DNA from: Hymenobacter sp. GOD-10R | GTDB taxonomy: Bacteria; Bacteroidota; Bacteroidia; Cytophagales; Hymenobacteraceae | Assembly: GCF_035609205.1 (NCBI RefSeq) | Contig: NZ_CP141184.1 | Location: 1,764,501-1,828,500, forward strand | DNA: 64,000 nucleotides | Direction of reading: 5' to 3' | Notes under the pieces: model-generated | The model's input: only the letters and a program-made list of their open reading frames with translations | The model's database searches: none | What the model was told of the DNA's origin: nothing | Program-made: the position numbers and the translations under genes | In this document: piece after piece, positions 1 through 64,000 of the stretch | How positions within the stretch are numbered: position 1 is the first letter of the stretch | Layout: each line of letters begins with the position of its first letter

Positions 1-2
1 GG

Positions 3-557
3 CCTCAGCGCCTAGGTCAGGTGGTGCCCGTGCACGTCTTCACCTCCGGCGACGAGGCCGAACTGTTCCTGAACGGTAAGTCGCTGGGTCGCAAGAAAAA
101 AGCAGCAGGTGAGTACCGTGTGCGCTGGGACGACGTGGTGTACGCGCCGGGCGAGTTGAAGGTGGTAGCTTACAAGAACGGCAAGCGTTGGGCAGAGGAT
201 GTCGTGAAAACTACAGGCGAAGCAGCTAGCCTCAAGCTCACCGCCGACCGTGCGACGATGGATGCCACAGGAACGGGCCTCATCTTCGTAACCGCGCAAC
301 TCACCGATAAAAACGGCTTGCCCGTATCGAATGCCAAGAACAAGATCCAATTCTTTATCGAAGGCCCCGGCGAGATTGTCGCCACTGACAACGGGGATGC
401 AGCCAATATAGAGTCGTTTGCTTCGCCGGAACGGGAGGCATTTAATGGCAAGTGTCTCGTTATTGTGCGCGGGAAAAAAGGGCAAGCCGGAACGATCCGG
501 TTGAAAGCGCAGGCTAGCGGGTTGGAAAGCGCGACTATTTCGTTGAAGAGCAAGTAA
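3..557 (+). CDS. Glycoside hydrolase family 2 protein, C-terminal fragment
   Basis: The reading frame is open from the first full codon at position 3, so the gene begins before the window and only about 184 C-terminal residues are visible. The first part has a phrase typical of the Ig-like DUF4982 domain of Bacteroidetes GH2 beta-galactosidases (ELFLNGKSLGRKK, then WDDVVYAPGELKVVAYKNG). The second part resembles the Big/Ig-like C-terminal domain 5 of the same enzymes (LTADRATMDATGTGLIFVTA, then a GPGEIVATDNGD segment). The catalytic TIM barrel is outside the window, so substrate cannot be judged. The frame ends in TAA at 555-557. The nearby GH43 and SusCD genes fit a glycan-degrading lifestyle, but this gene is not clearly co-transcribed with them. 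Confidence 0.8.
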   Translation, partial: PQRLGQVVPVHVFTSGDEAELFLNGKSLGRKKKAAGEYRVRWDDVVYAPGELKVVAYKNGKRWAEDVVKTTGEAASLKLTADRATMDATGTGLIFVTAQLTDKNGLPVSNAKNKIQFFIEGPGEIVATDNGDAANIESFASPEREAFNGKCLVIVRGKKGQAGTIRLKAQASGLESATISLKSK

Positions 558-734
558 GGCTAGACACTGGTTTTGCTAGGTTTGTAGGCCACTCTGTAGG
601 GCTAATACAATTAACGGCAGCTATATTGTCGCTACGAACTTGCACAAAAGCTGATTGCCGCTACTTCACGCAAGTACTGAATAGCGATAATGTAAATATC
701 AGACGTAATTTTTGACAATATAACTGAGCATGGT

Positions 735-1490
735 TTGGAAGCTTTAGACTACAATGCTTTTGCTGGGGAATGTGTTGAGGAGTTGAAAGTTTTGCAAAAC
801 AAATTCCGAGAAGAGTACAATTTGAGCTGGTATGAGAACTGGTTCTATAATCAATCGACAGGATTATTTACCTTTTCGACTGATGATGTGGAATTAAATT
901 TCAAATATTTCCAAGTGGGAAGTTTCTCAAAGAAGACAAATACTTGGAAGTGGGCGTGGGATAATGATAATACCCTTGATAATGTCAAAGAAATAACTAA
1001 CGTCGCTAAAGAATTTGGACAAAAAAATAATTTTAACAAGCTCACAAACGCATATTTCGAAAGCGACGAAATTGAAGCATGGGAGTTTACTGCAATTGCA
1101 GCTAAATTGACAAATGGTATAGGTACTTATCGGCCTGTTGACGAACACTTGCAGATATTTTTGGTTATAACGGAGTTGGTTGATAGTGAAACTGCGCAAA
1201 GTATTAAAGCTAGGTACGTTGAGTGCGGTGCTCACGAATATAGAAGAATAGCCTTCGTCTGTAAGCATCTTAACCACAGTACTAAAGTTGGCTTTGAAGA
1301 AGCCTTTGAGACTTTTGGAGGTATGGAGTTATTAGAAGATGACGACTTTCAAGCCTGGTGTAATAAGTGTGAGCGTGTTAGAAAGAAAGAGAAAGGATGG
1401 AATGATAAGTCAATGGAATTTGCGCAAATAAAATTTGTTTGCGAAGACTGCTATTTTGAGATGAAAGAGCTTAACCTCGGATATAGATAG
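735..1490 (+). CDS. DUF6882-like protein with C-terminal CxxC pairs
   Basis: This frame encodes about 251 residues. The N-terminal 150 residues, with WFYNQSTGLFTFS and a later WKWAWDNDNT, resemble the DUF6882 family of unknown function. The C-terminal part has CNKC (about 209-212) and CEDC (about 236-239), a spacing that could bind one zinc ion. No ATG is available near the start: the ATG at 730 is in another frame and stops at once. A TTG at 735 or an upstream non-ATG codon is therefore used, and the start is uncertain. The gene is clearly more AT-rich than its neighbours and lacks their CTAG-rich style, which suggests recent transfer. The family is a weak call; the existence of a gene is better supported by the long frame and codon pattern. 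Confidence 0.6.
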   Translation: MEALDYNAFAGECVEELKVLQNKFREEYNLSWYENWFYNQSTGLFTFSTDDVELNFKYFQVGSFSKKTNTWKWAWDNDNTLDNVKEITNVAKEFGQKNNFNKLTNAYFESDEIEAWEFTAIAAKLTNGIGTYRPVDEHLQIFLVITELVDSETAQSIKARYVECGAHEYRRIAFVCKHLNHSTKVGFEEAFETFGGMELLEDDDFQAWCNKCERVRKKEKGWNDKSMEFAQIKFVCEDCYFEMKELNLGYR

Positions 1491-1523
1491 CGTAAGCTTT
1501 GGTAATTTAATTACTCATGCAAT

Positions 1524-1955
1524 ATGCCAACAGAAAATAAATTGCGTAGATTCCTCGACGCCCAACAAGCCGATTACCAAACCGCGCTATCCGAAATCAA
1601 AAACGGTAGAAAGCGCAGCCATTGGATGTGGTATATCTTCCCGCAGATTCAAGGGCTAGGCTTCAGTGAAACGTCGAAGTACTACGCTATAAAAGACGCA
1701 GCCGAAGCAGAGGAATACCTAGCTCATCCGGTGTTGGGGAGCCGGTTGGTGGAGATTTCCAGCGAATTGCTCAAGCAGCCGGGTAATGATGCGTACCGCA
1801 TATTCGGCAGCCCGGATGATATGAAGCTGAAGTCTTCTATGACGCTGTTTGCGGCTCTGCCTGATACCAATCCGGTGTTTCAACAAGTGCTGGATAAGTT
1901 TTACGGCGGCGCGAAAGACAGCAAGACGCTGCAACTATTGAGGAATCAGCAATAG
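1524..1955 (+). CDS. DUF1810 family protein
   Basis: This is a 143-residue protein of full family length. It shows the DUF1810 hallmarks: an N-terminal FLDAQQADYQTALSEI helix, then SHWMWYIFPQIQGLG, the SKYYAI phrase, a long helix and a DDMKLKSSMTLF segment. The family is widespread and cytoplasmic. Old records call it calpastatin, which is a misannotation, and its function is not established. The ATG at 1524 is the only sensible start. The gene follows the AT-rich gene by 33 bp on the same strand. It is followed by the inverted repeat at 1983-2081. Confidence 0.85.
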   Translation: MPTENKLRRFLDAQQADYQTALSEIKNGRKRSHWMWYIFPQIQGLGFSETSKYYAIKDAAEAEEYLAHPVLGSRLVEISSELLKQPGNDAYRIFGSPDDMKLKSSMTLFAALPDTNPVFQQVLDKFYGGAKDSKTLQLLRNQQ

Positions 1956-1982
1956 CTTATAAACAGATATTGGAGGCCCCAA

Positions 1983-2081
1983 GTCATGCTGAGCTTGTCG
2001 AAGTATCTCGCGTACAGTAGTAATTTCCTGATGATTAGAGTTAGCATAGCACGCGAGATGCTTCGACAAGCTCAGCATGAC
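1983..2081. repeat. Inverted repeat, family A copy 1
   Basis: Two arms of about 31 bp (1983-2013 and 2051-2081) are nearly perfect reverse complements and begin with GTCATGCTGAGCTTGTCGAAG. The 37-bp spacer is AT-rich. It lies between the DUF1810 gene and eutC, and its right arm ends 20 bp before the eutC ATG. A second full copy is at 46863-47026 and a diverged one at 20721-20830. Confidence 0.9.
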
Positions 2082-2101
2082 GTTCTACTTTCAACCTAGC
2101 T

Positions 2102-2878
2102 ATGCCCGAAAATTTGCCCGCATTGCCTTCCCCCGACTCGCCCGAAGATCCTTGGGCGGGGCTGCGCGCCTTTACTGGTGCTCGCATTGCGCTAGGTCGC
2201 ACGGGCACGAGCGTGCCGCTGCGGGAGTCATTAGCGTTTCGGATGGCGCACGCGCACGCTCGGGATGCGGTGTACTCGGTGCTGGCGACGGAGGAGTTGC
2301 TGGCTGAGTTAGGGCAGCTACAGTTAGCTGTGTGTCAGGTGAAAAGCCAGGCGCAGAATCGGCAGGAGTATTTGCAGCGCCCCGACCTAGGTCGCAAGCT
2401 AGATGAGGAATCCAAAGCGCTGTTGGTGGAACAAGCTCCTGACGCGTGTGATATTGCCATCATCCTAGCCGATGGTTTGTCGGCAACGGCTATCAACGAG
2501 CACGCGGTACCGCTGCTACGCCTACTGCTGCCTCAGTTGCAGCAAGTGGGTTTTCGGTTGGCGCCTATCACCTTGGCCGAGCAAGCTAGGGTAGCTATTG
2601 GTGATGAAATCGGAGAACTGCTGAAGGCTAGGCTCACGCTGATGCTAATAGGGGAGCGACCAGGGTTAAGCTCGCCGAGTAGCCTAGGCGCTTACTTCAC
2701 CTACGCACCCAAACCGGGCCTTACCGATGAGGCGCGCAACTGCGTTTCAAACATCCGCCCAGAAGGCCTAGGGTATCCGCTGGCGGCTGATAAGCTGTTC
2801 TTCCTTATTCAAGAGGCGCTCAGAAGAAAGCTTTCAGGTGTAGGGTTGAAGGATGAGAGTGGCCTGCTGTCTGCCTAA
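2102..2878 (+). CDS. eutC: Ethanolamine ammonia-lyase small subunit
   Basis: The 258-residue product matches EutC, the light chain of adenosylcobalamin-dependent ethanolamine ammonia-lyase, which splits ethanolamine into acetaldehyde and ammonia. Recognisable segments are LRAFTGARIALGRTGTS, the LAFRMAHAHARDAV helix, LDEESKALL, DIAIILADGLSATAI, and the late block MLIGERPGLSSPSSLGAYFTY followed by RNCVSNIRPEGL. It is a little shorter than the enterobacterial protein, as is usual for non-microcompartment forms. The large subunit EutB, needed for activity and normally directly upstream, is not adjacent: the upstream gene is DUF1810. Either eutB is elsewhere in the genome or the gene has been moved. 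No permease or shell gene is nearby. Confidence 0.9.
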   Translation: MPENLPALPSPDSPEDPWAGLRAFTGARIALGRTGTSVPLRESLAFRMAHAHARDAVYSVLATEELLAELGQLQLAVCQVKSQAQNRQEYLQRPDLGRKLDEESKALLVEQAPDACDIAIILADGLSATAINEHAVPLLRLLLPQLQQVGFRLAPITLAEQARVAIGDEIGELLKARLTLMLIGERPGLSSPSSLGAYFTYAPKPGLTDEARNCVSNIRPEGLGYPLAADKLFFLIQEALRRKLSGVGLKDESGLLSA

Positions 2879-2900
2879 GCACCTCAAGCTAATGCTAGGG

Positions 2901-3060
2901 TTAGAGCTAGAAAGCTCCCCTCCTTTTTTAAGGAGGGGGTTGGGGGTGGTTAAGAGCATTGAACGATCTAGAAGGCTAGGTCTAATCTTCTAGCCCTAGC
3001 CTAACCACCCCGGCCTGCGGCCACCCCTCCTTAAAAAAGGAGGGGTGCTCTCTAGCTCTA
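2901..3060. repeat. Inverted repeat, family C copy 1
   Basis: The arms contain CTCCCCTCCTTTTTTAAGGA and its complement and are followed inward by GGTGGTTA / TAACCACC. Each arm also contains its own small hairpin (CCTCC...GGAGG), so three stems are possible. The spacer carries ATTGAACGATCTAG. It lies between eutC and the convergent gene at 3073-3906 and could act as a terminator for both, since the arms include T runs. Other copies are at 27562, 49469 and 54757. Confidence 0.85.
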
Positions 3061-3072
3061 GACTTAGTGCGC

Positions 3073-3906
3073 TTAAGTCGTCTTATACAAATACCAGCCG
3101 TTGCCGATGGGTTTGATAACGATGATACTGTCGGGGTTGATGGCGGGCACGGCCTTGGCGTCGGGTTGGTAGAGTAGGCCAACGGTGTTTTCAACTAGCC
3201 CACCAATGAGAAACTCCAGGCAGGTGCCGCAGCCAGTGTCGCGGCGCGTGATGCGGCTGATAAACAGCGACTGGAGTATCTGACTGATGGCCGGGTCAGC
3301 ATTGGCGGCTTGCTCGCCTAGGGCTAGCACGTCAGCACGCGGGGGGAAATACTGGCGGGCTTGCACCAAGTCGACCACCTGTTTGAACTCGGCTTGATTC
3401 TGCTTGAAGTGCTCGATGATGGTAGCATCGGCTCCGATCCACAGCTTGAGGTTGCCGACCGTGAAGGCATGCGGCGCGGCCGGGTGGCGTTGATCATACT
3501 GCGCTACTTCGGAGGCGGGCATGGTGGTGAGTACTTCCAGCATCTGTTGCCCTACGCCCGTCATGGCAAGGCCGCGCACGGCACGTAGTTTCCAAGTGCT
3601 TTCTTCCTTAGCAAAGTAGAGGTAGAAGTCGTTGCGGCTCACGGTATCACGCAGTTCTACCGTCACGACGGCTGAGGCAGAATCTTGCTGAAGCAGTTGG
3701 CAACGGCGCTGCAACTGCGGGGGGATCTGCTGCCCTAGGCTCTGCTGCTTGGCCTGTTGGAGCACTTCGCCACTGAGGTAGCTTCTCATCTCCGGCCACT
3801 GCTCTTTGGCAACAAACCGCTCCGCAATTTGCAGCGGCTTTTTCAGGGGCAGCGCGAGCAAGAGTTGGGGTAAGCACCAGCAAAGCAGGAAAAGAAAATA
3901 TTTCAT
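3073..3906 (-). CDS. Secreted protein of unknown function
   Basis: The frame is open further upstream, but the best start is the ATG at 3906, which gives a 277-residue protein opening with a clear signal peptide (MKYFLFLLCWCLPQLLLALP). The mature part is mixed alpha/beta with a segment resembling a nuclear-transport-factor-like or lumazine-binding fold (VTVELRDTVSRNDFYLYFAKEE, then STWKLRAVRGL). This resemblance is weak and no family is assigned. A GCGTC pair of cysteines occurs near residue 220. It is convergent with eutC across a family C repeat. It probably acts in the periplasm or at the membrane. Confidence 0.65.
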   Translation of the reverse strand: MKYFLFLLCWCLPQLLLALPLKKPLQIAERFVAKEQWPEMRSYLSGEVLQQAKQQSLGQQIPPQLQRRCQLLQQDSASAVVTVELRDTVSRNDFYLYFAKEESTWKLRAVRGLAMTGVGQQMLEVLTTMPASEVAQYDQRHPAAPHAFTVGNLKLWIGADATIIEHFKQNQAEFKQVVDLVQARQYFPPRADVLALGEQAANADPAISQILQSLFISRITRRDTGCGTCLEFLIGGLVENTVGLLYQPDAKAVPAINPDSIIVIKPIGNGWYLYKTT

Positions 3907-4097
3907 CAGAGAAAAGGTCAAAAAGCGGCTTGCTGAGGCGCAAACACTCAACCTTAACCTCCAAGATAAGTAGAAAATCAGAGTTTTAGGAGCGTCTTCT
4001 TGCCTTTGCAGATTGTGGATAAAGGCAAGTAAACGCAAGAGCACCATGCTGCGCTTGCCGAAGTATCTTGTGTGCTTTGTTGCCGACACCCGTACGA

Positions 4098-4202
4098 TGT
4101 AGAGACGCAATACTTTGCGTCTCGTCGTTGGACGACCCACCTAGAACGACCTAGGTAAACAACATCAGCAACGACCAGACGCAAAATATTGCGCCTCTAC
4201 AT
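4098..4202. repeat. Inverted repeat, family D, diverged copy
   Basis: The arms read TGTAGAGACGCAATACTTTG and its imperfect complement. Read on the minus strand, the spacer matches the spacers of the D copies at 25212 and 51206 (GTTGCTGATGTTGTTTACC, then a GTTCTAGG block and GTCGTCCAACGAC). The element is therefore conserved as a whole and not only in its arms. It occupies most of the 377-bp gap 3907-4283, which holds no gene. Confidence 0.8.
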
Positions 4203-4283
4203 TGGGCAACGAAGCGGTAGAGATGCTTCAACCAGCGGACGCCAAATGAAGCATGATGCTCTTCCTTCCATAGGTTTCTCAGG

Positions 4284-5861
4284 CTACTGACGCCGACGCG
4301 ATGTTGGGGTAGGAATGGCAGTCTTAGGGGCTGGCGCTTTGCTCGAAGATGGGCTAGGCTTAGGCGAGCTGCCGCCACTTTGGTAGGTGAATTCTACTAA
4401 ACACCCTTTGCAGTTGGTGCCCTGCGGATCTTCTTTCGATGGCCCAGAGGTGACCGAGGAGCTATCCGTGGCCAGGTAGATTTTAGTGCCGTCGGGGGAG
4501 AAAGCTAGGTCACGGTAGCGGACGGGCGCCCGGAAATATGTGAGCGTATCGCCTACAACGCCGGTGCCGGCTGCGTTCAGTTGCAGGCGAATGAGCTTAC
4601 CGTGCTTGAGGGTAGGCAGTAGGAGGGAGTTCTGCCAGCCCGGAATGGCCGCCGCTGTATACACAGCAATGTTGCTCGGGGCTTCGGAGGGCCACTCGGG
4701 CGTGTCAGGGTCATGGTTGCGGGTCTTGACGAAGAGCTTGTTGAGGAAGGCGTTCGAGTTTGGGTACAGCGTCTTGATCGGGTCGCGGTAGGAGGCACCG
4801 ATGGCTTTCGCATTCTCGTTTTCGCTTTTAATGAAAGGATACGTCGTGTGCCACACACCGGGCAGCATGGCATGCTCCGACACGCCCGCGGCCAAACCGT
4901 TGTAGTTGTTGTCGTTGTAGCCAAGCACCAGCGGATGCCCATAGTTTTTGCCGCGTTCCAGCAAGTTCACTTCATCGTCGGAGAAGGGGCCGTGTTCGGA
5001 AGAATACAAATGTCCCACGCCGCCGATGACGGCATACGCTAGCCCCTGCGGATTGCGGTTGCCGTACGTCCACACAGCGTTTTGGCGGACGGCAGTAGAG
5101 AAGGGGTTGTCGTTGGGCACCCACTTGTCGGAAGCGTTGGTGTCGGCATCTGGCTCCAGGTTGAAGCGCAGAATTTTGCCTTCGTAATAGTTGGTTTGCT
5201 GGGCGTGGTTCGGGCGCCCGCCGTTGTCGAACTGTCCGGCACCTAGGTCGCCGATGCCGTAAAAGAGGTAGTCTTTGCCCTCAACGGGTGCAACAGCCAA
5301 GCGGCCACCGTTGTGGTCGCTGCTGCCGGGAATGGTGTCGCAGAGCGTGACGGGGTTACCTAGCTTTTGCGCCTGCGGGTTGTACTCGTAGCGCACCAAA
5401 CGCGTGGTGAAGTAGTAGCCGCCGTAGTTGGGTTTGCCACCTTTGCCGGGCACATCGGCATTCGCAAAGCGGTAGAGGTAAACCAGATACACGTAGGGCT
5501 TGCCTTGCAAAAGCTGTGGGTGCAACGCCATGCCCATCAGGCCACCCTGGGGCCAGGGCTTACCGCCATCAATGCTCTCGGGGATCTTATCGTAGCGCGG
5601 AAACTGCCGCTCCTTGCTGATGTCGAGCAGCACTTGTTTGCTGCCGTCGGCGGGGTTGATGCGGCTGACGCGGTAACCTTTCGCCTCCGTGACCCAGAGG
5701 TAATTATCCGGACCATACGTCACCTCCCACGGGTCGCTGAGTTGGCGCGCAACGATGCGACGGCTGAAAACCTCTCCGCGCGGACCGGTTAGGTTTTGGG
5801 CTGAAACCGTTTGAAAGAGAAGAGTAAGTAAAGCAGTGAAGAGAATAAGCTTCTGACGCAT
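4284..5861 (-). CDS. Secreted PQQ-dependent sugar dehydrogenase (GSDH family)
   Basis: The ATG at 5861 gives a 525-residue protein with a signal peptide (MRQKLILFTALLTLLFQTVSAQ). It has the six-bladed propeller signatures of glucose/sorbosone dehydrogenases: DPWEVTYGPDNYLWVTEAKG, a MGMALHP phrase, SSDHNGGRLAVAP, GNRNPQGLAY, and SSEHGPFSDDEVNLLERGKN followed by YGHP. Such enzymes oxidise sugars or polyols in the periplasm using PQQ as cofactor. A CKGC pair occurs near residue 485. The last 30 residues are a Ser/Pro/Lys-rich low-complexity tail without fold. The natural substrate cannot be read from sequence. The gene stands alone between two repeats. Confidence 0.85.
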   Translation of the reverse strand: MRQKLILFTALLTLLFQTVSAQNLTGPRGEVFSRRIVARQLSDPWEVTYGPDNYLWVTEAKGYRVSRINPADGSKQVLLDISKERQFPRYDKIPESIDGGKPWPQGGLMGMALHPQLLQGKPYVYLVYLYRFANADVPGKGGKPNYGGYYFTTRLVRYEYNPQAQKLGNPVTLCDTIPGSSDHNGGRLAVAPVEGKDYLFYGIGDLGAGQFDNGGRPNHAQQTNYYEGKILRFNLEPDADTNASDKWVPNDNPFSTAVRQNAVWTYGNRNPQGLAYAVIGGVGHLYSSEHGPFSDDEVNLLERGKNYGHPLVLGYNDNNYNGLAAGVSEHAMLPGVWHTTYPFIKSENENAKAIGASYRDPIKTLYPNSNAFLNKLFVKTRNHDPDTPEWPSEAPSNIAVYTAAAIPGWQNSLLLPTLKHGKLIRLQLNAAGTGVVGDTLTYFRAPVRYRDLAFSPDGTKIYLATDSSSVTSGPSKEDPQGTNCKGCLVEFTYQSGGSSPKPSPSSSKAPAPKTAIPTPTSRRRQ

Positions 5862-5910
5862 AAATCGAGTAAGTAAAAGCATGTGCTGGTAGGCTGCCCT
5901 TTGCTGATGT

Positions 5911-6030
5911 TCGTCGGTCCGACACCCTAGGCGTCCGACCGGTTGTCGTCGCAGACCTAGGTGCACGCAACTCATTCTAGCATCTCATTCTACAACAACT
6001 AGTCGGACGCCTAAGGCGTCCGACCGGCAA
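5911..6030. repeat. Inverted repeat, family E copy 1
   Basis: The arms contain GGCGTCCGACCGG and complements. Each arm is itself nearly palindromic (GTCGGACGCC-TAA-GGCGTCCGAC at 6002-6024). The arm complementarity is imperfect. A second full copy is at 23095-23225 and a related hairpin at 10832-10885. It sits in the divergent gap 5862-6233 between the sugar dehydrogenase and the EamA gene, so promoters of both genes must lie around it. Confidence 0.75.
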
Positions 6031-6233
6031 TCGACCGCAATACTGCCGGTTCGTCATCGGGTTGGGGCAGAACCAAACCGAGCCATTGTACCCCAAAACC
6101 GCCCCGCATGTTGTTAGCGCTGAGCTCCAACGAGGTAAACAACCAAGTGCCTAGGCAGCCGTACTGTTAGGCAGATAGCCTGACCGGCAGATCGGATAGG
6201 TGTGGTGTTATAAAAGCCGGATAGCCAAAGCGT

Positions 6234-6701
6234 ATGTGGGTTCTTTTTTCTTTGTCGGCGGCGTTTCTGGCGGCGGTAGTGGTTACCCTGTCGAAAGCAG
6301 GCATCAAAAACGTTGATTCAAGCCTCGCTTTCGCCATCCAATCGGTGCTGATTCTGATTGTGTCGTGGTCAGTGGTGATTTTTCAGGGGAACCTGCCCGA
6401 TCTAGGCCGTATCGAGCGCAAGGCTTGGATTTACTTGATCATAGCGGGCGTTGTCACGTGCCTGTCGTCGCTGTGCTCGTTTTACGCGCTGAAGCTAGGT
6501 GCCGCTTCGCGCACGTCGTCGCTGGACAAAGTGTCGTTGGTTTTCTCCATCACCTTAGCCGTCATTTTCCTGAAAGACAAAGTGAATTGGCAGCTTATCG
6601 TGGGGGCTTTGTTGATGGCTGCGGGTGCTATTTTTGTCGTTTTCTCCAGCGACATAACCAAAAAGGACGACAAGGCTCCAGCAAGCAACCAAGCACAGTA
6701 A
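6234..6701 (+). CDS. Half-size EamA-type membrane transporter
   Basis: The 155-residue protein is almost entirely hydrophobic, with about five membrane segments and the EamA pattern: a first helix with AAVVVTLSKAGIKNVDS, a central SSLCSFYALKLGAASRTSSL segment and a last helix preceded by FLKDKVNW. This corresponds to one EamA repeat, while most DMT transporters have two repeats in about 300 residues. One-repeat members exist and are thought to work as dimers. The substrate is unknown. The tail after the last helix is short and charged (KKDDK). It precedes the MDR oxidoreductase by 67 bp and may be co-transcribed with it. Confidence 0.8.
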   Translation: MWVLFSLSAAFLAAVVVTLSKAGIKNVDSSLAFAIQSVLILIVSWSVVIFQGNLPDLGRIERKAWIYLIIAGVVTCLSSLCSFYALKLGAASRTSSLDKVSLVFSITLAVIFLKDKVNWQLIVGALLMAAGAIFVVFSSDITKKDDKAPASNQAQ

Positions 6702-6768
6702 CACCGCCACGCGGAAAAACATCAAGCTTAGTCAGGGAGTTGAATAAGCTCGAATCAGCTTTACTCTC

Positions 6769-7785
6769 ATGAAAGCCTATAAACTGCACGCCCCCAAAAG
6801 TCTGGACAACTTCCAACTCGGCGACTACGACGAACCCACCGTCAACGACAAACAAGTTAAAATTCAAGTAAAAGCGGTTTCTCTTAATTACCGCGACTGG
6901 GCCCTGGCCAACGGCTGGTTTGGCTATCCCGGCGAAAAGCTGCCATTCATCCCGTTCAGCGACGCGGCAGGTTTAGTGACGGAAGTTGGCGCGGCCGTAA
7001 CTAAAATTAAGGTGGGCGACCGGGTGGCCGTCAACTTCTTTCCTGAGTGGCACGCCGGACCTTTCTCCCTTGCCAAAACGCACGCCTCCCTAGGTGGCAG
7101 TACCGACGGTGTGCTAGCCGAGTACGTAGCCTTCGACGAAGAAGCGGTGGTGAAAGTACCTGATTCGTTTTCCTACGAAGAGGCCGCGTGTTTTCCTTGC
7201 GCAGGCGTTACGGCCTGGCATGCCCTGGCGCTTCAAGCGCAGCTCAAGCCCGGCGATACGGTGCTGCTGCAAGGCACGGGCGGTGTATCCATCTTTGGCT
7301 TGCAAATCGTCAAGCTATTTGGTGCACAAGCCATTATCACGTCGAGCAGCAACGAAAAGCTAGGTCGGGCTAAAAGCCTCGGCGCCAACCTAACCGTCAA
7401 CTACCAGGAAACGCCAGATTGGGAAACGAAAGTCCGCGAGCTGACCCAGGGCGAAGGCGTGAACTACGTGGTGGAAGTAGCGGGTAAGCTAGCCCAGTCG
7501 CTGAAGGCGGTGAAGGCCGGCGGCAGCATCTTCCTGATCGGGGCCGTGGGTGGGCCCGCCTCGCCCGAGGATGCCAAGAGCCTGCAAATGGCGCCCATTT
7601 TTATGAACCGGCTGCAATCCATCTATGTGGGCAGCACCGAGATGCTGACCGATTTGCTCAAGGCTTTCGACCAGAACAACATCAAACCCATCATCGGCAA
7701 AACCTTCGAATTCGACCAAGTGAAAGAGGCCTTGCAGTTTATGGGCAATGGCTCGCACTTCGGCAAAATCGTGGTGAAGTTTTAA
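6769..7785 (+). CDS. Zinc-free MDR-family NADPH-dependent oxidoreductase
   Basis: The 338-residue protein has the medium-chain dehydrogenase/reductase layout. The N-terminal GroES-like domain contains SLNYRDWALANGW, IPFSDAAGLVTEVG and the VGDRVAVNF phrase. The Rossmann domain has the glycine motif in VLLQGTGGVSIFGLQIVKLFG and a following ITSSSNEKL. The usual catalytic zinc ligands (Cys and GHE) are absent, which places it among zinc-independent quinone-oxidoreductase/enoyl-reductase-like members. It would reduce activated double bonds or carbonyls with NADPH; the substrate is unknown. It is followed after 29 bp by the broken SDR gene on the same strand, so the two probably formed a redox operon. 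Confidence 0.85.
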   Translation: MKAYKLHAPKSLDNFQLGDYDEPTVNDKQVKIQVKAVSLNYRDWALANGWFGYPGEKLPFIPFSDAAGLVTEVGAAVTKIKVGDRVAVNFFPEWHAGPFSLAKTHASLGGSTDGVLAEYVAFDEEAVVKVPDSFSYEEAACFPCAGVTAWHALALQAQLKPGDTVLLQGTGGVSIFGLQIVKLFGAQAIITSSSNEKLGRAKSLGANLTVNYQETPDWETKVRELTQGEGVNYVVEVAGKLAQSLKAVKAGGSIFLIGAVGGPASPEDAKSLQMAPIFMNRLQSIYVGSTEMLTDLLKAFDQNNIKPIIGKTFEFDQVKEALQFMGNGSHFGKIVVKF

Positions 7786-7814
7786 TTGCTAAGACACAAG
7801 TAGAAAGTCAACGC

Positions 7815-8651
7815 ATGGCTGAGACGCAAAAGAATTGGTTTATCACTGGCGCTTCCACCGGCCTAGGTGAAGCACTAGCGACGCTGCTACTATAGAAAGG
7901 CGACCGGGTAGTAGCCACCTTCCGCAAGCCCGAACAAGTCGAGGAGTTCTCCCAAAAAGCGCCCGGCCAGAGCCTAGGAGTGCTGGCCGACATGACGAAC
8001 GCGGAGCAAGTAACCACCGCCGTACAGCAAGCCATCGATGCCGTTGGTCGCCTCGATGTAGTGGTGAACAACGCCGGTTACGGCTCGCTGGGCAGCATTG
8101 AGGAAATTTCGGAGGAGGAAGTGCAGCGTCAATTCGACGTAAACGTATATGGGCCGCTGCGGATCGTGCGGGCGGTGCTGCCCCACATGCGGGCGCAGAA
8201 GTCGGGACACATTCTCAACGTCACCTCGGTAGGTGGAATTATTGGGATGGCGCACGCGGGCATCTACAACGGGTCGAAGTTCGCGCTAGAAGGCCTAGGC
8301 GAGTCGATGGCCGCGCAGCTCAAGCCGCTGGGTATCCACGTCACCAACGTGGAGCCGGGACCGTTCCGCACCAAGTGGGCCGGCGCCTCGGCCACGTACA
8401 CCGAAAACAAGATTGCCGATTACGCCAGCTCCGTAGGTGAGGGTCTGAAAGCCTCGCTAGGCCGCGACGGTAACCAAGCCGGCGACCCGGTGAAAGCTGC
8501 CGAAGCCATGTACCAACTCGTGCGCCTACCCAACCCGCCCACGCACCTGCTGCTCGGCGGCTTCGCCTACCAAATGGTGCGGCAGAAGTTGCAAGCTATG
8601 CTCAAGGAAATCGACGATTTCGCTCACTTGGGCGAGCCAACTGATTTTTAA
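7815..8651 (+). pseudogene. Short-chain dehydrogenase/reductase interrupted by an in-frame TAG
   Basis: Starting at the ATG at 7815 the frame reads MAETQKNWFITGASTGLGEA, then ATLLL, and meets TAG at 7893-7895 (codon 27). It then continues in the same frame to TAA at 8651. The part before the stop holds the NADP-binding TGxxxGLG motif. The part after it holds VVNNAG, a conserved SVGG region, YNGSKFALEGLGESMA with catalytic Tyr and Lys, and a normal C-terminus. In close relatives codon 27 is usually Gln or Ala before KGDRVVATFR, so a single CAG-to-TAG change explains the break. A GTG at 7980 could start a 223-residue piece, but it would lack the cofactor-binding motif. A sequencing error or suppressor reading cannot be excluded. 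Confidence 0.85.
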
Positions 8652-8653
8652 AC

Positions 8654-8770
8654 GTAAGAACACTGCGCCCTCTGCGAAAACCTCTGCGCCTTCTGCGGGC
8701 TCAAGCCGTAACAACGACTTTTAGCCCGCAGAGGACGCAGAGGTTTTCGCAGAGGGCGCAGTGTTCTTAC
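8654..8770. repeat. Long near-perfect inverted repeat, family F
   Basis: Arms of about 48 bp with roughly two mismatches start with GTAAGAACACTGCGCCCTCT and enclose a spacer of about 21 bp. Each arm contains internal repeats of the CTCTGCG unit. The right arm includes the stop codon of the convergent amidase gene (8767-8769), and the left arm begins 3 bp after the SDR stop. It probably ends transcription from both sides as a strong hairpin, although it lacks a clear T run. Confidence 0.95.
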
Positions 8771-10341
8771 TTAGACAAGGCTGGAAAAAGCGCGGGCGCT
8801 TTACGGTGCTTAGTGGCTTGCTCGTAGGCGTAGGTGTACTTGATGAGCGTCGGCTCGTCGAAGGAGCGGCCTAAGAACTGCAAGCCTGCCGGTAGGTTGT
8901 CGTAGGTGAAGCCCATGGGCACGGTGAAAGCCGGTTGGCCGGTGTGCGGGGCAATGAGTTGGCTGTTATCGCCCTTGTACCCTTTGAAGTCGCCAACTTT
9001 CGCGGGAGGGTTGTTCCAGGTGGGATAGATGAGAGCCCCGAGCTGATAGCGGTCCATCACATCAGTCACGGCTTTGCGGAAGGCAATGCGCTTAGGGTCG
9101 GTGTACGGATCGGCGCAGGTGGTGCCTTCCGGCGTCACGGCGCTCTTTTGATGGTAGGTGAGGTTCTGGGCGATGTATGGGGCGAACTTACCGGAGGCAA
9201 CAATCTCGTTGAGGTTCTTCACCGGCGCCTGCGGACCTAGGCCCGCGAGGTACTCGTTGATATCGTGCTCGAACACGGAGCACCACTGATCCTTGCTCAC
9301 GTTGGCAAAGTCGGGAATCTCGACGGGGCCGACGATGATGGCGCCGGCTTTCTTCAAATCGGCTATAGCTTGCTCGAAGAGGACTTTCACCTGCGGATCA
9401 GGGTCCCGCTCGCTCAGGGTTCGCAGCACGCCGATGCGGGCGCCTTTCAGGCCGTTTTTGTCGAGGTACTGCTGGTAGCTTTTGGGAATTTTGCCTTCGC
9501 TGTATTTTGTGAGCGGGTCGGCGGGATCGTAACCAGCCATCACTTCAAGCAGGCGGGTAGCGTCGGCGACGGTGCGGGTCATGGGGCCGCCGGTGTCGTT
9601 GCGCAAGTACAGCGGCGCAATGCCGGCCCGGCTCACCAGACCTAGGGTCGGCCGGAAGCCCACCAGCGCATTGTGCGACGATGGCCCGCGGATAGAATTA
9701 CCGGTATCAGTACCTAGCCCGGCCGTGCCAAAATTAGCCGCTACCGCCGCGGCCGTGCCACCGCTCGAACCGGCCGGCACATGCAGTAGGTTATAGGGGT
9801 TCAGCGTCTCGCCGGCAATGGAGCTGATCGACACCATAGGGCTAAACGCCCACTCGGCCATGTTCGACTTGGCCAGCACAATGGCCCCGGCTGCCTTCAA
9901 CGATTTCACCGTGGTAGCATCCTCTGTCGGCACGAAGCCTTTCATCGCTAGCGAACCAGCGGTGGTCTGCAAGCCGGCCGTGTTGTAGTTGTCCTTTACG
10001 ATGAGCGGAATGCAGTGCAGGGGCCGCAGCTTCTTGGTTTTCTGGTACTCGGCATCGAGCTGCCGGGCCGTTTCAAGCGCCTGGGGGTTGGTCAGGATAA
10101 TGGCGTTCAGCTTGGTGGGCTGGTCGTAGGCCTCAATGCGCCGTAGGTACGCCGTCACGAGTTGCTCGCAGTTGCAGTCGCCCTTCTTAAGAGCTTGGTG
10201 CACGTCGGCAATGGTCGTTTCCTCCAGCTGGAACTTGGGTTTGAGCGGACGTAGGGGCGTAGGCGGTCGGCTGTAGCTGTGCAGCACAAAGGCGCTGAGC
10301 AGGAGCAGACCGCAAACGGAGAATAGTCGAATTCTATTCAT
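8767..10341 (-). CDS. Secreted amidase of the amidase-signature family
   Basis: The 524-residue protein has an N-terminal signal or anchor (about residues 5-22). It carries the full Ser-Ser-Lys triad of the family: Lys116 in LIVKDN, cis-Ser in [13 protein letters not shown] (about residues 192-193) and the nucleophile Ser216 in [11 protein letters not shown]. The C-terminal half has PTWNNPPAK and [11 protein letters not shown], as in peptide amidase and plant-type amidases. It hydrolyses amide bonds in the periplasm. It is not GatA: no gatB or gatC is near, and GatA is cytoplasmic. The substrate is open. The stop codon lies inside the family F repeat. Confidence 0.88.
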
Positions 10342-10502
10342 GCGGGAAAGCTAGGGTTGATGCAATGTAGTACGTGAAAACAGACGCACTACCAAGCATG
10401 GTGTTGCAGCAATCCACAGAACCTAGCCTTATCCCGACAGGCTACCAGCAACTTTTAGCAGGTGTGTGCTTCGTAGCTCCCGGTTTTATGCCATGGCTGC
10501 TC

Positions 10503-10760
10503 CTATTTGCCTGCACAGTCCTTGCACTCTTGCAAGGTGTTGAAGGGGACAGTGCCTCCGCAACCACCCCAGGTAAATGGCATACACTTCTGCTCCTTGG
10601 GGTCATAGTAATACCGAACGAAAGCGGCATTGCACGGACCCGGATCAGGAGTAAGTTGACATTGCTCCGGTACTGCTGCTTCCGACTCTTTCTGGCAATT
10701 GGTGAGCAGCAACATGATAGCTAGGCCGGCAGCATACAAAGGGGTAGAGTAGCGTTTCAT
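10503..10760 (-). CDS. Small lipoprotein with a Kunitz/BPTI-type protease-inhibitor domain
   Basis: The 85-residue product has a lipoprotein signal with lipobox LTNC (Cys22), followed by one small cysteine-rich domain. Cysteines at 34, 43, 59, 67, 79 and 82 give spacings of 8, 15, 7, 11 and 2 residues. BPTI has 8, 15, 7, 12 and 3. Kunitz hallmarks are present in order: DPGPC, then FVRYYYD, FTWGGCGGT, and F-x5-C near the end. The residue after the second cysteine, which is P1 in BPTI and sets protease specificity, is Asn44. This predicts a surface-anchored serine-protease inhibitor, but activity is inferred only. Kunitz domains are typical of animals and rare in bacteria. The gene stands alone between the amidase and the hairpin at 10832. 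A 116-codon frame on the opposite strand is its shadow. Confidence 0.85.
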   Translation of the reverse strand: MKRYSTPLYAAGLAIMLLLTNCQKESEAAVPEQCQLTPDPGPCNAAFVRYYYDPKEQKCMPFTWGGCGGTVPFNTLQECKDCAGK

Positions 10761-10831
10761 GTAAGCAGGAGCCTACGTCGCCTGTAATGGTTGCAAGCCT
10801 AACGTAACAAGGTAAGTACCCATACGGCTCC

Positions 10832-10885
10832 CAGAACAAAGCTGTCTGCCCCTAGGGCGTCCGGCCGGCAGATGGCTTTGCTCTG
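10832..10885. repeat. Hairpin related to family E
   Basis: The arms CAGAACAAAGC-TGTCTGCC and GGCAGATGGCTTTGCTCTG pair around CCCTAGGGCGTCCGGCC, which resembles the core of the E elements. It lies in the short gap between the GH43 stop and the Kunitz gene. It may serve as a terminator for GH43. Confidence 0.65.
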
Positions 10886-10897
10886 AGGTTTATCCTA

Positions 10898-13030
10898 TTA
10901 TTCAGTTACTACTTGCCACGAGAAGCACGCACCATCTTTTCGGTCGGGGTGGGTGCCGGGGGCGTCGGCGGCGCAAAGGCTGCCGCTGCGCGGGATGGCG
11001 AGCAAGTAGCGGTGGTTGCTGAGGTTCATCAGCATCAAATCGCCCCGCAGCATGTCTTGCCACTGAAACGTGCTGGCGTTGCTAGGTTCGCCCTTGATGA
11101 TGCGCACTTCGCCCATACCTGCCAAGCCTACTGCCGTCACTAGGCCACCTTCTGACTCCGCGCCGCCCGCCGATTCGAGCGCAACGCGCCCTTGCCCTCG
11201 ATCCACCACGCGGAAGCGCGAGGCGTTGCCTTTCGCCAGCGGACTGTTCAGCGGCACGGGGCGCAGCCAGCCGCGCCAGTTGATGAGCACCGTGCTGTCA
11301 GCTAGGCAGGTGAGGGTGATGGTTTTGCCCACTGGAATGGGTTGGGTTAAGCCTTTGGCGCGGGGCTGATCGACCACAAATCGGTCGAAGTCGGCGTAGC
11401 CACCAGCGGTGCCTTGCGTGTTGAAGTTGAACAACGTGTAGCGAATACCCTGGAACGTACGAAGCTGATACGGCAGCTTGATTTCGCCACCCATTGCCTG
11501 AAACGTGGCGCCGTCGGTGCTGTAGTGCAAGGTAGCTAGGTCGGTGTCGAAGTTACAGTGCGCCCGCAGCCACACTTTGGAGGCTTTGATCGGCTGGCGC
11601 TCTAGCTTCTCCGTTTGCTGGTCGTACTGCTGAACTTCAAAGCCTTCTGCCGTGCGCGCCACCCCGATCCAGGTGTACGGGAAGTTGAGCAACGCTAAGC
11701 CCGCCACGTCACCCACCTTTAAGCCTTTCAGCTCCAGTTCCGTTGTGGGTGTCGATTCGGGGCCGATGGCGCGTTGAGTAAGCGAGTTGCGCGCCGAGAA
11801 GAAGTCTTTGGCGGGTAAGGCGTGCAAGCGCAGGAAGCCCTTGCGCTCCGTCAGCGACCATTTGCTATCATCTGGCAAGTGGTTCCATTGCCAGAGTGGA
11901 TTGAGCTTGCTGGTGCTGAACTCGTCGTTGCGCTTGAAGGGCGCCATGGGCGGCGAGCTAGCTCCCGTGTTGGGCTTGACCCAGGTGCGGGGCGAGCGTT
12001 TCAGGTTGCCGGGTAAGCCGAAGTAGGGCCAGCCGTTGGTCCACGTGACGGGTGAGATGGTCAGCAGGCGACCTACGGCATTGTAGTCCATCATCGAGAA
12101 GCCCCACCACTCGCCGGTGGGCGTCTGCACGATGCCGCCCTGGTGCATCGGGATGGCCGAGGAGAAATCATTGGTAGGCTGCGTGAGCTTGAACGGAGGT
12201 GTGCGGCCCGGCTGCAAGCGCCAGTTCACCCCGATACCTAGGGCCTCTTCGGCGCTGATGACCGTTACTTCATAGGGGCCGGTCGCCTTGTCGGCGCGGG
12301 CGCATACCATCATGCCAACTGGGTCGTAGATGGTGTTGGTGATGTAGTACTTGCCGTCGATTTTGTAGAAGTGTGAGCCTTCGCCCACACCGCTGCCCTT
12401 CGGGATGAGCACCTGCTCAGTGCCAGGCTTGGTATCGGTGAGGTCGTCGGTCAGCTCAGCAATCTTCAGCTCGTCGTAACCCCAGATAACGTAGGTTTTG
12501 CCATCGTCATCAAAGAGCACCGACAGGTCGTGGAACGATTTTTTTAGTTCTGTGTGCGTCCAGGGGCCAGCCGGGTTGGTGGCGGTGTAGAGTTGGGTGG
12601 TGCGCCCGTTCACGTTGGTAAAGATGTGGAACTTGCCCCGCGCGTAGCGAAACGAAGGCGCCCAAATGCCTTGGCCATACACGCTCTTGCCATCTTCGAG
12701 GCGGTAAGCCGGGCCGAAGTCTAGCTTCTCAGCCGCGTAGCTCATCAGCTCCCAGTTAACTAGGTCTTTGGAGTGCAGCACCGGCAGACCCGGCATGGTG
12801 TGCATGGTGGTGCCGGTCAGATAAAAGTCGTTGCCGACGCGGATTAGGTCAGGGTCGGAAAACTCCTCGTAGAAGAGCGGGTTGGTGAAAGTGCCGTTGC
12901 CATTATCGGCCATCCAGGTACGCTCGGTGGAGGCAGCAGTAGGTGCTTTGGCGCGGCGTTGGGCTTGTGTACTGTTCGGTAAAAAGCTAGCTGCTATCGT
13001 GAAGCCGAGTAGCAAAGCAGAGCGACTCAT
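10898..13030 (-). CDS. Glycoside hydrolase family 43, multidomain, secreted
   Basis: The ATG at 13030 gives about 710 residues with a signal peptide ending near TQAQ. The N-terminal five-bladed propeller has the GH43 acidic triad: Asp59 in FSDPDLI (base), Asp168 in SFHDLSVLFDDDG (pKa modulator) and Glu217 in VGEGSHFYK (acid). A second domain with DEFSTSKLNPLWQWNH resembles the GH43 C-terminal beta-sandwich (about residues 365-540). The last 150 residues look beta-trefoil-like (FRVVDRGQGRVALES, then HRYLLAIPRSG) and could bind carbohydrate. The likely substrate is an arabinan or xylan side chain. It lies downstream of the SusCD operon on the same strand but behind a strong terminator, so it is probably a separate unit of one polysaccharide-use locus. 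Confidence 0.88.
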   Translation of the reverse strand: MSRSALLLGFTIAASFLPNSTQAQRRAKAPTAASTERTWMADNGNGTFTNPLFYEEFSDPDLIRVGNDFYLTGTTMHTMPGLPVLHSKDLVNWELMSYAAEKLDFGPAYRLEDGKSVYGQGIWAPSFRYARGKFHIFTNVNGRTTQLYTATNPAGPWTHTELKKSFHDLSVLFDDDGKTYVIWGYDELKIAELTDDLTDTKPGTEQVLIPKGSGVGEGSHFYKIDGKYYITNTIYDPVGMMVCARADKATGPYEVTVISAEEALGIGVNWRLQPGRTPPFKLTQPTNDFSSAIPMHQGGIVQTPTGEWWGFSMMDYNAVGRLLTISPVTWTNGWPYFGLPGNLKRSPRTWVKPNTGASSPPMAPFKRNDEFSTSKLNPLWQWNHLPDDSKWSLTERKGFLRLHALPAKDFFSARNSLTQRAIGPESTPTTELELKGLKVGDVAGLALLNFPYTWIGVARTAEGFEVQQYDQQTEKLERQPIKASKVWLRAHCNFDTDLATLHYSTDGATFQAMGGEIKLPYQLRTFQGIRYTLFNFNTQGTAGGYADFDRFVVDQPRAKGLTQPIPVGKTITLTCLADSTVLINWRGWLRPVPLNSPLAKGNASRFRVVDRGQGRVALESAGGAESEGGLVTAVGLAGMGEVRIIKGEPSNASTFQWQDMLRGDLMLMNLSNHRYLLAIPRSGSLCAADAPGTHPDRKDGACFSWQVVTE

Positions 13031-13226
13031 AGAAGAAAGGGGGACACAATGAGGCATGCGCGAGAATAGTAGGAAGAACAAGCTAGGGTCTCTCTGCTAT
13101 TCGGTGCAACGTGGCGAAAAATCTGCGTGACTATCGCAGGCAGCGACTTACTCAGATTCCTCATGTTGCTCGGAACGGTAGAGAGTTCCTAGCTGGTCTA
13201 TTGATGATTGATTGGGTTGGCAGCTT

Positions 13227-13259
13227 AAAAAAAGGACGGCCGATTGGCCGTCCTTTTTT
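13227..13259 (-). terminator. Rho-independent terminator of the SusCD operon
   Basis: A perfect stem (GGACGGCC / GGCCGTCC) with a GATT loop is flanked by A and T runs of about seven, so it can work in both directions. It begins 28 bp after the DUF3823 stop on the minus strand and separates the operon from GH43. Confidence 0.92.
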
Positions 13260-13286
13260 GACAGTGATAAACGTATCTAATGACTG

Positions 13287-13982
13287 TTAGAAGTCTATTT
13301 TTTGCACCGGCGAATAGAATAACTCTGCCACACCTTGGGTTTTTACCCCTACACGAGCATAGCAGTAGCCCTTTAAGGAACCAGGTACAATGTAAGTTAG
13401 ATTCAAGTCCTTATTCAGATCGGCTAATGCTGAACCGGCCAGTACGTTGCGTATGTTCAATTTTGTTTCGGCTTCTGTCTGTACCGCGCCATTGTTGGTG
13501 TCTACAAATTGCGTGGAGCTTACAAAGAGGGTAACAGATTCTATGTTCCGACCAGTAGCAACTCGGCTCACGCGGCAAGTGGCGTTAATATTGTTGCCAG
13601 ACTTCTCGAAACGAGAATTGCTCACAACGTAGTAAGGCTGTACTGGCACGTCGACTACCGTATTGCCTTTCACTTGCACGTCGATGCTGTCGGTGTTGTT
13701 TACCCAAGGGCCGCTGTCGCGAAGGCGTACGAGCTTGTAGTTTCCATCAAACAAGGTGGCTGAATAAGTACCATCCTGGCTGACGTACACCGGAATCTTA
13801 GTGAATAGCTGATAGCCACGCTGCCAAAGCTCCAGTTGCACACCGTTGGTACGCACGCCTACAGGCTGATCCTGGTAGAGCACTCGTCCGCTGAGGGTCG
13901 AGCTAGGTGGGTCCACGTTATCGAGGTCACAACCGGTCAACAAGAAGGCGCCGACCAAAAAGAGGTTGAATAGTGCTTTCAT
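13287..13982 (-). CDS. DUF3823 lipoprotein of a SusCD operon
   Basis: The 231-residue protein has a signal peptide with lipobox LLTGC. It matches DUF3823: SGRVLYQDQPVG, an LELWQRGY phrase, DGTYSATLFDGNYKLV, and a second Ig-like half beginning near VQPYYVVSN. This family is almost always encoded directly after SusD in Bacteroidetes and is thought to be an outer-membrane surface glycan-binding or assembly protein. It begins 9 bp after the SusD stop and ends at the operon terminator, which confirms the operon. Confidence 0.87.
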   Translation of the reverse strand: MKALFNLFLVGAFLLTGCDLDNVDPPSSTLSGRVLYQDQPVGVRTNGVQLELWQRGYQLFTKIPVYVSQDGTYSATLFDGNYKLVRLRDSGPWVNNTDSIDVQVKGNTVVDVPVQPYYVVSNSRFEKSGNNINATCRVSRVATGRNIESVTLFVSSTQFVDTNNGAVQTEAETKLNIRNVLAGSALADLNKDLNLTYIVPGSLKGYCYARVGVKTQGVAELFYSPVQKIDF

Positions 13983-13991
13983 GAGAAGACC

Positions 13992-15866
13992 TTATTGGAA
14001 AGGATTGCGAACAATCTTAGGGTTGTTGTTGATAACCGACTGGTCGATGAAGGAGTAGTAATTGAGCACCTGGAAGTTGCGCGGGGTGCGGAAGCGGGGT
14101 GCCACTTTACGGTCGAACACGTACTTGCCGTCGAGGGGGCTACCGGGGCGCACCACGCGGTAGGGGAACAGTACGTAGGCCACAGCGCTATACGTATTGG
14201 CGTTACCGTTCCACACTTGGTGCGCAATGCGCCAGCGCTTCAAATCCCACACGCGGTGGTCTTCGAAAGCTAGCTCTACCCGGCGCTCATTTTGCAGGCG
14301 CGCAATGTTCAGCGTGCTAGCTGTGAGGCTGTTGGCTGGGAAGCCAGCCCGCTCCCGTACGCGATTCACGTAGGTCAGCGCATCGTTCGTCTGCCCTAGC
14401 TCGAGGGCTGCTTCGGAGGCGTTGAGCAGTATTTCGCCAAGGCGGAAACGTACCCACCACACGTCGCTCAAGATACCGCGAGTACTCGTCTTAGGCACTG
14501 GGTCGATGTACTTGCGCAGATAGAAGCCCGTGTTGGAAACTTCCACCTGGGTAGCTTGTGGACCTGAGCTGCCCGTCAGCAGCTTGTTGTCGCCGTTGGG
14601 GAAAGCAGGTGGAGAATATGTGCTGCCAAGTCCCCCTTCAATGGTCTGATAGGCATTGGTCGTCGCATTCCAAACCTTTACGCCAGCCTGAATTTGTACC
14701 TCCTGCCCTTTGAAAGTAGAGCCGGGGTAGATAACGGTGCCGTAGAGGCGGGCGTCCTTGTTGGCAAAGGGAGCGCTCAGGTTGTCGTAGTAGATATAAT
14801 CGGTGTCGGCGGCGTTGCGTGTTCTGATTTGCCCGGAGGTGCCATCCAGGTACTCGTAGGCTTCTACCAGGTTCAGGATGGGCGAGATGATGGAAGACGA
14901 CAAGTTATCCTCCCGAATGCCGCGGGCAATGTTGTCGTAGGTGAAGCCGTGCCGTCGGCCTTTAGCCGTCAGAAAATCCTTAGCGAAAATCACCTCGGAG
15001 TTCGGCGCTTTCTTGGTAATAGCATCAAAGAAGTTTTCCCCTAGGTTGGGGTTGGTGCGGTACAGCGCGTACGGCCCGGCAATTACCTCTTTGGAAGCAT
15101 CCAGTGACTTCTGGTAGTACTCCGTCGCCCGCGACGAAGGGATGCCAACTTCCCCGCCCGCCGTCTGAATGTTGAGGCCTGATAAGGAGTTGTACTTAGC
15201 AATAGAAGCGGCGTAGAGCATGGCCCGGCTCTTCAGCGCCATGGCTGTGTAACGGTTGGCGCGGGTGTTGCTGCCGTCATTGCCAATGGTGCCCTTAATC
15301 GCATCTAGCTCGCTGGCGATGAAGTCGTATACTTCCGACTCCTTGTTGCGTGGATTCTGCAGGGCAGAAGCATCGCCGCTGAAGTCGTAGATCAGCTGAT
15401 TGGTGATGATAGGCACACCGCCCATCCGTTTCACCATTTCGAAGTACACGTAAGCCCGCAGGAAACGTAACTCCGATTTGAACTGCGTTTTCTGCGTATC
15501 CGACAGCGTTGTGCTGAACTTGTCGAGGTTATCGAGGGCTAGGTTAATGTCCCGGATCAGACCATAATCCCAGTACGTCCAGCGGTTGTTGGCAAAGGTG
15601 AAAAGGTCATTGGGCCCGTTGCCGTTGCCAGCCCACAGCGCCTCGTCGTAAGCGGTGAACTGTTCCCAGCCAGCATCAATCTGCGAGTGAGAAGGCAGGC
15701 GGTCGTAGTAATTAGCCAGCAAGCTGGTAATCAGGTTGGGGTCGTTCCAGATCTGCTCTTCCTTAACGATGGTAGGCGATTCGCGTTCGAGGAAATCCTT
15801 CTCGCAAGCCGACAAACCCGTCAGCAGACCTAGGCTCAGGATAAAGGTTTTATAAGAGAGCTTCAT
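13992..15866 (-). CDS. RagB/SusD family nutrient-uptake lipoprotein
   Basis: The 624-residue lipoprotein (lipobox LSAC near residue 21) has the SusD pattern. The N-terminal DFLERESPTIV segment is followed by TPR-like helices with INLALDNLD and KSELRFLRAYVYFEMVKRMG. The C-terminal RagB part has WWVRFRLGEILLNASEAAL, YVNRVRERAGFP, and RRVELAFEDHRVWDLKRWR. It caps the SusC barrel at the cell surface and binds glycan. The length is normal for the family. It sits 17 bp after SusC. Confidence 0.95.
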   Translation of the reverse strand: MKLSYKTFILSLGLLTGLSACEKDFLERESPTIVKEEQIWNDPNLITSLLANYYDRLPSHSQIDAGWEQFTAYDEALWAGNGNGPNDLFTFANNRWTYWDYGLIRDINLALDNLDKFSTTLSDTQKTQFKSELRFLRAYVYFEMVKRMGGVPIITNQLIYDFSGDASALQNPRNKESEVYDFIASELDAIKGTIGNDGSNTRANRYTAMALKSRAMLYAASIAKYNSLSGLNIQTAGGEVGIPSSRATEYYQKSLDASKEVIAGPYALYRTNPNLGENFFDAITKKAPNSEVIFAKDFLTAKGRRHGFTYDNIARGIREDNLSSSIISPILNLVEAYEYLDGTSGQIRTRNAADTDYIYYDNLSAPFANKDARLYGTVIYPGSTFKGQEVQIQAGVKVWNATTNAYQTIEGGLGSTYSPPAFPNGDNKLLTGSSGPQATQVEVSNTGFYLRKYIDPVPKTSTRGILSDVWWVRFRLGEILLNASEAALELGQTNDALTYVNRVRERAGFPANSLTASTLNIARLQNERRVELAFEDHRVWDLKRWRIAHQVWNGNANTYSAVAYVLFPYRVVRPGSPLDGKYVFDRKVAPRFRTPRNFQVLNYYSFIDQSVINNNPKIVRNPFQ

Positions 15867-15883
15867 GAGTCAGGCGGGAAGAA

Positions 15884-18800
15884 TTAAAAGCTAATAGCAA
15901 AACCGGCGTTGAACAAGCGCTGGGGAGGATAAATCAGACCACCGTTAGAAGAAATCTCGGGGTCAACATCAAGGTCTTTGATGTTCGTCAGCACGTACAA
16001 GTTAGTGGCATTCACATACACGCGGCAGGCCGAAACGCCAACTTTGCTCAGGACAGGTTTTGGGATGTTGTAACCTACCTCCAAGTTACGTAGGCGCAAG
16101 TAGCGGACGTTGCTGACCCAGAAGTCATTGCGGTTGTTATAGTTCGCATGACCAGCGGCGTCGCGTCGTACGGGCGGGTACTTGCCGGGTATCCAGGGGC
16201 TATCCGCGTTGTAAGGGTCGGCGTGGTGCCAGCGGTCTTCGAAGATGTAATTGGGTGAGGTGCCGTTGTTCTGGAATGGGATGCGTAGCTCCACCTCGCG
16301 GCGGAAGGTTTGCATGCCAGCCCCTACAATATCGAAGCTCAGCGTAAAGCCCTTGTAGCCTAAGGTCGTATTGAAGGCATAGTTGAACAAGGGTGGCGCC
16401 CCCTCAATGTAGCCAATAGGACGCTCATCGAGGCCATTGATCAGGCCGTCATTGTTCACGTCTTTGTAGATGAAGTCACCCGGTAGCTGCGTGCGGTTGC
16501 CCTGGCCATCGTTATTAACCGTATAGTCGGCAATTTGCTGCTCAGATTGGAATTGCCCAATCACTTGGTAGCCCCAGTTGATATTGCCCCACCGATCTAC
16601 AAAGGAGTTGCGGTATTCATCCAAGGAGTTGCCAAAGCGAGGCTTATACTGTTGCAGGTCGCGGCGCCGGGCTAAGGTAGCGTTGGCGCTTACCGTATAG
16701 GTGAGGCCTCCGGCTTGGTTGGAGTAGGTTAATTGGCCTTCAATGCCACGAGTAGCATCGGTGTTCAGGTTAGCCTGCGGCAGCGCATAACCTACTTCGC
16801 TGGGTAGCAATAGGTCGTAGCGGGCAGCGGGTAACCCTTTGCGGCGACGCTCAAATACGTCGAACTGACCTGATATCTTGCCATTAAGGAAGCCGAAGTC
16901 TACGCCAACGTTCGACGAGATATTCGTTACCCACGAGAGCGTCGTAACAGGTAAGCCGCGCGGCCGCACGCCAAACACGTAATTGCCGTTGAAAATAGCG
17001 CTGCCGGAGGGGAAGTCGTAACCCGGTTGGTAGCTGTAAGGAGGAACTAAGTAGGTATTGTTGTTGGGGTCATCCAAGTCGTCCGCACCGGTGCGGCCAT
17101 AGCTACCGCGTAGCTTCAACTCACTTAGTACGCTACTTCCTTTGAGGAAAGACTCCTCCGTGAGACGCCAGCCAACAGAAGCTGCTGGGAAGAAGCCGTA
17201 GCGCTTACCGGGCGCGAACAGCCACGAGCCGTCGTAACGACCGAGCACTTCTACCAAGTACTTCTGCTTGTAGTTGTAGTTTACCCGGCCAATGTAGCCT
17301 GCTCTAGCTCGTTCGTAGCGCTCATCAGCTAGGTAATCCTGGCTGGCAAATAACTGAATAGGAATGGTATTGTTAGGCGGTACAGTGTGAATAACGCTGT
17401 AGCGGTCGTCGGTGTCGTAGCGCTCGTAGGCCGCTACCGCCGCAACGCCATGGTCGCCAAACTGCTTGTTGTAATTCAGTTGAAGCTGTCCAAAACGGTC
17501 GAGGGTGTTGCGACGGCGGGTTTCGCGCCAGGGGTTTTGGTTGCCGCCCCCCGCCACCACGTTGTAGGCATCATTGGTTGGGTCGTATTTGTACGCGTTG
17601 TAGGTATACTCGAAGCCGTCGAAGTTGAAGTTAGTGTAGTTGTAGGAGCCCGTGGCGCGAGCCGTCAAACCAAAGTCAAAGCTGTACTCCGCAAAAATAT
17701 TGGCTTTGGCCGCGCGGGTGTCTTCTTGAATAGGACCCGTAATATCGACGGCGTAAGTAGCCGGGTTAACGTTGACGTTGTGCGTCTGATTAATGTACTT
17801 GGGATTATCATTCGCATACGGCCGCTCGGTGGGCCACATGCTAAAGATGCTCAGGAAAGGGTTGAAGTAGTCATCCAAACCCGGCACGCCCGCTTGAAAG
17901 CGGTCTTCGTAACGGCCGCTGATCTGCGTACCAATTTTCAACCGGGGTGTTACCCTAGCTTCAATGTTGGATTGCAGGTTAGTGCGCTTAAAGTGAAAGT
18001 CTTTGATGAGTGCTTCCTGACTTAAGTGGGTGCCCGACAGATAGTACGTTACGTTGTCGCTTCCACCCGAGAGGCTGCCGTTCACAAAGTACTGCGGCAC
18101 GTTAGGCCGCATCACCATCTTGTAGTAGTCGTAGCTCTGGTATCCCTTCTCGGTGCCCACACGCCACTTTTCAAGCTCAGCAGCCGTCAGAGGGGTGCCC
18201 GATACAGGGTCATTCACTACGTTGGGCGCACGGCGTGCCTGCTGGGCTAGGTTTTGCTCCGATTCAACCAGAGCGCGCTGGTGCTGGTAAGCATTCGCCG
18301 GGTGCGGGTACTTCGTAAAGTTCTGCAAGCCATAATAGCCCGAGATGCTGATGGTCGGCTTCTGCCCGGTCTTGCCTCGTTTGGTAGTCACTAGCACCAC
18401 GCCGTTGGCGGCGCGCAGACCGTAGATAGCAGCGGAGGCGTCTTTTAGAATCGAGACGTTTTCAATGTCGGCAATACCTAGGTTGTTGAACTGGCCTACG
18501 TCGGACACAATGCCGTCGATTACATACAGCGGGTCGCCTAGATTACGGATCTGAATGGTCGAGCCGTTACCAGGACGGGCGTCGGGCTGACGAGCCGTAA
18601 TGCCGGGCACACGACCTACCAGTGCGCTGGTGGCTGCTGCCGCCGGTGTACGCAAGATGTCCTCAGATTTAACGCTGCTTACTGCGCCCGTTACTGTCGC
18701 GCGCGACTGGGTGCCGTAGCCTACTACTACTACTTCGTCCAGTGCTTTCTCATCAGCCGCTAGCTTGATGCTCATGCGAGCAGTGCTCGAGGCGGGTAGC

Positions 18801-19159
18801 TCCTGGGTTTGGAATCCGATAAAGGAAAAGACGAGCGTGCTGCCTCCCTCTGGTACGTTCAGCGAGAACTGGCCCTGGGCATCTGTTGTCACGCCTCGGG
18901 TAGTGCCCTTCAGCACCACGTTAACGCCGGGTAGCGGCTCGCCTTTAGTATCAGTCACAACGCCTCGAACAGTGACGTCGGCTGCTTTCACGAGCGGCGC
19001 TGTGGTGCTCGTCGTAGCGCGTTTTAGCGCAGGTGTGTAGCGTGCATCTTCTTCTTCGGAGGCGCCGGAGGCGACGCTAACCGAGGCACATAAAGCTAAT
19101 GGCACCAGAGAGCCACGAACTGCGCTACGAACAAAATTAGTTCGTATTGTTCTTTTCAT
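15884..19159 (-). CDS. SusC/RagA family TonB-linked outer-membrane protein
   Basis: The 1091-residue protein has a signal peptide, then a CarboxypepD_reg-like domain (VRGVVTDTKGEPLPGVNVVL, about residues 62-145), the SusC signature DEVVVVGYGTQ and a plug domain. The plug is marked by LYVIDGIV and by SILKDASAAIYGLRAANGV. The beta-barrel runs to the terminal Phe (AGFAISF). With SusD it forms the outer-membrane importer for oligosaccharides, energised by TonB. It is the first gene of a three-gene operon with SusD and DUF3823. No regulator gene (ECF sigma/anti-sigma, hybrid two-component or SusR) lies next to it. The upstream region carries four 13-bp repeats. Confidence 0.96.
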   Translation of the reverse strand: MKRTIRTNFVRSAVRGSLVPLALCASVSVASGASEEEDARYTPALKRATTSTTAPLVKAADVTVRGVVTDTKGEPLPGVNVVLKGTTRGVTTDAQGQFSLNVPEGGSTLVFSFIGFQTQELPASSTARMSIKLAADEKALDEVVVVGYGTQSRATVTGAVSSVKSEDILRTPAAAATSALVGRVPGITARQPDARPGNGSTIQIRNLGDPLYVIDGIVSDVGQFNNLGIADIENVSILKDASAAIYGLRAANGVVLVTTKRGKTGQKPTISISGYYGLQNFTKYPHPANAYQHQRALVESEQNLAQQARRAPNVVNDPVSGTPLTAAELEKWRVGTEKGYQSYDYYKMVMRPNVPQYFVNGSLSGGSDNVTYYLSGTHLSQEALIKDFHFKRTNLQSNIEARVTPRLKIGTQISGRYEDRFQAGVPGLDDYFNPFLSIFSMWPTERPYANDNPKYINQTHNVNVNPATYAVDITGPIQEDTRAAKANIFAEYSFDFGLTARATGSYNYTNFNFDGFEYTYNAYKYDPTNDAYNVVAGGGNQNPWRETRRRNTLDRFGQLQLNYNKQFGDHGVAAVAAYERYDTDDRYSVIHTVPPNNTIPIQLFASQDYLADERYERARAGYIGRVNYNYKQKYLVEVLGRYDGSWLFAPGKRYGFFPAASVGWRLTEESFLKGSSVLSELKLRGSYGRTGADDLDDPNNNTYLVPPYSYQPGYDFPSGSAIFNGNYVFGVRPRGLPVTTLSWVTNISSNVGVDFGFLNGKISGQFDVFERRRKGLPAARYDLLLPSEVGYALPQANLNTDATRGIEGQLTYSNQAGGLTYTVSANATLARRRDLQQYKPRFGNSLDEYRNSFVDRWGNINWGYQVIGQFQSEQQIADYTVNNDGQGNRTQLPGDFIYKDVNNDGLINGLDERPIGYIEGAPPLFNYAFNTTLGYKGFTLSFDIVGAGMQTFRREVELRIPFQNNGTSPNYIFEDRWHHADPYNADSPWIPGKYPPVRRDAAGHANYNNRNDFWVSNVRYLRLRNLEVGYNIPKPVLSKVGVSACRVYVNATNLYVLTNIKDLDVDPEISSNGGLIYPPQRLFNAGFAISF

Positions 19160-19333
19160 AAGCTTAGGTAGGAGTTTAGTGACACAAAGAGGGTACGCTA
19201 GGGGTATTAATAACTGGGCCGGATAGGCGAGGTGGGAGTCGATGCATACAGTAGGAGAATTACATGGTGAGAGACGACGGAAAAAGTGTTTGACAAAGAC
19301 TTACAGTAGCAGTATTCGGTAAGTTAATCTGTT

Positions 19334-19385
19334 CAATCGTTTGACGCAATCGATTTCTGCAATCGTTTGCCACAATCGATTGTGT
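19334..19385. promoter_or_regulatory. Four 13-bp tandem repeats upstream of susC
   Basis: CAATCG occurs at 19334, 19347, 19360 and 19373, exactly 13 bp apart. The units are CAATCGTTTGACG, CAATCGATTTCTG, CAATCGTTTGCCA and CAATCGATTGTGT. The third with its left flank (TGCAATCGTTTGCC) matches the LacI-family operator TGNAANCGNTTNCA at all fixed positions but one, and the fourth is a perfect 14-bp palindrome (CACAATCGATTGTG). They lie 175-226 bp before the susC start. They are probably a regulator-binding array; which gene they control is inferred. Confidence 0.65.
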
Positions 19386-19397
19386 CAGGTTTTTACT

Positions 19398-19432
19398 CGG
19401 TATAATAGTCTGAAGAGCAGATAGTTATACCG
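19398..19432. repeat. Short inverted repeat in the susC/AKR divergent region
   Basis: CGGTATAA and TTATACCG are separated by about 19 bp. It lies just beyond the 13-bp repeats in the 545-bp divergent gap 19160-19704. It could be a second operator or a weak hairpin. The rest of the gap shows no gene. Confidence 0.45.
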
Positions 19433-19704
19433 AAGTATCTAGTAAAATACTAGCGCTTGTAAGTAGATCGGAGGCGTAATACTAGAAAAATCATCAAACT
19501 ATACCAACTTCATGATGCATTTTATTGTGCTTAAGCTATCAAGAATTGTATACAACCGGGGTCGTTAGCATAGGACAATCGAGTGATTCTAGCGCTTAGC
19601 TTGGAAGTGTGGTGGGGCTAGGCTAACACTAGCGGGCGCTACCTCAACAACGACCTCTCGTCGGAGGCCGGCGTATACAACACCACCAAACCAAAACACC
19701 CCTC

Positions 19705-20685
19705 ATGGACTACATTCGCTTAGGCCAGACCGGCCTGAAAGTTTCTAAAATCTGCCTGGGCACAATGACCTACGGCACGCCCACCGACCGGTGGCCCTGG
19801 GCCCTGAACGAGGAGCAGAGCCGCCCCTTCATCCAGAAAGCGCTAGAGCTAGGTATCAACTTCTTCGACACGGCCGACGTGTACTCCAACGGTGCCAGCG
19901 AAGAGGTAGTAGGCCGCGCCCTACGCGACTTTGCCAAGCGCGACGAGGTAGTGCTAGCCACCAAAGTATACAACCCCATGGGGTCAGATCCGAACAACCG
20001 GGGCCTCTCGCGTAAGCACATCATGAGCGCCATCGATGCGAGCCTTAAACGGCTCGGCACCGACTACGTCGACCTGTACCAGATTCACCGCTGGGACTAC
20101 GACACACCCATTGAAGAAACCTTGGAAGCGCTGCATGACGTAGTGAAGGCGGGCAAGGCTCGCTACATCGGCGCGTCATCGATGTATGCGTGGCAATTTG
20201 CGCAGGCACTGTACCTAGCTGATTTGCACGGCTGGACGCGTTTCGTAAGCATGCAGCCGCACTATAACCTCGTGTATCGGGAGGAAGAGCGCGAGATGCT
20301 GCCGCTGTGTGCGGATCAGAAGATTGGCGTGATTCCTTGGTCGCCGCTGGCCCGCGGGCTGCTCACGGGTGGCCGCAGCAAGGAGCGCAACGAAACTGAG
20401 CGGGCCAAAACCGACAACTTCGGCAAGTCACTCTACGGCCGCAATGATGATTTCGACGTAGCTGACCGCGTGACGGAAATTGCGCAGCAGCACGGCTTAC
20501 CCAACGCCCAAATTGCCTTGGCTTGGATGCTATCGAAGCCGGTTATCACGTCGCCCATCGTGGGGGCCAGTAAGCCTGGTCACCTCGAAGACGCCGTAGC
20601 GGCTGTTTCGGTGAAGCTTTCAGGCGAAGAAATCAAGCGGCTAGAAGAACTGTATCAACCTCACCCGGTGCTAGGTTTCTCATAA
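19705..20685 (+). CDS. Aldo/keto reductase
   Basis: The 326-residue TIM-barrel protein has the AKR tetrad Asp55, Tyr60, Lys87 and His128 (NFFDTADVY, then ATKVYNP and YQIHRWD). NADPH-binding signatures occur near the end (SPLARGLLTGG, then SPIVGASKPGHL). It resembles the AKR11/YghZ-like group that reduces small aldehydes or ketones. The start ATG at 19705 precedes the typical LGQTGLKVSKICLGTMTYG. It is divergent from susC, and no operon partner is seen. The substrate is unknown. Confidence 0.9.
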   Translation: MDYIRLGQTGLKVSKICLGTMTYGTPTDRWPWALNEEQSRPFIQKALELGINFFDTADVYSNGASEEVVGRALRDFAKRDEVVLATKVYNPMGSDPNNRGLSRKHIMSAIDASLKRLGTDYVDLYQIHRWDYDTPIEETLEALHDVVKAGKARYIGASSMYAWQFAQALYLADLHGWTRFVSMQPHYNLVYREEEREMLPLCADQKIGVIPWSPLARGLLTGGRSKERNETERAKTDNFGKSLYGRNDDFDVADRVTEIAQQHGLPNAQIALAWMLSKPVITSPIVGASKPGHLEDAVAAVSVKLSGEEIKRLEELYQPHPVLGFS

Positions 20686-20720
20686 GGCAGTAAGTTGGGC
20701 TTCCGTAAAAAGCCTTAATA

Positions 20721-20830
20721 AAAGCCGTCGTACTAAGCTTATTGAAGTTTCAAGCGTGCAAGCGTAACCTTAATCATTAGGTTTACCAATACACGCGTAA
20801 TACTTCGACAAGCTCAGCACGACGGCTTTT
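20721..20830. repeat. Inverted repeat, family A, diverged copy
   Basis: The right part, with TACTTCGACAAGCTCAGCAC then GACGGCTTTTT, matches the family A arm. The left part (AAAGCCGTCGTACTAAGCTT) is its decayed complement. It follows the AKR gene and ends in a T run on the plus strand, so it may terminate that gene. It fills most of the 288-bp gap to the next gene. Confidence 0.7.
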
Positions 20831-20973
20831 TCTTATTAATTCAGCCTTTGAAAACTGAGCCTGTCTGATGAAATTACCTGAACAGATAAATAGCTTATTA
20901 GAAATGTTACTTTTGGCCCACCAGTAAACGATTCGAAGACAACTCCCTCCAACCGAGTATTACCCCAGCCGCT

Positions 20974-21624
20974 ATGAGCAACATGATTCAGTTTGTCGCC
21001 AACCACGATGATCTGTCCACTGACAAAGGCTTTCAGTTCAAGTTCTACTGCGACAAGTGCCGCAACGGACACATGTCGCGGTTTCAGCCTAACGGTGTTG
21101 GTATTGCGGGTGAGCTAATGCGCGCCGCCGGCAGCCTATTTGGCGGGCTCTTCTCCGATGCCGGCAATGCCGCCTACCACGTGCAGCGCGCTATTGGCGG
21201 CAAAGCCCACGATGAGGCCCTGGAAAAAGCGGTATTAGAAGGCAAACAGCACTTCAAGCAATGTACGCGCTGCGGCCACTGGGTATGCCCCGATGTGTGC
21301 TGGAACAGCAAAGCCGGCCTCTGCGAAGACTGCGCCCCTGACGAACACGAGGAGCTAGCTTCCCAGCAAGCCCAAGCTAGCCGCGAGCAGATTTATACCA
21401 AAACTCGTCAGCAGGATTACACCAAAGACTTGGACTTCCTGAACCGTGGTGGCATAGCGCAGTGCCCGCAGTGCAACGCCAAACTGAACCCCGGCCAGAA
21501 GTTCTGCCCCGAGTGCGGCACGTCGAATATAGCGGCTCAAGGCAAGGAGAAGTTTTGTGTAGACTGTGGCACGAGCATGAAAGCCGATCAGCGGTTCTGC
21601 GCGGAGTGCGGCGCCAAGCAGTAG
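20974..21624 (+). CDS. Zinc-ribbon protein
   Basis: The 216-residue protein is rich in CxxC knuckles. There is an N-terminal pair (CDKC, about residue 26), a central set (CTRCGHWVCPDVCW, then CEDC) and two C-terminal zinc ribbons (CPQC...CPEC and CVDC...CAEC). Between them is a Gly/Ala-rich stretch (GIAGELMRAAGSLFGGLF) that could be a short amphipathic or membrane helix. Similar proteins of unknown role occur singly in many bacteria. It is soluble and has no signal peptide. It is convergent with the GNAT gene, separated by a hairpin. Confidence 0.75.
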   Translation: MSNMIQFVANHDDLSTDKGFQFKFYCDKCRNGHMSRFQPNGVGIAGELMRAAGSLFGGLFSDAGNAAYHVQRAIGGKAHDEALEKAVLEGKQHFKQCTRCGHWVCPDVCWNSKAGLCEDCAPDEHEELASQQAQASREQIYTKTRQQDYTKDLDFLNRGGIAQCPQCNAKLNPGQKFCPECGTSNIAAQGKEKFCVDCGTSMKADQRFCAECGAKQ

Positions 21625-21640
21625 CAGCCATTGCTCCAAG

Positions 21641-21691
21641 TGCAGCGAGGAAGTTGAGCTATAAGTATTATAACTCAGCTTCCTCGCTGCA
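21641..21691. terminator. Hairpin between convergent genes (family I)
   Basis: TGCAGCGAGGAAGTTGAGCT and its complement form a 24-bp stem with one mismatch around a 3-nt loop. It lies between the zinc-ribbon gene (+) and the GNAT gene (-). It is placed as a bidirectional terminator, although T runs are short. Confidence 0.7.
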
Positions 21692-21726
21692 TTCGGAATG
21701 ACAACCGTTTTTTAAGTGCCTAGGTG

Positions 21727-22176
21727 TTACGGCCGCAGCATGTGAATGTGCTCAATATCATCTTCAAGGTAGATGTCATCTTGCTGCTCGAAGCCGAAGC
21801 TTTGGTAGAACTCTCGTAGGTAATACTGCGCGCCAATCTTAATGGGTTGCGGCCCAAACAGGGAATCGCACTGCCCGATGGCTTGCTTCATCAGCTCCCG
21901 ACCTAGCCCGTAGCGCCGGTACTTCGGCGACACTACCACGCGGCCAATGCTCACTTGCTCGTAGCTCTTGCCGGCGTCGAAGAGGCGGGCGTAAGCAGCT
22001 AGGTCGCCGTTTTCGGCGAGGCCTAGCAGGTGATAGGCAGGCTCGTCTTGGCCGTCAATGTCTTGAAAAGCACAGGTTTGCTCCACTACGAATACTTCGC
22101 TGCGGAGCTGAAGCAAAGCATAGAGTTCGGTAAGAGCTAGGTCGTGAAAAGACTTGGTGGTCCAGTGTAGGATCAT
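21727..22176 (-). CDS. elaA: GNAT family N-acetyltransferase, ElaA-like
   Basis: The ATG at 22176 gives 149 residues, the usual ElaA length. The frame upstream is open but has no homology. ElaA features are HWTTKSFHDLALTELYALLQ, LRSEVFVVEQTCAFQDIDG, the acetyl-CoA loop VSIGRVVVSPKYRRYGLGRE and the terminal FYQSFGFEQQDDIYLEDDIE. It transfers an acetyl group from acetyl-CoA; the physiological acceptor of this family is unknown. It precedes the AKR gene on the same strand by 40 bp in reverse order, so co-transcription with that gene upstream is likely. Confidence 0.88.
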   Translation of the reverse strand: MILHWTTKSFHDLALTELYALLQLRSEVFVVEQTCAFQDIDGQDEPAYHLLGLAENGDLAAYARLFDAGKSYEQVSIGRVVVSPKYRRYGLGRELMKQAIGQCDSLFGPQPIKIGAQYYLREFYQSFGFEQQDDIYLEDDIEHIHMLRP

Positions 22177-22216
22177 AGGAGGGACGGAAATAGCGTCAGG
22201 CAAAGGTAGAACGGCC

Positions 22217-23038
22217 TTACAAACTCCGCACAAAAGCGGCCATCTTCTCACGGGTGGCCTCATCGGGCAGCTCGCCTTCGCCCGCTTGCAAGTTGTCGGC
22301 GAGGTGCTGCGGGTCGCGGGTGCCGGGAATGACGCACGTTACGGCCGGATGCGAGAGGATAAATTTGAGTAGAAACTGGGGCCAGCTACTGATACCTAGC
22401 TCTGCCGCCCACGCAGGCAGCGGCTTGTTTTTTACGCGGCTTAGTAGGCTTCCTTCGGTGAAGGGCCGGTTGATGAGCGTGGCGACGCCGCGGGCCGCGG
22501 CCGCGGGCAGGAGGCGCTGCTCGGCGTGGCGGTCGAGGATGGAATAGTTGAACTGCACAAAATCAATGCGTTCCGTGGATAGCACCCGCTCCAATTCAGC
22601 ATGCATGCTGTCGGTGTAGTGCGTGATGCCAATATACTTCACCTGACCAGCGGCCTGCCAGTCGCGCAGCGTGGCGAGGTGGGTTTGCCAATCCATGAGG
22701 TTGTGAATCTGGATCAGGTCGAGACTGGTGCGTTGCATTTTGCGAAGCGAGGCTTCCATTTGCTGAATGCCGGCCGTGCGTCCTTTGGTCCAGACTTTGG
22801 TGGCGTAGAAGAACTCCTCCCGGGCCGTCGACTGCGCCGTCAGGTCACCAATTACCTCCTCCGAGCGGCCGTACATGGGGGAGGAATCGATAACTGTTCC
22901 GCCTGCGGCGTGCAGGGTGTCAAGGGTTTGCAGAAGCGTTGGATAAGCGGCTTTGCTAGCGGTGTCGAACGTCTGCCAGGTACCTAGGCCGATGACAGGT
23001 AGTGGCTGTTGGGTGGAAGGAATGGGACGGGTAAGCAT
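22217..23038 (-). CDS. Aldo/keto reductase, short form
   Basis: The 273-residue protein opens with LPVIGLGTWQTFD and has the AKR catalytic set: Asp51 in TVIDSSPMYGRSEEVIG, Tyr56, Lys82 in ATKVW and His113 in QIHNLMDW. Relative to classical AKRs the Thr-Ala-Asp phrase is replaced by DSSPMYG, as in a group of short bacterial members of unknown substrate. The NADPH-end motif is CVIPGTRDPQHLADNL. It lies just upstream of elaA on the minus strand. Confidence 0.87.
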   Translation of the reverse strand: MLTRPIPSTQQPLPVIGLGTWQTFDTASKAAYPTLLQTLDTLHAAGGTVIDSSPMYGRSEEVIGDLTAQSTAREEFFYATKVWTKGRTAGIQQMEASLRKMQRTSLDLIQIHNLMDWQTHLATLRDWQAAGQVKYIGITHYTDSMHAELERVLSTERIDFVQFNYSILDRHAEQRLLPAAAARGVATLINRPFTEGSLLSRVKNKPLPAWAAELGISSWPQFLLKFILSHPAVTCVIPGTRDPQHLADNLQAGEGELPDEATREKMAAFVRSL

Positions 23039-23094
23039 AGAATATAAGGTTTAGCGGGGCTTGTGCATGGCGTATCGCAGAACGATTCGCGTCT

Positions 23095-23225
23095 GCCGGT
23101 CCGATGCCCTAGACGTCTGACCGGTTGTCAGCTACGGGCGTTTGGTTGATCGTTCTTTCTGTCCCTAATAGGGTTGCATACATCCGCAACGACAACCGGT
23201 CGGACGCCCTAGGTGTCCGACCGGC
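23095..23225. repeat. Inverted repeat, family E copy 2
   Basis: Arms of 35 bp (23095-23129 and 23191-23225) contain GACAACCGGTCGGACGCCCT and complements, with a few mismatches. Just beside it (23240-23272) is a hairpin CGCGAAG-TAGGGG-CTTCGCG, similar to an arm of the family H element at 56021. The pair fills the gap between the AKR and SDR genes on the minus strand. Confidence 0.85.
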
Positions 23226-23272
23226 GGGCGCGAGTCGTTTCGCGGTACGCGAAGTAGGGGCTTCGCGCTACA

Positions 23273-24010
23273 TCAACTCATGTACAAGCCGCCGTTCACG
23301 TTGATTGTCTGCCCATTGATGTAGCCGTTGGTAGCGAGCAGCAGCACCGCGTCGGCTACTTCTTGCGGCTGGCCAAAGCGCTTCATCGGAATGAGGTCGG
23401 GGGTGATTTTGGGGTTGTTCCGGATCATGTCCGTCTCAACTAAGGCCGGCGCAACAGCATTGGCCGTAATGCCGTGCTGGGCTAGCAGCGACGCGTAGGA
23501 GTGCATCAGACCGATCAGGCCCGCTTTCGAGGCCGTGTAGTGCGGGCCGATAACGCCACCCGTTTGCGCCGCCGTCGACGAGATGGTAATAATACGCCCG
23601 AAGCCCTTCGCCATCATGCTCGGAATAGCAGCCTGACTGACCAAAAACGCCGACGTAAGATTGGTGTGCAATACCTGCTGCCAGTCGTCTAGCGTGATTT
23701 CAAGGAACGGCTTCGGCACGCCAATTCCCGCGTTGTTTACCAGGATATCGACCTCGCCGGCTCGCGCTCTTATCTGTTGGAAGAGCTGCGCCACTGCCTG
23801 TGCATCAGCTACATCAGCCTGAATAGCAAAGGCTTTGCCTTGCTGCTGCGTGATTTCCTGCACAAGGGCTTCGGCAGCTTCTTGGTTGGCGTGATAGTTT
23901 ACGGCTACGGTAGCGCCCGCTCGGGCTAGGGTACGGGCAATGCTTTCGCCCAGGCCTCGGCTAGCTCCTGTCACCAAGGCTACTTTGCCGCTGAGGGGTT
24001 GGTTCTCCAT
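23273..24010 (-). CDS. SDR oxidoreductase, FabG-like
   Basis: The ATG at 24010 gives 245 residues, the normal length for classical SDRs. It shows TGASRGLG (cofactor), VNNAG, catalytic Ser144/145, Tyr158 and Lys162 (HYTASKAGLIGL), and the C-terminal YINGQTINVNGGLYMS. The strong NVNGG ending is typical of 3-oxoacyl-ACP reductase-like enzymes. It is a stand-alone SDR without fatty-acid genes nearby, so the substrate is not certain. It ends 23 bp before the family E and H repeats. Confidence 0.87.
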   Translation of the reverse strand: MENQPLSGKVALVTGASRGLGESIARTLARAGATVAVNYHANQEAAEALVQEITQQQGKAFAIQADVADAQAVAQLFQQIRARAGEVDILVNNAGIGVPKPFLEITLDDWQQVLHTNLTSAFLVSQAAIPSMMAKGFGRIITISSTAAQTGGVIGPHYTASKAGLIGLMHSYASLLAQHGITANAVAPALVETDMIRNNPKITPDLIPMKRFGQPQEVADAVLLLATNGYINGQTINVNGGLYMS

Positions 24011-24120
24011 AAGTACATGAAAGAGGTTGTCGGGACACGCCACGGCCCGTTCAATTATGGAACGGATTGGCTGCCTGATAGTCATAATGAACTGACGGTA
24101 AGGCACGCCGTGGCACGTGC

Positions 24121-25176
24121 CTACGGAATGATCTTTTCGGCTTTCAGGTGCTCAAACTGGTTGCGGAAGGACGTGAAGCTGTCCAGGTGCATTTCGTGGA
24201 AGCCAAAGCGGCGCAATTTATTCACGTCGAAGAAGGCGTCGGCTTCTACGTTGAAGATGAAGTCGCCGAAGGGCCACTGAGCTAGCTCATCCAGTGTGTG
24301 CTGCTTCAGGCCGTACTTCTCCACCATTTGCTGCCACAGCTCGGCTTTGTCTTCCATGTATTCGTGCAGCGGGAAGGTGATGGGCTCGGCATATTCCACC
24401 CCGAAGTACTCGGCGAACTTGGGCCACAGCTGACTCCAGCGGAAAATGTCGCCGTTGGTGACGTTGAAGATTTCCTCGTTGCACTCTTCGTGCGTCGAGA
24501 CCCACTCCATGGCTTTGGCTAGGATATTGGCGTCCGTCACGTTCACTAGTACCTCGTAGGCTTTTAGGCTGCCAGGGAAGCGGAACGGCACCTTTAGCTC
24601 CTTGCACAAGCTGGCGTACACGGCAATGAGGTTGGCTAGGTTCATCGGGTTGCCCACGGCAAAACCCACCACAATATCGGGCCGCACGGACGTCCAGCTC
24701 CAGGCTTTTCCCACGGAGTGCTCACGCAGGAAATCTTCTTGGCTGTAGTAGAAATTGGGGGGAAAGTGGCGCGGATCAGTTTCCAGCGCGGGCGTTTTGT
24801 AGCGACCTAGGTGCGCGCCGTAGGCCTTGCCACCCTGAATAAACGTGACATGCTTGAAATTCGGCGCTACCTGTTCCAATCCAATCACGAGGTTGCGGAG
24901 CAAGTCCAAGTTGACTTGTGTTTGGGCGGCCAAGGTCTTGCCTTCAATATAAGCGGCGTAAAATACGTGCGTGACCTCGCGGAGCTGATCTGCCTGCTGG
25001 GCCACGGCTTCCGGGTTAAGCAGGTTTAGCTGCACGTATTGCGCTGTGGTTTCATAATCCAGCGGCGAAGCGGAGGTGACAATGGTATTCCAATTGCCGG
25101 TCGACAGGAGGTGGCTGACCGCGTTGCGGCCGATGATGCCGTTGCCGCCAACTACAAGAACAGTGTTCGTGGGCAT
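24121..25176 (-). CDS. PRISE-family enone reductase-like SDR
   Basis: The 351-residue protein belongs to the PRISE group of extended SDRs (progesterone 5-beta-reductase/iridoid synthase-like). It has VVGGNGIIGRNAV for NADPH, the family hallmark NFYYSQED at residues 141-148 (its Tyr144 matches the catalytic Tyr) and GGKAYGAH, whose Lys117 matches the catalytic Lys. These enzymes reduce activated C=C bonds of small enones using NADPH. Bacterial members are poorly studied. The start ATG at 25176 immediately precedes the Rossmann motif. It is upstream of the FabG-like gene on the same strand. Confidence 0.85.
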   Translation of the reverse strand: MPTNTVLVVGGNGIIGRNAVSHLLSTGNWNTIVTSASPLDYETTAQYVQLNLLNPEAVAQQADQLREVTHVFYAAYIEGKTLAAQTQVNLDLLRNLVIGLEQVAPNFKHVTFIQGGKAYGAHLGRYKTPALETDPRHFPPNFYYSQEDFLREHSVGKAWSWTSVRPDIVVGFAVGNPMNLANLIAVYASLCKELKVPFRFPGSLKAYEVLVNVTDANILAKAMEWVSTHEECNEEIFNVTNGDIFRWSQLWPKFAEYFGVEYAEPITFPLHEYMEDKAELWQQMVEKYGLKQHTLDELAQWPFGDFIFNVEADAFFDVNKLRRFGFHEMHLDSFTSFRNQFEHLKAEKIIP

Positions 25177-25211
25177 GAGAAGCTAGGTTGAGGAAAAAGA
25201 ATTGGTGAGCA

Positions 25212-25314
25212 TGTAGAGACACATACTTGTGTCTCAATCGTTGCTGATGGTGTTTACCTAGGGATGTTCAAGGCCGGGTCGTTCAATGACGAGACACAAG
25301 TATGTGTCTCTACA
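25212..25314. repeat. Inverted repeat, family D copy 1
   Basis: Perfect 24-bp arms begin TGTAGAGACACATACTTGTG. The spacer has TCGTTGCTGATGGTGTTTAC and GTCGTTCAATGACGAG, as in the other D copies (4098, 51206, 56851). It lies between the PRISE and pirin genes, which are both on the minus strand. Confidence 0.92.
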
Positions 25315-25328
25315 CCGGGCAACGTCGC

Positions 25329-26222
25329 TTAATGCTCGTGTTCGTCGTCTTCGAACTTGCCCATGCTACCGTTTTCGAAGTCGGCCATGGCTTGGATTAG
25401 CTCCTTATTGGTGTTCATCACGAAAGGGCCGTAGGTAGCCAGGGGCTCCTCGATGGGCTCGCCAGCTAGCACCAGCAGGATGCTGTCTTCGGCGCAAGTG
25501 ACGGAGATATCCGACGAATCCCAGCCAAACACCACGAGCTGCTTGGTTTTTGCCGGACGGTCGCCATTGAACGTCACATCACCCTTCACCACGTAGATAC
25601 CCACATTGTAGTCGGCGGGCAGGTGCAACGTGGCGTCGGCACCTTTGGCCAGGTGCACGTCCAGCATGATCATAGGGGAGAAGGTCTCGGCGGGACCGTG
25701 GGTGCCTTCGTAGTCGCCAGCGATGATGCGGATCGTACCTAGGCCGTCGGGCGTTTCGAGGCTGGGAATGCTAGTGGCAGGCAGCTCCTGGTAGCGCGGC
25801 GTAGCCATTTTGTCTTTCTTCGGCACATTCACCCAGAGCTGGGCTAACTCCAACGTGCCGCCTTCTTTGGCAAACTCCCGCTCGTGCCGTTCTTCGTGCA
25901 AAAGGCCCGAGCCGGCCGTCATCCACTGCACATCACCGGGTCCGATTTTGCCGCTGTAGCCGGCCGTGTCGCGGTGGGCTAGGTAGCCTTGGTACACGAC
26001 GGTCACAGTTTCGAAGCCGCGGTGCGGGTGGGGCGGCGTACCCAGAGGCGCATCGGTGGGCGCTACTTCCATCGGGCCGGTGTGGTCGATGAGTAGGAAA
26101 GGGCTGAGCTGCCGGATACGTGGCCCCGGCATGGGACTGGTCACGTCGAACCCGTCGCCGACGAACTTCTTGTTGCCGTCGATAACCTGAAAGATCCGAC
26201 GAGGTGTGGTGGCAGTTTCCAT
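25329..26222 (-). CDS. Pirin family protein
   Basis: The ATG at 26222 gives 297 residues with the two-cupin pirin fold. Metal ligands His65 and His67 (PPHPHRGFETVTVVYQG) and His109 and Glu111 (MTAGSGLLHEER) match those of human pirin and YhaK-like quercetinases. The C-terminal cupin has the FNGDRP and LVLAGEPIEEP phrases. Pirins bind Fe(II) or another metal. Some are quercetin 2,3-dioxygenases and others act as redox-sensitive regulators, so the role here is open. The tail is acidic and His-rich (EDDEHEH). It is flanked by repeats D and G. Confidence 0.92.
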   Translation of the reverse strand: METATTPRRIFQVIDGNKKFVGDGFDVTSPMPGPRIRQLSPFLLIDHTGPMEVAPTDAPLGTPPHPHRGFETVTVVYQGYLAHRDTAGYSGKIGPGDVQWMTAGSGLLHEERHEREFAKEGGTLELAQLWVNVPKKDKMATPRYQELPATSIPSLETPDGLGTIRIIAGDYEGTHGPAETFSPMIMLDVHLAKGADATLHLPADYNVGIYVVKGDVTFNGDRPAKTKQLVVFGWDSSDISVTCAEDSILLVLAGEPIEEPLATYGPFVMNTNKELIQAMADFENGSMGKFEDDEHEH

Positions 26223-26268
26223 AAGGGGAAAGTTTGGGGGAAGGTGTTTGTAAGAAGGTCTGCTCAAG

Positions 26269-26348
26269 TTGTCATCCCGAGCTGCGCGAGGGACTGAGTT
26301 AGATACCTAGGTACCTAACTCAGTTCCCCGCGCAGCTCGGGATGACAA
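26269..26348. repeat. Long hairpin, family G
   Basis: Arms of about 35 bp (TTGTCATCCCGAGCTGCGCG...) with about one mismatch enclose the palindrome TACCTAGGTA. It lies between two minus-strand genes, pirin and the HSL-type hydrolase. Only one copy was seen in the window. Confidence 0.9.
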
Positions 26349-26377
26349 AGAGGCGCTTATACATTAACCGATAATGG

Positions 26378-27427
26378 CTAATCCAGTTCTTCCGTGAGGT
26401 TGAACGGCAATGGCTCGTGTTGCACGTGAAAAGCCTCTTTCAGCGCCCCGCGCATCAGGTTCCAAGCTTGCTCAGCGGCTTCTTTTGGGCCGTTGTGAGT
26501 GAAAGCGTGGTCTACACCCTGAAACTCCCGGTGCGTGACGGGTACATCGAACTGCCGCAGCTTCTCGGCATATGCATTGCCATCCTCGCGGAGCAAGTCG
26601 TACTCAGCCGTGATGATGAGAGCGGGAGCTAGGCCCGTCAGGTCGTCGGCTAGCAAGGGCGAGGCTAGTGGGTTCGTCCAGTCGGTGGGGCATGGGGCGT
26701 AGACGTGTTTGAAAAAAGCGGTTAGCTCTACGGAAAGTACCTGCTTGCGCCGGGAAAGCACGTGCTTATGGCGAGTACGCTCGGCAATATTGAGCGACGG
26801 ATAATCCAGGATTTGCAGGGCCAGCGGAAACTCCTGCCGCTCCTTCACCAGCAACGCCAAGGCCGCCGCAATGCTGCCGCCCGCGCTGTGGCCGCCAATG
26901 GCGAGGCGGCTGGCATCGTAGCCTAGGTTAGCTGCTTGGTCATACAGCCATTTTACCACCTCATAGCTTTGCAGCACCGGCGCCGGGAACGGGTGCTCCG
27001 GGGCCAATGCATAGTCGACGTTCACTACTAGGCATTGCGCGTGATGGGCTAGGTAGCGGCACAGCGGGTCATCTTGCTGCGGGTAGCCGAGCATAAAGCC
27101 GCCCCCATGGAAATTCACATAGACTGGCAGAGGACCATTGAGTACGGCATTGGGCCAGTAAAAAGTAACCTTGGCGGGCCCGTAAGTCGTGGGTACTACT
27201 CGTTCCTCTATGGCGCGCATCTCTACTTCCGGCAGCCCTAGCTGTTTGGTTTTGAGGCGCATTCCTTTGATGAACTGGCGCAACAGCGCTAACCGAATAC
27301 GGCCCGCCGTGGTGATGGTAGCACACTTATCAGCTTGAATTCGAAACGGTTTACTGCGGAAGGCCCACGTAAGTATGCCTGCGCCCAGGGCGGGCGCGAG
27401 GAGCAGGGCAGCGGTTTTCTTTTGCAT
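26378..27427 (-). CDS. Alpha/beta hydrolase of the hormone-sensitive-lipase type
   Basis: The 349-residue protein has the HSL oxyanion motif VNFHGGGFMLG (about 105-114), the nucleophile elbow IGGHSAGG with Ser181, acid Asp277 in AEYDLLREDG and His307 in GVDHAF. An N-terminal hydrophobic stretch (about 6-22) suggests a membrane anchor or signal. It would hydrolyse short-chain carboxylic esters. The position downstream of repeat C and upstream of repeat G suggests a monocistronic unit. Confidence 0.9.
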   Translation of the reverse strand: MQKKTAALLLAPALGAGILTWAFRSKPFRIQADKCATITTAGRIRLALLRQFIKGMRLKTKQLGLPEVEMRAIEERVVPTTYGPAKVTFYWPNAVLNGPLPVYVNFHGGGFMLGYPQQDDPLCRYLAHHAQCLVVNVDYALAPEHPFPAPVLQSYEVVKWLYDQAANLGYDASRLAIGGHSAGGSIAAALALLVKERQEFPLALQILDYPSLNIAERTRHKHVLSRRKQVLSVELTAFFKHVYAPCPTDWTNPLASPLLADDLTGLAPALIITAEYDLLREDGNAYAEKLRQFDVPVTHREFQGVDHAFTHNGPKEAAEQAWNLMRGALKEAFHVQHEPLPFNLTEELD

Positions 27428-27561
27428 AATCGGTTATGATGGCGCTGTTAAGAGCAGCGGGAAAGCTAGGTCGTTGGCGAGAGGCGTTTGAGCTGCTTTC
27501 ATACGGAAGGCGGGACAAAAAGGAAGAAGCCTTTCCTCGTTCATTCATAATTGGGAAAGAG

Positions 27562-27707
27562 GCTAGTTCTAAGCTCCTTTCCTTTTTTAAGGAGGGGTTG
27601 GGGGTGGTTCCTTGTCGTTGAACGATACTAGTTTTAGGTTTCTAGCTCTAGTCTGACCACCCCCAACCCCTCCTCAAAAAAGGAGGGGAGCTTTTTAGCT
27701 CTAGCTT
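27562..27707. repeat. Inverted repeat, family C copy 2
   Basis: Arms contain CTTTTTTAAGGAGGGGTTGG and GGTGGT with complements. The spacer has TCGTTGAACGA at 27615-27625. It occupies the divergent gap 27428-27842 upstream of the TonB receptor, beside the promoter at 27763. Confidence 0.88.
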
Positions 27708-27762
27708 CTCTGGAAGTGGAAGCGCCCTACAGTTCGTCGGCGAAAGCCGCACCACATCCGCC

Positions 27763-27819
27763 TGATCCGACGCTTCGGTAACCTTTAGTTTCTGACGCCC
27801 CGGCTGGCGGCCACTTTTG
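27763..27819 (+). promoter_or_regulatory. Bacteroidetes promoter with shared upstream element
   Basis: TGATCCGACGCTTCGGTAAC (27763-27782) is followed by TTTC (27789-27792), a 19-bp spacer and CACTTTTG (27812-27819). This is close to the Bacteroidetes consensus TTTG-N19-TANNTTTG. The same 20-mer and the same spacing recur at 34395-34451. It predicts a short leader of about 17 nt before the ATG at 27843. The shared 20-mer is a candidate activator or repressor site. Confidence 0.7.
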
Positions 27820-27842
27820 GGTCATTCAAACGCCCCAAAGCC

Positions 27843-30050
27843 ATGAAACGACTGCTACTTGCGCTGCTGCTCCTGCTAATTGCCACCTGCCACCTTGCCG
27901 CCCAAACCTCAACGACTACACTCAGCGGCACCATCCGCGACGCGGCTGGCCAACCTCTGCCCGGTGTGAACGTGTTTCTCAAAACCACCTTCGACGGCGC
28001 TAGCACTGATACGCTCGGGCACTTTCGTTTCACCACTACCCAGACCGGCACGCTACCGCTGTTCGTGTCGCTGCTGGGCTACGAGCCCCAGGAGCAGCCC
28101 GTCGCCCTAGATGGCACCAGCAAGAGCTTCGCGCTCCTGCTCAAGCCCGTGCGCAATCAGCTAGGATCGGTCGTTATTACCGCCGGTGCCTTCGAGGCCA
28201 GCGACGAGAAGCGCAGCACCGTGCTCACTACCCGCGATGTGCAAACCACTGCCGGCGCCCTAGCCGACATCAGCGGAGCCTTGAACACGCTACCGGGCAC
28301 CTCGCGGGTGGGAGAAGAAGGCAAGCTGTTTGTGCGCGGTGGTGCCGCCGGCGAAACCAAGCAGTACCTCGACGGCCTGCCCCTGCAAACTCCCTACAAC
28401 GCCAGCGTGAGCGGGGTGCCTTCCCGCGGCCGGTTTTCGCCCAACCTCTTCAAGGGCACGGTGTTCAGCACCGGCGGCTACTCGGCCGAGTACGGGCAGG
28501 CACTGTCGGCGGTGGTAGGATTAAACTCCTACGACCTAGCTCCGGAAACGCAAACGGGGCTCTCGCTTTTGTCGGTGGGGCTGAGCGTATCGCACCAACA
28601 GCGCTTCGAGCGGTCGTCGGTGGCCGTCACGGGCGACTACACCAATCTGCAACCCTACTACGGCTTGGTGCCCCAGCGCTGGGGTTGGATGAAAGCACCA
28701 CAGAGCATGGGTGGCTCGCTGGCCTTGCGCCAACGCACCGGCGAAGCTGGCATGGTGAAAGTGTACGGCACCTTCACCCAATCGCAGTTTGCGCTGCGGC
28801 AGCCTGATCCAATGTTTGAGGGCGGTCGGCCAATTGCGCTGCAAAACAGCAACCAGTACGTGAATGCCACCTTCCGCAGTCCACTCACGCGGGGCTGGAG
28901 CGTGCAAACCGGCGTGGCTGGCACCCGCGACGAGCAAACCGTGCGCCCCGATGTGCAATATCTGCACGAGCTGGAGCAGTCGGTGGTAGGCCGGGTGGTG
29001 CTCACCAACGACTCGGCCAGCGCCGCCTTCAACCTGAAGCTAGGTGCCGAAGGCTTGGCCCAGCGCTACCAGCAGCAATACCGTAAGTACAGCGACGCCA
29101 ACACCATACACCTAGGTTTTGAGGAGCAGCGTGTTACCACCTTTGCCGAGTCAGATGTGGCCTTCACCAACCAGCTCGTGGCCCGCGTGGGTGGCCGGGC
29201 AGAATACTCGCGGGTGCTAGGCCGTTGGAATGCGGCACCCCGTGTAGCCTTGGCGTATCAACTCAAGGAAGGAAGTCAGCTTTCCGCCGCCTACGGGTAC
29301 TTTTACCAGACGCCCGCCAACGATCTGCTGCGCATTGGACAGTACAACTCGACCCTGCGCTTTGAGCGCGCCACGCACTACCTACTTACCTATCAGCGCA
29401 CCCAAAATAGCCGCACGCTGCGCCTGGAAGCCTACTACAAAGACTACGCGCACCTGCTCCGCTATGACTCCACAGCGGCCCACCTGTATAATCCGGCCTT
29501 TTACCAAAGCACCGGCCACGGCTACGCCCGCGGGCTAGACATCTTCTGGCGCGACCAGAAAACGGTCAAGAACCTAGATTACTGGGTGAGCTACGGCCTA
29601 GTAGATACGCGCCGGCAGCAGCGCCTCGACCCCGTGCTGGCGGTTCCTACCTTCGCCTCGCGCCATAACCTATCAGTAGTGGGTAAGTACTGGATACAAA
29701 AGCTGCACACGCAGCTAGGTGCCACCTACAGCTACGGCTCGCCCCGCGCTTACTACAACCCCAATGAGGCGGGCTACAACCAAGGGCGTACCCCTAGCTT
29801 TCAGGACTTGAGTCTCAACCTGAGCTACGTAACAACGATCTGGAAAAACTTCACCGTAGTGCATGTGTCTTGTTCCAACGTATTGGGCCGCAACAACATT
29901 TACGGATACCGCTACGCTAATACGCCCAACGCCAACGGCCTTTACGACGGCGTTGCAGTTACACCCGCCGCCCCACGCATGATCTTCGCCGGCCTCCTGA
30001 TTTCGATCAACAAGAAGCGCCCTGCCGATACCGAAACCGCACCCGAATAG
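27843..30050 (+). CDS. TonB-dependent outer-membrane receptor
   Basis: The 735-residue protein has a signal peptide (MKRLLLALLLLLIATCHLAA), then a CarboxypepD_reg-like domain (LSGTIRDAAGQPLPGVNVFL, about residues 26-105). A plug domain follows with LFVRGGAAGETKQYLDGLPL, and then a 22-strand-type barrel ending in a C-terminal extension KKRPADTETAPE. It lacks the SusC DEVVVVGYG signature and has no SusD partner, so it is more likely a siderophore, metal or small-molecule receptor than a glycan importer. It has its own promoter and terminator and is monocistronic. Confidence 0.9.
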   Translation: MKRLLLALLLLLIATCHLAAQTSTTTLSGTIRDAAGQPLPGVNVFLKTTFDGASTDTLGHFRFTTTQTGTLPLFVSLLGYEPQEQPVALDGTSKSFALLLKPVRNQLGSVVITAGAFEASDEKRSTVLTTRDVQTTAGALADISGALNTLPGTSRVGEEGKLFVRGGAAGETKQYLDGLPLQTPYNASVSGVPSRGRFSPNLFKGTVFSTGGYSAEYGQALSAVVGLNSYDLAPETQTGLSLLSVGLSVSHQQRFERSSVAVTGDYTNLQPYYGLVPQRWGWMKAPQSMGGSLALRQRTGEAGMVKVYGTFTQSQFALRQPDPMFEGGRPIALQNSNQYVNATFRSPLTRGWSVQTGVAGTRDEQTVRPDVQYLHELEQSVVGRVVLTNDSASAAFNLKLGAEGLAQRYQQQYRKYSDANTIHLGFEEQRVTTFAESDVAFTNQLVARVGGRAEYSRVLGRWNAAPRVALAYQLKEGSQLSAAYGYFYQTPANDLLRIGQYNSTLRFERATHYLLTYQRTQNSRTLRLEAYYKDYAHLLRYDSTAAHLYNPAFYQSTGHGYARGLDIFWRDQKTVKNLDYWVSYGLVDTRRQQRLDPVLAVPTFASRHNLSVVGKYWIQKLHTQLGATYSYGSPRAYYNPNEAGYNQGRTPSFQDLSLNLSYVTTIWKNFTVVHVSCSNVLGRNNIYGYRYANTPNANGLYDGVAVTPAAPRMIFAGLLISINKKRPADTETAPE

Positions 30051-30189
30051 CGGGGAAGTGGTTTTGGGCTGGTTCTAAAGTGAACAGTTGTGAATAAATT
30101 TTTGGCAAACCAGACGAACACAACCGGTGGCGCCAGTCGCCACGATAAGAACAGGAGCGAGGGCTGCCCCTAGCTTTTTGGTTGTTCAA

Positions 30190-30219
30190 AGCCTCGGCTA
30201 AGTAGCCGAGGCTCTTTTT
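30190..30219 (+). terminator. Rho-independent terminator after the TonB receptor
   Basis: AGCCTCGGCTA and TAGCCGAGGCT form an 11-bp stem followed by CTTTTTATT. It lies 140 bp after the receptor stop. The remainder of the gap to 30620 shows no gene apart from the inverted repeat at 30387. Confidence 0.9.
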
Positions 30220-30386
30220 ATTAGCGCTGCCCTAGCCGCAATTGCACAAAACACCGATGTTGAAATCGAAGCGCAGGAGCAACTGCTAATCTGTTGCTCG
30301 TCGCATAGACACTACGCCAGGATACGTGCAGTTTGAAATATATTTTTAGGATATAAGCAAACTTTTTTTGCATAAAAACGATAATA

Positions 30387-30417
30387 GACTTAGAAGTCTT
30401 AGTAGAACTTCTAAGTC
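30387..30417. repeat. Perfect 11-bp inverted repeat in an AT-rich gap
   Basis: GACTTAGAAGT and ACTTCTAAGTC are separated by 9 bp. It lies about 205 bp before the glycosyltransferase start, next to an AT-rich stretch. It could be an operator for that gene. Confidence 0.6.
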
Positions 30418-30620
30418 CAACTGAGTCAGTTTCCGCACCCCCCATTGCCTACTCCCATCCATTACCGCTTGTGTTTACCACAAGTAGCTGACCTAGGGCT
30501 CCTTCTGTGCATCAATCACCGGCGGTACCGCCTAGAATACCTGTGCGCCCGAAGGAAGCCGGAGATTACCTACAGCCACCTAAAACTACGTGGGCCCGTC
30601 CGGGGCTCGCACACCGCATC

Positions 30621-31931
30621 ATGAAAATTCTCTTATCGGCTTACGCCTGTAATCCGGGGCTCGGGAGTGAGGAGGGCAATGGATTCAACTGGCTTTGGGA
30701 AACGGCTTCGCTAGGGCACGAAGTGTGGTGCCTGACTACGCCGCGGGGCAAAGAGAACCTAGAGAAAACCCTGGCTGCGCGCGCTGCGGAGCCCGCGGCG
30801 GCGCGTATCCACCCCGTTTACATCACGGTGCCGAAGTCCATTGATTATATGTACCGCTGGCAGTTTGGGGTGTACCTGCACTACATTGCGTGGCAGTACT
30901 ACGCGTGGCGTGAGGCCAAGCGCCTCGACCAAAAGGTCGACTTCGATTTAGTACACCACGTTACCTACAATAGTCTGCAAATGGCCTCCTGGCTTTGGCG
31001 GCTTAAGAAACCGCTGCTGCTTGGCCCGCTAGGTGGCGGCATGCAGGCCCCGGCTTCCTTGCGCCGCTACCTGCCCGATTGGTTTAAGACCGAAACCATG
31101 CGCAACATCGTCGCGTGGCTGCTCACCACTTTTGACCCTAACGTGCGGCAGTCGTTGCGCCACGCAGCCCTAGTGCTGGCTGCCAACCGCGACACGGCCG
31201 AGCTGGCAAAGCGCCTCGGTGCTCGCAAAGTAGAGCTAGCGATGAGCGCCGGGCAACCCCTGAGCCTATACACACCCGCCTATGTGCCGCGACCGGCGTT
31301 GGAAAGCCGGGAACTACGCATCATGTGGCTGGCGCGCGTGTATCCGCGCAAAGGCCTGCACCTCGTGTTGGAAGCCTTGGGCAAAGTTGACCAACGGGTG
31401 AAGTTTCACCTCGACATCCTAGGCGACGGACCCGTGGGGCATTTAGTGCCCGGCTGGATTGCCGAGGCTGGCCTGCAAGACCGCGTGACGTGGCACGGCA
31501 AGGTGCCCTACGACACGATTCGGGAGCAGTACCTGAACCACGACTTGTTCATGCTCTGCACGTTGCGCGACACCTACGCGGTGCAGTTTACGGAGGCCAT
31601 GGCCCTGGGCTGCCCGATTCTTACGCTCGATCTGCATGCCAACACGGACTTTGTGCCCGACACAGCCGGCATCAAAGTGCCCGTTTCAACACCTGAAGAA
31701 ACGAGTGCGGCCCTGGCTCGCGCCGTTGAGCACCTCTACGATAACCCCGCCGAGCTAGAGCGTCTAGGTCGGGGTGGTTTTGCGTATGCGGCCCAGCAAT
31801 CTTGGCCTGCGCTGGTATCACGCCTGCTGCACCGCGCGGCTTTGGCCTCGCACGAGCTAGCCGGCTTGGCCCCAGAGCCTACCATACCGCGCCTAGGCTT
31901 AGGCGGAAAACCTGCATTTAGCGCTGAGTAA
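30621..31931 (+). CDS. GT4-type glycosyltransferase
   Basis: The ATG at 30621 gives 436 residues and is preferred over upstream codons because MKILLSAYACNPGLGSEEG is the family start. The C-terminal GT-B domain has IMWLARVYPRKGLHLVLEAL, LDILGDGP, and the nucleotide-sugar region LFMLCTLRDTYAVQFTEAMA followed by LGCPILTLD. It transfers sugars to lipid or polysaccharide acceptors at the cytoplasmic face. Neighbours are not polysaccharide genes, so the product is not known. Confidence 0.88.
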   Translation: MKILLSAYACNPGLGSEEGNGFNWLWETASLGHEVWCLTTPRGKENLEKTLAARAAEPAAARIHPVYITVPKSIDYMYRWQFGVYLHYIAWQYYAWREAKRLDQKVDFDLVHHVTYNSLQMASWLWRLKKPLLLGPLGGGMQAPASLRRYLPDWFKTETMRNIVAWLLTTFDPNVRQSLRHAALVLAANRDTAELAKRLGARKVELAMSAGQPLSLYTPAYVPRPALESRELRIMWLARVYPRKGLHLVLEALGKVDQRVKFHLDILGDGPVGHLVPGWIAEAGLQDRVTWHGKVPYDTIREQYLNHDLFMLCTLRDTYAVQFTEAMALGCPILTLDLHANTDFVPDTAGIKVPVSTPEETSAALARAVEHLYDNPAELERLGRGGFAYAAQQSWPALVSRLLHRAALASHELAGLAPEPTIPRLGLGGKPAFSAE

Positions 31932-32131
31932 ATAAGTGACCTCTTAGGGAAAACAGAACATTAAGGCTTTGTAAGGAGCCGTATGGGCTGATTTGGTGCG
32001 CCTCATATAATCGCTCGTCAGAAAGGCCAGTCTGGATCAACGCGTTGCAGGCTCCACCCTTGCGGGACCCGCAACGTGTTAGCGGCACAAATATGTTGGG
32101 TGGTCACCTTAAGCATTACACGAAGTGCATG

Positions 32132-33013
32132 CTATTTTAATCTATCGCCAAATATAAAATGCAATGCATCATATTCTGTAATAAATGGAACCGACATATG
32201 GCTATCGTCTTTATAATACTTCCCCTGGTACTTCAATCCATTCTGCTTATTGTTTTCAAAATAGCTTTGCAATTTTAGTGCATTCCGCATGTGTATTGTA
32301 TCATCTGTAGTATCAGCCAATACTTTGTCTATATCCATACTTTTATCTGCCGTGTTTGCAATACCTAGGTAGAGTGCTGTTCCTTGGAAATTTCTTTTTT
32401 CTAACGCCAGTTTTGTTTCTTTTAATAGGGTTTGGTTATCCCACCACATACTCGGATCAATACAGACATAGGAATTAAATAGATTGGTATGATGCACGAA
32501 AATTTGCATCGCGGTAAGTCCTCCTAGCGAGTGGCCAATCAGTATTTTGTACGGTTGTGTCGGGTAGTGCTGGTCAATGTAGGGCATCAATTCCTTTTCG
32601 ATAAAAGAAATAAATGGTTTGCCCCCGCCAGTCGTTTTGCTGGACCCAGGAGCCCAAAAAGGAGGATCCGCGACATACGTGGGAGTTAAATCTTTTCTTC
32701 TATCCGGGTGAAGAATACCCACCACGATCATTTCCGGGCAAAGCGTATTGTAATTGGTGCTGAGGTATTGAATCATACTAGTCGCGGCGGCAAACTGGGC
32801 ATCGGCATCAAATAGATAAACTACTGGATACCGTTTTTTTGCAGCCCCCTTGCCAGAAGCACCAGTGGGTAAATGGATATAGAATTTTCTATTTTCTTTT
32901 AATATGTTGGACTGAATACTGTGTGTTTTACCAAGGACCGTTTGGTTGCCTGGTTGCGCAGCACAGTGGAAGAATAAAAAAACACATGAAAGGAAAAGAA
33001 TAAACTGTTTCAT
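32132..33013 (-). CDS. Secreted esterase, alpha/beta hydrolase of the esterase-D/IroE type
   Basis: The 293-residue protein has a lipoprotein-like or cleavable signal (FLFFHCAAQ). The hydrolase core includes YPVVYLFDADAQFAAATSMI, the nucleophile elbow KILIGHSLGGLTAMQIF and a late DDSHMSVPFITEYDAL that supplies the His. It resembles putative esterases that cleave siderophores or acyl esters. Base composition is clearly more AT-rich than the neighbours and CTAG is sparse within it, which suggests recent acquisition. It has no operon partner. Confidence 0.82.
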   Translation of the reverse strand: MKQFILFLSCVFLFFHCAAQPGNQTVLGKTHSIQSNILKENRKFYIHLPTGASGKGAAKKRYPVVYLFDADAQFAAATSMIQYLSTNYNTLCPEMIVVGILHPDRRKDLTPTYVADPPFWAPGSSKTTGGGKPFISFIEKELMPYIDQHYPTQPYKILIGHSLGGLTAMQIFVHHTNLFNSYVCIDPSMWWDNQTLLKETKLALEKRNFQGTALYLGIANTADKSMDIDKVLADTTDDTIHMRNALKLQSYFENNKQNGLKYQGKYYKDDSHMSVPFITEYDALHFIFGDRLK

Positions 33014-33165
33014 GTGCTTATCTGCTTATCAATGGCGTACAACATATACATTGCTGCTACTCCTTACTGCGACACTACCTCCTTGGCACACAAGATAGGA
33101 GCGTAAAGCATACGAATAGCTGCCTACTTTACGCTACTTAGCGTCTGCACTCCTACTGCGATAGA

Positions 33166-33219
33166 AGGTGCTACCAGCACCAGCCCATACAGACTTGGGA
33201 GCTGGTGTTGGTAGCGCCT
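33166..33219. repeat. Hairpin between esterase and SDR genes
   Basis: GGTGCTACCAGCACCAGCCC and GGGAGCTGGTGTTGGTAGCG pair with few mismatches around a loop of about 12 nt. It lies 33 bp beyond the stop of the SDR at 33252 on the minus strand, so it can serve as that gene's terminator. A second partial repeat, GCGTAAAG/CTTTACGC-like, lies at 33100-33135. Confidence 0.65.
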
Positions 33220-33251
33220 TATGACTAGTGGCTTCGCTTATTCACATGCTC

Positions 33252-34268
33252 CTAGGTTAGCTTCGCTTCCTCACTAGCTGGCGCCTTAGTGCGTTGTTGC
33301 CAGGCCACTAGGCCCACTGCCAGACCAGCCGCTAGCGCGGCACCTAGCCACTGGCCATTGCGCGGCTTAGTGGGCTTGGCCCAACCACCCGAAATGCCCG
33401 TGCCGTGCGGGGCGGGCTGCGGCGTGAAGAGGCTGCCTTCTGACACTGGAGCAGGGTCAGCTTGCTGAAAATACGTGTCGAACAACCGGCGGCTGAGTCT
33501 GCCCACCGGACCCGGCGCCAGCGCGTACGACCAGCGCATAACATAAGCCGGCCAGCCGACCATCGTTGTGGGGCGTGGGTGCCGGGCTACGGCTAGTAAG
33601 GTGTCGGCGACTTTCTGGGCTGGGAACACTGGCGGCGCGGGTTTGATGAGCCGCCCCACGTAGTTGGCCCCGTGCTGAAAGCCGGGCGTGTCGATGTAGG
33701 AGGGATACACGTCGCAGACGTGGATGTGGGGCTCGGTGCTGAGCTCGGCGCGTAGTGTGTCCATTAGCCCGCGAAGCCCATATTTGCTAGCTGTGTAGGA
33801 GGCCGTGTAAGGCTCTGGGAGCCAAGCGCCCAATGACACCACGTTGAGCAGCATGCCCTCGCCCTGGCGCCGAAAGTAAGGCAGCACGGCGTGGGCGCCG
33901 TAGAGGTAGCCAAACAGGTTCAGGTGCAGAACTTGCTCGTGGGCGGCCAGCGGAACCTCTTCGAAGCGCCCGACGGCGCCGCTGCCGGCATTGTTGATCC
34001 AAACATCGATGCGGCCGGCACCAAACTCGTGCGCGGCTTCGGCGAGGTGGCGTACGGCTTCCGCATCAGTGGTGTCAGTAGGCACGGTGAGGACGCGGGC
34101 CCCAAAACGCTCGCATTCGGCGGCTACCTCGGCCAGCACCTCGGCCCGGCGGGCAGCCAGCACCAGCGTGGCACCTTCGCGGGCAAAGGTGAGGGCTGTT
34201 GCGCGACCGATGCCGCTGCTGGCCCCAGTAATCACAACGACGGCACCTTGTAAGGAATTCGTTTTCAT
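33252..34268 (-). CDS. Tail-anchored SDR oxidoreductase
   Basis: The 338-residue protein has a full classical SDR domain: TGASSGIG, INNAG, then Ser145, Tyr158 and Lys162 in VSLGAWLPEPYTASYTASKY. It continues past residue 260 with a linker and a C-terminal hydrophobic helix (GAALAAGLAVGLVAWQQR) followed by a charged end. This suggests a membrane-anchored enzyme with the SDR domain in the cytoplasm. The combination is known in a subset of bacterial SDRs. The substrate is unknown. It is divergent from the gene at 34494. Confidence 0.85.
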   Translation of the reverse strand: MKTNSLQGAVVVITGASSGIGRATALTFAREGATLVLAARRAEVLAEVAAECERFGARVLTVPTDTTDAEAVRHLAEAAHEFGAGRIDVWINNAGSGAVGRFEEVPLAAHEQVLHLNLFGYLYGAHAVLPYFRRQGEGMLLNVVSLGAWLPEPYTASYTASKYGLRGLMDTLRAELSTEPHIHVCDVYPSYIDTPGFQHGANYVGRLIKPAPPVFPAQKVADTLLAVARHPRPTTMVGWPAYVMRWSYALAPGPVGRLSRRLFDTYFQQADPAPVSEGSLFTPQPAPHGTGISGGWAKPTKPRNGQWLGAALAAGLAVGLVAWQQRTKAPASEEAKLT

Positions 34269-34394
34269 AGCAACAAGCAGGTTAGAACGTGAGCTTCGTT
34301 TAACGCTAGGTTGTTGGTGAGGTTAGGCAAGGCAGACGCTGTGTGCGGATCCTGCTGCGAAGTACTGAGCGCGGAAATCAACACTTCATCGGCT

Positions 34395-34451
34395 TGATCC
34401 GACGCTTCGGTAACTCAAAATTTCAGCGCGCGGCGGCAGGCTGCACCTTTG
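34395..34451 (+). promoter_or_regulatory. Bacteroidetes promoter with shared upstream element
   Basis: TGATCCGACGCTTCGGTAAC (34395-34414), TTTC (34421-34424), a 19-bp spacer and CACCTTTG (34444-34451) repeat the module at 27763-27819 with identical spacing. Downstream, TCAAACGCC is also shared at the same distance. It drives the small secreted-protein gene that starts at 34494. Confidence 0.7.
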
Positions 34452-34493
34452 ACTCAATCAAACGCCACTAACACACTAACCCTGTTAAACGCC

Positions 34494-35195
34494 ATGAAAA
34501 AGTCCGTCCTCCTGCTTGCCCTTGCCGCTGTTTCTTTTTCTGCTACTGCTCAAAAAACAGCCGCTCCTAAAGTTGCTACCACGCAAACTGCACCGGCTGG
34601 CTACACCGACATGATGGCCGCCACCATTCAGGAGTTGATGAGCACTGGCGACGTGGCCCAACTCAAGCAAGTAGGCAGCAAGTTAGAGCGCGCCGCGGCC
34701 GCCGTGCCCACCGATTGGATGCCTCAGTACTACCTAGCTTACGATCAGCTCATCATTTGCTTCCAAAGCAAAGAAGACGGTGAGGTAAAAGACAAATACC
34801 TCGATCAGGCGGAAGCGGCTCTTGCCAAGGCGCGCAAGCTAGGAGGCGACGAATCGGAGCTGCTCGTGCTGCAAGCGTATATCTATCAGGCCCGGCTCGG
34901 CATTGCACCCATGACCCGCTCCATGAAGTACTCGGGTATGGTGAAGGAGGCTCTGGCACAAGCAAAAAAGGTCAACGAAGCTAATCCACGCATTTACCTG
35001 GTGGAGGCCAACAACGCGTACTTCACGCCTAAGATGTTCGGTGGTGGCGCCGACGTAGCCAAGCCGCTCTACGAGGAAGCGAAAGCACGCTATGCGGCCT
35101 TCAAACCCGCCAACAACCTAGCGCCCAACTGGGGCGAGCGGCAGCTGCTAGGGCGGCTGAAAAGCTATGACACGGCTTCGGCCGCTACCAAATAA
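34494..35195 (+). CDS. Secreted helical-repeat (TPR-like) protein
   Basis: The ATG at 34494 gives 233 residues with a signal peptide (MKKSVLLLALAAVSFSATAQ). The mature part is helical with TPR-like pairs (PQYYLAYDQLIICFQ, then YLDQAEAALAKARKLG, ELLVLQAYIYQARL, PRIYLVEANNAYFTP). Similar periplasmic proteins are common in Bacteroidetes and their function is unknown. It shares a promoter module with the TonB receptor at 27843, which may point to a common stimulus. A 40-bp palindrome follows the stop. Confidence 0.8.
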   Translation: MKKSVLLLALAAVSFSATAQKTAAPKVATTQTAPAGYTDMMAATIQELMSTGDVAQLKQVGSKLERAAAAVPTDWMPQYYLAYDQLIICFQSKEDGEVKDKYLDQAEAALAKARKLGGDESELLVLQAYIYQARLGIAPMTRSMKYSGMVKEALAQAKKVNEANPRIYLVEANNAYFTPKMFGGGADVAKPLYEEAKARYAAFKPANNLAPNWGERQLLGRLKSYDTASAATK

Positions 35196-35201
35196 AGGCT
35201 T

Positions 35202-35241
35202 CCAAGGGGAGTGCCCGACCTAGGTCGGGCACTCCCCTTGG
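35202..35241 (+). terminator. Perfect 40-bp palindrome after the TPR-like gene
   Basis: The sequence is perfectly self-complementary over 40 bp, with its centre at CCTAGG and ends at CCAAGGGGAGTG. It begins 7 bp after the stop codon. There is no T run, so it may stabilise the mRNA end or block readthrough into the histidine kinase gene. Confidence 0.75.
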
Positions 35242-35308
35242 CACTTCCTGCGAAATTGCTGCAGCGTCTAATTCTGGTTAACTTGTCCTTATTCGTCTAT
35301 CTAGCGCT

Positions 35309-36397
35309 ATGGCCACGTCTTTATCTGCTCGCGACCGCACGAACGAATCGAGCTTACTTGGGAAGCATTATCCCAAAACCATCAAATGGTGGCGGAAGCT
35401 AGCCGGCATGACGCTGTTTGGCTTCTTGCTAAGCTTTCTGTTCTGCCCGAAGTGCGGCATTTTCACCGAAGATTTTGTGGTGACGCTGGGCTATACACTC
35501 TGCTACACCTACGGATTATGGCTGGCAAACGAGTACCCTAATCGCTGGCTCAACCGAAAAGCCGACTGGACCCAGAACCCCATCCGTAGTTTCCTGATTA
35601 CGTTGGGCGCTTCCATGGCGGCCTCTCTGCTCGTTATTTCCCTGGTCAATATTGTCTTTTTGGCTTTTTACCACCACCGTCCGGTCAGCGCCATTCGCTG
35701 GCAGAATTTCATTTTCCCACTGATGACAACAGTGGTCGTGTCGCTGTTTATGCACAGCCGCTCGTTTCTGCTAGGCTGGCGCGATGCTGCCATCCGGGCC
35801 GAACGCATGGAGAAGGAATCGGCCGTGGCCCGGCTCGACTCGCTGCGTCGGCAGGTGGATCCGCACTTTCTGTTCAATTCCCTGAACGCCCTGACTTCGC
35901 TGGTGGAAGAAGACCCGACCCGCGCCGTGCGCTTCATCAAGCAACTCTCGCAGGTGTATCGCTACGTGCTCGACAGCCAGGACCACGAAGTAGTGACGCT
36001 GGCCGAGGAGCTGCGCTTCTCCGAGGCGTATCTGTATTTGCAGCGTACCCGCCTTGGCAACGGCCTCGACGTGCAGCTCGATTTACCGCCCGCCGATGAA
36101 CTAGAGAACTTCATGGTGCCGCCATTGGCCTTGCAGCTTTTGCTTGAAAATGCCATCAAGCACAATGTGGCGCTCCAGAACCAGCCCTTGCACATCCGTA
36201 TTCACCTCGATGAAACTAGCCACCAGCTCGTGGTGAGCAACTCGCTCCGGCCGCGCCGCCTAGCCCCCGGCGAGTCGACGGGCCTAGGGCTGAAAAACCT
36301 GGAGGCGCGCTACGGCTTCCTGACCCAGCAACTCGTGTCGGTGGAGAAAACGGAGCAGGAGTTTATCGTGACGCTGCCGGTGCTGGAACTCGTGTAG
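35309..36397 (+). CDS. LytS-type sensor histidine kinase
   Basis: The 362-residue protein has about four membrane helices (about residues 33-155). The His_kinase domain follows, with the phosphoacceptor His186 in RRQVDPHFLFNSLNALTSL, and then an HATPase with LQLLLENAIKHNV and GLGLKNLEARYG. It lacks a large sensor domain, so it may sense a membrane signal. It pairs with the response regulator 65 bp downstream. The start ATG at 35309 precedes the first helix. Confidence 0.93.
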   Translation: MATSLSARDRTNESSLLGKHYPKTIKWWRKLAGMTLFGFLLSFLFCPKCGIFTEDFVVTLGYTLCYTYGLWLANEYPNRWLNRKADWTQNPIRSFLITLGASMAASLLVISLVNIVFLAFYHHRPVSAIRWQNFIFPLMTTVVVSLFMHSRSFLLGWRDAAIRAERMEKESAVARLDSLRRQVDPHFLFNSLNALTSLVEEDPTRAVRFIKQLSQVYRYVLDSQDHEVVTLAEELRFSEAYLYLQRTRLGNGLDVQLDLPPADELENFMVPPLALQLLLENAIKHNVALQNQPLHIRIHLDETSHQLVVSNSLRPRRLAPGESTGLGLKNLEARYGFLTQQLVSVEKTEQEFIVTLPVLELV

Positions 36398-36462
36398 AAG
36401 CGCTTAGCTTGCGCCATTGTATTGCCTATTCATCGTATTTATTTGCCTACCTGTTCGTGCTT

Positions 36463-37248
36463 ATGGCTCAACCTCTTCGCGCTCTTATAGTTGAAGATGA
36501 ACCCCTAGCCGCTCGCCGCTTGGCCGAGCTGCTTAAAAAACAAGACTCGCCGGTGGAGGTAGTCGGCACGGCGGAGTCGGTGGCCGCGGCGGAAGCCTTT
36601 TTGCAAACCTTGCAGCCCGGCCCCGACGTGCTGTTCCTGGATATTCACTTAGCCGATGGGTTGAGCTTCGAGCTGTTTGAGCGGCAAGAGGTGAAATGCC
36701 CCGTTATTTTCACCACCGCCTACGACCGCTACGCTCTGCGCGCGTTCAAGGTGAATAGCGTCGATTACCTGTTAAAGCCCATTGACCCTGAGGAGCTAGC
36801 GGCGGCGCTGGTCAAATTGCGCAGCCTGCGCGCTACGCCAGCCGCACCGGCCTTCGACGCCGGTTTGCTTGCCGAAATGCTGCGCCAGGCGCAGCCGAGC
36901 ACCAGCTACAAAACTCGCTTTGTGGTGCGCGTAGGCGAGCACCTGAAAGCCATTCCGACCGAGCAGATTGCCTACTTCTTCAGCCTCGAAAAAGCTACCC
37001 TGCTCCAAACCAAGGAGAACCGCCGCTTTGTGGTCGACTACACGCTGGAGCAGCTCGAAAACCTGCTCGATCCGCGCCATTTCTTCCGCCTGAACCGCGC
37101 CTACCTAGCTCACGCCGACGCCATCCAGGACATCATTCACTACACCAACAGCCGCCTCCAAACTGTGCTGCGCCCCGCTAGCTCCGATGAGGCTGTGCTC
37201 GTGAGTCGGGAGCGAGTAGCCGCCTTTAAGGCTTGGCTGGATCGATAA
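36463..37248 (+). CDS. LytTR-family response regulator
   Basis: The ATG at 36463 gives 261 residues. The receiver domain (1-118) has the acidic pair in VEDEP, phosphoacceptor Asp60 in LFLDIHL, Thr85 and Lys105 in YLLKP. The DNA-binding LytTR domain (about 155-255) has RFVVRVGEHLKAIPTEQIAY, then VDYTLEQLENLLDP and FFRLNRAYLAH. It is the partner of the upstream kinase. Target promoters are not visible here. Confidence 0.93.
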   Translation: MAQPLRALIVEDEPLAARRLAELLKKQDSPVEVVGTAESVAAAEAFLQTLQPGPDVLFLDIHLADGLSFELFERQEVKCPVIFTTAYDRYALRAFKVNSVDYLLKPIDPEELAAALVKLRSLRATPAAPAFDAGLLAEMLRQAQPSTSYKTRFVVRVGEHLKAIPTEQIAYFFSLEKATLLQTKENRRFVVDYTLEQLENLLDPRHFFRLNRAYLAHADAIQDIIHYTNSRLQTVLRPASSDEAVLVSRERVAAFKAWLDR

Positions 37249-37313
37249 AGGAAAACTTGTGTAGTGGTAATTAGAAAATCGATCAGCTGGTCAGTCTTTT
37301 AGCCACTCTCCCT

Positions 37314-37928
37314 ATGGCGCAGACTACTTTTCTTCCGCCTAAGCCTAGCATGAGAAGGCGGCGCGTAGCCACTTGGGTTTCCACGCTCGGGCATCCGTTG
37401 CTGACTGCCGTGCTGTTTTTGGGTTACGTCGCCTTTCGGCTGCTAGGTGGGCAAGGGGCGGCGTGGGTAGTGGGCTGTATGACGCTGGGTGTCGTGCTGC
37501 CGATTGCTTTCTGGAACTACCGGCAAGTGCAGCGGGGCGCTTACACCAACTTCGATGTATCGGTGCGGGAGCAGCGGCGCTCCTTTTATCCTCGGTTGCT
37601 GGTGTTGCTAGGAGCTGCAACAGCACTGCTGTTCTCGTTTCCGGCAGTGGCTCCGTTGCGGCCGGGCTTTGTAGTCGGCTTGGGCTTACTGATCGTTTGC
37701 TACGCCGTTAACTTCTGGTTGAAAGTGTCGCTGCACGCCGCCTTGTCGTTTTTCGTGGCGGGTTGCGTGGGCTCACTTGATGGGTGGAATTGGGGCTTGG
37801 TAGCCCTGGTGCTAGCGGTGGCAATAGCCACGTCGCGGCGAGTGCTGGGTCGGCATAGCACGCCCGAACTGCTAGTAGGGGCAGCCCTGGGAAGCTTGGC
37901 GGCGGGCGTTCTTCAGTTGTGGCGCTAG
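37314..37928 (+). CDS. PAP2-like membrane phosphatase
   Basis: The 204-residue protein has five to six membrane helices and a weak phosphatidic-acid-phosphatase-2 signature: VREQRRSFYPR as a possible motif 1, KVSLHAALSFF as motif 2 and SRRVLGRHSTPELLVGAALG as motif 3. These keep the catalytic His residues and the Arg, although spacing is compact. Such enzymes dephosphorylate lipid or undecaprenyl phosphates at the outer face of the inner membrane. It follows the LytTR regulator by 65 bp and may belong to its operon. Confidence 0.78.
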   Translation: MAQTTFLPPKPSMRRRRVATWVSTLGHPLLTAVLFLGYVAFRLLGGQGAAWVVGCMTLGVVLPIAFWNYRQVQRGAYTNFDVSVREQRRSFYPRLLVLLGAATALLFSFPAVAPLRPGFVVGLGLLIVCYAVNFWLKVSLHAALSFFVAGCVGSLDGWNWGLVALVLAVAIATSRRVLGRHSTPELLVGAALGSLAAGVLQLWR

Positions 37929-37962
37929 TTTGAAGATGCTAGCTGTTAGCCTCTTCCAGGTG

Positions 37963-38733
37963 TTAGCCTTCCAGCCAGTTCTTGAGTGCGCCGGCTTTCT
38001 CTCGACTTACTACCACTTCCTCGCTGGGCGCCGGGGCTAGGTCTAGCTTGAGCTTGCCATTGAAGTAAGGATGCAGGCGCTGCACGGCTTGCAAATGGGC
38101 CAAAAACTGCCGGTTAAGGCGAAAGAACTGCTGCGGATCAAGGAGCTTTTCGAGTTGCTCCAGAGTATAGTCCACCACGTAGCGGCGACCGTCGGTGGCC
38201 ACCAGAGTTGTCACTTCGTTGCGGCTCTGGCACCAGGCTACTTGCGTGATGGGAAGCGGCAATAACTGCTCGCCGCTTCGTACCAAGAAGCGGGTTTTGT
38301 ACGACTGATTTGGTTGGGGTAAGCTTTCCAGCAGGCGCTCAAGGCGTTGCGCCGAATCAGCGGCCGGGGCGGTGGGCGTGCGCCATTGCCGCAGTTTCGT
38401 GAGAGCCGCTTGCAGCTCGGCTAGCTTCACAGGCTTTAGGAGGTAATCGACGCTGTTGGCCTTAAATGCCTGGATAGCATACGCATCGTAGGCGGTCGTG
38501 AAGATGACGGGGCTGCTCACGACGGTCCGCCCAAATATTTCCAGGCTCAACCCGTCGGCCAACTGGATATCCGATAAAATAAGGTCGGGAGCGGGGTGCG
38601 CTGCCAGCCAAGCTAGGGTGCTGCTCACGCTGTCGAGCACGGCGACCACCTGGGCATCGGGCGCGGCTTGCTGCAGTATGCGTTGCAGACGCTCGGCAGC
38701 GGGGTATTCGTCTTCCAGCAGCAGGACGGTCAT
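37963..38733 (-). CDS. LytTR-family response regulator (second system)
   Basis: The 256-residue protein has receiver residues in LLEDEYPAAERL, phosphoacceptor Asp55 in LILSDIQLADG, and Lys in YLLKP. The LytTR domain has RFLVRSGEQLLPLPITQVAW and FFRLNRQFLAHLQ. It is clearly a paralogue of the regulator at 36463 and is convergent with that operon. It lies 30 bp after the DoxX gene and shares its strand with the kinase at 39296, so the three form an operon. Confidence 0.92.
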   Translation of the reverse strand: MTVLLLEDEYPAAERLQRILQQAAPDAQVVAVLDSVSSTLAWLAAHPAPDLILSDIQLADGLSLEIFGRTVVSSPVIFTTAYDAYAIQAFKANSVDYLLKPVKLAELQAALTKLRQWRTPTAPAADSAQRLERLLESLPQPNQSYKTRFLVRSGEQLLPLPITQVAWCQSRNEVTTLVATDGRRYVVDYTLEQLEKLLDPQQFFRLNRQFLAHLQAVQRLHPYFNGKLKLDLAPAPSEEVVVSREKAGALKNWLEG

Positions 38734-38763
38734 GTGGGTTCTGTGTAAGAGAAGCCTTGCGTG

Positions 38764-39261
38764 TTAAGGCTGGGGATGCGTGAAGGGATGCAAGATGGAA
38801 ACCCAGAGCGGCAGCGCCCAGGAAAAATACCACACCCAGGCAATGAAGAAAAGTTGTAGCGGAATCCGAAACCATAAGTAGCGCGGACCTGGCCCATCGA
38901 TCGTGCCTTTCTGATAGTCGATGTGGTGTAAGGCCGCGCGAATGTTCGCCGGCAGGATCAGTACGAAAAAGGCAATTAAGGGCCACGCAATCAAGATTCG
39001 CAAGGCGGGGACTAACAGGCCAACAGCGGCTGCCAACTCAATGATACCCGTAAAATAGACTAACGCTTTTTTGGCTGGAAGCCAAATAGGCATCATTGCT
39101 ACCATGCCTTGGGTGAGCGCAAAATGGCCTGCTCCTGTAAAGAACAGCATGATTGCCATCGCCACGTTGCCAGCCAGCAGTGCGTCTGCGTGCCCCTGCA
39201 CGAAGTACGTAGCTAGCACTAGCAGGCCGAAGGTGATGAGTAATACCAACAGAGGTTTCAT
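38764..39261 (-). CDS. DoxX-like membrane protein
   Basis: The 165-residue protein has four membrane helices with the DoxX pattern: FFTGAGHFALTQGMVAMMP, a YFTGIIELAAAVGLLVP helix, then FVLILPANIRAALHH. The family is tied to respiration and redox stress, but no function is proven for this group. It sits between the LytS kinase and its regulator on the minus strand, an unusual insertion that hints at a functional link such as signal relay or regulation of the gene itself. Confidence 0.87.
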   Translation of the reverse strand: MKPLLVLLITFGLLVLATYFVQGHADALLAGNVAMAIMLFFTGAGHFALTQGMVAMMPIWLPAKKALVYFTGIIELAAAVGLLVPALRILIAWPLIAFFVLILPANIRAALHHIDYQKGTIDGPGPRYLWFRIPLQLFFIAWVWYFSWALPLWVSILHPFTHPQP

Positions 39262-39295
39262 AGCCTTGGGTTAGAGTAGAGCGGAAGGCAGCGCC

Positions 39296-40321
39296 TTACT
39301 GTGGGGTGAGCAGCGGCAAGCACACCCGAAACCACTCTGGGCCTTGGCTAATCTCTACCGGTTGTGAGGCTTGCAGCAGCTCATAGCGGTGAATAATATT
39401 TTGCAAGCCAATGCCCGTGCTGGAACCTAGCCCCGCTGTTCGGGGACGTAGCTTGTTTTCCACCACCAAGTACGGCCCGCTAGGCTCGTAGCGAATGGCT
39501 AGGTGCAAGGGGTGCTCCCGCGACGCAACGTTGTGCTTCAGGGCATTCTCGACCAGCAGCTGCACGCTCAGGGGCGCCACGTGCTGGAGCAAAGCTGCTG
39601 GCGGCACGTCTTGCTCCACCTGTAGGTTGTCGCGGAACCTAGCTTTTTGCAGGGCCACATATGTCGCCACGAAAGCTAGCTCCTTGGCCAGCGGCACGGT
39701 GGCTTTGTCGCGGCTCACCAGCACGTAGCGGTACACATCGGCGAGCTGCTCCACGAAGTCTTGTGCCGGTGTGTTGTGCTCGTCGATGAGGGCGGAAAGC
39801 GTGTTCAGGCTGTTGAAGAGAAAGTGCGGATCGAGTTGATTCTGTAGTGCTTCGAGTTGACTCTGCACGCCGGCACGGGTGAGCTGCTCGGCGTGGCGTA
39901 CGTTCCGCTCCCATTGCTGAAAGGAATACCTAGCCTCGTACACCATGAGCACCACAACGGTGGGAATCAGGTTGAAGATCGAAGCTCGAAGATGATCGGG
40001 CCAAAAGGTGCTGAAATACTGCGGGAGCAGCTGCTGCAAAGGCAGGCGCAGCAGTACCGTAGCCACGCTGGTAAAAAGCACCGACAATGCGGCTAGAGTC
40101 CAGAGTCGCTTGGGGGTTTGCTCCACCTGCGGAAAACGAACCAGTACCCACGCCCACAACGCCCGGTTGCCAATCCACAGGAAGAAGGTGAAATAGAGTG
40201 AGATACTCCAGCTAATGATAAACCACAGCGGCGACACTGACCCAGGCGCAGGTCCTGTGAGCAGCGTAATGAGCAAGCTCAGCACGGGAATACCAATGAG
40301 GCGAAGAAGACGATCGTGCAT
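39296..40321 (-). CDS. LytS-type sensor histidine kinase (second system)
   Basis: The 341-residue protein has four membrane helices in the first 130 residues. The phosphoacceptor is His166 in NQLDPHFLFNSLNTLSAL, and the HATPase has VQLLVENALKHNVASREHPL and GIGLQNIIHRYELL. It is a paralogue of the kinase at 35309. It is the first gene of a three-gene operon with DoxX and the LytTR regulator. Confidence 0.93.
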   Translation of the reverse strand: MHDRLLRLIGIPVLSLLITLLTGPAPGSVSPLWFIISWSISLYFTFFLWIGNRALWAWVLVRFPQVEQTPKRLWTLAALSVLFTSVATVLLRLPLQQLLPQYFSTFWPDHLRASIFNLIPTVVVLMVYEARYSFQQWERNVRHAEQLTRAGVQSQLEALQNQLDPHFLFNSLNTLSALIDEHNTPAQDFVEQLADVYRYVLVSRDKATVPLAKELAFVATYVALQKARFRDNLQVEQDVPPAALLQHVAPLSVQLLVENALKHNVASREHPLHLAIRYEPSGPYLVVENKLRPRTAGLGSSTGIGLQNIIHRYELLQASQPVEISQGPEWFRVCLPLLTPQ

Positions 40322-40635
40322 GAACAGGGAGACGAATTCTGAAAGGCAGGGCTAAGCTAAGAACTTAGCCGGGTGTCGTCATTGGTGAGAAATGCCCACC
40401 TAAACGCCCACACTGTACCCGCAAAGGCAGAAAACTACTGGCAACGCCCAAATTTCCGCAAGAAGAAGGCTAGGTTTTAACGCAAAACGGGTGAAATGAC
40501 AGCTGCGCAATGCGAAACGGCGGAACGGGTAGGGTGAGCCGAACCAGCCAGCACAAAGCTAGCCCGCAGACATGCCGGCAAGACATTCAGATAACCTTGT
40601 GAAACCAACTGAGCACCCCCAAAAAGCTAGCTTTT
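40322..40635. other. Intergenic region of 314 bp, no gene seen
   Basis: Both flanking genes are on the minus strand. The region must hold the promoter of the second LytS operon. A small palindromic patch (GCTAAG-CTAAGAA-CTTAGC near 40351) is the only structure noticed. No confident promoter box was found. Confidence 0.5.
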
Positions 40636-41961
40636 CTATTTCTTCAGCAGTGGTTCCAGCGCTTTCGAGTGACGAATGAGGAAGGCGTACTGCGCGTAAT
40701 CGGTGGTAACGGCGTTGGGCTTGGTCGCACTCATGGTTTGGCCAAACAGCGGCGCCTTTATGTCGAGCATTAGCCGCGAGTGCTGGTAAGGCGAGTTGGG
40801 CGCATCCAGCTTAAAGAGCGTGAGGTTGCTTGTCGGGGACACTTCCGCTAAGTCTTTTAGACCCTGCACAAACACCATTGGGCCATCCTGGTTAACCCAG
40901 TCGAGTGCCACGTACGGAGTAGCGGGGCGGATGGCGGCCGGAATAGCGCCGGTTGGCATCAGCGTTTCACTTTCTAGGGAGAAGATCGGCAGCGACACCA
41001 CTTTATGATGGTACGGCTGGTCGGCATTTTTCAGCAGCGCCGCCAAGGGCATCGTCTTATTAATAGGGCCTTGTAAAACGTGATAAACGCCCCACAAGCC
41101 GTATAGCTTCTCCTGCCCTAGGTGCTTGCGCTCGTATTCGGCCTGCAAGTTGAGCGACATCACACTGTCGCGCCGCACCCGCGGGTGCAGGTAGGTGATG
41201 TTGTGCACCAAGTGCGCAACGTCGGCGTACTGCGGACCCAACGCGGCGCGGTACGCTTGAGGCACGCGACCTAGCTCCCGTTCGAGGCGACGGGCGCATG
41301 TGCTGAGTACCTTATCCGAATCGGGTTGGGCCACGAGTAGCTGCTGGAGGGTATCGAGCGGCGCGAGGGTACCGGCCTTGTACTGAGCGGCTTGTAGCAG
41401 AGTGCGCACGTACTGGCTCGTAACGGTTAGATCCTGGAGCCGGTCGATGCCGATGAAGCGGATCTTCGCCGAGTCGGGCAAGGAGGCGTTCAGCGCCCGA
41501 ATCTGCTTGATCTTATTGTAGAAGCCCGTGTTGCCCCACTGTGCACTATTAATCCACGGCTGAAAGGCCACGCGTAGGTTCTGCTCGTCGCCTGTTTGGA
41601 GGTACGTGTTGAAGTAATACGCTTGGCTAGGGTCGATTTCGGCCATGTAATTCCGCAACCCCGTCTTGGCGTTTAGGTGTTTGAGCAAGGCAAAATCCAA
41701 CTCCTGCGGTGCTGCCGAGCCGTGCGACTCTCCCAGCAGGAAGATCTGGTTTTGATAAAATGCCTTGTCAAATAGCTTGAATGCTTCGGGGGCATTTGTT
41801 GCGAATGCCTCTTGGTGCTGCGCCAAATAGTGCATGTGCTCCGGGCTGGCACTGCCGCGCGCAACCAACCCGTAAATCGTGTAGCCGCCGAGCGCAATCA
41901 GCGGAATTCCAATCACTAATAAAAGGACGGCTATCAATAGGCCTTTTAGAATTTTCTTCAT
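40636..41961 (-). CDS. Erythromycin-esterase-like (EreA/ChaN-clan) membrane-anchored protein
   Basis: The 441-residue protein has one N-terminal membrane helix (about residues 5-30). It then shows LLGESHGSAAPQELDFALL, the Gly-Glu-Ser-His motif of the erythromycin-esterase superfamily, and RNYMAEIDPSQAYYFNTYLQ, RFIGIDRLQDL and KLYGLWGVYHVLQ, which give the conserved Glu and His residues. True macrolide esterases keep the same motif, but most family members act on unknown substrates, so resistance should not be assumed. It is probably periplasmic and anchored. It is divergent from mmsA. Confidence 0.78.
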   Translation of the reverse strand: MKKILKGLLIAVLLLVIGIPLIALGGYTIYGLVARGSASPEHMHYLAQHQEAFATNAPEAFKLFDKAFYQNQIFLLGESHGSAAPQELDFALLKHLNAKTGLRNYMAEIDPSQAYYFNTYLQTGDEQNLRVAFQPWINSAQWGNTGFYNKIKQIRALNASLPDSAKIRFIGIDRLQDLTVTSQYVRTLLQAAQYKAGTLAPLDTLQQLLVAQPDSDKVLSTCARRLERELGRVPQAYRAALGPQYADVAHLVHNITYLHPRVRRDSVMSLNLQAEYERKHLGQEKLYGLWGVYHVLQGPINKTMPLAALLKNADQPYHHKVVSLPIFSLESETLMPTGAIPAAIRPATPYVALDWVNQDGPMVFVQGLKDLAEVSPTSNLTLFKLDAPNSPYQHSRLMLDIKAPLFGQTMSATKPNAVTTDYAQYAFLIRHSKALEPLLKK

Positions 41962-42156
41962 AGGTTAATGACTATAAAAGGCGTTGGTGTTCGTGCGCCA
42001 CACCCACAAGCGGATTTACTCAGGCGCCGATGCTGCTCACGCTAGGTTAGCCAACGCCATTACTGATTAGCCAGCAAGCTACTCGTTCAGCAGCAGCTTA
42101 AAAGTTTCTTTTGTGCAGTAAACCTCTTACTTGCGTAAACTTAACAATTTGGTAAC

Positions 42157-43629
42157 ATGGAAGTCGAAACTTTGAAGTATCCGGCTGTGCGTAACTACGT
42201 TGCCGGTCAGTTTGTGCAGGCGACGAGTGCCCGCTCGCTGGAGGTCTTCAGCCCGCTCAGCGGCGGCATGATTTCCACGGTACCGTTAAGTGGAGCGGAG
42301 GCACTCAACCAAGCCGTAGAAGCCGCCAAAGATGCTTTTCCTGCATGGTCGGCTACGCCGATAAAGGAGCGGGTGCAGATCTTCTACCGCTACAAAACGC
42401 TGCTCGAAAAGCACATCCAAGAGCTAGCCGAGCTCGTGCGCAAGGAAAACGGCAAAACCATGGACGAAGCCCGCGCCGAAGTAGAAAAGGCCATCGAGCT
42501 AACGGAATTTGCTTGTTCGCTGCCCCAACTCATCGCCGGCGAATTGCTGGAGGTAAGCAAAGGTGTGGAGTGCCGCACGGAGCGCAAACCCCTCGGCGTA
42601 GTAGCGAGCATCGCGCCCTTCAACTTCCCCAACATGGTCCCGCACTGGACCATCCCGAATGCCCTAGCCCTCGGCAACTGCATGATTCTGAAGCCCTCGG
42701 AGCAAGTGCCGATCAGCGCTGGCCGTATTGCCGAGCTGCTGAAGGAAGCCGGCCTGCCCGACGGCGTACTGAACATCGTGAACGGCGATAAGGAAATCGT
42801 AGAAGCCATCTGCGACCATCCGGATATTCAGGCCGTGTCGTTCGTGGGTTCGACCAAGATTGCCAAGGTGGTGTACCGCCGCGCCACCTCCAACCTGAAG
42901 CGGTGCGTGGCCCTAGGCGGCGCCAAAAACCATCTGCTCGTGCTGCCTGATGCCCACGTAGACATGACGGCTTCCAACGTGGCCGCCTCCATGTCGGGGT
43001 GCGCGGGGCAGCGCTGCATGGCGGGTTCAGCGATGGTGGCGGTGGGCTCCATTGAGCCTATTATCAGCCGCCTGGTGGAAGAAGCCGCTAAGATTGTGCC
43101 GGGCAAAAACCTGGGTTCAGTTATCAGCAAAGAAGCCAAAGAGCGCATCGAGCGCTACATCACCGAAGCCGAACAAGCAGGCGCTAAGGTGCTGCTCGAC
43201 GGTCGCAACGCCCTCGTGCCCGGCCACGAAGACGGCTACTATGTCGGCCCTACCGTCATCGACCACGTAACGCCCGACATGGCTATTGCCAAGGAAGAAG
43301 TGTTCGGGCCAGTGCTAGCCATCATCCGCGCTGATACACTGGATGAGGCGCTGGATATTGAAAACTCTTCCAATTATGGCAACGCCGCCTCGGTGTTCAC
43401 GCAGAGCGGCGGCCTAGCTCGCTACGTGATGGAAAACGCCTCGGCCGGCATGATCGGTGTGAACATCGGCGTGCCCGTGCCACGTGAGCCGTTCTCCTTC
43501 GGCGGCTGGAACGAGTCGAAGTTCGGCGCCTGCGACATCACTGGCAAAAGCTCCATCGAGTTCTGGACCCAGCTCAAGAAAGTGACAACGAAGTGGAATC
43601 CAGAGTCAAGGGTGAACTGGATGTCATAG
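42157..43629 (+). CDS. mmsA: CoA-acylating (methyl)malonate-semialdehyde dehydrogenase
   Basis: The 490-residue protein is an aldehyde dehydrogenase of the MmsA type. It has IAPFNFPNM with catalytic Asn156, the NAD-binding SFVGSTKIAKVVY, GGAKNHLLVLPDA and catalytic Cys287 in GCAGQRCMAGSAMV. MmsA members convert malonate semialdehyde or methylmalonate semialdehyde to acetyl-CoA or propionyl-CoA with NAD and CoA, releasing CO2. It is the first gene of the pyrimidine cluster and supplies the last step after beta-alanine or beta-aminoisobutyrate transamination. Its stop is followed by repeat B1. Confidence 0.93.
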   Translation: MEVETLKYPAVRNYVAGQFVQATSARSLEVFSPLSGGMISTVPLSGAEALNQAVEAAKDAFPAWSATPIKERVQIFYRYKTLLEKHIQELAELVRKENGKTMDEARAEVEKAIELTEFACSLPQLIAGELLEVSKGVECRTERKPLGVVASIAPFNFPNMVPHWTIPNALALGNCMILKPSEQVPISAGRIAELLKEAGLPDGVLNIVNGDKEIVEAICDHPDIQAVSFVGSTKIAKVVYRRATSNLKRCVALGGAKNHLLVLPDAHVDMTASNVAASMSGCAGQRCMAGSAMVAVGSIEPIISRLVEEAAKIVPGKNLGSVISKEAKERIERYITEAEQAGAKVLLDGRNALVPGHEDGYYVGPTVIDHVTPDMAIAKEEVFGPVLAIIRADTLDEALDIENSSNYGNAASVFTQSGGLARYVMENASAGMIGVNIGVPVPREPFSFGGWNESKFGACDITGKSSIEFWTQLKKVTTKWNPESRVNWMS

Positions 43630-43668
43630 GAAGCTAGGTCGTCTAAAAATCTGTCATAACAAAAACGC

Positions 43669-43770
43669 CTGTCATCCTGAGCTTGCGAAGGACCTTTTGC
43701 CAGTTGAACGAGTCGTAGCTATGATTGTCGTTCTGCCGTGAGAAGGTCCTTCGCAAGCTCAGGATGACAG
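43669..43770. repeat. Inverted repeat, family B copy 1
   Basis: 28-bp arms (CTGTCATCCTGAGCTTGCGA and complement) are perfect. The spacer contains GTTGAACGAGTCG. Its right arm ends 23 bp before the aminotransferase ATG. Confidence 0.95.
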
Positions 43771-43793
43771 GAGAAAAATAGAAGTCCTCTCCC

Positions 43794-45146
43794 ATGGAAA
43801 CCTTCACCGACGTCGATAAGGAGCAGATCCTGCACGACAACCTAGAGTACACGCTTTTCTCGTGGTCGAAGCAGGCGGGGCTGAACCCGATCAATGCCGA
43901 GCGGACCGAGGGCGTATACCTGTACGACCGCGACGGCAAGCGCTACATCGACTTCTCGTCGCAGCTGATGAACGTGAACATCGGCCACGGCAACCAGAAG
44001 GTGACCGAAGCAGTGGCTACCCAGATGCGGGAGCTGAGCTACGTGTACCCCGGCATGATCACCAAAGCCCGTGGCGACCTAGGTCGGAAGCTCGCCGAAA
44101 TCACGCCGGCCAACCTGACGAAAGCCTTTTTCACGTTAGGTGGCGCCGAGTCAATTGAAAACGCCATCAAGCTAGCCCGCCTCTACACCGGCCGCCACAA
44201 AATCGTGACGCTGTACCAGTCGTTTCACGGCGCTTCGTACGGGGCTATCAGCGCCGGCGGCGACCCGCGCAAGCTGCCCGTCGACAGCCAAGCCATGCCG
44301 GGGGTGGTACACGTCGAGAATCCGTTTTTCTACCGCTGCCCCTGGCACAGCCGCACGTCGGAAGAATGCGCCCAGCGTGCCGCCGACCACATGGAGCGCG
44401 TTATTGGCTACGAAGGACCGCAGAACGTGGCGGCGATTCTGCTGGAAGGCGAGTCGGGCACGTCGGGATGCATTAAGTACCCGCCCGGCTACTGGCAGCG
44501 GGTACGCGAAATCTGCGACAAGCACGGTATCCTGCTCATTGCCGACGAAGTGATGAGCGGGTTCGGGCGCACTGGCAAGTGGTTCGGCTCCGACCACCAC
44601 GGCGTGAAAGTCGACCTGATGTGCATGGCGAAGGGCATCACGGCCGGCTACCTGCCCCTAGGTGCCGTGATGGTCGACGAGAAAATCGCGCATTCCTTCG
44701 ACGATAAACCGCTGCCCCTAGGTCTGACCTACTCGGCGCACCCAGTTTCGTGCGCTGCCGCGGTGGCCGTGCTGGACATTTACGAAGAGGAAAACCTTAT
44801 CGAGAATGCCGCCGAGATGGGTCGCTACATTGAGGAGCAAGTAGCGGAAATGGCTAAGCAACACCCCAGCATCGGGGACTTCCGCAATACGGGTTTGCTG
44901 GGCTGCATCGAGCTGGTGAAGAACCGCGAAACTAAAGAGCCCATGGCGCCGTGGAATGCCGCCCCCAGCCAAATGGAGGTAATGAACCAAGTGGCCGCCA
45001 AAATCCGGGAGCTAGGTATGTACACCTTCGTGCGCTGGAATTACATCTTCATCGCCCCGCCCCTGAGCATCACCAAAGACGAGGTAGACGAAGGCCTAGA
45101 TATTATCGCGCAAGCCATCAGTATCGCCGACCAGCATACACATTAA
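43794..45146 (+). CDS. Class III omega-aminotransferase, probably beta-alanine/beta-aminoisobutyrate
   Basis: The 450-residue PLP enzyme has FFTLGGAESIENAIKLARLY, YQSFHGASYGA, IADEVMSGFGRTGKWFG with Asp251 and the Schiff-base Lys280 in MCMAKGITAGYLPLGAVMV. Its place between MmsA and dihydropyrimidinase points to beta-alanine or beta-aminoisobutyrate as amino donor, giving malonate or methylmalonate semialdehyde. Specificity inside class III cannot be read from motifs alone. The gene is flanked by B1 and B2 repeats. Confidence 0.88.
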   Translation: METFTDVDKEQILHDNLEYTLFSWSKQAGLNPINAERTEGVYLYDRDGKRYIDFSSQLMNVNIGHGNQKVTEAVATQMRELSYVYPGMITKARGDLGRKLAEITPANLTKAFFTLGGAESIENAIKLARLYTGRHKIVTLYQSFHGASYGAISAGGDPRKLPVDSQAMPGVVHVENPFFYRCPWHSRTSEECAQRAADHMERVIGYEGPQNVAAILLEGESGTSGCIKYPPGYWQRVREICDKHGILLIADEVMSGFGRTGKWFGSDHHGVKVDLMCMAKGITAGYLPLGAVMVDEKIAHSFDDKPLPLGLTYSAHPVSCAAAVAVLDIYEEENLIENAAEMGRYIEEQVAEMAKQHPSIGDFRNTGLLGCIELVKNRETKEPMAPWNAAPSQMEVMNQVAAKIRELGMYTFVRWNYIFIAPPLSITKDEVDEGLDIIAQAISIADQHTH

Positions 45147-45180
45147 GGTTGTAGGTACAACTAAAGATGCACCACTTCTC

Positions 45181-45288
45181 CGTCTGTCATCCTGAGCTTG
45201 CGAAGGACCTTATCACGCCACAACGATTGTCATCATAACGAATCGTTCAACTGAGAGAAGGTCCTTCGCAAGCTCAGGATGACAGACG
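45181..45288. repeat. Inverted repeat, family B copy 2
   Basis: Perfect 31-bp arms (CGTCTGTCATCCTGAGCTTG...) enclose a spacer with TCGTTCAAC at 45243-45251. The rest of the 317-bp gap to the dihydropyrimidinase is AT-rich. TGTATTTG near 45388 is a weak -7-like match, so a second promoter may be present. Confidence 0.95.
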
Positions 45289-45463
45289 AGGTAGACGCTG
45301 GCCTCTCATAAAAACTATTTTTCAATTCCCATTCACCTCCCGCATTTGCGGGAGACAAGGCGCTATTTTTCTAATACTAAAATAGGTAAGCCCTTGTATT
45401 TGAATTTAGAAAGAAAAAATACTATATTTTCCATCTACGTTCCTTTCTACTTCCTTCCGCCTG

Positions 45464-46840
45464 ATGTCGTCTTTACTCATCAAAAATGGCCGCGTCGTCA
45501 CGGCCGATTCCGACAGTGTGTGTGATGTGCTGATAGAGGGCGAAACCATCATGGCTATCGGCCGAAATCTGCCGGTGCAAGCTGACCAGGTGATTGACGC
45601 GACCGGCAAACTGGTAATGCCCGGCGGCATCGACCCGCACGTGCACTTGGACATGCCATTTATGGGCACCTTCAGCAGCGATACGCACGAAACCGGCACC
45701 CGCGCCGCCCTGCACGGTGGTACCACCACCGTCATTGATTTTGTGCTGCAAAAGCAGGGGCATTCACTGCGTGAGGCACTTACGGAGTGGCAAGGCCGCG
45801 CCACGGGTACCGCTGTCGGCGACTACAGCTTCCACATGGCCGTCACGGATTTCAACGAGAACACCAAAGCAGAAATCGCCGACATGGTGGCCGAGGGCAT
45901 CACCTCGTTCAAGACCTTTATGGCTTACAAAGGCGCGCTGATGATTGACGACGCACAGATGCTAGGTTTGATGCAGGAGGTCAAGAAGCACGGCGGCTTG
46001 GTGACGGTGCATGCCACCAACGGCGAGATGATCGACACGCTCATTGCGCAGCACCGCACACAGGGCAAGCTTACGCCGCGCTATCATTACCTCTCCCAGC
46101 CCGAAGTAACTGAGGCTGAGGCATCGGGCCGCTTTACGGACATTGCTAATTACACGGGCGTCAACGCCTACATCGTGCACCTGACCTGCGAAGGGGCGCT
46201 GAACCAAGTGCGCGAAGCGATGCGCCGTAACCAGCGGGTATTCGTGGAAACCTGCATTCAGTACTTGCTGCTAGATGCTTCGCTGTATGGGGAAGAGTTT
46301 GAAGGTGCGAAGTGGGTGATGTCGCCGCCGCTGCGGGAGAAGAAGGATCAAGAGACGCTATGGGCAGGCATCAATCAAGGAATTGTGCAAGTCGTTGGTA
46401 CCGACCATTGCCCCTTTATGTGGGAGCAGAAAAAGCTAGGTGCCGATGATTTTTCGAAGATTCCGAACGGGCACCCGGCCATCGAGCACCGCATGGAACT
46501 GCTATTTTCGGAGGGCGTGAGCAAAGGCCGCATCACCCCGCAGAAGTTCGTGGAAGTGACCAGCACCAACGCCGCCAAGATCTTCGGCATGTTCCCCCGT
46601 AAAGGCACCATCAGCATCGGCGCCGACGCCGACCTAGTCATTATCGACCCCGAACAAAAACACACTATCTCCGCCGACACGCACCATATGAACGTCGACT
46701 ACTCGGCCTACGAAGGCTGGGAGCTGACGGGGAAAATTGACACCGTGATCCTGCGCGGGCAAGTAGCTGTGCAGGAAGGAGAAACGAAAGTGGCGAAAGG
46801 CTACGGTCAGTTCATCAAGAGAGGCAAAACGAGCTTTTAA
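45464..46840 (+). CDS. hydA: Dihydropyrimidinase
   Basis: The 458-residue amidohydrolase has metal ligands His59 and His61 (GIDPHVHLDMPF), the carboxylated Lys150 in GITSFKTFMAYKG, His183 in VTVHATNGE, His239 in YIVHLTCEGAL and Asp314 in GTDHCPFM. It opens 5,6-dihydrouracil or dihydrothymine to the N-carbamoyl beta-amino acid, the second step of reductive pyrimidine degradation. The start follows a long AT-rich leader. Context with PreTA and beta-ureidopropionase supports this over hydantoinase. Confidence 0.95.
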   Translation: MSSLLIKNGRVVTADSDSVCDVLIEGETIMAIGRNLPVQADQVIDATGKLVMPGGIDPHVHLDMPFMGTFSSDTHETGTRAALHGGTTTVIDFVLQKQGHSLREALTEWQGRATGTAVGDYSFHMAVTDFNENTKAEIADMVAEGITSFKTFMAYKGALMIDDAQMLGLMQEVKKHGGLVTVHATNGEMIDTLIAQHRTQGKLTPRYHYLSQPEVTEAEASGRFTDIANYTGVNAYIVHLTCEGALNQVREAMRRNQRVFVETCIQYLLLDASLYGEEFEGAKWVMSPPLREKKDQETLWAGINQGIVQVVGTDHCPFMWEQKKLGADDFSKIPNGHPAIEHRMELLFSEGVSKGRITPQKFVEVTSTNAAKIFGMFPRKGTISIGADADLVIIDPEQKHTISADTHHMNVDYSAYEGWELTGKIDTVILRGQVAVQEGETKVAKGYGQFIKRGKTSF

Positions 46841-46862
46841 GGCCTAGGTTAATGAAAGGATG

Positions 46863-47026
46863 GTCATGCTGAGCTTGTCGAAGCATCTCGCCCGCTTCGT
46901 TGAACAAATCAAACATGCTCGTTCAATATGTTGGGGCTTAAACCCTAGCCTACTGGGCGGCCTTCTGGCAACCAAGATAGCTTGGCAACATCGACACGCG
47001 AGATGTTTCGGCAAGCTCAGCATGAC
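46863..47026. repeat. Inverted repeat, family A copy 2
   Basis: 29-bp arms (46863-46891 and 46998-47026) start with GTCATGCTGAGCTTGTCGAA. The spacer is longer than in A1 and has CGTTGAACA and CTCGTTCAA. It lies between dihydropyrimidinase and beta-ureidopropionase. Confidence 0.9.
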
Positions 47027-47078
47027 GTTCTGAATTGACATTCAACACGCAGTATTGAAAACTTAACACTTCACCGAT

Positions 47079-47945
47079 ATGCCCAGAATCATCAAATCAG
47101 GTCTTATTCAGATGAGTTTGCCCATGACCGAGGGCGAAGGCTCGATTGAGGAAATCAAGGAAGCCATGGTGCAGAAGCACATTCCGCTGATCGAAGAAGC
47201 CGGTCGGCAGGGCGTGCAGATTCTGTGTTTGCAGGAGATTTTCAGCACCCCGTATTTCTGTCCTGGTCAGGATAATAAGTGGTACGCTTCGGCCGAACCG
47301 GTGCCTGGGCCGACGACCGACCATATGGCCGAGTACGCCAAAAAGTACAACATGGTGATGATTGTGCCCGTGTACGAGAAAGAGGCCGCTGGCTTCCTCT
47401 ACAACACGGCTGCCGTGATTGACGCTGATGGCACCTACCTAGGTAAGTACCGCAAAAATCACATTCCGCATACGTCAGGATTCTGGGAAAAGTACTTTTT
47501 TAAGCCCGGCAACTTAGGGTACCCAGTGTTCCAGACGAAGTACGCTAAAGTCGGTGTGTACATCTGCTACGACCGTCACTTCCCCGACGGCGCCCGTGTG
47601 CTAGGTCTGAACGGCGCGGAAATCGTGTACAATCCTTCCGCGACGGTGGCGGGCCTTTCGCAGTACCTCTGGAAACTGGAGCAACCGGCCCATGCGGCCG
47701 CCAATGGCTATTTCATGGGCTGCATCAACCGCGTAGGGGAGGAGAAGCCTTGGAACCTAGGTAAGTTCTACGGTACCAGCTACTTCGTGGACCCACGCGG
47801 CCAAATCTTCGCCCAGGCTTCCGAAGACAAAGACGAGCTGTTGGTAGCCGAGTTCGACCTCGATATGATTGACGAGGTGCGCGCCACTTGGCAGTTCTTC
47901 CGCGACCGTCGCCCGGAGACGTACGAGAAGCTAGTGGAGCTGTAG
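47079..47945 (+). CDS. Beta-ureidopropionase (nitrilase superfamily)
   Basis: The 288-residue protein has the nitrilase triad Glu53 (CLQEIFSTPYF), Lys126 (GKYRKNHIPH) and Cys163 (GVYICYDRHFPDGARVLGL). Its close sequence type is N-carbamoyl-beta-alanine amidohydrolase, also similar to N-carbamoylputrescine amidase. Context decides: it would hydrolyse N-carbamoyl-beta-alanine to beta-alanine, CO2 and ammonia, the third step of the pathway. The length is normal for the branch. Confidence 0.93.
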   Translation: MPRIIKSGLIQMSLPMTEGEGSIEEIKEAMVQKHIPLIEEAGRQGVQILCLQEIFSTPYFCPGQDNKWYASAEPVPGPTTDHMAEYAKKYNMVMIVPVYEKEAAGFLYNTAAVIDADGTYLGKYRKNHIPHTSGFWEKYFFKPGNLGYPVFQTKYAKVGVYICYDRHFPDGARVLGLNGAEIVYNPSATVAGLSQYLWKLEQPAHAAANGYFMGCINRVGEEKPWNLGKFYGTSYFVDPRGQIFAQASEDKDELLVAEFDLDMIDEVRATWQFFRDRRPETYEKLVEL

Positions 47946-47977
47946 GCTAATTACTCTGCTCACCTTTCTTTTTCCAC

Positions 47978-48079
47978 CTGTCATCCTGAGCTTGCGAAGG
48001 ACCTTATCACGCATGAACGTGCCGTTATTGTAATAATCGTTCTCACGTGACAAGGTCCTTCGCAAGCTCAGGATGACAG
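47978..48079. repeat. Inverted repeat, family B copy 3
   Basis: The arms are like those of B1 and B2 and extend inward to GACCTTATCACG / CGTGACAAGGTC. The right arm contains an in-frame ATG at 48073, but that is not the start of preT. The spacer has only a decayed form of the shared core. Confidence 0.95.
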
Positions 48080-48126
48080 ACCAGGAAGATGTTAAGTGCC
48101 TTCTAATCTCTGCAATTACCTCTCCC

Positions 48127-49464
48127 ATGGCCGAGTATCAACCCCCTACTTCTGAGCAGGAATTTCACGCAAATTTTGCGCAGCTCAAGCCGCGGATGAA
48201 CAAGACAGAGGCGCTCTACGAAAGCGCCCGGTGCCTGTTCTGCTTCGATGCGCCGTGCATCAACGCGTGTCCGTCGGGTATCGACATTCCGCAGTTTATC
48301 CGCCAGATCAACACGGGCAACGTGACCGGTGCGGCCAAGACCATTTACGAGGCTAACTACTTCGGCAATGCCTGCGGCAAAGTGTGCCCTACGGAAGTGC
48401 TGTGCGAAGGCGCCTGCGTGTACAATGCGCAGGATATGAAGCCCATCGAAATAGGTCGCTTGCAGAGCTTTGCTACTCGCCAGGTGATTGAAAGTGACCG
48501 GAAGTTGTTCGGGCCGGGCGTACCGAATGGGCGCAAAGTGGCGGTGATAGGCGCTGGTCCGGCGGGTATTTCGTGCGCTTGCGAGCTGCGGGCCTTGGGG
48601 TACGAGGTCGATGTATTCGAGGCCAAAGCGCAGCCTTCGGGACTGACATTGTACGGGGTGGCGCCGTACAAAATCACGAACGAAGAGGTGTTGGCCGAAA
48701 TGGCCTACCTGGAAGCGCAGTTTGGCTACCGGGTACAATACAACTCGCCTATCACCTCACGCGAAGATTTGTTGGCGCTGGAAGAAGCCTATGATGCTAT
48801 CTTCCTGGGTATTGGGCTAGGTAAGACGAATGCCTTGCTCTTGCCTGGCGAGGAACGCACCAATTGCGTAGGCGCTGTCGAATTCATCGAAGAGCTACGC
48901 CAACAGCATCACCAGGTGAAAGTAGGGAAGAAGGTGATTGTGCTAGGTGGTGGCAACACGGCCATGGATGCGGCGTCGGAATCGTCGCGGCTGGGGGCGG
49001 AGAATGTAGTGCTGGCGTATCGCCGCGGCAAGGAAGATATGGGCGCATACAAATTTGAATACGACCTAGCTAAAGGCGTGGGTGTGAAAGGCTTGTTCAA
49101 TGTGGCGCCCATCGAAATCGTCGGCAACGGCAAAGTAGAAGGCGTGAAGTTCATCCGCACAGCGACGCTCGATGGTCAGGTGCAAATCGTGCCCGGCAGC
49201 GAGTTCGTGGAGGCTTGTGACATGGTCATCAAAGCCACCGGCCAAGCCAAGCAGACGCACTTCCTCAGCCACATTCCGGGGCTGCAACTCGATACCAAAG
49301 GTCGCATTGTGGCCGACGCCCGCACCGGCCAGACGACCAACCCCAAGTACTTCGCCTCCGGCGACGCGCTGAATGGTGGCGCGGAAGTCGTAAATGCCGC
49401 CGCCGAAGCTAAAGTTGCCGCCCGCGGCATTCACGAGTATTTAACTGCCTTAAGTTCAGACTAA
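48127..49464 (+). CDS. preT: NAD-dependent dihydropyrimidine dehydrogenase subunit PreT
   Basis: The ATG at 48127 gives 445 residues. The N-terminal Fe-S domain has cysteine clusters in CLFCFDAPCINACPSGIDIP and CGKVCPTEVLCEGACV, as in the GltD/DPD N-terminal region. FAD binding is seen in AVIGAGPAGISCACELRALG and NAD(P) binding in VIVLGGGNTAMDAASESSRL; YFASGDALNGG closes the FAD site. PreT passes electrons from NADH to PreA, which reduces uracil or thymine. An extended start at 48073 would lie in the B3 repeat and is rejected. Confidence 0.94.
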   Translation: MAEYQPPTSEQEFHANFAQLKPRMNKTEALYESARCLFCFDAPCINACPSGIDIPQFIRQINTGNVTGAAKTIYEANYFGNACGKVCPTEVLCEGACVYNAQDMKPIEIGRLQSFATRQVIESDRKLFGPGVPNGRKVAVIGAGPAGISCACELRALGYEVDVFEAKAQPSGLTLYGVAPYKITNEEVLAEMAYLEAQFGYRVQYNSPITSREDLLALEEAYDAIFLGIGLGKTNALLLPGEERTNCVGAVEFIEELRQQHHQVKVGKKVIVLGGGNTAMDAASESSRLGAENVVLAYRRGKEDMGAYKFEYDLAKGVGVKGLFNVAPIEIVGNGKVEGVKFIRTATLDGQVQIVPGSEFVEACDMVIKATGQAKQTHFLSHIPGLQLDTKGRIVADARTGQTTNPKYFASGDALNGGAEVVNAAAEAKVAARGIHEYLTALSSD

Positions 49465-49468
49465 AGCT

Positions 49469-49622
49469 AGGCTAGAAAACTCCCCTCCTTTTTTAAGGAG
49501 GGGTGCCCGAAGGGCGAGGTGGTGAAACTAGAATTAGAAAATTAGATCTAGTATCATTCAACGACAAGGAACCACCCCCAACCCCCTCCTTAAAAAAGGA
49601 GGGGAGCTAGGTTCTAGTTCTA
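49469..49622. repeat. Inverted repeat, family C copy 3
   Basis: Arms with CTCCCCTCCTTTTTTAAGGA and CACCCC/GGGGTG-type blocks enclose a spacer with ATTCAACGACAAGG. It begins just after the preT stop and fills the gap to preA, whose ATG is at 49680. Confidence 0.88.
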
Positions 49623-49679
49623 GCCTTCGCCCCGACCTAGCTTTTTAGCTCCTAGTCATAGCATCAAAATAGAACCACT

Positions 49680-51083
49680 ATGCCGGACCTCTCCATAAAC
49701 TTTGCTGGGATTAAGTCGCCGAACCCTTTCTGGTTGGCCTCCGCGCCGCCGACCAACTCCGGCTACCAAGTGATGAAAGCCTTCGATGCAGGCTGGGGCG
49801 GGGCGGTGTGGAAGACTCTAGGAGTGCCGGTTGTGAACGTGTCGAGCCGCTACGGTGGGGTGAACTACCGCGACAAGCGCCTGATTGGCTTCAACAATAT
49901 CGAGCTGATTTCGGACCGCCCCTTGGCCGACAACCTGCGCGAGATTGAGGAAGTGAAGAAGCGCTTTCCCAACCATGCCGTCATTGCCTCGCTCATGGTG
50001 CAGAGTCGGGATGAGTGGCACCAGATTGTGCGCGATGTGACCAACGCTGGCTCTGACGGTATCGAACTGAACTTCGGCTGTCCGCACGGCATGTGTGAAC
50101 GGGGCATGGGCTCGGCGGTCGGGCAGGAGCCGGAAGTGCTGCGCACGATTGTGGAGTGGGTGATGGAAGTGGCGCAGATTCCGGTTATTGTGAAGCTCAC
50201 GCCCAACATCTCCGACATCACCGAGCCCGCTCGCGCCGCTCGCCAAGGTGGCGCTGACGCCATTTCGCTCATCAATACCATTCAGAGCATTGTGGGTGTT
50301 GATCTGGACAGCTTCGCGCCCTATCCGATTGTGGATGGCAAAGGCACCAATGGGGGCTACTGCGGTCCGGCTGTGAAGCCCATTGCTCTGAATATGGTTA
50401 AGAACTGCGCCCAAGACCCGAACGTGCAGCTGCCTATTTCCGGCATCGGCGGCATTGAGAATTGGCGCGACGCAGTGGAACATATCTTGCTAGGAGCTAG
50501 CTCGGTGCAGGTGTGCACGGCGGCCATGCACTTCGGCTTTGGTATCATTCGCGAGATGACGGCGGGCCTGGAGCAGTACATGACGGAAAAAGGCTTCAAT
50601 ACCATCTACGACTTCGTGGGCAAGGCCTTGCCGAACGTGAAGCATTGGGAAGACCTAAACCTGAAGTACAAGGTGACGGCCAACATTCACGAGGAGAAGT
50701 GCATTGGCTGCCAACTGTGTTACACGGCCTGTGAGGACGGTGCGCACCAGGCAATCCGGTTGCGCGAAGGCACCCGCGTGCCCGAAATTATTGAGGAGAA
50801 CTGCGTGGGCTGTAACCTCTGCTCGCTCGTGTGCCCGGTGGAGCAGTGCATCACCATGGACCGCACCGACGCCGGCACCGAACACCTCACCTGGAAGGAG
50901 CGCACCGCCGCCAACAACATCCCGACCACCTTCAACGACGAGCGCGCCGGCGGCTTGCACCACTGGGTGCCTGAACCAGCCGCGGCGTTAGGAAAGGAGA
51001 AGCATAAAACCCTGCCTGGCAAAGCTAGGCAGCTAGGCAGTCCGGCTGCTGCTACGACAGCTTCGGATGTGCTAAGCGAATGA
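49680..51083 (+). CDS. preA: NAD-dependent dihydropyrimidine dehydrogenase subunit PreA
   Basis: The 467-residue protein has a DHOD-like FMN barrel. It includes IELNFGCPHGMCERGMGSAV, in which Cys134 matches the catalytic Cys of mammalian DPD, and ISGIGGIENWRDAVEHILLG for FMN phosphate. It ends with two [4Fe-4S] motifs, CIGCQLCYTACEDG and CVGCNLCSLVCPVEQC, followed by an Ala/Pro-rich tail. With PreT it catalyses the first step, reduction of uracil/thymine to the dihydro form. It is the last gene of the cluster. Confidence 0.95.
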   Translation: MPDLSINFAGIKSPNPFWLASAPPTNSGYQVMKAFDAGWGGAVWKTLGVPVVNVSSRYGGVNYRDKRLIGFNNIELISDRPLADNLREIEEVKKRFPNHAVIASLMVQSRDEWHQIVRDVTNAGSDGIELNFGCPHGMCERGMGSAVGQEPEVLRTIVEWVMEVAQIPVIVKLTPNISDITEPARAARQGGADAISLINTIQSIVGVDLDSFAPYPIVDGKGTNGGYCGPAVKPIALNMVKNCAQDPNVQLPISGIGGIENWRDAVEHILLGASSVQVCTAAMHFGFGIIREMTAGLEQYMTEKGFNTIYDFVGKALPNVKHWEDLNLKYKVTANIHEEKCIGCQLCYTACEDGAHQAIRLREGTRVPEIIEENCVGCNLCSLVCPVEQCITMDRTDAGTEHLTWKERTAANNIPTTFNDERAGGLHHWVPEPAAALGKEKHKTLPGKARQLGSPAAATTASDVLSE

Positions 51084-51151
51084 AATAATTGCTATTCCGA
51101 GCATTCTGCGTATTCAGCAGAGACGAGGAATCGGAACTAGCAGCGTGTTAA

Positions 51152-51199
51152 AACAAGCCCCTACTGAATGCAATGACATGCAGGCAGTAGGGGCTTGTT
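51152..51199 (+). terminator. Hairpin after preA
   Basis: AACAAGCCCCTACTG and CAGTAGGGGCTTGTT form a perfect 15-bp stem with an 18-nt loop, 68 bp after the preA stop. There is only a short T content after it, so it is a putative terminator of the pyrimidine cluster. Confidence 0.75.
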
Positions 51200-51205
51200 A
51201 GCTTC

Positions 51206-51332
51206 TAGCGCTGTAGAGACACATACTTGTGTCTCGTCGTTGCTGATGTTGTTTACCTAGGTTGTTCTAGGGTGAATGTTCTGACTTCATTCGTTCAACG
51301 ACGAGACACAAGTATGTGTCTCTACAGCGCTA
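51206..51332. repeat. Inverted repeat, family D copy 2
   Basis: 31-bp arms (TAGCGCTGTAGAGACACATA...) enclose the conserved D spacer: GTTGCTGATGTTGTTTACC, GTTGTTCTAGG, then TCGTTCAACGA at 51291-51301. It lies in the 465-bp gap (51084-51548) between preA and the eCIS locus. The remaining 216 bp before the first eCIS gene must hold its promoter, but no confident box was found. Confidence 0.93.
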
Positions 51333-51548
51333 ATGTAAAGGATATCACATGATTATGTGATTGTGCGCGGGGTGGTAGAAGCTGTACTTTAGGAATAATT
51401 TCTAGGCAGATACTTAGATAGAATACAAGCTAGGCTATTTGACAAATTCCGTCGCTCGAATGTGTGCCTCTTGCGAAAGGCTTCATCTATATAAGTCGGC
51501 AAAGTGAATCCAAGGGCCTATTAGCTAGATAATTCAACTACTAAACCG

Positions 51549-52136
51549 ATGATCTACGAGGCATTAGCGATGATTTGCGCCGAGCTAAGAGCCTACATCA
51601 AGGCGTTCGATGCGACGGCGAATGTGGACCTAGGTAGCATCTGCGCGCCGGGCGCCGCTACTGATGCGTTGTTGCTGAGCCTGGTGAATGTGGAGGAAGA
51701 AAGCGCGCTGAAGAACAGCAGCCCCTATGTGCGCAACGCAGCCGGTAGCTTTGATTTGGTGAATCCGCCGGTGTTCCTGAACCTCTTCGTGCTGATTGGC
51801 ACCAGTTTCACCGACAACGGCACCTACGCTACGGCGCTAAAGCGGCTGGCCTGGGCGGTTCAGTGCTTTCAGCGCAAAAAGGAATTGAGCGTAGCTAACA
51901 CGCCCACCGACAGCCTGCCCGACGAAGCCTTGCGGCTGCGGCTGTCGCTGGACTTGTACTCGCTTTCGTTTGAAAAAATCAACCAACTGTGGGGCACGCT
52001 CGGCGGCAAGCAGGTGCCGTTTGTGGTGTACAAGGTGCGGGTGGTGGAAGAGCAGGCCGAAAGCCAATTTGGCACCGGCGCGGCCATTACCACGATCGAG
52101 GGGCGAACTGAGATTATCAACCCCACCTTAAACTGA
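51549..52136 (+). CDS. DUF4255 (Pvc16/Afp16-type) eCIS protein
   Basis: The 195-residue protein matches DUF4255 with the Pvc16_N pattern: MIYEALAMICAELRAYIKAF, LLSLVNVEEESALKN, the VNPPVFLNLFVLI core, and RLSLDLYSLSFEKINQLWGT followed by LGGKQVPFVVYKVR. In AFP/PVC particles the homologue caps the sheath-tube at its distal end. Here it is the first gene of the locus, a position seen in many Bacteroidetes eCIS. It is followed after 5 bp by the next gene, so they are translationally close. Confidence 0.9.
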   Translation: MIYEALAMICAELRAYIKAFDATANVDLGSICAPGAATDALLLSLVNVEEESALKNSSPYVRNAAGSFDLVNPPVFLNLFVLIGTSFTDNGTYATALKRLAWAVQCFQRKKELSVANTPTDSLPDEALRLRLSLDLYSLSFEKINQLWGTLGGKQVPFVVYKVRVVEEQAESQFGTGAAITTIEGRTEIINPTLN

Positions 52137-52141
52137 CGGTC

Positions 52142-52918
52142 ATGGCCATGCAACGCTTTGTTACGGGCTACGAAACGCTGTGCAGGGTACAGGTGCTGCA
52201 CCGCTACTTCCTGAACTTCGGCGCCACGCCGTTCGACCTAGCTAGCCCCACGCCCGCCCAGCAGAAAACCCTAGCGTTGGTGCGGGGCGACTACGACATC
52301 AGCAAGTTCTGGCGCATCGTGCCCGATGCGGCGACCCAGCTAGCGATGCGCAACGGCTGGATGGTATTCAAGAACCTGCCCGACGGCTTTCGGGTGGGCG
52401 TAATGACCGCCGCTCACCAGCCCGTCGTGCCCTTGGCCGACGATCTTACCTTGGTGTTTGCCATTTACCAGGCCGACACTTACTTCCCCTTATACACCGA
52501 CCTCGACCGCACGGTGCTAGACGGTCTTGCGAAGCAAAACCGCGTTTTTCGTTGGCACAATGTACCAGGTAGCCTCCGCCTGAATGCCGACGAAACCATT
52601 CGCCCCGCCGACTTGGAAACGCAACCAGCGACAACCGACCTAGGTAGCGGCCGACCGATTGGCTTCATCGAGATTCAGCACCGGCCAGCCGACGGCAATA
52701 GCCTGCTCGATGAAACCGGACAAGTGCAAGACCTAGCCTTTGAGGTAATTCTGCGCAACCGCTCTACGCAGTGGGAATACCGGGCCACTAACCTAGGCCA
52801 GTTTCCACTGGTGCACTACGGGCGCATCGGCGTAGCTTCCGACTCCACGCCGTTGCCGAATCCGACCCCTGCCACCACCACCGACCGGGGAACTCAGTTT
52901 GTCTCCATTATTTATTGA
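52142..52918 (+). CDS. Uncharacterised eCIS-locus protein
   Basis: The 258-residue protein is not recognised. It has an N-terminal segment MAMQRFVTGYETLCRVQVLH, with RYFLNFGATPFDLA, a beta-rich centre (LTLVFAIYQADTYFPLYTD, then VFRWHNVPGSLRLNADE), and a C-terminal IEIQHRPADG...LAFEVILRNRSTQWEYRATN region. No signal peptide or membrane helix is seen. It is locked between the DUF4255 gene (5-bp gap) and the sheath gene (24-bp gap), so it is almost certainly part of the particle or its assembly. The predominantly beta character fits a cap or collar component. A toxin role seems unlikely from position alone. Confidence 0.75.
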   Translation: MAMQRFVTGYETLCRVQVLHRYFLNFGATPFDLASPTPAQQKTLALVRGDYDISKFWRIVPDAATQLAMRNGWMVFKNLPDGFRVGVMTAAHQPVVPLADDLTLVFAIYQADTYFPLYTDLDRTVLDGLAKQNRVFRWHNVPGSLRLNADETIRPADLETQPATTDLGSGRPIGFIEIQHRPADGNSLLDETGQVQDLAFEVILRNRSTQWEYRATNLGQFPLVHYGRIGVASDSTPLPNPTPATTTDRGTQFVSIIY

Positions 52919-52942
52919 CGCCTTCTAATCCCTTTCAAGCGT

Positions 52943-54733
52943 ATGGCCAGCACTCTAAACCTAGCTTCCGTCAGGACGCCCGGCGTCTATATTGATGAGG
53001 TGTCGTTGTTTCCGCCCTCGGTGGCGCAGGTCGAAACCGCCATTCCGGTGTTTATCGGCCCCACACAGGACCACGTGAAAGACGGCCAGAGCATCCGCAA
53101 CGTGCCCACGCGCATCAAGTCGATGGTGGAGTACCGGCGCTATTTCGGCGGCGGCCCCGACCGGCAGGTGACGGTGCGGCTCGATGCGCTCAACAGCGTC
53201 AGCTCGGTCAATTTTGCCACGAGCTTCTATCTGCACGATAGCCTGATGATGTTCTTCGGCAACGGCGGGGAGAAGTGCTACATCGTGTCGCTGGGCAAGT
53301 ACACCGACGTGCTGACCCAAACCGACTACACCAACGCCCTCGACACGCTCAAGAAGTTTGATGAGCCTACGCTTATTGTGCTGCCCGATGCTCTAAACCT
53401 GACGGCAGCTGGTGCCGTGGCTACGGTGCAGCAAGCCGCTATTGATCATTGCCGGTACATGCAGGATCGGTTTGCGGTGCTCGATGTAAAGGTGGCCGAC
53501 CCCACCAAAATAGACCGGGACGACACGGATATTGACAACTTCCGCAACGGCGTTTCCAGTCACCTCAACTACGCCGCCGCTTATTATCCGTACCTGCGCA
53601 CCACCTTGCCGCTGACCATCAGCTTCGCCAATCTGACGATCAAAACCGGACCGGACCCTGGCACAACCAAAACGCTCGATGAGCTGTTGGACCCCGGCCC
53701 GGCCAAGGACCTAGCTACTGCAGCTAAGAACATCGTAACCGACCTAGGTGCCGTGACAGGTTTGTTGCCGGATATAACCGATTACCAAGCCGCCGCGAGC
53801 AAAGACGATAAGAAAACCTACTTGCTAGGTTTGCTGACGGCCTTCACCGGCGCAGCCGCTTTTACCGACCCGACAAACCAAACCGATTTCAACAACTACA
53901 TCAAAGAAAGCGCGCCAGCAACTTCCGATGGCTTAAAGCTGACCGCTCTGCGCGACGCCACCAACGCCCTGCAAACCAGCGGCGGCAGCGAATCGCCGCA
54001 GCCGCTTTTTGACAAGACCTTCGAGCAGATCAGCACCTACATCAGCGGCTTCCTGACCAAAGTGCAGGCTAGGTTGCAGGCCAAGGAAGTCGAGATGAAA
54101 TCAACGATTCCGCTGTACTCGGCCATGACGGCTGCGGCTGAAGCCATGGGCATTGTGCTGCCGCCGAGTGGCGCGGTAGTCGGTGCCTACGCCCGCACCG
54201 ACAACGACCGGGGCGTGTGGAAAGCGCCTGCCAACGTAGGCCTCAACTACGTGCTAGGTCCTACCGCGATGCTCACCGACAGCGAGCAGGAAGACCTCAA
54301 CGTCGACACCAACGCGGGCAAGTCGATCAACGCCATTCGTGCTTTCACTGGCAAAGGCACGCTGATCTGGGGTGCCCGCACCCTAGCCGGCTCCGACAAC
54401 GAATGGCGCTACGTGTCGGTGCGCCGCTTCTTCATTATGGTAGAAGAATCGGTGAAAAAAGCCTCCGCGCAGTTCGTGTTTGAGCCCAACGATGCCAACA
54501 CTTGGGTGAAGATACGGGCCATGATCGAGAACTTCCTGACACTGCAATGGCGAGCCGGTGCGCTGGCCGGCATGAAGGCCGAACATGCGTTTTTCGTCCG
54601 CGTTGGCCTAGGTCAAACCATGACCGCCCAAGACATTCTCAACGGCTTCATGATCGTGGAAATTGGCATGGCCGTAGTGCGCCCCGCTGAGTTTATCATC
54701 CTGCGCTTCTCGCATAAGATGCAGGAGTCATAA
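52943..54733 (+). CDS. Contractile tail sheath protein of an eCIS
   Basis: The 596-residue protein has sheath signatures at both ends: N-terminal SVRTPGVYIDEVSLFPPSVA followed by TAIPVFIGPTQ, and C-terminal SVRRFFIMVEESVKKASAQF, VFEPND, LTLQWRAGALAGM and a last IGMAVVRPAEFIILRFSHKM. These C-terminal parts interlock between subunits in contractile sheaths. The middle (residues about 200-400) is a variable surface insertion. AFP and PVC carry several sheath genes, whereas only this one is seen here. It is followed by repeat C4 and the tube genes. Confidence 0.95.
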   Translation: MASTLNLASVRTPGVYIDEVSLFPPSVAQVETAIPVFIGPTQDHVKDGQSIRNVPTRIKSMVEYRRYFGGGPDRQVTVRLDALNSVSSVNFATSFYLHDSLMMFFGNGGEKCYIVSLGKYTDVLTQTDYTNALDTLKKFDEPTLIVLPDALNLTAAGAVATVQQAAIDHCRYMQDRFAVLDVKVADPTKIDRDDTDIDNFRNGVSSHLNYAAAYYPYLRTTLPLTISFANLTIKTGPDPGTTKTLDELLDPGPAKDLATAAKNIVTDLGAVTGLLPDITDYQAAASKDDKKTYLLGLLTAFTGAAAFTDPTNQTDFNNYIKESAPATSDGLKLTALRDATNALQTSGGSESPQPLFDKTFEQISTYISGFLTKVQARLQAKEVEMKSTIPLYSAMTAAAEAMGIVLPPSGAVVGAYARTDNDRGVWKAPANVGLNYVLGPTAMLTDSEQEDLNVDTNAGKSINAIRAFTGKGTLIWGARTLAGSDNEWRYVSVRRFFIMVEESVKKASAQFVFEPNDANTWVKIRAMIENFLTLQWRAGALAGMKAEHAFFVRVGLGQTMTAQDILNGFMIVEIGMAVVRPAEFIILRFSHKMQES

Positions 54734-54756
54734 GCTAGAGCGAGACTAAAAGGAAA

Positions 54757-54910
54757 GCTAGGTCTAGCAGCTAGTTCTCCTCCTTTTTTCAAGGAGGGGT
54801 GCCCGCAGGGCGGGGTGGTCCTTCTCGTTGAACGATCTAGCTCTAGCCTAACCACCCCGGCCTTTGGCCACCCCTCCTTGAAAATAGGAGGGGAGCTTTC
54901 TAGACCTAGC
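54757..54910. repeat. Inverted repeat, family C copy 4
   Basis: Arms with CTCCTCCTTTTTTCAAGGAG and GGGGTGG/CCACCCC blocks enclose TCGTTGAACGA at 54825-54835. It lies in the sheath-tube junction inside the eCIS operon. A frame that starts at 54815 inside it is not the tube start. Confidence 0.9.
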
Positions 54911-54961
54911 TCTAGCCTCCCAGCTCCTGATCATAAATCACCCTTATTCCCCCTGTGCAAA

Positions 54962-55396
54962 ATGGCAAGCTATCCATTACCGAAATTCCACTTTCAGGTG
55001 GAGTGGGGCGGCTCCAAGGTCAGCTTCACGGAAGTGACCGGGCTGAACGTCGAAACGGACGTGATTGAGTACCGCGACGGGGCCTCGCCGGAGTTCCATA
55101 AGATCAAGATGCCGGGCTTGCAGAAGTTTCCGAACGTGACGCTCAAGCGCGGTACCTTCCGCAGCGACAACGAATTCTTCAAGTGGTGGAACACCGTAGC
55201 GCTCAACACTATCGAGCGCCGCGATCTGACCATCAGCCTGCTCAACGAGCGCCACGAGCCGGTAGTGGTTTGGAAAATCAAGCAGGCATGGCCGTCCAAA
55301 GTCATGTCGGGCGACCTGAAGGCTGATGCCAACGAGGTGCTGATTGAAAGCATTGAGCTGGTTCACGAAGGCCTCAGCATCCAGAACGGCGACTAA
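54962..55396 (+). CDS. Tail tube protein 1 (gp19/Afp1 family)
   Basis: The ATG at 54962 gives 144 residues of the T4-gp19-like tube family: FHFQVEWGGSKVSFTEVTGL with NVETDVIEYRDGAS, then LKRGTFRSDNEFFKWWNT, RRDLTISLLNE and WKIKQAWPSKVMSGDLKADA, with an ending in LIESIELVHEGL. It would build the inner tube inside the sheath. An upstream frame extension runs through repeat C4 and has no family similarity. Confidence 0.94.
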   Translation: MASYPLPKFHFQVEWGGSKVSFTEVTGLNVETDVIEYRDGASPEFHKIKMPGLQKFPNVTLKRGTFRSDNEFFKWWNTVALNTIERRDLTISLLNERHEPVVVWKIKQAWPSKVMSGDLKADANEVLIESIELVHEGLSIQNGD

Positions 55397-55399
55397 CCC

Positions 55400-55849
55400 A
55401 TGACTGGCCTGATCTACCCCCCAACTGGCTTTCACTTCTTGGTTGGTTTCGAGCTGTTTCCGCAGACGTTGCAAGACGCACGCTTTCAGGAGGTAAGCGG
55501 CCTGAATGTAGAAATGCAAATGGAAAGCGTGCGAGAAGGCGGCGAAAACCGCTTCGAGCACCAGCTGCCAGTGCGCTCCAAGTACGCCGATCTGGTCCTA
55601 AAACGCGGCCTGCTAATCGGCTCGGGCGTGTACCAGTGGGCCAAAAACGCCTTCGAGGATTTCACCTTCCAGCCCGTGAACCTGATTGTATCGCTGCTAA
55701 ATGAGCAGCACGCGCCCTTGCTCTCGTGGCACGTGGTGCATGCCTTGCCAAAGAAGTGGGACGTTTCATCCTTCAACGCCGAGCAAAACACCATTGCCAT
55801 CGAAACACTGACACTTACCTACCGCTACTACAACACCATCAGAATCTAA
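55400..55849 (+). CDS. Tail tube protein 2 (gp19-like)
   Basis: The 149-residue protein is a second gp19-like member: FHFLVGFELFPQTLQDARFQ with EVSGLNVEMQMESVREGGEN, LVLKRGLLIGSGVYQWAKNA and the ending IAIETLTLTYRYYNTIRI. It resembles Afp5/Pvc5-type proteins, which join tube and baseplate, more than the main tube protein. It starts 3 bp after tube 1, so the two are tightly coupled. The role split between the two is inferred. Confidence 0.9.
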   Translation: MTGLIYPPTGFHFLVGFELFPQTLQDARFQEVSGLNVEMQMESVREGGENRFEHQLPVRSKYADLVLKRGLLIGSGVYQWAKNAFEDFTFQPVNLIVSLLNEQHAPLLSWHVVHALPKKWDVSSFNAEQNTIAIETLTLTYRYYNTIRI

Positions 55850-55852
55850 TAC

Positions 55853-56017
55853 ATGCCTATTGTAATCAAAGAGTTAGTTATCACGGCCGTCGTTGATGGT
55901 AACGCGGATCAGCACGCCACATCAGCCGCCACAGCTTCTCCCGAAGCGCAGCAACAGATCATTCAAGTCTGCGTGGAGCAGGTGCTAGCGATTCTGGAAG
56001 AGAAGAAGGAGCGGTAG
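55853..56017 (+). CDS. DUF5908 family small eCIS protein
   Basis: The 54-residue frame opens with ATG at 55853, 3 bp after the tube 2 stop, and reads MPIVIKELVITAVVDG. It has a low-complexity middle (ATSAATASPEAQQQ) and a helical C-terminus (IIQVCVEQVLAILEEKKER). Small proteins with the MPIVIKELVI opening are DUF5908 members, found in Bacteroidetes eCIS loci after the tube genes. Its function is not known. The position between tube and LysM baseplate genes fits a small assembly or plug component. Confidence 0.82.
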   Translation: MPIVIKELVITAVVDGNADQHATSAATASPEAQQQIIQVCVEQVLAILEEKKER

Positions 56018-56020
56018 AAA

Positions 56021-56121
56021 GTAGCGCGAAGCTCCCGCTTCGCGCATCGTTGAACGACTAAAGCTAGGTGTCGCTCCAACGATTTCGTTCAACGCCGCGC
56101 GAAGCTGGAGCTTCGCGCTAC
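56021..56121. repeat. Inverted repeat, family H
   Basis: Arms GTAGCGCGAAGCTCCCGCTT... and the complement each also form their own hairpin (GCGCGAAGC/GCTTCGCGC). The spacer has TCGTTGAACGA at 56047-56057 and TCGTTCAACG near the right arm. It starts 3 bp after DUF5908 and ends 12 bp before the LysM gene's ATG. Confidence 0.9.
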
Positions 56122-56133
56122 AACAAACTTTTT

Positions 56134-56832
56134 ATGCTCGGCGAACTGAAGAAAATGACCCTGACGGGCTACCAGAACGACCGGTTCGACCAGCCGACAG
56201 GAGACGTGTACACGGCCGTGGTCAACCCGGAAACCTACACGCTCAACTACGAGATTCAGAGCAACCAGGAGCAGGCCAGCGGCACGAGCGCCAACCAGCC
56301 GGCCTTCAACCGCATTGCGCCGCGCAAGTTAGAGTTCGAGTTCCTGTTCGATTCGACCGGCGCCTTGCAGCAAACGGGGCTAGCCCTGCCGCTCAGCGTG
56401 GGCACGAACCAGGGCGTGTGGGACCAGGTCGAGCAGTTCAAGAAGACGGTGTTCTACTACAACGGCAGCACGCACCAGCCGCCGTTCGTGATTCTGGAGT
56501 GGGGCAAGCTGCGCTTCAAGTGCAAGCTGGAAAAGGTGAGCGTCACCTACAAACTGTTCAAGCCCGACGGCACGCCCATCCGGGCTGTGGCCAAAGCTAG
56601 CTTCATCGAGACAACCAACGACGATCTGCGCGTAGCCCAGGAAAACGCCCGCTCCCCCGACCTGACCCACGTGCGCACCGTGCAAGCCGGCGACAACCTG
56701 CCGCTGCTGTGCCACCGCATTTACGGCGACGCCACGCTGTATGGCGAGGTAGCTAGGGTCAATCACCTCATCAACTTTCGCACGCTTACGGTGGGGCAAC
56801 AGCTCTTTTTTCCACCCATTGAAAAGGCTTGA
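56134..56832 (+). CDS. LysM-domain eCIS baseplate protein (Afp7/gp53-like)
   Basis: The ATG at 56134 gives 232 residues. The N-terminal part (GELKKMTLTGYQNDRFDQPT, TAVVNPETYTLNYEIQS, then VILEWGKLRFKCKLEKVSVT) is the family core that packs at the tube-baseplate junction. The C-terminal LysM-type domain (about 175-230) has VQAGDNLPLLCHRIYGDATL and LTVGQQLFFPP. In AFP/PVC the homologue joins the first tube ring to the spike. A GTG at 56068 lies in repeat H and is not used. Confidence 0.92.
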   Translation: MLGELKKMTLTGYQNDRFDQPTGDVYTAVVNPETYTLNYEIQSNQEQASGTSANQPAFNRIAPRKLEFEFLFDSTGALQQTGLALPLSVGTNQGVWDQVEQFKKTVFYYNGSTHQPPFVILEWGKLRFKCKLEKVSVTYKLFKPDGTPIRAVAKASFIETTNDDLRVAQENARSPDLTHVRTVQAGDNLPLLCHRIYGDATLYGEVARVNHLINFRTLTVGQQLFFPPIEKA

Positions 56833-56850
56833 GTAACGCTTCGTTGCACA

Positions 56851-56954
56851 GTGTAGAGACACATACTTGTGTCTCCCCGTTGAACGACAGCACCAGAACG
56901 AACCAGTATAAACAACATCACCAACGATTGAGACACAAGTATGTGTCTCTACAC
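56851..56954. repeat. Inverted repeat, family D copy 3
   Basis: 24-bp arms (GTGTAGAGACACATACTTGT and complement) are nearly perfect. Read on the minus strand, the spacer matches the other D spacers. CGTTGAACGA is at 56878-56887. The right arm ends 4 bp before the VgrG ATG, the closest contact between a repeat and a start codon in the window. Confidence 0.92.
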
Positions 56955-56958
56955 GCAG

Positions 56959-58716
56959 ATGCCCGAAAATCCGCGCACACCCGACACGCCCGCTCCGCGC
57001 GACCTGCCCACCTTCACCGTGAAGGTAGAGGGCCAGGCCTTGGCGCGAGCTTACCAGGTGTTGGCGGTACGCGTGCAGAAAGAAGCCAATCGCATCCCAA
57101 CAGCGCACATCGTGCTGAAAGATGGTAGCGCAGCCGCGGGCACGTTTCCGGCCAGCAACGCGGACTTGTTTGTGCCCGGCCGTAAAGTGGAAGTGTGGGC
57201 GGGTTACCACGAAAAAGAGCAGCTGATCTTCAAAGGCTTGATTATCAAACACGCCATTGAAGCGCGCACCACCGGCACCACGCGCCTGAACGTGACCTGC
57301 AAGGATGCTTTCGTGAAAACCACCTTAGCCCCCAAGCGCCGCTACTTCCTGGATAAGAAAGATAGCGAAGTGGCTGAGCAGATTGTGGAGGCGTATAGCG
57401 GCCTCACCCTAGATGCCACAGCCACCACCTCGAAGCACGAAGAGCTGCTACAATACGACGCCACCGACTGGGATTTCATGGTGATGCGGGCCGAGGCCAA
57501 CGGTATGCTCTGCCTGGTAGATGATGGCAAGTTGACCATCACCAAACCCAAGCTAGATCAAGCCCCCATAACTAAGCTGCAATTCGGCGCAACGGTGCTG
57601 GACTTCGACGCCGAAATCGACGCCCGCGACCAGCTTAGCAGCCTCACCACAACGACTTGGGACTACAGCGAGTCGAAAATGGCCAAAGCCGAAGCCGCCG
57701 AACCTAACTTCAAGCAGCAAGGCAACCTCTCGGCCGACAACCTAGCCGAAGCGCTTGGCACCAAGCTGACGCTACAACATGGTGGCTACTTGCCAACTGG
57801 GGAGCTGCAAGCCTGGGCCGATGCGACGCTACTCAAGCGCCGACTCGCGAAGATTCGGGGACGGATACGGTTCTACGGCAACGCCGATGTGAAGCCGGGA
57901 ACCATCATCAATCTAGCTGGCATGGGCGAACGGTTCAACGGTGATGCTTACGTGACGGGTGTAAACCACCGGCTGGAAAGCGGCAGCTGGACCACTGATG
58001 CGCAGTTTGGGTTGAATCCGCAGCCGTTTGCAGCGGAGGTGAACGTGAGTACGCTGCCGGCTGGTGGCTTGCTGCCGTCTGTGTCTGGGCTCCAGATCGG
58101 AACAGTGACGGCCCTAGAAGGCGACGCGGCAGGGGAGGAGCGCATTGCGGTGCGGCTGCCCATACTCGATGCGGCCGGCACCGGCAGCCGGGCCCGCGTG
58201 CTGAGCGTGGATGCTGGCAACCAGCGCGGCTTCTACTTCCGCCCTGAAGTTGGCGATGAAGTAGTGGTTGGCTTTCTCAACAACGACCCGCGGGAAGCCG
58301 TGGTGCTCGGCGGCTTGCACAGCAGCCACAACCCTATCCCCGCGCCCTTCAAAACCGCCGATGCGAATCCGAAGAAAGGCTATGTGTCGCGCAGCAAGCT
58401 GCAAGTGGTATTCGACGACGAGAAAAAGAGCCTCACACTGGAAACGCCCGCCGGCAATATATTCAAGCTAGATGATGATGCGCAGAGCATCACGCTGCAA
58501 GATCAGCACGGCAACAAGATCGTGATGAGTGACGCCGGCATCAGCTTGGAGAGCATCAAGGACGTGATTATCAAAGCGGCTGTGGATGTGAAAGTCAACG
58601 GCGTAAACGTGACGCACACGGCCCAAACGCAATTCAAAGCCAGCGGCTCCGGCACCGCCGAAGTGAGCAGCAGCGGCAACACAACGATTAAAGGTGCTAT
58701 GGTTCAGATTAACTAA
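56959..58716 (+). CDS. VgrG-like spike protein (Afp8 type)
   Basis: The 585-residue protein combines a gp27-like region (about residues 15-340: PTFTVKVEGQALARAYQVLA, then CKDAFVKTTLAPKRRYFLDK and YDATDWDFMVMRAEANGMLC) with a gp5-like OB domain (about 375-450: IGTVTALEGDAAGEERIAVR, GFYFRPEVGDEVVVGF). A beta-helical C-terminus follows (KLQVVFDDEKKSLTLETPAG, then ISLESIKDVIIKAAVDVKVN). It forms the trimeric spike under the tube. No extra C-terminal toxin domain is present. It ends with the helix, as PAAR-bound spikes do. Confidence 0.95.
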   Translation: MPENPRTPDTPAPRDLPTFTVKVEGQALARAYQVLAVRVQKEANRIPTAHIVLKDGSAAAGTFPASNADLFVPGRKVEVWAGYHEKEQLIFKGLIIKHAIEARTTGTTRLNVTCKDAFVKTTLAPKRRYFLDKKDSEVAEQIVEAYSGLTLDATATTSKHEELLQYDATDWDFMVMRAEANGMLCLVDDGKLTITKPKLDQAPITKLQFGATVLDFDAEIDARDQLSSLTTTTWDYSESKMAKAEAAEPNFKQQGNLSADNLAEALGTKLTLQHGGYLPTGELQAWADATLLKRRLAKIRGRIRFYGNADVKPGTIINLAGMGERFNGDAYVTGVNHRLESGSWTTDAQFGLNPQPFAAEVNVSTLPAGGLLPSVSGLQIGTVTALEGDAAGEERIAVRLPILDAAGTGSRARVLSVDAGNQRGFYFRPEVGDEVVVGFLNNDPREAVVLGGLHSSHNPIPAPFKTADANPKKGYVSRSKLQVVFDDEKKSLTLETPAGNIFKLDDDAQSITLQDQHGNKIVMSDAGISLESIKDVIIKAAVDVKVNGVNVTHTAQTQFKASGSGTAEVSSSGNTTIKGAMVQIN

Positions 58717-58736
58717 CCTATTCAAAACCAATTACA

Positions 58737-59033
58737 ATGGGACAGCTAGCCGCCCGCGCCAGTGATATGCATGTTTGTCCGATGGTAAATCCGGGTGGCG
58801 CGCCCCATGTGGGTGGCCCGGTGCTGCCGCCGGGTGCTCCCAATGTGCTGATTGGCGGTATGCCCGCGGCTCGCGTCGGTGACCTAGCTACTTGCTCTGG
58901 TCCGCCGGATAGCATCATCAAAGGCTCAGCAACGGTGATGATCGGGGGCGCGCCCGCGGCCCGCCTTGGCGATACGACGGCGCACGGCGGAAGTATTGTA
59001 ATCGGTTGTCCTACTGTGCTAATCGGCGGATGA
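58737..59033 (+). CDS. PAAR-domain tip protein
   Basis: The 98-residue protein is a single PAAR domain: RASDMHVCPMVNPG, VLIGGMPAARVGDLATCSGP, VMIGGAPAARLGDTTAHGGS and a final IGCPTVLIGG. The conserved His and Cys residues would bind a zinc ion at the tip. It caps the spike and helps puncture the target membrane. It lies 20 bp after the spike gene and ends 1 bp before the gp25 start. Confidence 0.95.
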   Translation: MGQLAARASDMHVCPMVNPGGAPHVGGPVLPPGAPNVLIGGMPAARVGDLATCSGPPDSIIKGSATVMIGGAPAARLGDTTAHGGSIVIGCPTVLIGG

Positions 59034-59034
59034 C

Positions 59035-59496
59035 ATGGCAAATCTCGAAGCAAATTTCCTAGGTCGCGGCTGGAGCTTTCCGCCCACCTTCAACCCCAAT
59101 CTGCACCCGAAAGGCGTGGAGATGACCACGGGACTGGAAGATATTGAGCGCAGCTTGCAAATCCTGCTGACCACGCGGCTGAATGAGCGCATCCTAGTCC
59201 ACGACTTCGGCTGCGACCTACAAGATGCCGTGTTTCAACCGCTAGATACGACCCTGGAAACGCGCCTGAAAGACCTCGTGAGCACGGCCATTTTGTACTA
59301 CGAGGCGCGCATTGATCTGCTGAATGTGACGGCCACGGAACCTCCTCAACAACCTGGCTTGCTGCTGATTGAAGTCGAGTTTAAAGTGCGCGCTACAAAC
59401 GCACGCCACAACTTCGTCTACCCATTTTACAAGCAAGAAGGCACCGAACTCGCCCTCTCCAACGCTGGCCCCACGGCGACCCCTGTAGTCCGCTAA
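59035..59496 (+). CDS. GPW/gp25 baseplate protein
   Basis: The 153-residue protein has the gp25 fold signature: EMTTGLEDIERSLQILLTTR, LNERILVHDFGCDLQDAVFQ, and LLLIEVEFKVRATNARHNFV. gp25 links baseplate wedges to the sheath and starts sheath assembly in phages and eCIS. The ATG overlaps closely with the PAAR stop (1-bp gap). The length is normal for the eCIS version. Confidence 0.93.
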   Translation: MANLEANFLGRGWSFPPTFNPNLHPKGVEMTTGLEDIERSLQILLTTRLNERILVHDFGCDLQDAVFQPLDTTLETRLKDLVSTAILYYEARIDLLNVTATEPPQQPGLLLIEVEFKVRATNARHNFVYPFYKQEGTELALSNAGPTATPVVR

Positions 59497-59516
59497 CCTG
59501 ACTCGTTTTCCGCCCC

Positions 59517-62500
59517 ATGTCAACCAACTGCCCCGATACGAATCCGTTGCAACGGGAAGGCCTAAGCCAGCCACAGCGCCGCCTTGCGGCCTTGCAGCCG
59601 GCCTATGTCAGCCTCGACGAACGCTCGCCGGAGGACCTGTTGCAGTTTGCGAAGGCATATGCGGAGAAAGCTAGGGTGCGGTTTTTTGACCTAACCGGTA
59701 CGCCCGACAACGGCGAAGCATGGCGGGTGCTGATGAACTACGAAAACTACGTGCAGCCCGCCGAGCTGGACAGCCGTAGCGACATCGAGCCGCATTTCGC
59801 ACTGTTCCTCACCTTCTTACAGCTGTTTGGCTACGCTCAGCAGCACCTCAACTCGCTCACCAAGCGCCACCTCGATTTCTACTACAAAGAGGTACTGCAA
59901 CTCACTAATCAGGCGTCCGTGCCCGACCGCGTGCACGTGGTGTTCGAGCTAGCCAAGAATGTCGCGGAACAGATCGTGCCGGCCCAAACCGAACTCGACG
60001 CTGGCCGCGACCTAAAGAAGCAGCCGCTACTCTATGAAACCACCGAAAACCGGACGGTAAACCAGGCCAAGATTGCCCACCTGCGCACCCTCTACGTGCA
60101 CAGCGACCAAACCATCTACTACGCGCCCGCCGCCAACACACAAGATGGTATTGCCAAGCCCCTCGACAAAGACGACCCTACCTGGAATGCTTTCGGGCCG
60201 AAACATAAGCCGCTCGTCAGCTGCGAACCGCCCACGCCCGAGACCATCAATCTGCCGGAAGCGCAGCTAGGTTTTGCCTTGGCTTCGTCGATTTTGTTGC
60301 TGGCGGAAGGCGAGCGGAAGATTACGATAAAGCTAGCTTTAGCCCAAACAGCTAGTGTGCCAGCAGGCATTAAGTTGCGAGTGCAGCTCAGCGGAGCCAA
60401 AGCTTGGATTGAAGCGGGTGAAGCAGAACTAACTAAATCGGGCAACGACCTCACGTTCAGCGTCACGCTGCCCATCACCGAAAAGCAGGCCGTGGTAGCG
60501 TACAACGCGGCCGTGCTCGATGGCGGCTACATCACCACGGCGCCGGTGCTACGCTGCTACCTCGGTCGTTCCGCTGATTATTCCGTGCTGCGAAACTTAA
60601 CGCTGCAATCGGCGAAGATCGACGTGAGCGTGACGGGGCTGAAAAAGACCCTGCTGCTCGAAAACGACCTAGGTAGTCTCAACCCCGAAAAACCGTTCAT
60701 GCCCTTTGGGCCGACGCCGGTAGTCGGCTCGACGCTGTACGTGGGTAGCCCGGAGGCTTCAGCTAAGCCCTTGACTTCCGTGACCGTACACCTGCCGGAG
60801 TGGGTTGGCAAACCTGGCTCCTGGAGTTCGTACTACAATGCGTACGGCAGCAGCTACAAAGACATATCTAAGTTCACAGCCACCGCTACGCTGCAAAACA
60901 GCAGTCTGGCCGGTAGCCACACGGCGGCGCTGTTCAGCGCGTTTTCCAGCCTGAGCGTGCCGGATACCACGACCACAAGCAGCGCGGGTTCGTCGGTGCT
61001 GACGAGCTATTCGGGGTTCAGCCTCTACAAAGACTACGTGTTTTCGGGCGGCGTTTTTCAGGCCGTGTCGCCGCAGTTTTATCTCGCCAATAGTCTTACG
61101 CTGAGCGAAACTTCCGTTAGTGATAGTCTGCTGAAAATCGAGCTCAATCACAGCTTTGGGCATAGGTCGTACCCAAAGAAGCTCACGAATGCCATTGTCG
61201 CTGATCCGAAGGTCGAGATTCCCAATCCGCCTTACACGCCGGTGGCGAAGGAGCTGACGCTCGATTACCTAGCTTCTACCGGTGCCGTGTCGCTCACCTC
61301 CACGAGTGCCGAAGACTTTACCAGTCGTGACCTTCAGCTATTTCATAGCACGCCATTCGGGCAAGCGGAGGAACACGCTTTTCTGAAGCAGAACCTAGCT
61401 TTTCTGGATAATACGTCGAAGAACAGCGCCTTCCTGCTTCCGCAGCTAGCTTTAGGTGGTACGTTCCTAATAGGTTTACAGAATATTGGCACTTTGGAAA
61501 GCGTCGCCGTGCTATTCCAGGTTGCCGAAGGCAGCGCCAACCCCGAGCGCGCCGTAGCAACGGTAGCTTGGAGCGTGCTGAGCCAGAATCAGTGGCGCCG
61601 CCTCACGGAAGAGGAAGTACTGAGCGACGCTACGAACCACCTGCTGACCTCGGGCATCATTCAGTTTTATCTTCCTCCCGAAACCCGCACCGACAACACG
61701 CTGCTCGAAGCCGGCCTAGTCTGGCTCAAAGCCGAGTTGCTGACCACCGTCGGCAGCCCCGCGCCCATCGATAGCGCGAGCAACTTGGTGGCTTTGCACC
61801 CGCAAGCTAGCCTCGCCGTCTTCCACGACCACGGCAACGACCCGAGCCACTATGATGCGGCGCTGCCCGCCGACACCATCAGCAAAACGCGGCAGAGCCT
61901 AGCTGGGCTGAAGGCGGTGCACCAGCCGTATGCCTCGTTCGGTGGGCGACCTGCCGAGCCTGATGCGGCCTTTTACACCCGCGTGAGCGAGCGGCTGCGG
62001 CACAAGCAGCGCACCGTCACGATTTGGGACTACGAGCATTTGATTTTGCAGTCATTTCCTGGGGTGTACAAGGTGAAATGCCTGAACCACAGTCGGCTGG
62101 ACGCTAGCTTCAAGCTGCATGAGCTAGCTCCGGGCTACGTGACGGTGGTGGTCGTGCCGGATTTGCGCAACGCGCATGCTATCAACCCGCTGGAGCCGAA
62201 AGTGGACCTGAATACACTGGCGGCTATCCAGGATTTCTTGCAGCGCCACGCGGGTAAGCTCGTTGGCATTCAGGTAGTGAACCCAGCTTACGAGCGGGTG
62301 AAGCTGCATTTCAAGGTGCAGTTTCTACGCGGCTACGCTTTCGCGACTTACCGCAAGAAGCTCCAACAAGACCTGCTAGCCTATCTCTCGCCCTGGGCCT
62401 TCGACACCAGCGCCGAGATTCCCTTTGGCGGCACGCTGACCAAGAGCGCGGTTATCAACTACATCGAGCGGCTGCGCTACGTCGATTTCGTCACTGACCT

Positions 62501-62636
62501 GACCATGCAGCACTTCACCACCAACCCCACGGTGCGCGATGATAATGAGGTAATTACTGCCTCCGACGCTCGGGCTGTGCTCGTGTCCTGTAGCCAACAC
62601 GATATTCAACTCTTCACCGAGCCCTGCACCTCATGA
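59517..62636 (+). CDS. Baseplate J-like (gp6/Afp11) wedge protein
   Basis: The 1039-residue protein has an N-terminal baseplate segment (YVSLDERSPEDLLQFAKAYA, then FALFLTFLQLFGYAQQHLNS) and a large beta-rich middle. The C-terminal J-like region has FYTRVSERLRHKQRTVTIWD, YEHLILQSFPGVYKVKCLN, YVTVVVVPDLRN and PFGGTLTKSAVINYIERLRY. It is expected to be the main wedge component of the baseplate. Its TGA overlaps the ATG of the next gene (ATGA at 62633-62636), so the two are translationally coupled. Confidence 0.9.
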   Translation: MSTNCPDTNPLQREGLSQPQRRLAALQPAYVSLDERSPEDLLQFAKAYAEKARVRFFDLTGTPDNGEAWRVLMNYENYVQPAELDSRSDIEPHFALFLTFLQLFGYAQQHLNSLTKRHLDFYYKEVLQLTNQASVPDRVHVVFELAKNVAEQIVPAQTELDAGRDLKKQPLLYETTENRTVNQAKIAHLRTLYVHSDQTIYYAPAANTQDGIAKPLDKDDPTWNAFGPKHKPLVSCEPPTPETINLPEAQLGFALASSILLLAEGERKITIKLALAQTASVPAGIKLRVQLSGAKAWIEAGEAELTKSGNDLTFSVTLPITEKQAVVAYNAAVLDGGYITTAPVLRCYLGRSADYSVLRNLTLQSAKIDVSVTGLKKTLLLENDLGSLNPEKPFMPFGPTPVVGSTLYVGSPEASAKPLTSVTVHLPEWVGKPGSWSSYYNAYGSSYKDISKFTATATLQNSSLAGSHTAALFSAFSSLSVPDTTTTSSAGSSVLTSYSGFSLYKDYVFSGGVFQAVSPQFYLANSLTLSETSVSDSLLKIELNHSFGHRSYPKKLTNAIVADPKVEIPNPPYTPVAKELTLDYLASTGAVSLTSTSAEDFTSRDLQLFHSTPFGQAEEHAFLKQNLAFLDNTSKNSAFLLPQLALGGTFLIGLQNIGTLESVAVLFQVAEGSANPERAVATVAWSVLSQNQWRRLTEEEVLSDATNHLLTSGIIQFYLPPETRTDNTLLEAGLVWLKAELLTTVGSPAPIDSASNLVALHPQASLAVFHDHGNDPSHYDAALPADTISKTRQSLAGLKAVHQPYASFGGRPAEPDAAFYTRVSERLRHKQRTVTIWDYEHLILQSFPGVYKVKCLNHSRLDASFKLHELAPGYVTVVVVPDLRNAHAINPLEPKVDLNTLAAIQDFLQRHAGKLVGIQVVNPAYERVKLHFKVQFLRGYAFATYRKKLQQDLLAYLSPWAFDTSAEIPFGGTLTKSAVINYIERLRYVDFVTDLTMQHFTTNPTVRDDNEVITASDARAVLVSCSQHDIQLFTEPCTS

Positions 62637-64000
62637 GCGAGAGCATCACCATATCGACCGCGCCGCCGGAGTGGAAAGCCTCGGATTGGGAAGCGCTGCG
62701 CGAGGCAGGGCTAGCCTACATTGAGCAGTACGCCCACACGCTCTGGACCGACTACAACCGCCACGACCCCGGTATCACCACGCTGGAGCTGCTGTGCTAC
62801 GCCATTACTGACCTGAGCCAGCGCACGGCGCTGGATATAAAGGACTTGCTCACGTCCTCGTACGGCAGCGCGGCCCAGATGCAGGCTAGCTTCCCGACCG
62901 TAGCGCAGGTGCTGCCGACGTGCCCCGTGTCGGAGCTGGACTACCGCAAGCTGTTTATCGACCTAGAGGGTGTGCGCAATGCCTGGCTGGCGAAAGCCGC
63001 GCCTGCTCAAACCATCTACGTCAACGCCAAAGAAGCTGACCCGCACAAGCGCCTGAGCCGCACGCCGGTGCCGGGCAGTTCGCTCTCCTTCGATCTGAAT
63101 GGATTGTATGACCTGAAAATCGACTTAGATCCGTATTTTATTGCAGAAGAAGTAGAAGCCGGCCATGCCGCCGATGAGGCTGCGGCCCGCAAGGCAGTGC
63201 TGGAAAAAGTCCGGGGAACCTACGTGGCGCACCGCGACTTGTGCGAAGATTACGCGTTGATTGCGGAAGTGCCGGTGCAGAAAATCATGTTCTGCGCTGA
63301 TGTCGATCTAGCCCCAGATGCTAATGTGAGCGAGGTCTACGCCCAGATTTTGCTAGTCGTGAATCAGTACCTAGCTCCGCCCATAAAGCGCTATTCGCTG
63401 GCTGAGATGCAAGCCAAAACCGACGCCGACGGCAACCCGCTCACGATAGACCAGATCTTCGAAGGGCCGCTGCTGGAAACTGGGTTCATCCTGGATAGTG
63501 AGCTGGAAGCCAGCGAGCTGCGCCGCGTAGTGTATACCTCCGACCTCATCAACCTGATTATGGGGATAGAAGGGGTGGAAGGGCTAAGAAAGGTGCAGCT
63601 AAACGAGTTGATTGAAGAAGCTGGCAAGCCGTGCACGGATTGGAAAACCAAGGACTCCACGGGGCACCGGTGGTGCCTGCCGATCCGCGAAGGGTATCAG
63701 CCGCAGCTTTGCGCCGAGCGAGTAGCCCTAGCTTTCTACAAAGACATTATCCCAGTCGGGAGCCTTGCCGATAAGAAGAAAGCCTTGCTGCGCCTCGCGG
63801 AGCTGGAAAAAGCTGCTTACCAAGCCAATCAGAAGCAGGTGAACGACTTGCCAGTGCCCACCGGCGCCGTGTACGCGCTGAACGAGTATCGCTCGGTGGC
63901 CAATGACTTTCCGCAGAACTACGGCATCGGTCCTTACGGGCTGCCCGACTCAGCCTCTGGGGAGCGCCACAGTCAGGCCAAGCAGCTGAAGGGATACCTG
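62633..64000 (+). CDS. Second baseplate wedge protein, Afp12-like (partial)
   Basis: The frame begins with ATG at 62633, overlapping the previous stop, and stays open to the window end (456 codons). It starts MSESITISTAPPEWKASDWE and soon has DYNRHDPGITTLELLCYAIT followed by DLSQRT, a phrase found in eCIS and phage wedge proteins after the J-like gene. It continues with LRRVVYTSDLINLIMGIEGV and a C-rich DWKTKDSTGHRWCLP region. The C-terminus is outside the window. It is the last visible gene of the eCIS locus. Confidence 0.88.
   Translation, partial: MSESITISTAPPEWKASDWEALREAGLAYIEQYAHTLWTDYNRHDPGITTLELLCYAITDLSQRTALDIKDLLTSSYGSAAQMQASFPTVAQVLPTCPVSELDYRKLFIDLEGVRNAWLAKAAPAQTIYVNAKEADPHKRLSRTPVPGSSLSFDLNGLYDLKIDLDPYFIAEEVEAGHAADEAAARKAVLEKVRGTYVAHRDLCEDYALIAEVPVQKIMFCADVDLAPDANVSEVYAQILLVVNQYLAPPIKRYSLAEMQAKTDADGNPLTIDQIFEGPLLETGFILDSELEASELRRVVYTSDLINLIMGIEGVEGLRKVQLNELIEEAGKPCTDWKTKDSTGHRWCLPIREGYQPQLCAERVALAFYKDIIPVGSLADKKKALLRLAELEKAAYQANQKQVNDLPVPTGAVYALNEYRSVANDFPQNYGIGPYGLPDSASGERHSQAKQLKGYL

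Follow-up and report, generated by a model that had tools for sequence, protein, structure and literature searches.

What kind of machine does the operon that runs out of this window encode, and what would it deliver? The window, that is, the whole stretch of 64,000 nucleotides from Hymenobacter sp. GOD-10R that was analysed, carries 12 genes from the start of one operon, the twelfth truncated by the window end at 64000; the operon itself ends at about 75.2 kb (numbering continued beyond the window). A first-pass annotation had named DUF4255, sheath, two tube, DUF5908, LysM, VgrG-like spike, PAAR, gp25, J-like and Afp12-like genes and had read them as an extracellular contractile injection system (eCIS). 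The genes were confirmed to lie in one direction and in that order, all on the plus strand, and Pfam matches exceeded the curated cut-off for every named part except LysM and the Afp12-like (Alg12-like) protein.

The operon opens with an Alg16A/Pvc16-like cap protein (51549..52136, 195 aa), which matches Pvc16_N, formerly DUF4255, at 2.7e-30 and, in the PDB, All3327 at 2.8e-29 and the AlgoCIS cap at 1.4e-15. It is followed by an Alg16B-like cap adaptor (52142..52918, 258 aa), not named in the first-pass annotation, that has no Pfam match and resembles the cap adaptor 7adz over residues 9-123 (4.2e-8; runner-up 0.14), and by a contractile sheath of 596 aa (52943..54733; Pfam sheath families 2.8e-12 and 4.3e-10; PDB AlgoCIS sheath 2.9e-135, All3325 1.2e-125). 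Two Phage_T4_gp19 proteins come next, inner tube 1 (54962..55396, 144 aa; 2.2e-49) and inner tube 2, or tube initiator (55400..55849, 149 aa; 1.2e-40). A 54-aa DUF5908 protein (55853..56017; 4.3e-18) stands in the plug position and, from its place in the gene order and the description of AlgoCIS (PMC8894135), probably corresponds to the Alg6 plug. Counted from their likely ATG codons, the Alg7-like hub, or tube-spike adaptor (56134..56832; CIS_tube 2.2e-51), has 232 aa and the VgrG-like, Alg8-like spike (56959..58716; Phage_base_V 4.1e-18, Phage_GPD 2.1e-10; PDB 7aef 8e-172, All3320 1.4e-164) has 585 aa. The LysM assignment proved to be weak, the LysM-like tail of the hub scoring below cut-off with both LysM2_NFP (0.015) and Phage_tail_X (0.014). 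Downstream are a PAAR tip (58737..59033, 98 aa; PAAR_motif 1.7e-26), a gp25-like baseplate protein (59035..59496, 153 aa; GPW_gp25 1.9e-21) and an Alg11-like J protein (59517..62636, 1039 aa; Baseplate_J 7.6e-8; PDB 7aeb_G 4.8e-156). The latter aligns with residues 100-489 and 532-1039 of Alg11 (7aeb_G), and the spike-cage extension (Alg11 278-643) is thereby covered at 278-489 and 532-643. The Alg12-like baseplate protein (62633..65320, 895 aa) has no convincing Pfam match; its PDB matches to AlgoCIS Algo12 (1.5e-138) and All3315 (1e-131) substantiate the Afp12-like call.

Tail fibres, cargo and an AAA ATPase had been expected past 64000, and all three were found there, the cargo as a candidate. 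Residues 22-616 of an Ig/PKD-type, Alg19/All3314-like tail fibre (65642-68671) match the PKD-domain protein 9wt0 at 2.4e-58, a chain that we infer to be Alg19. Behind it, all on the same strand as the fibre and the genes before it, lie a CIS tape-measure protein (68680-70053; Pfam CIS_TMP), a large ORF of 1259 aa taken as the cargo candidate (70075-73854) and the AAA ATPase (73868-75184; Pfam). An ankyrin protein (75341-75829) follows at a short distance. A single operon thus holds a Pvc16_N cap, sheath, two tubes, hub, spike, PAAR, gp25, J-type and Alg12 wedges, tape-measure protein and AAA ATPase, and judging by these matches all core parts are present, including cap adaptor, plug, Alg11 cage region and Alg19-like fibre.

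Since phages share the sheath, tube and baseplate families, such an operon could in principle be a prophage tail remnant or a tailocin. We regard this as extremely improbable here: five of the parts are of CIS type, namely Pvc16_N, DUF5908, CIS_tube, CIS_TMP and the AAA ATPase, and a family scan of 10 neighbouring ORFs, three of which had no match at all, returned no capsid, terminase or integrase family, in line with the earlier reading of the locus as free of such genes. The same reading had argued against a type VI system, and the T6SS sheath VipB/TssC (PF05943) was not found in the genome by a search that detected the E. coli positive control. The genome contains a single sheath, the gene order is conserved across other genomes, and this conservation, together with the Pfam E-values, rules out chance. 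Fifteen non-cargo genes were tested against G013 (probably H. cavernae); all were stop-free, with dN/dS values of 0 to 0.163, and are thus under purifying selection. Identity from cap to fibre is 88-100%, reaching 100% in inner tube 1.

The part set is the same as that of AlgoCIS from Algoriphagus machipongonensis, a clade Ib eCIS, including the cap adaptor, plug, cage-bearing Alg11 and Ig/PKD-type fibre (PMC8894135, PMC13314943), and AlgoCIS is the best solved relative for sheath, spike, Alg11, Alg12, fibre and cap adaptor. The eCIS reading of the first-pass annotation is therefore supported and can be refined to the AlgoCIS type rather than a generic Afp/PVC type, because of the cap adaptor, the cage region and the Alg19-like fibre. 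Together, these observations suggest that the locus probably encodes a complete, maintained AlgoCIS-type system whose particles are most likely released from the cell, with the assignment to clade Ib based on the parts present and on pairwise scores for the sheath. The machine is of an already characterised type, to which the locus adds a Hymenobacter example; in the literature searched, we found no paper combining 'contractile injection system' with 'Hymenobacter'.

The Hymenobacter host is a member of the Bacteroidota and is not known to have a thylakoid. The thylakoid-anchored CIS (tCIS) of Anabaena (PMC8894136) matches nearly as well as AlgoCIS through All3325, All3315, All3317, All3320 and All3314, and its cap (All3327) is closer to the Hymenobacter cap than that of AlgoCIS (2.8e-29 versus 1.4e-15). 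These near-equal scores for sheath, spike and Alg12, and the better one for the cap, would fit a CIS that stays inside the cell or is anchored in a membrane and works on the membranes of its producer, or on neighbours through contact, like the Anabaena tCIS, T6SSiv and Streptomyces CIS; Tme-type effectors in Streptomyces act on the producer (PMC11126660). We consider an anchored machine rather unlikely, as fibre, Alg11 and cap adaptor are nearest to AlgoCIS, a particle found in culture supernatants (PMC8894135). A cap adaptor match was seen for AlgoCIS only. Since similar sets of genes are used by the thylakoid-anchored CIS and by T6SSiv, the sequence does not reveal the mode of release. None of the genes tells the released and anchored modes apart, and the argument from supernatants is thus weak.

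What a released particle would carry is suggested by the 1259-aa protein, whose position is like that of Cgo1 and Cgo2, the downstream genes of AlgoCIS. Its trunk contains coiled-coil-like and hydrophobic stretches and belongs to a family that lies beside eCIS genes at 50 of 80 loci; the C-terminal domain varies among loci while the trunk stays common, as in polymorphic toxins. Among the genus genomes positive for Pvc16 (n = 23), G091, G096, G100 and G107 (310-600 contigs) were left out, and G062, with its many split genes, was analysed piece by piece. In an otherwise conserved operon the protein is a mosaic, a call that is based on protein identity and BLAST junctions: the trunk resembles that of another Hymenobacter lineage (71% identity to G086, 29% to G013), the linker is like that of G013 (47 of 50 residues shared with P0004 of H. 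cavernae) and the toxin domain is closest to H. terricola (61% to G115, 39% to G013), with a DNA junction in the gene at 72898/72916. Values of dS against G013 rise from 0.27-0.64 between cap and Alg12 to 0.76 in the fibre and 1.29 in the tape-measure protein and ATPase. A recombination tract drawn from this rise was set aside, the adjoining ankyrin and glycosidase genes also giving 0.54-1.40 in windows.

We infer that the 1259-aa protein is cargo. It might instead stay inside as a second ruler or lumen scaffold whose C-terminal domain is a remnant, as two trunk relatives match phage tape-measure families in PHROGs (P0021 at 4.5e-8, P0040 at 0.0075; the protein itself has no such match) and the operon already has its own CIS tape-measure protein, leaving room for a role beside it. 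A non-injected role seems distinctly unlikely given that the C-terminal domain differs from locus to locus on a common trunk, that the motif residues of the toxin domain are conserved over 11 proteins, and that Cgo1 and Cgo2 of AlgoCIS leave the tube lumen upon contraction (PMC8894135).

As cargo, the protein would bring a toxin domain in its last 219 residues. This domain has no Pfam match of its own, and fold searches gave no significant match. An alignment of 11 proteins shows a conserved D-H / N motif, and an HNH-like motif on a strand-strand-helix is seen in a predicted model (pLDDT 88.8); in the model of the Hymenobacter sp. BT188 protein, D154-H155 form the end of strand 151-155, while N199 falls within helix 196-202, which follows strand 191-195. 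Two actinobacterial relatives match PF01844 at 0.010 and 0.014, below cut-off. The predicted domain therefore looks like an HNH nuclease, and we treat it as a candidate.

The cargo also differs from its relatives at DUF4157, a marker of eCIS cargo. Both cargoes of AlgoCIS, Cgo1 and Cgo2, carry DUF4157, whereas the Hymenobacter locus has one cargo candidate without this domain: the protein did not score against DUF4157 even when filters were switched off, and the domain was not found in the genome. Our own DUF4157 profile was made from 9 of 16 named proteins (the seed pattern missed five; P0005 and P0006 were omitted on purpose). Proteins from H. terricola (P0003), H. cavernae (P0004), H. jejuensis (P0005) and Hymenobacter sp. 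BT188 (P0006) are eCIS-core cargo that share its linker, toxin domain and/or trunk, and unlike it all four retain DUF4157, with HExxH in P0003 and P0004 and without it in P0005 and P0006. By this comparison DUF4157 has been lost, and eroded rather than replaced, because the same trunk bears it in close relatives; a swapped-in N-terminus was rejected on the same ground. The tape-measure-related effectors Tme and Sle1 of Streptomyces are likewise long, contain stretches that are disordered, coiled-coil-like or hydrophobic, and end in a toxin domain that varies, and the Streptomyces protein P0040 has the same trunk as the cargo. Tme carries DUF4157 itself and Sle1 has a DUF4157 partner (PMC11126660, PMC13277306), neither of which was found in the Hymenobacter genome. 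Proposed roles of DUF4157 include loading, release, export, chaperoning and self-protection (PMC8213781, PMC11297309, PMC11495950). In this cargo, the trunk may suffice for loading in place of DUF4157.

A putative nuclease also raises the matter of immunity, and the lack of immunity genes for eCIS toxins directed at bacteria has been termed a mystery (PMC8213781). The ATPase gene begins 13 bases after the cargo gene, so that no gene fits between them, and in all five Hymenobacter loci that have this toxin domain the start of the ATPase frame is no more than about 100 bases from where the cargo ends. Polymorphic toxin systems are known to include ankyrin immunity proteins, and the ankyrin gene shortly behind the ATPase gene could encode such a protein, making the particle an antibacterial weapon. 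We judged this unlikely, indeed quite improbable: the ankyrin protein is 90% identical in G013 while the toxin domain changes (39%), and the stretches fetched from G115, G086 and G062, all of which have this toxin domain, yielded no homologue.

The ATPase itself offers a different candidate. In G086 and G062 its N-terminal domain is 55-60% identical to G000 and G115, compared with 46-52% to their own sheath relatives G032, G045 and G042, and the C-terminal domain shows the reverse (58-63% versus 76-82%); the N-terminal domain of G013 does not stand out, at 49-52% to G086 and G062. In eight Hymenobacter loci, this is suggestive of an N-terminal domain that tracks toxin class, although plain recombination of neighbouring DNA may explain the pattern too. 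No general covariation with the toxin was found across 26 loci (325 pairs, 49 sharing a tail; mean residual -0.001 for the sharing pairs versus 0.000, permutation p 0.55), a set of 30 rows minus L032, a duplicate of G086, and L053, L057 and L093, whose ATPase frames fall outside 400-510 aa. It is therefore a long shot that the cargo is loaded by its trunk alone and that the N-terminal domain of the ATPase, exchanged between lineages along with the toxin, serves the HNH toxin domain as its cognate chaperone or immunity factor.

For a released particle, the following course may be proposed. The cargo would sit in the tube lumen, held by its coiled-coil-like, hydrophobic trunk, with the AAA ATPase assisting its loading. 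The fibre would dock the particle onto a target cell, the cage would open and the sheath would then contract, and the tube would deliver the cargo, whose last 219 residues are predicted to act in the target as an HNH-type nuclease.

The locus thus combines an apparently intact machine and a nuclease-like cargo with a genome in which no DUF4157 was detected and an operon with no gene between cargo and ATPase, so that the need for DUF4157 can be asked directly and the matter of immunity becomes testable. Paired with G013, which has nearly the same machine and a different cargo, it forms a natural swap experiment. If the trunk and the ATPase N-terminal domain did act as proposed above, the loading and self-protection roles suspected for DUF4157 would be carried out by other parts.

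The window (bases 1764501-1828500 of a 6.76-Mb contig in a 7.5-Mb genome) ends inside an operon that encodes, on the forward strand, a cap (starting at 51549), a cap adaptor (52142-52918), a sheath (52943), two tubes (54962 and 55400), a plug (55853), a hub (56134), a spike (56959), a PAAR tip (58737), gp25 (59035), an Alg11-like wedge (59517) and an Alg12-like wedge (62633-65320) that crosses the window end. The first-pass annotation had read these genes as an extracellular contractile injection system (eCIS), and this reading is supported; the machine is of a known type. The genes that it named lie in the order it gave, except that the LysM-like tail of the hub scores under the cut-off. As it had anticipated, further components follow past 64000, in numbering that carries on from the window: a fibre (65642-68671), a CIS tape-measure protein (68680-70053), a cargo candidate of 1259 residues (70075-73854) and an AAA ATPase (73868-75184). 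A type VI secretion system had been discounted, in agreement with a profile search of the whole genome that found one Pvc16_N (an eCIS marker), one sheath C-domain and no VipB.

AlgoCIS is the best solved relative of the sheath, spike, Alg11, Alg12 and fibre, and the Anabaena tCIS is second-best for all five; the cap, by contrast, is clearly nearer to the Anabaena system (2.8e-29 vs 1.4e-15 for AlgoCIS). The reading frame at 52142-52918, to which the first-pass annotation gave no name, matches the AlgoCIS cap adaptor at 4.2e-8 (next-best match, 0.14). The protein previously called J-like aligns with Alg11 over most of the Alg11 cage domain. The DUF5908 gene occupies the position expected for the Alg6 plug, with which we equate it on the basis of the position given in PMC8894135. 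Upstream of the operon, window 45464-51083 encodes an amidohydrolase, a carbon-nitrogen hydrolase and two proteins fitting parts of dihydropyrimidine dehydrogenase, which look like a pyrimidine-degradation set, the pathway being assigned by resemblance.

Within the genus, Pvc16_N is present in 23 of 120 genomes. We fetched eCIS loci for 18 of the other 22, giving 19 genomes with our own. An AlgoCIS-like type with cap adaptor and fibre occurs in eight of these, our own included. A second type, found in nine (G053, G051, G117, G023, G067, G015, G016, G106 and G105; loci L133-L134, L137-L142 and L145-L154), gave no cap-adaptor or fibre match and carries the tape-measure domain inside a protein of 1140-1937 residues, which may be a ruler fused with another function. 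The remaining two (G104, G118) are partial or different. In G062 (loci L123-L124), the genes for sheath, Alg11, Alg12, fibre, tape-measure protein and cargo are each broken into at least two frames, through either decay or sequencing error.

We compared the machine with that of G013, probably H. cavernae, whose cap-to-fibre proteins are 88-100% identical to ours; the tape-measure protein is 69% and the ATPase 77% identical. All 15 non-cargo eCIS genes tested against it are stop-free, with dN/dS of 0 to 0.163; the cargo, which was outside this set, has an open reading frame. Downstream of the ATPase, 75341-75829 encodes an ankyrin protein and 76028-77338 a GH1-type protein; the two genomes share both of these neighbours and differ in the genes upstream within the stretch read.

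Strong palindromes occupy wide gaps at window 51205-51332, 54733-54961, 56018-56133 and 56833-56958 and, past the window, at 65321-65641; four gap palindromes, when folded, gave z of -6.4 to -12.9. The four internal gaps (sheath/tube, plug/hub, hub/spike and Alg12/fibre) also carry strong hairpins in G013 and in G115, H. terricola (z -4.3 to -12.8); in G086 (probably H. sp. BT188), G032 and G042 these are not the rule. In three of the four, BLAST matched our sequence to nothing in the gaps of G013 or G115, so the same places hold different repeat families. The hairpins might adjust the stability of mRNA for the high-copy sheath and tube relative to that for the low-copy baseplate, or might mark tolerated insertion sites. 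The palindromic repeat of about 105 bases at window 56020-56125 is a REP-like dispersed element, with at least 82 matches listed in the genome, both strands counted (40 of 107 candidates scored).

The cargo candidate has no notable match in Pfam, NCBIfam or PDB, and resembles the Streptomyces effectors Tme and Sle1. Its trunk (residues ~170-945) is common, whole or in part, to at least 36 other proteins, those named including proteins from Hymenobacter, Spirosomataceae, Tenacibaculum, Nostoc and Streptomyces. Charged residues abound in the trunk, which then turns hydrophobic, the Kyte-Doolittle profile peaking at 658-686 and 888-906; two trunk relatives score against phage tape-measure families and our cargo does not. 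A scan of species genomes returned 303 trunk relatives, and in the best 80 we called DUF4157, the usual eCIS cargo marker, by a profile of our own making. Of these 80, 43 carry it within the protein itself, 12 only in a neighbour (the fetched flank being 10 kb at most and often shorter) and 25 in neither place; for the 50 that lie beside one or more eCIS structural genes, the counts are 28, 12 and 10. Our candidate is thus not unique in lacking a nearby DUF4157. The notable point is rather that none was detected anywhere in the genome, in a profile search in which control genomes also gave no match. The same search exceeded the cut-off in 47 of 120 genus genomes, many matches being weak and partial, and reached 5e-9 or better in 23. 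Strong matches occur in 20 of the 23 Pvc16-positive genomes, the exceptions being our own, G091 (83% complete) and G100 (92% complete, weak match only). The domain has been eroded: two close cargo relatives retain DUF4157 without HExxH, and our cargo keeps only the alignable start of the region, with no detectable score.

Six of the 120 genomes of the genus gave a match to the C-terminal toxin domain: five have E-values of 6e-7 or lower and carry Pvc16_N, and G116, at 9e-4, lacks it. A search with the BT188 copy returned seven further proteins, all carrying DUF4157. Alignment with distant relatives reveals an HNH-like pattern, in which a D-H pair closes one strand and an N lies in the helix that follows the second strand. 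Cysteines resembling zinc ligands are retained in two relatives from actinobacteria, which hit PF01844 at 0.010 and 0.014, under cut-off. A predicted model of the BT188 domain (pLDDT 88.8, built with 17 sequences), which shares 36% identity with our own, shows the strand-strand-helix to be expected plus a small N-terminal barrel. Structure searches gave no match deciding for or against the HNH fold. We consider a nuclease activity of the toxin domain probable.

The cargo is a mosaic. Its trunk is 29% identical to that of G013 and 71% to that of G086, a genome in which the structural proteins share just 29-64% identity with ours. In the linker, residues 951-1000 match P0004, the H. cavernae cargo relative, at 47 of 50 positions, and the toxin domain is 39% identical to G013 and 61% to G115. 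At the DNA level, the BT188-like stretch stops at 72898 and a G013-like stretch begins at 72916. The simplest reading of these sequences is that the cargo was assembled by recombination between eCIS lineages, the machine remaining unchanged. The ATPase may have been involved, since residues 1-190 are 59% and residues 191-438 90% identical to G013, against 86% and 93% between G086 and G062, a control pair that has one cargo type in common and sheaths just as similar (96%).

Only 13 bases lie between the stop codon of the cargo gene and the likely start of the ATPase gene, which leaves no room for another gene. Among 30 listed cargo-ATPase pairs, exactly one reading frame of 162-450 codons intervenes in 12, and the gap is under 100 bases in nine (10 of 30 rows, G086 being counted twice, also as L032). 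The intervening frames at L034, L039, L102, L104, L106 and other trunk loci are candidate immunity or adaptor genes. From comparison with other loci, the ankyrin protein is a poor candidate for toxin immunity. For AlgoCIS, the first tests described in PMC8894135 showed no sensitive target; it was later seen binding and puncturing Echinicola pacifica via its fibres (PMC13314943). A bacterial target is plausible for this system. The interest of the locus beyond the routine rests not on the machine but on its cargo, to judge from sequence a mosaic, HNH-like toxin without DUF4157.
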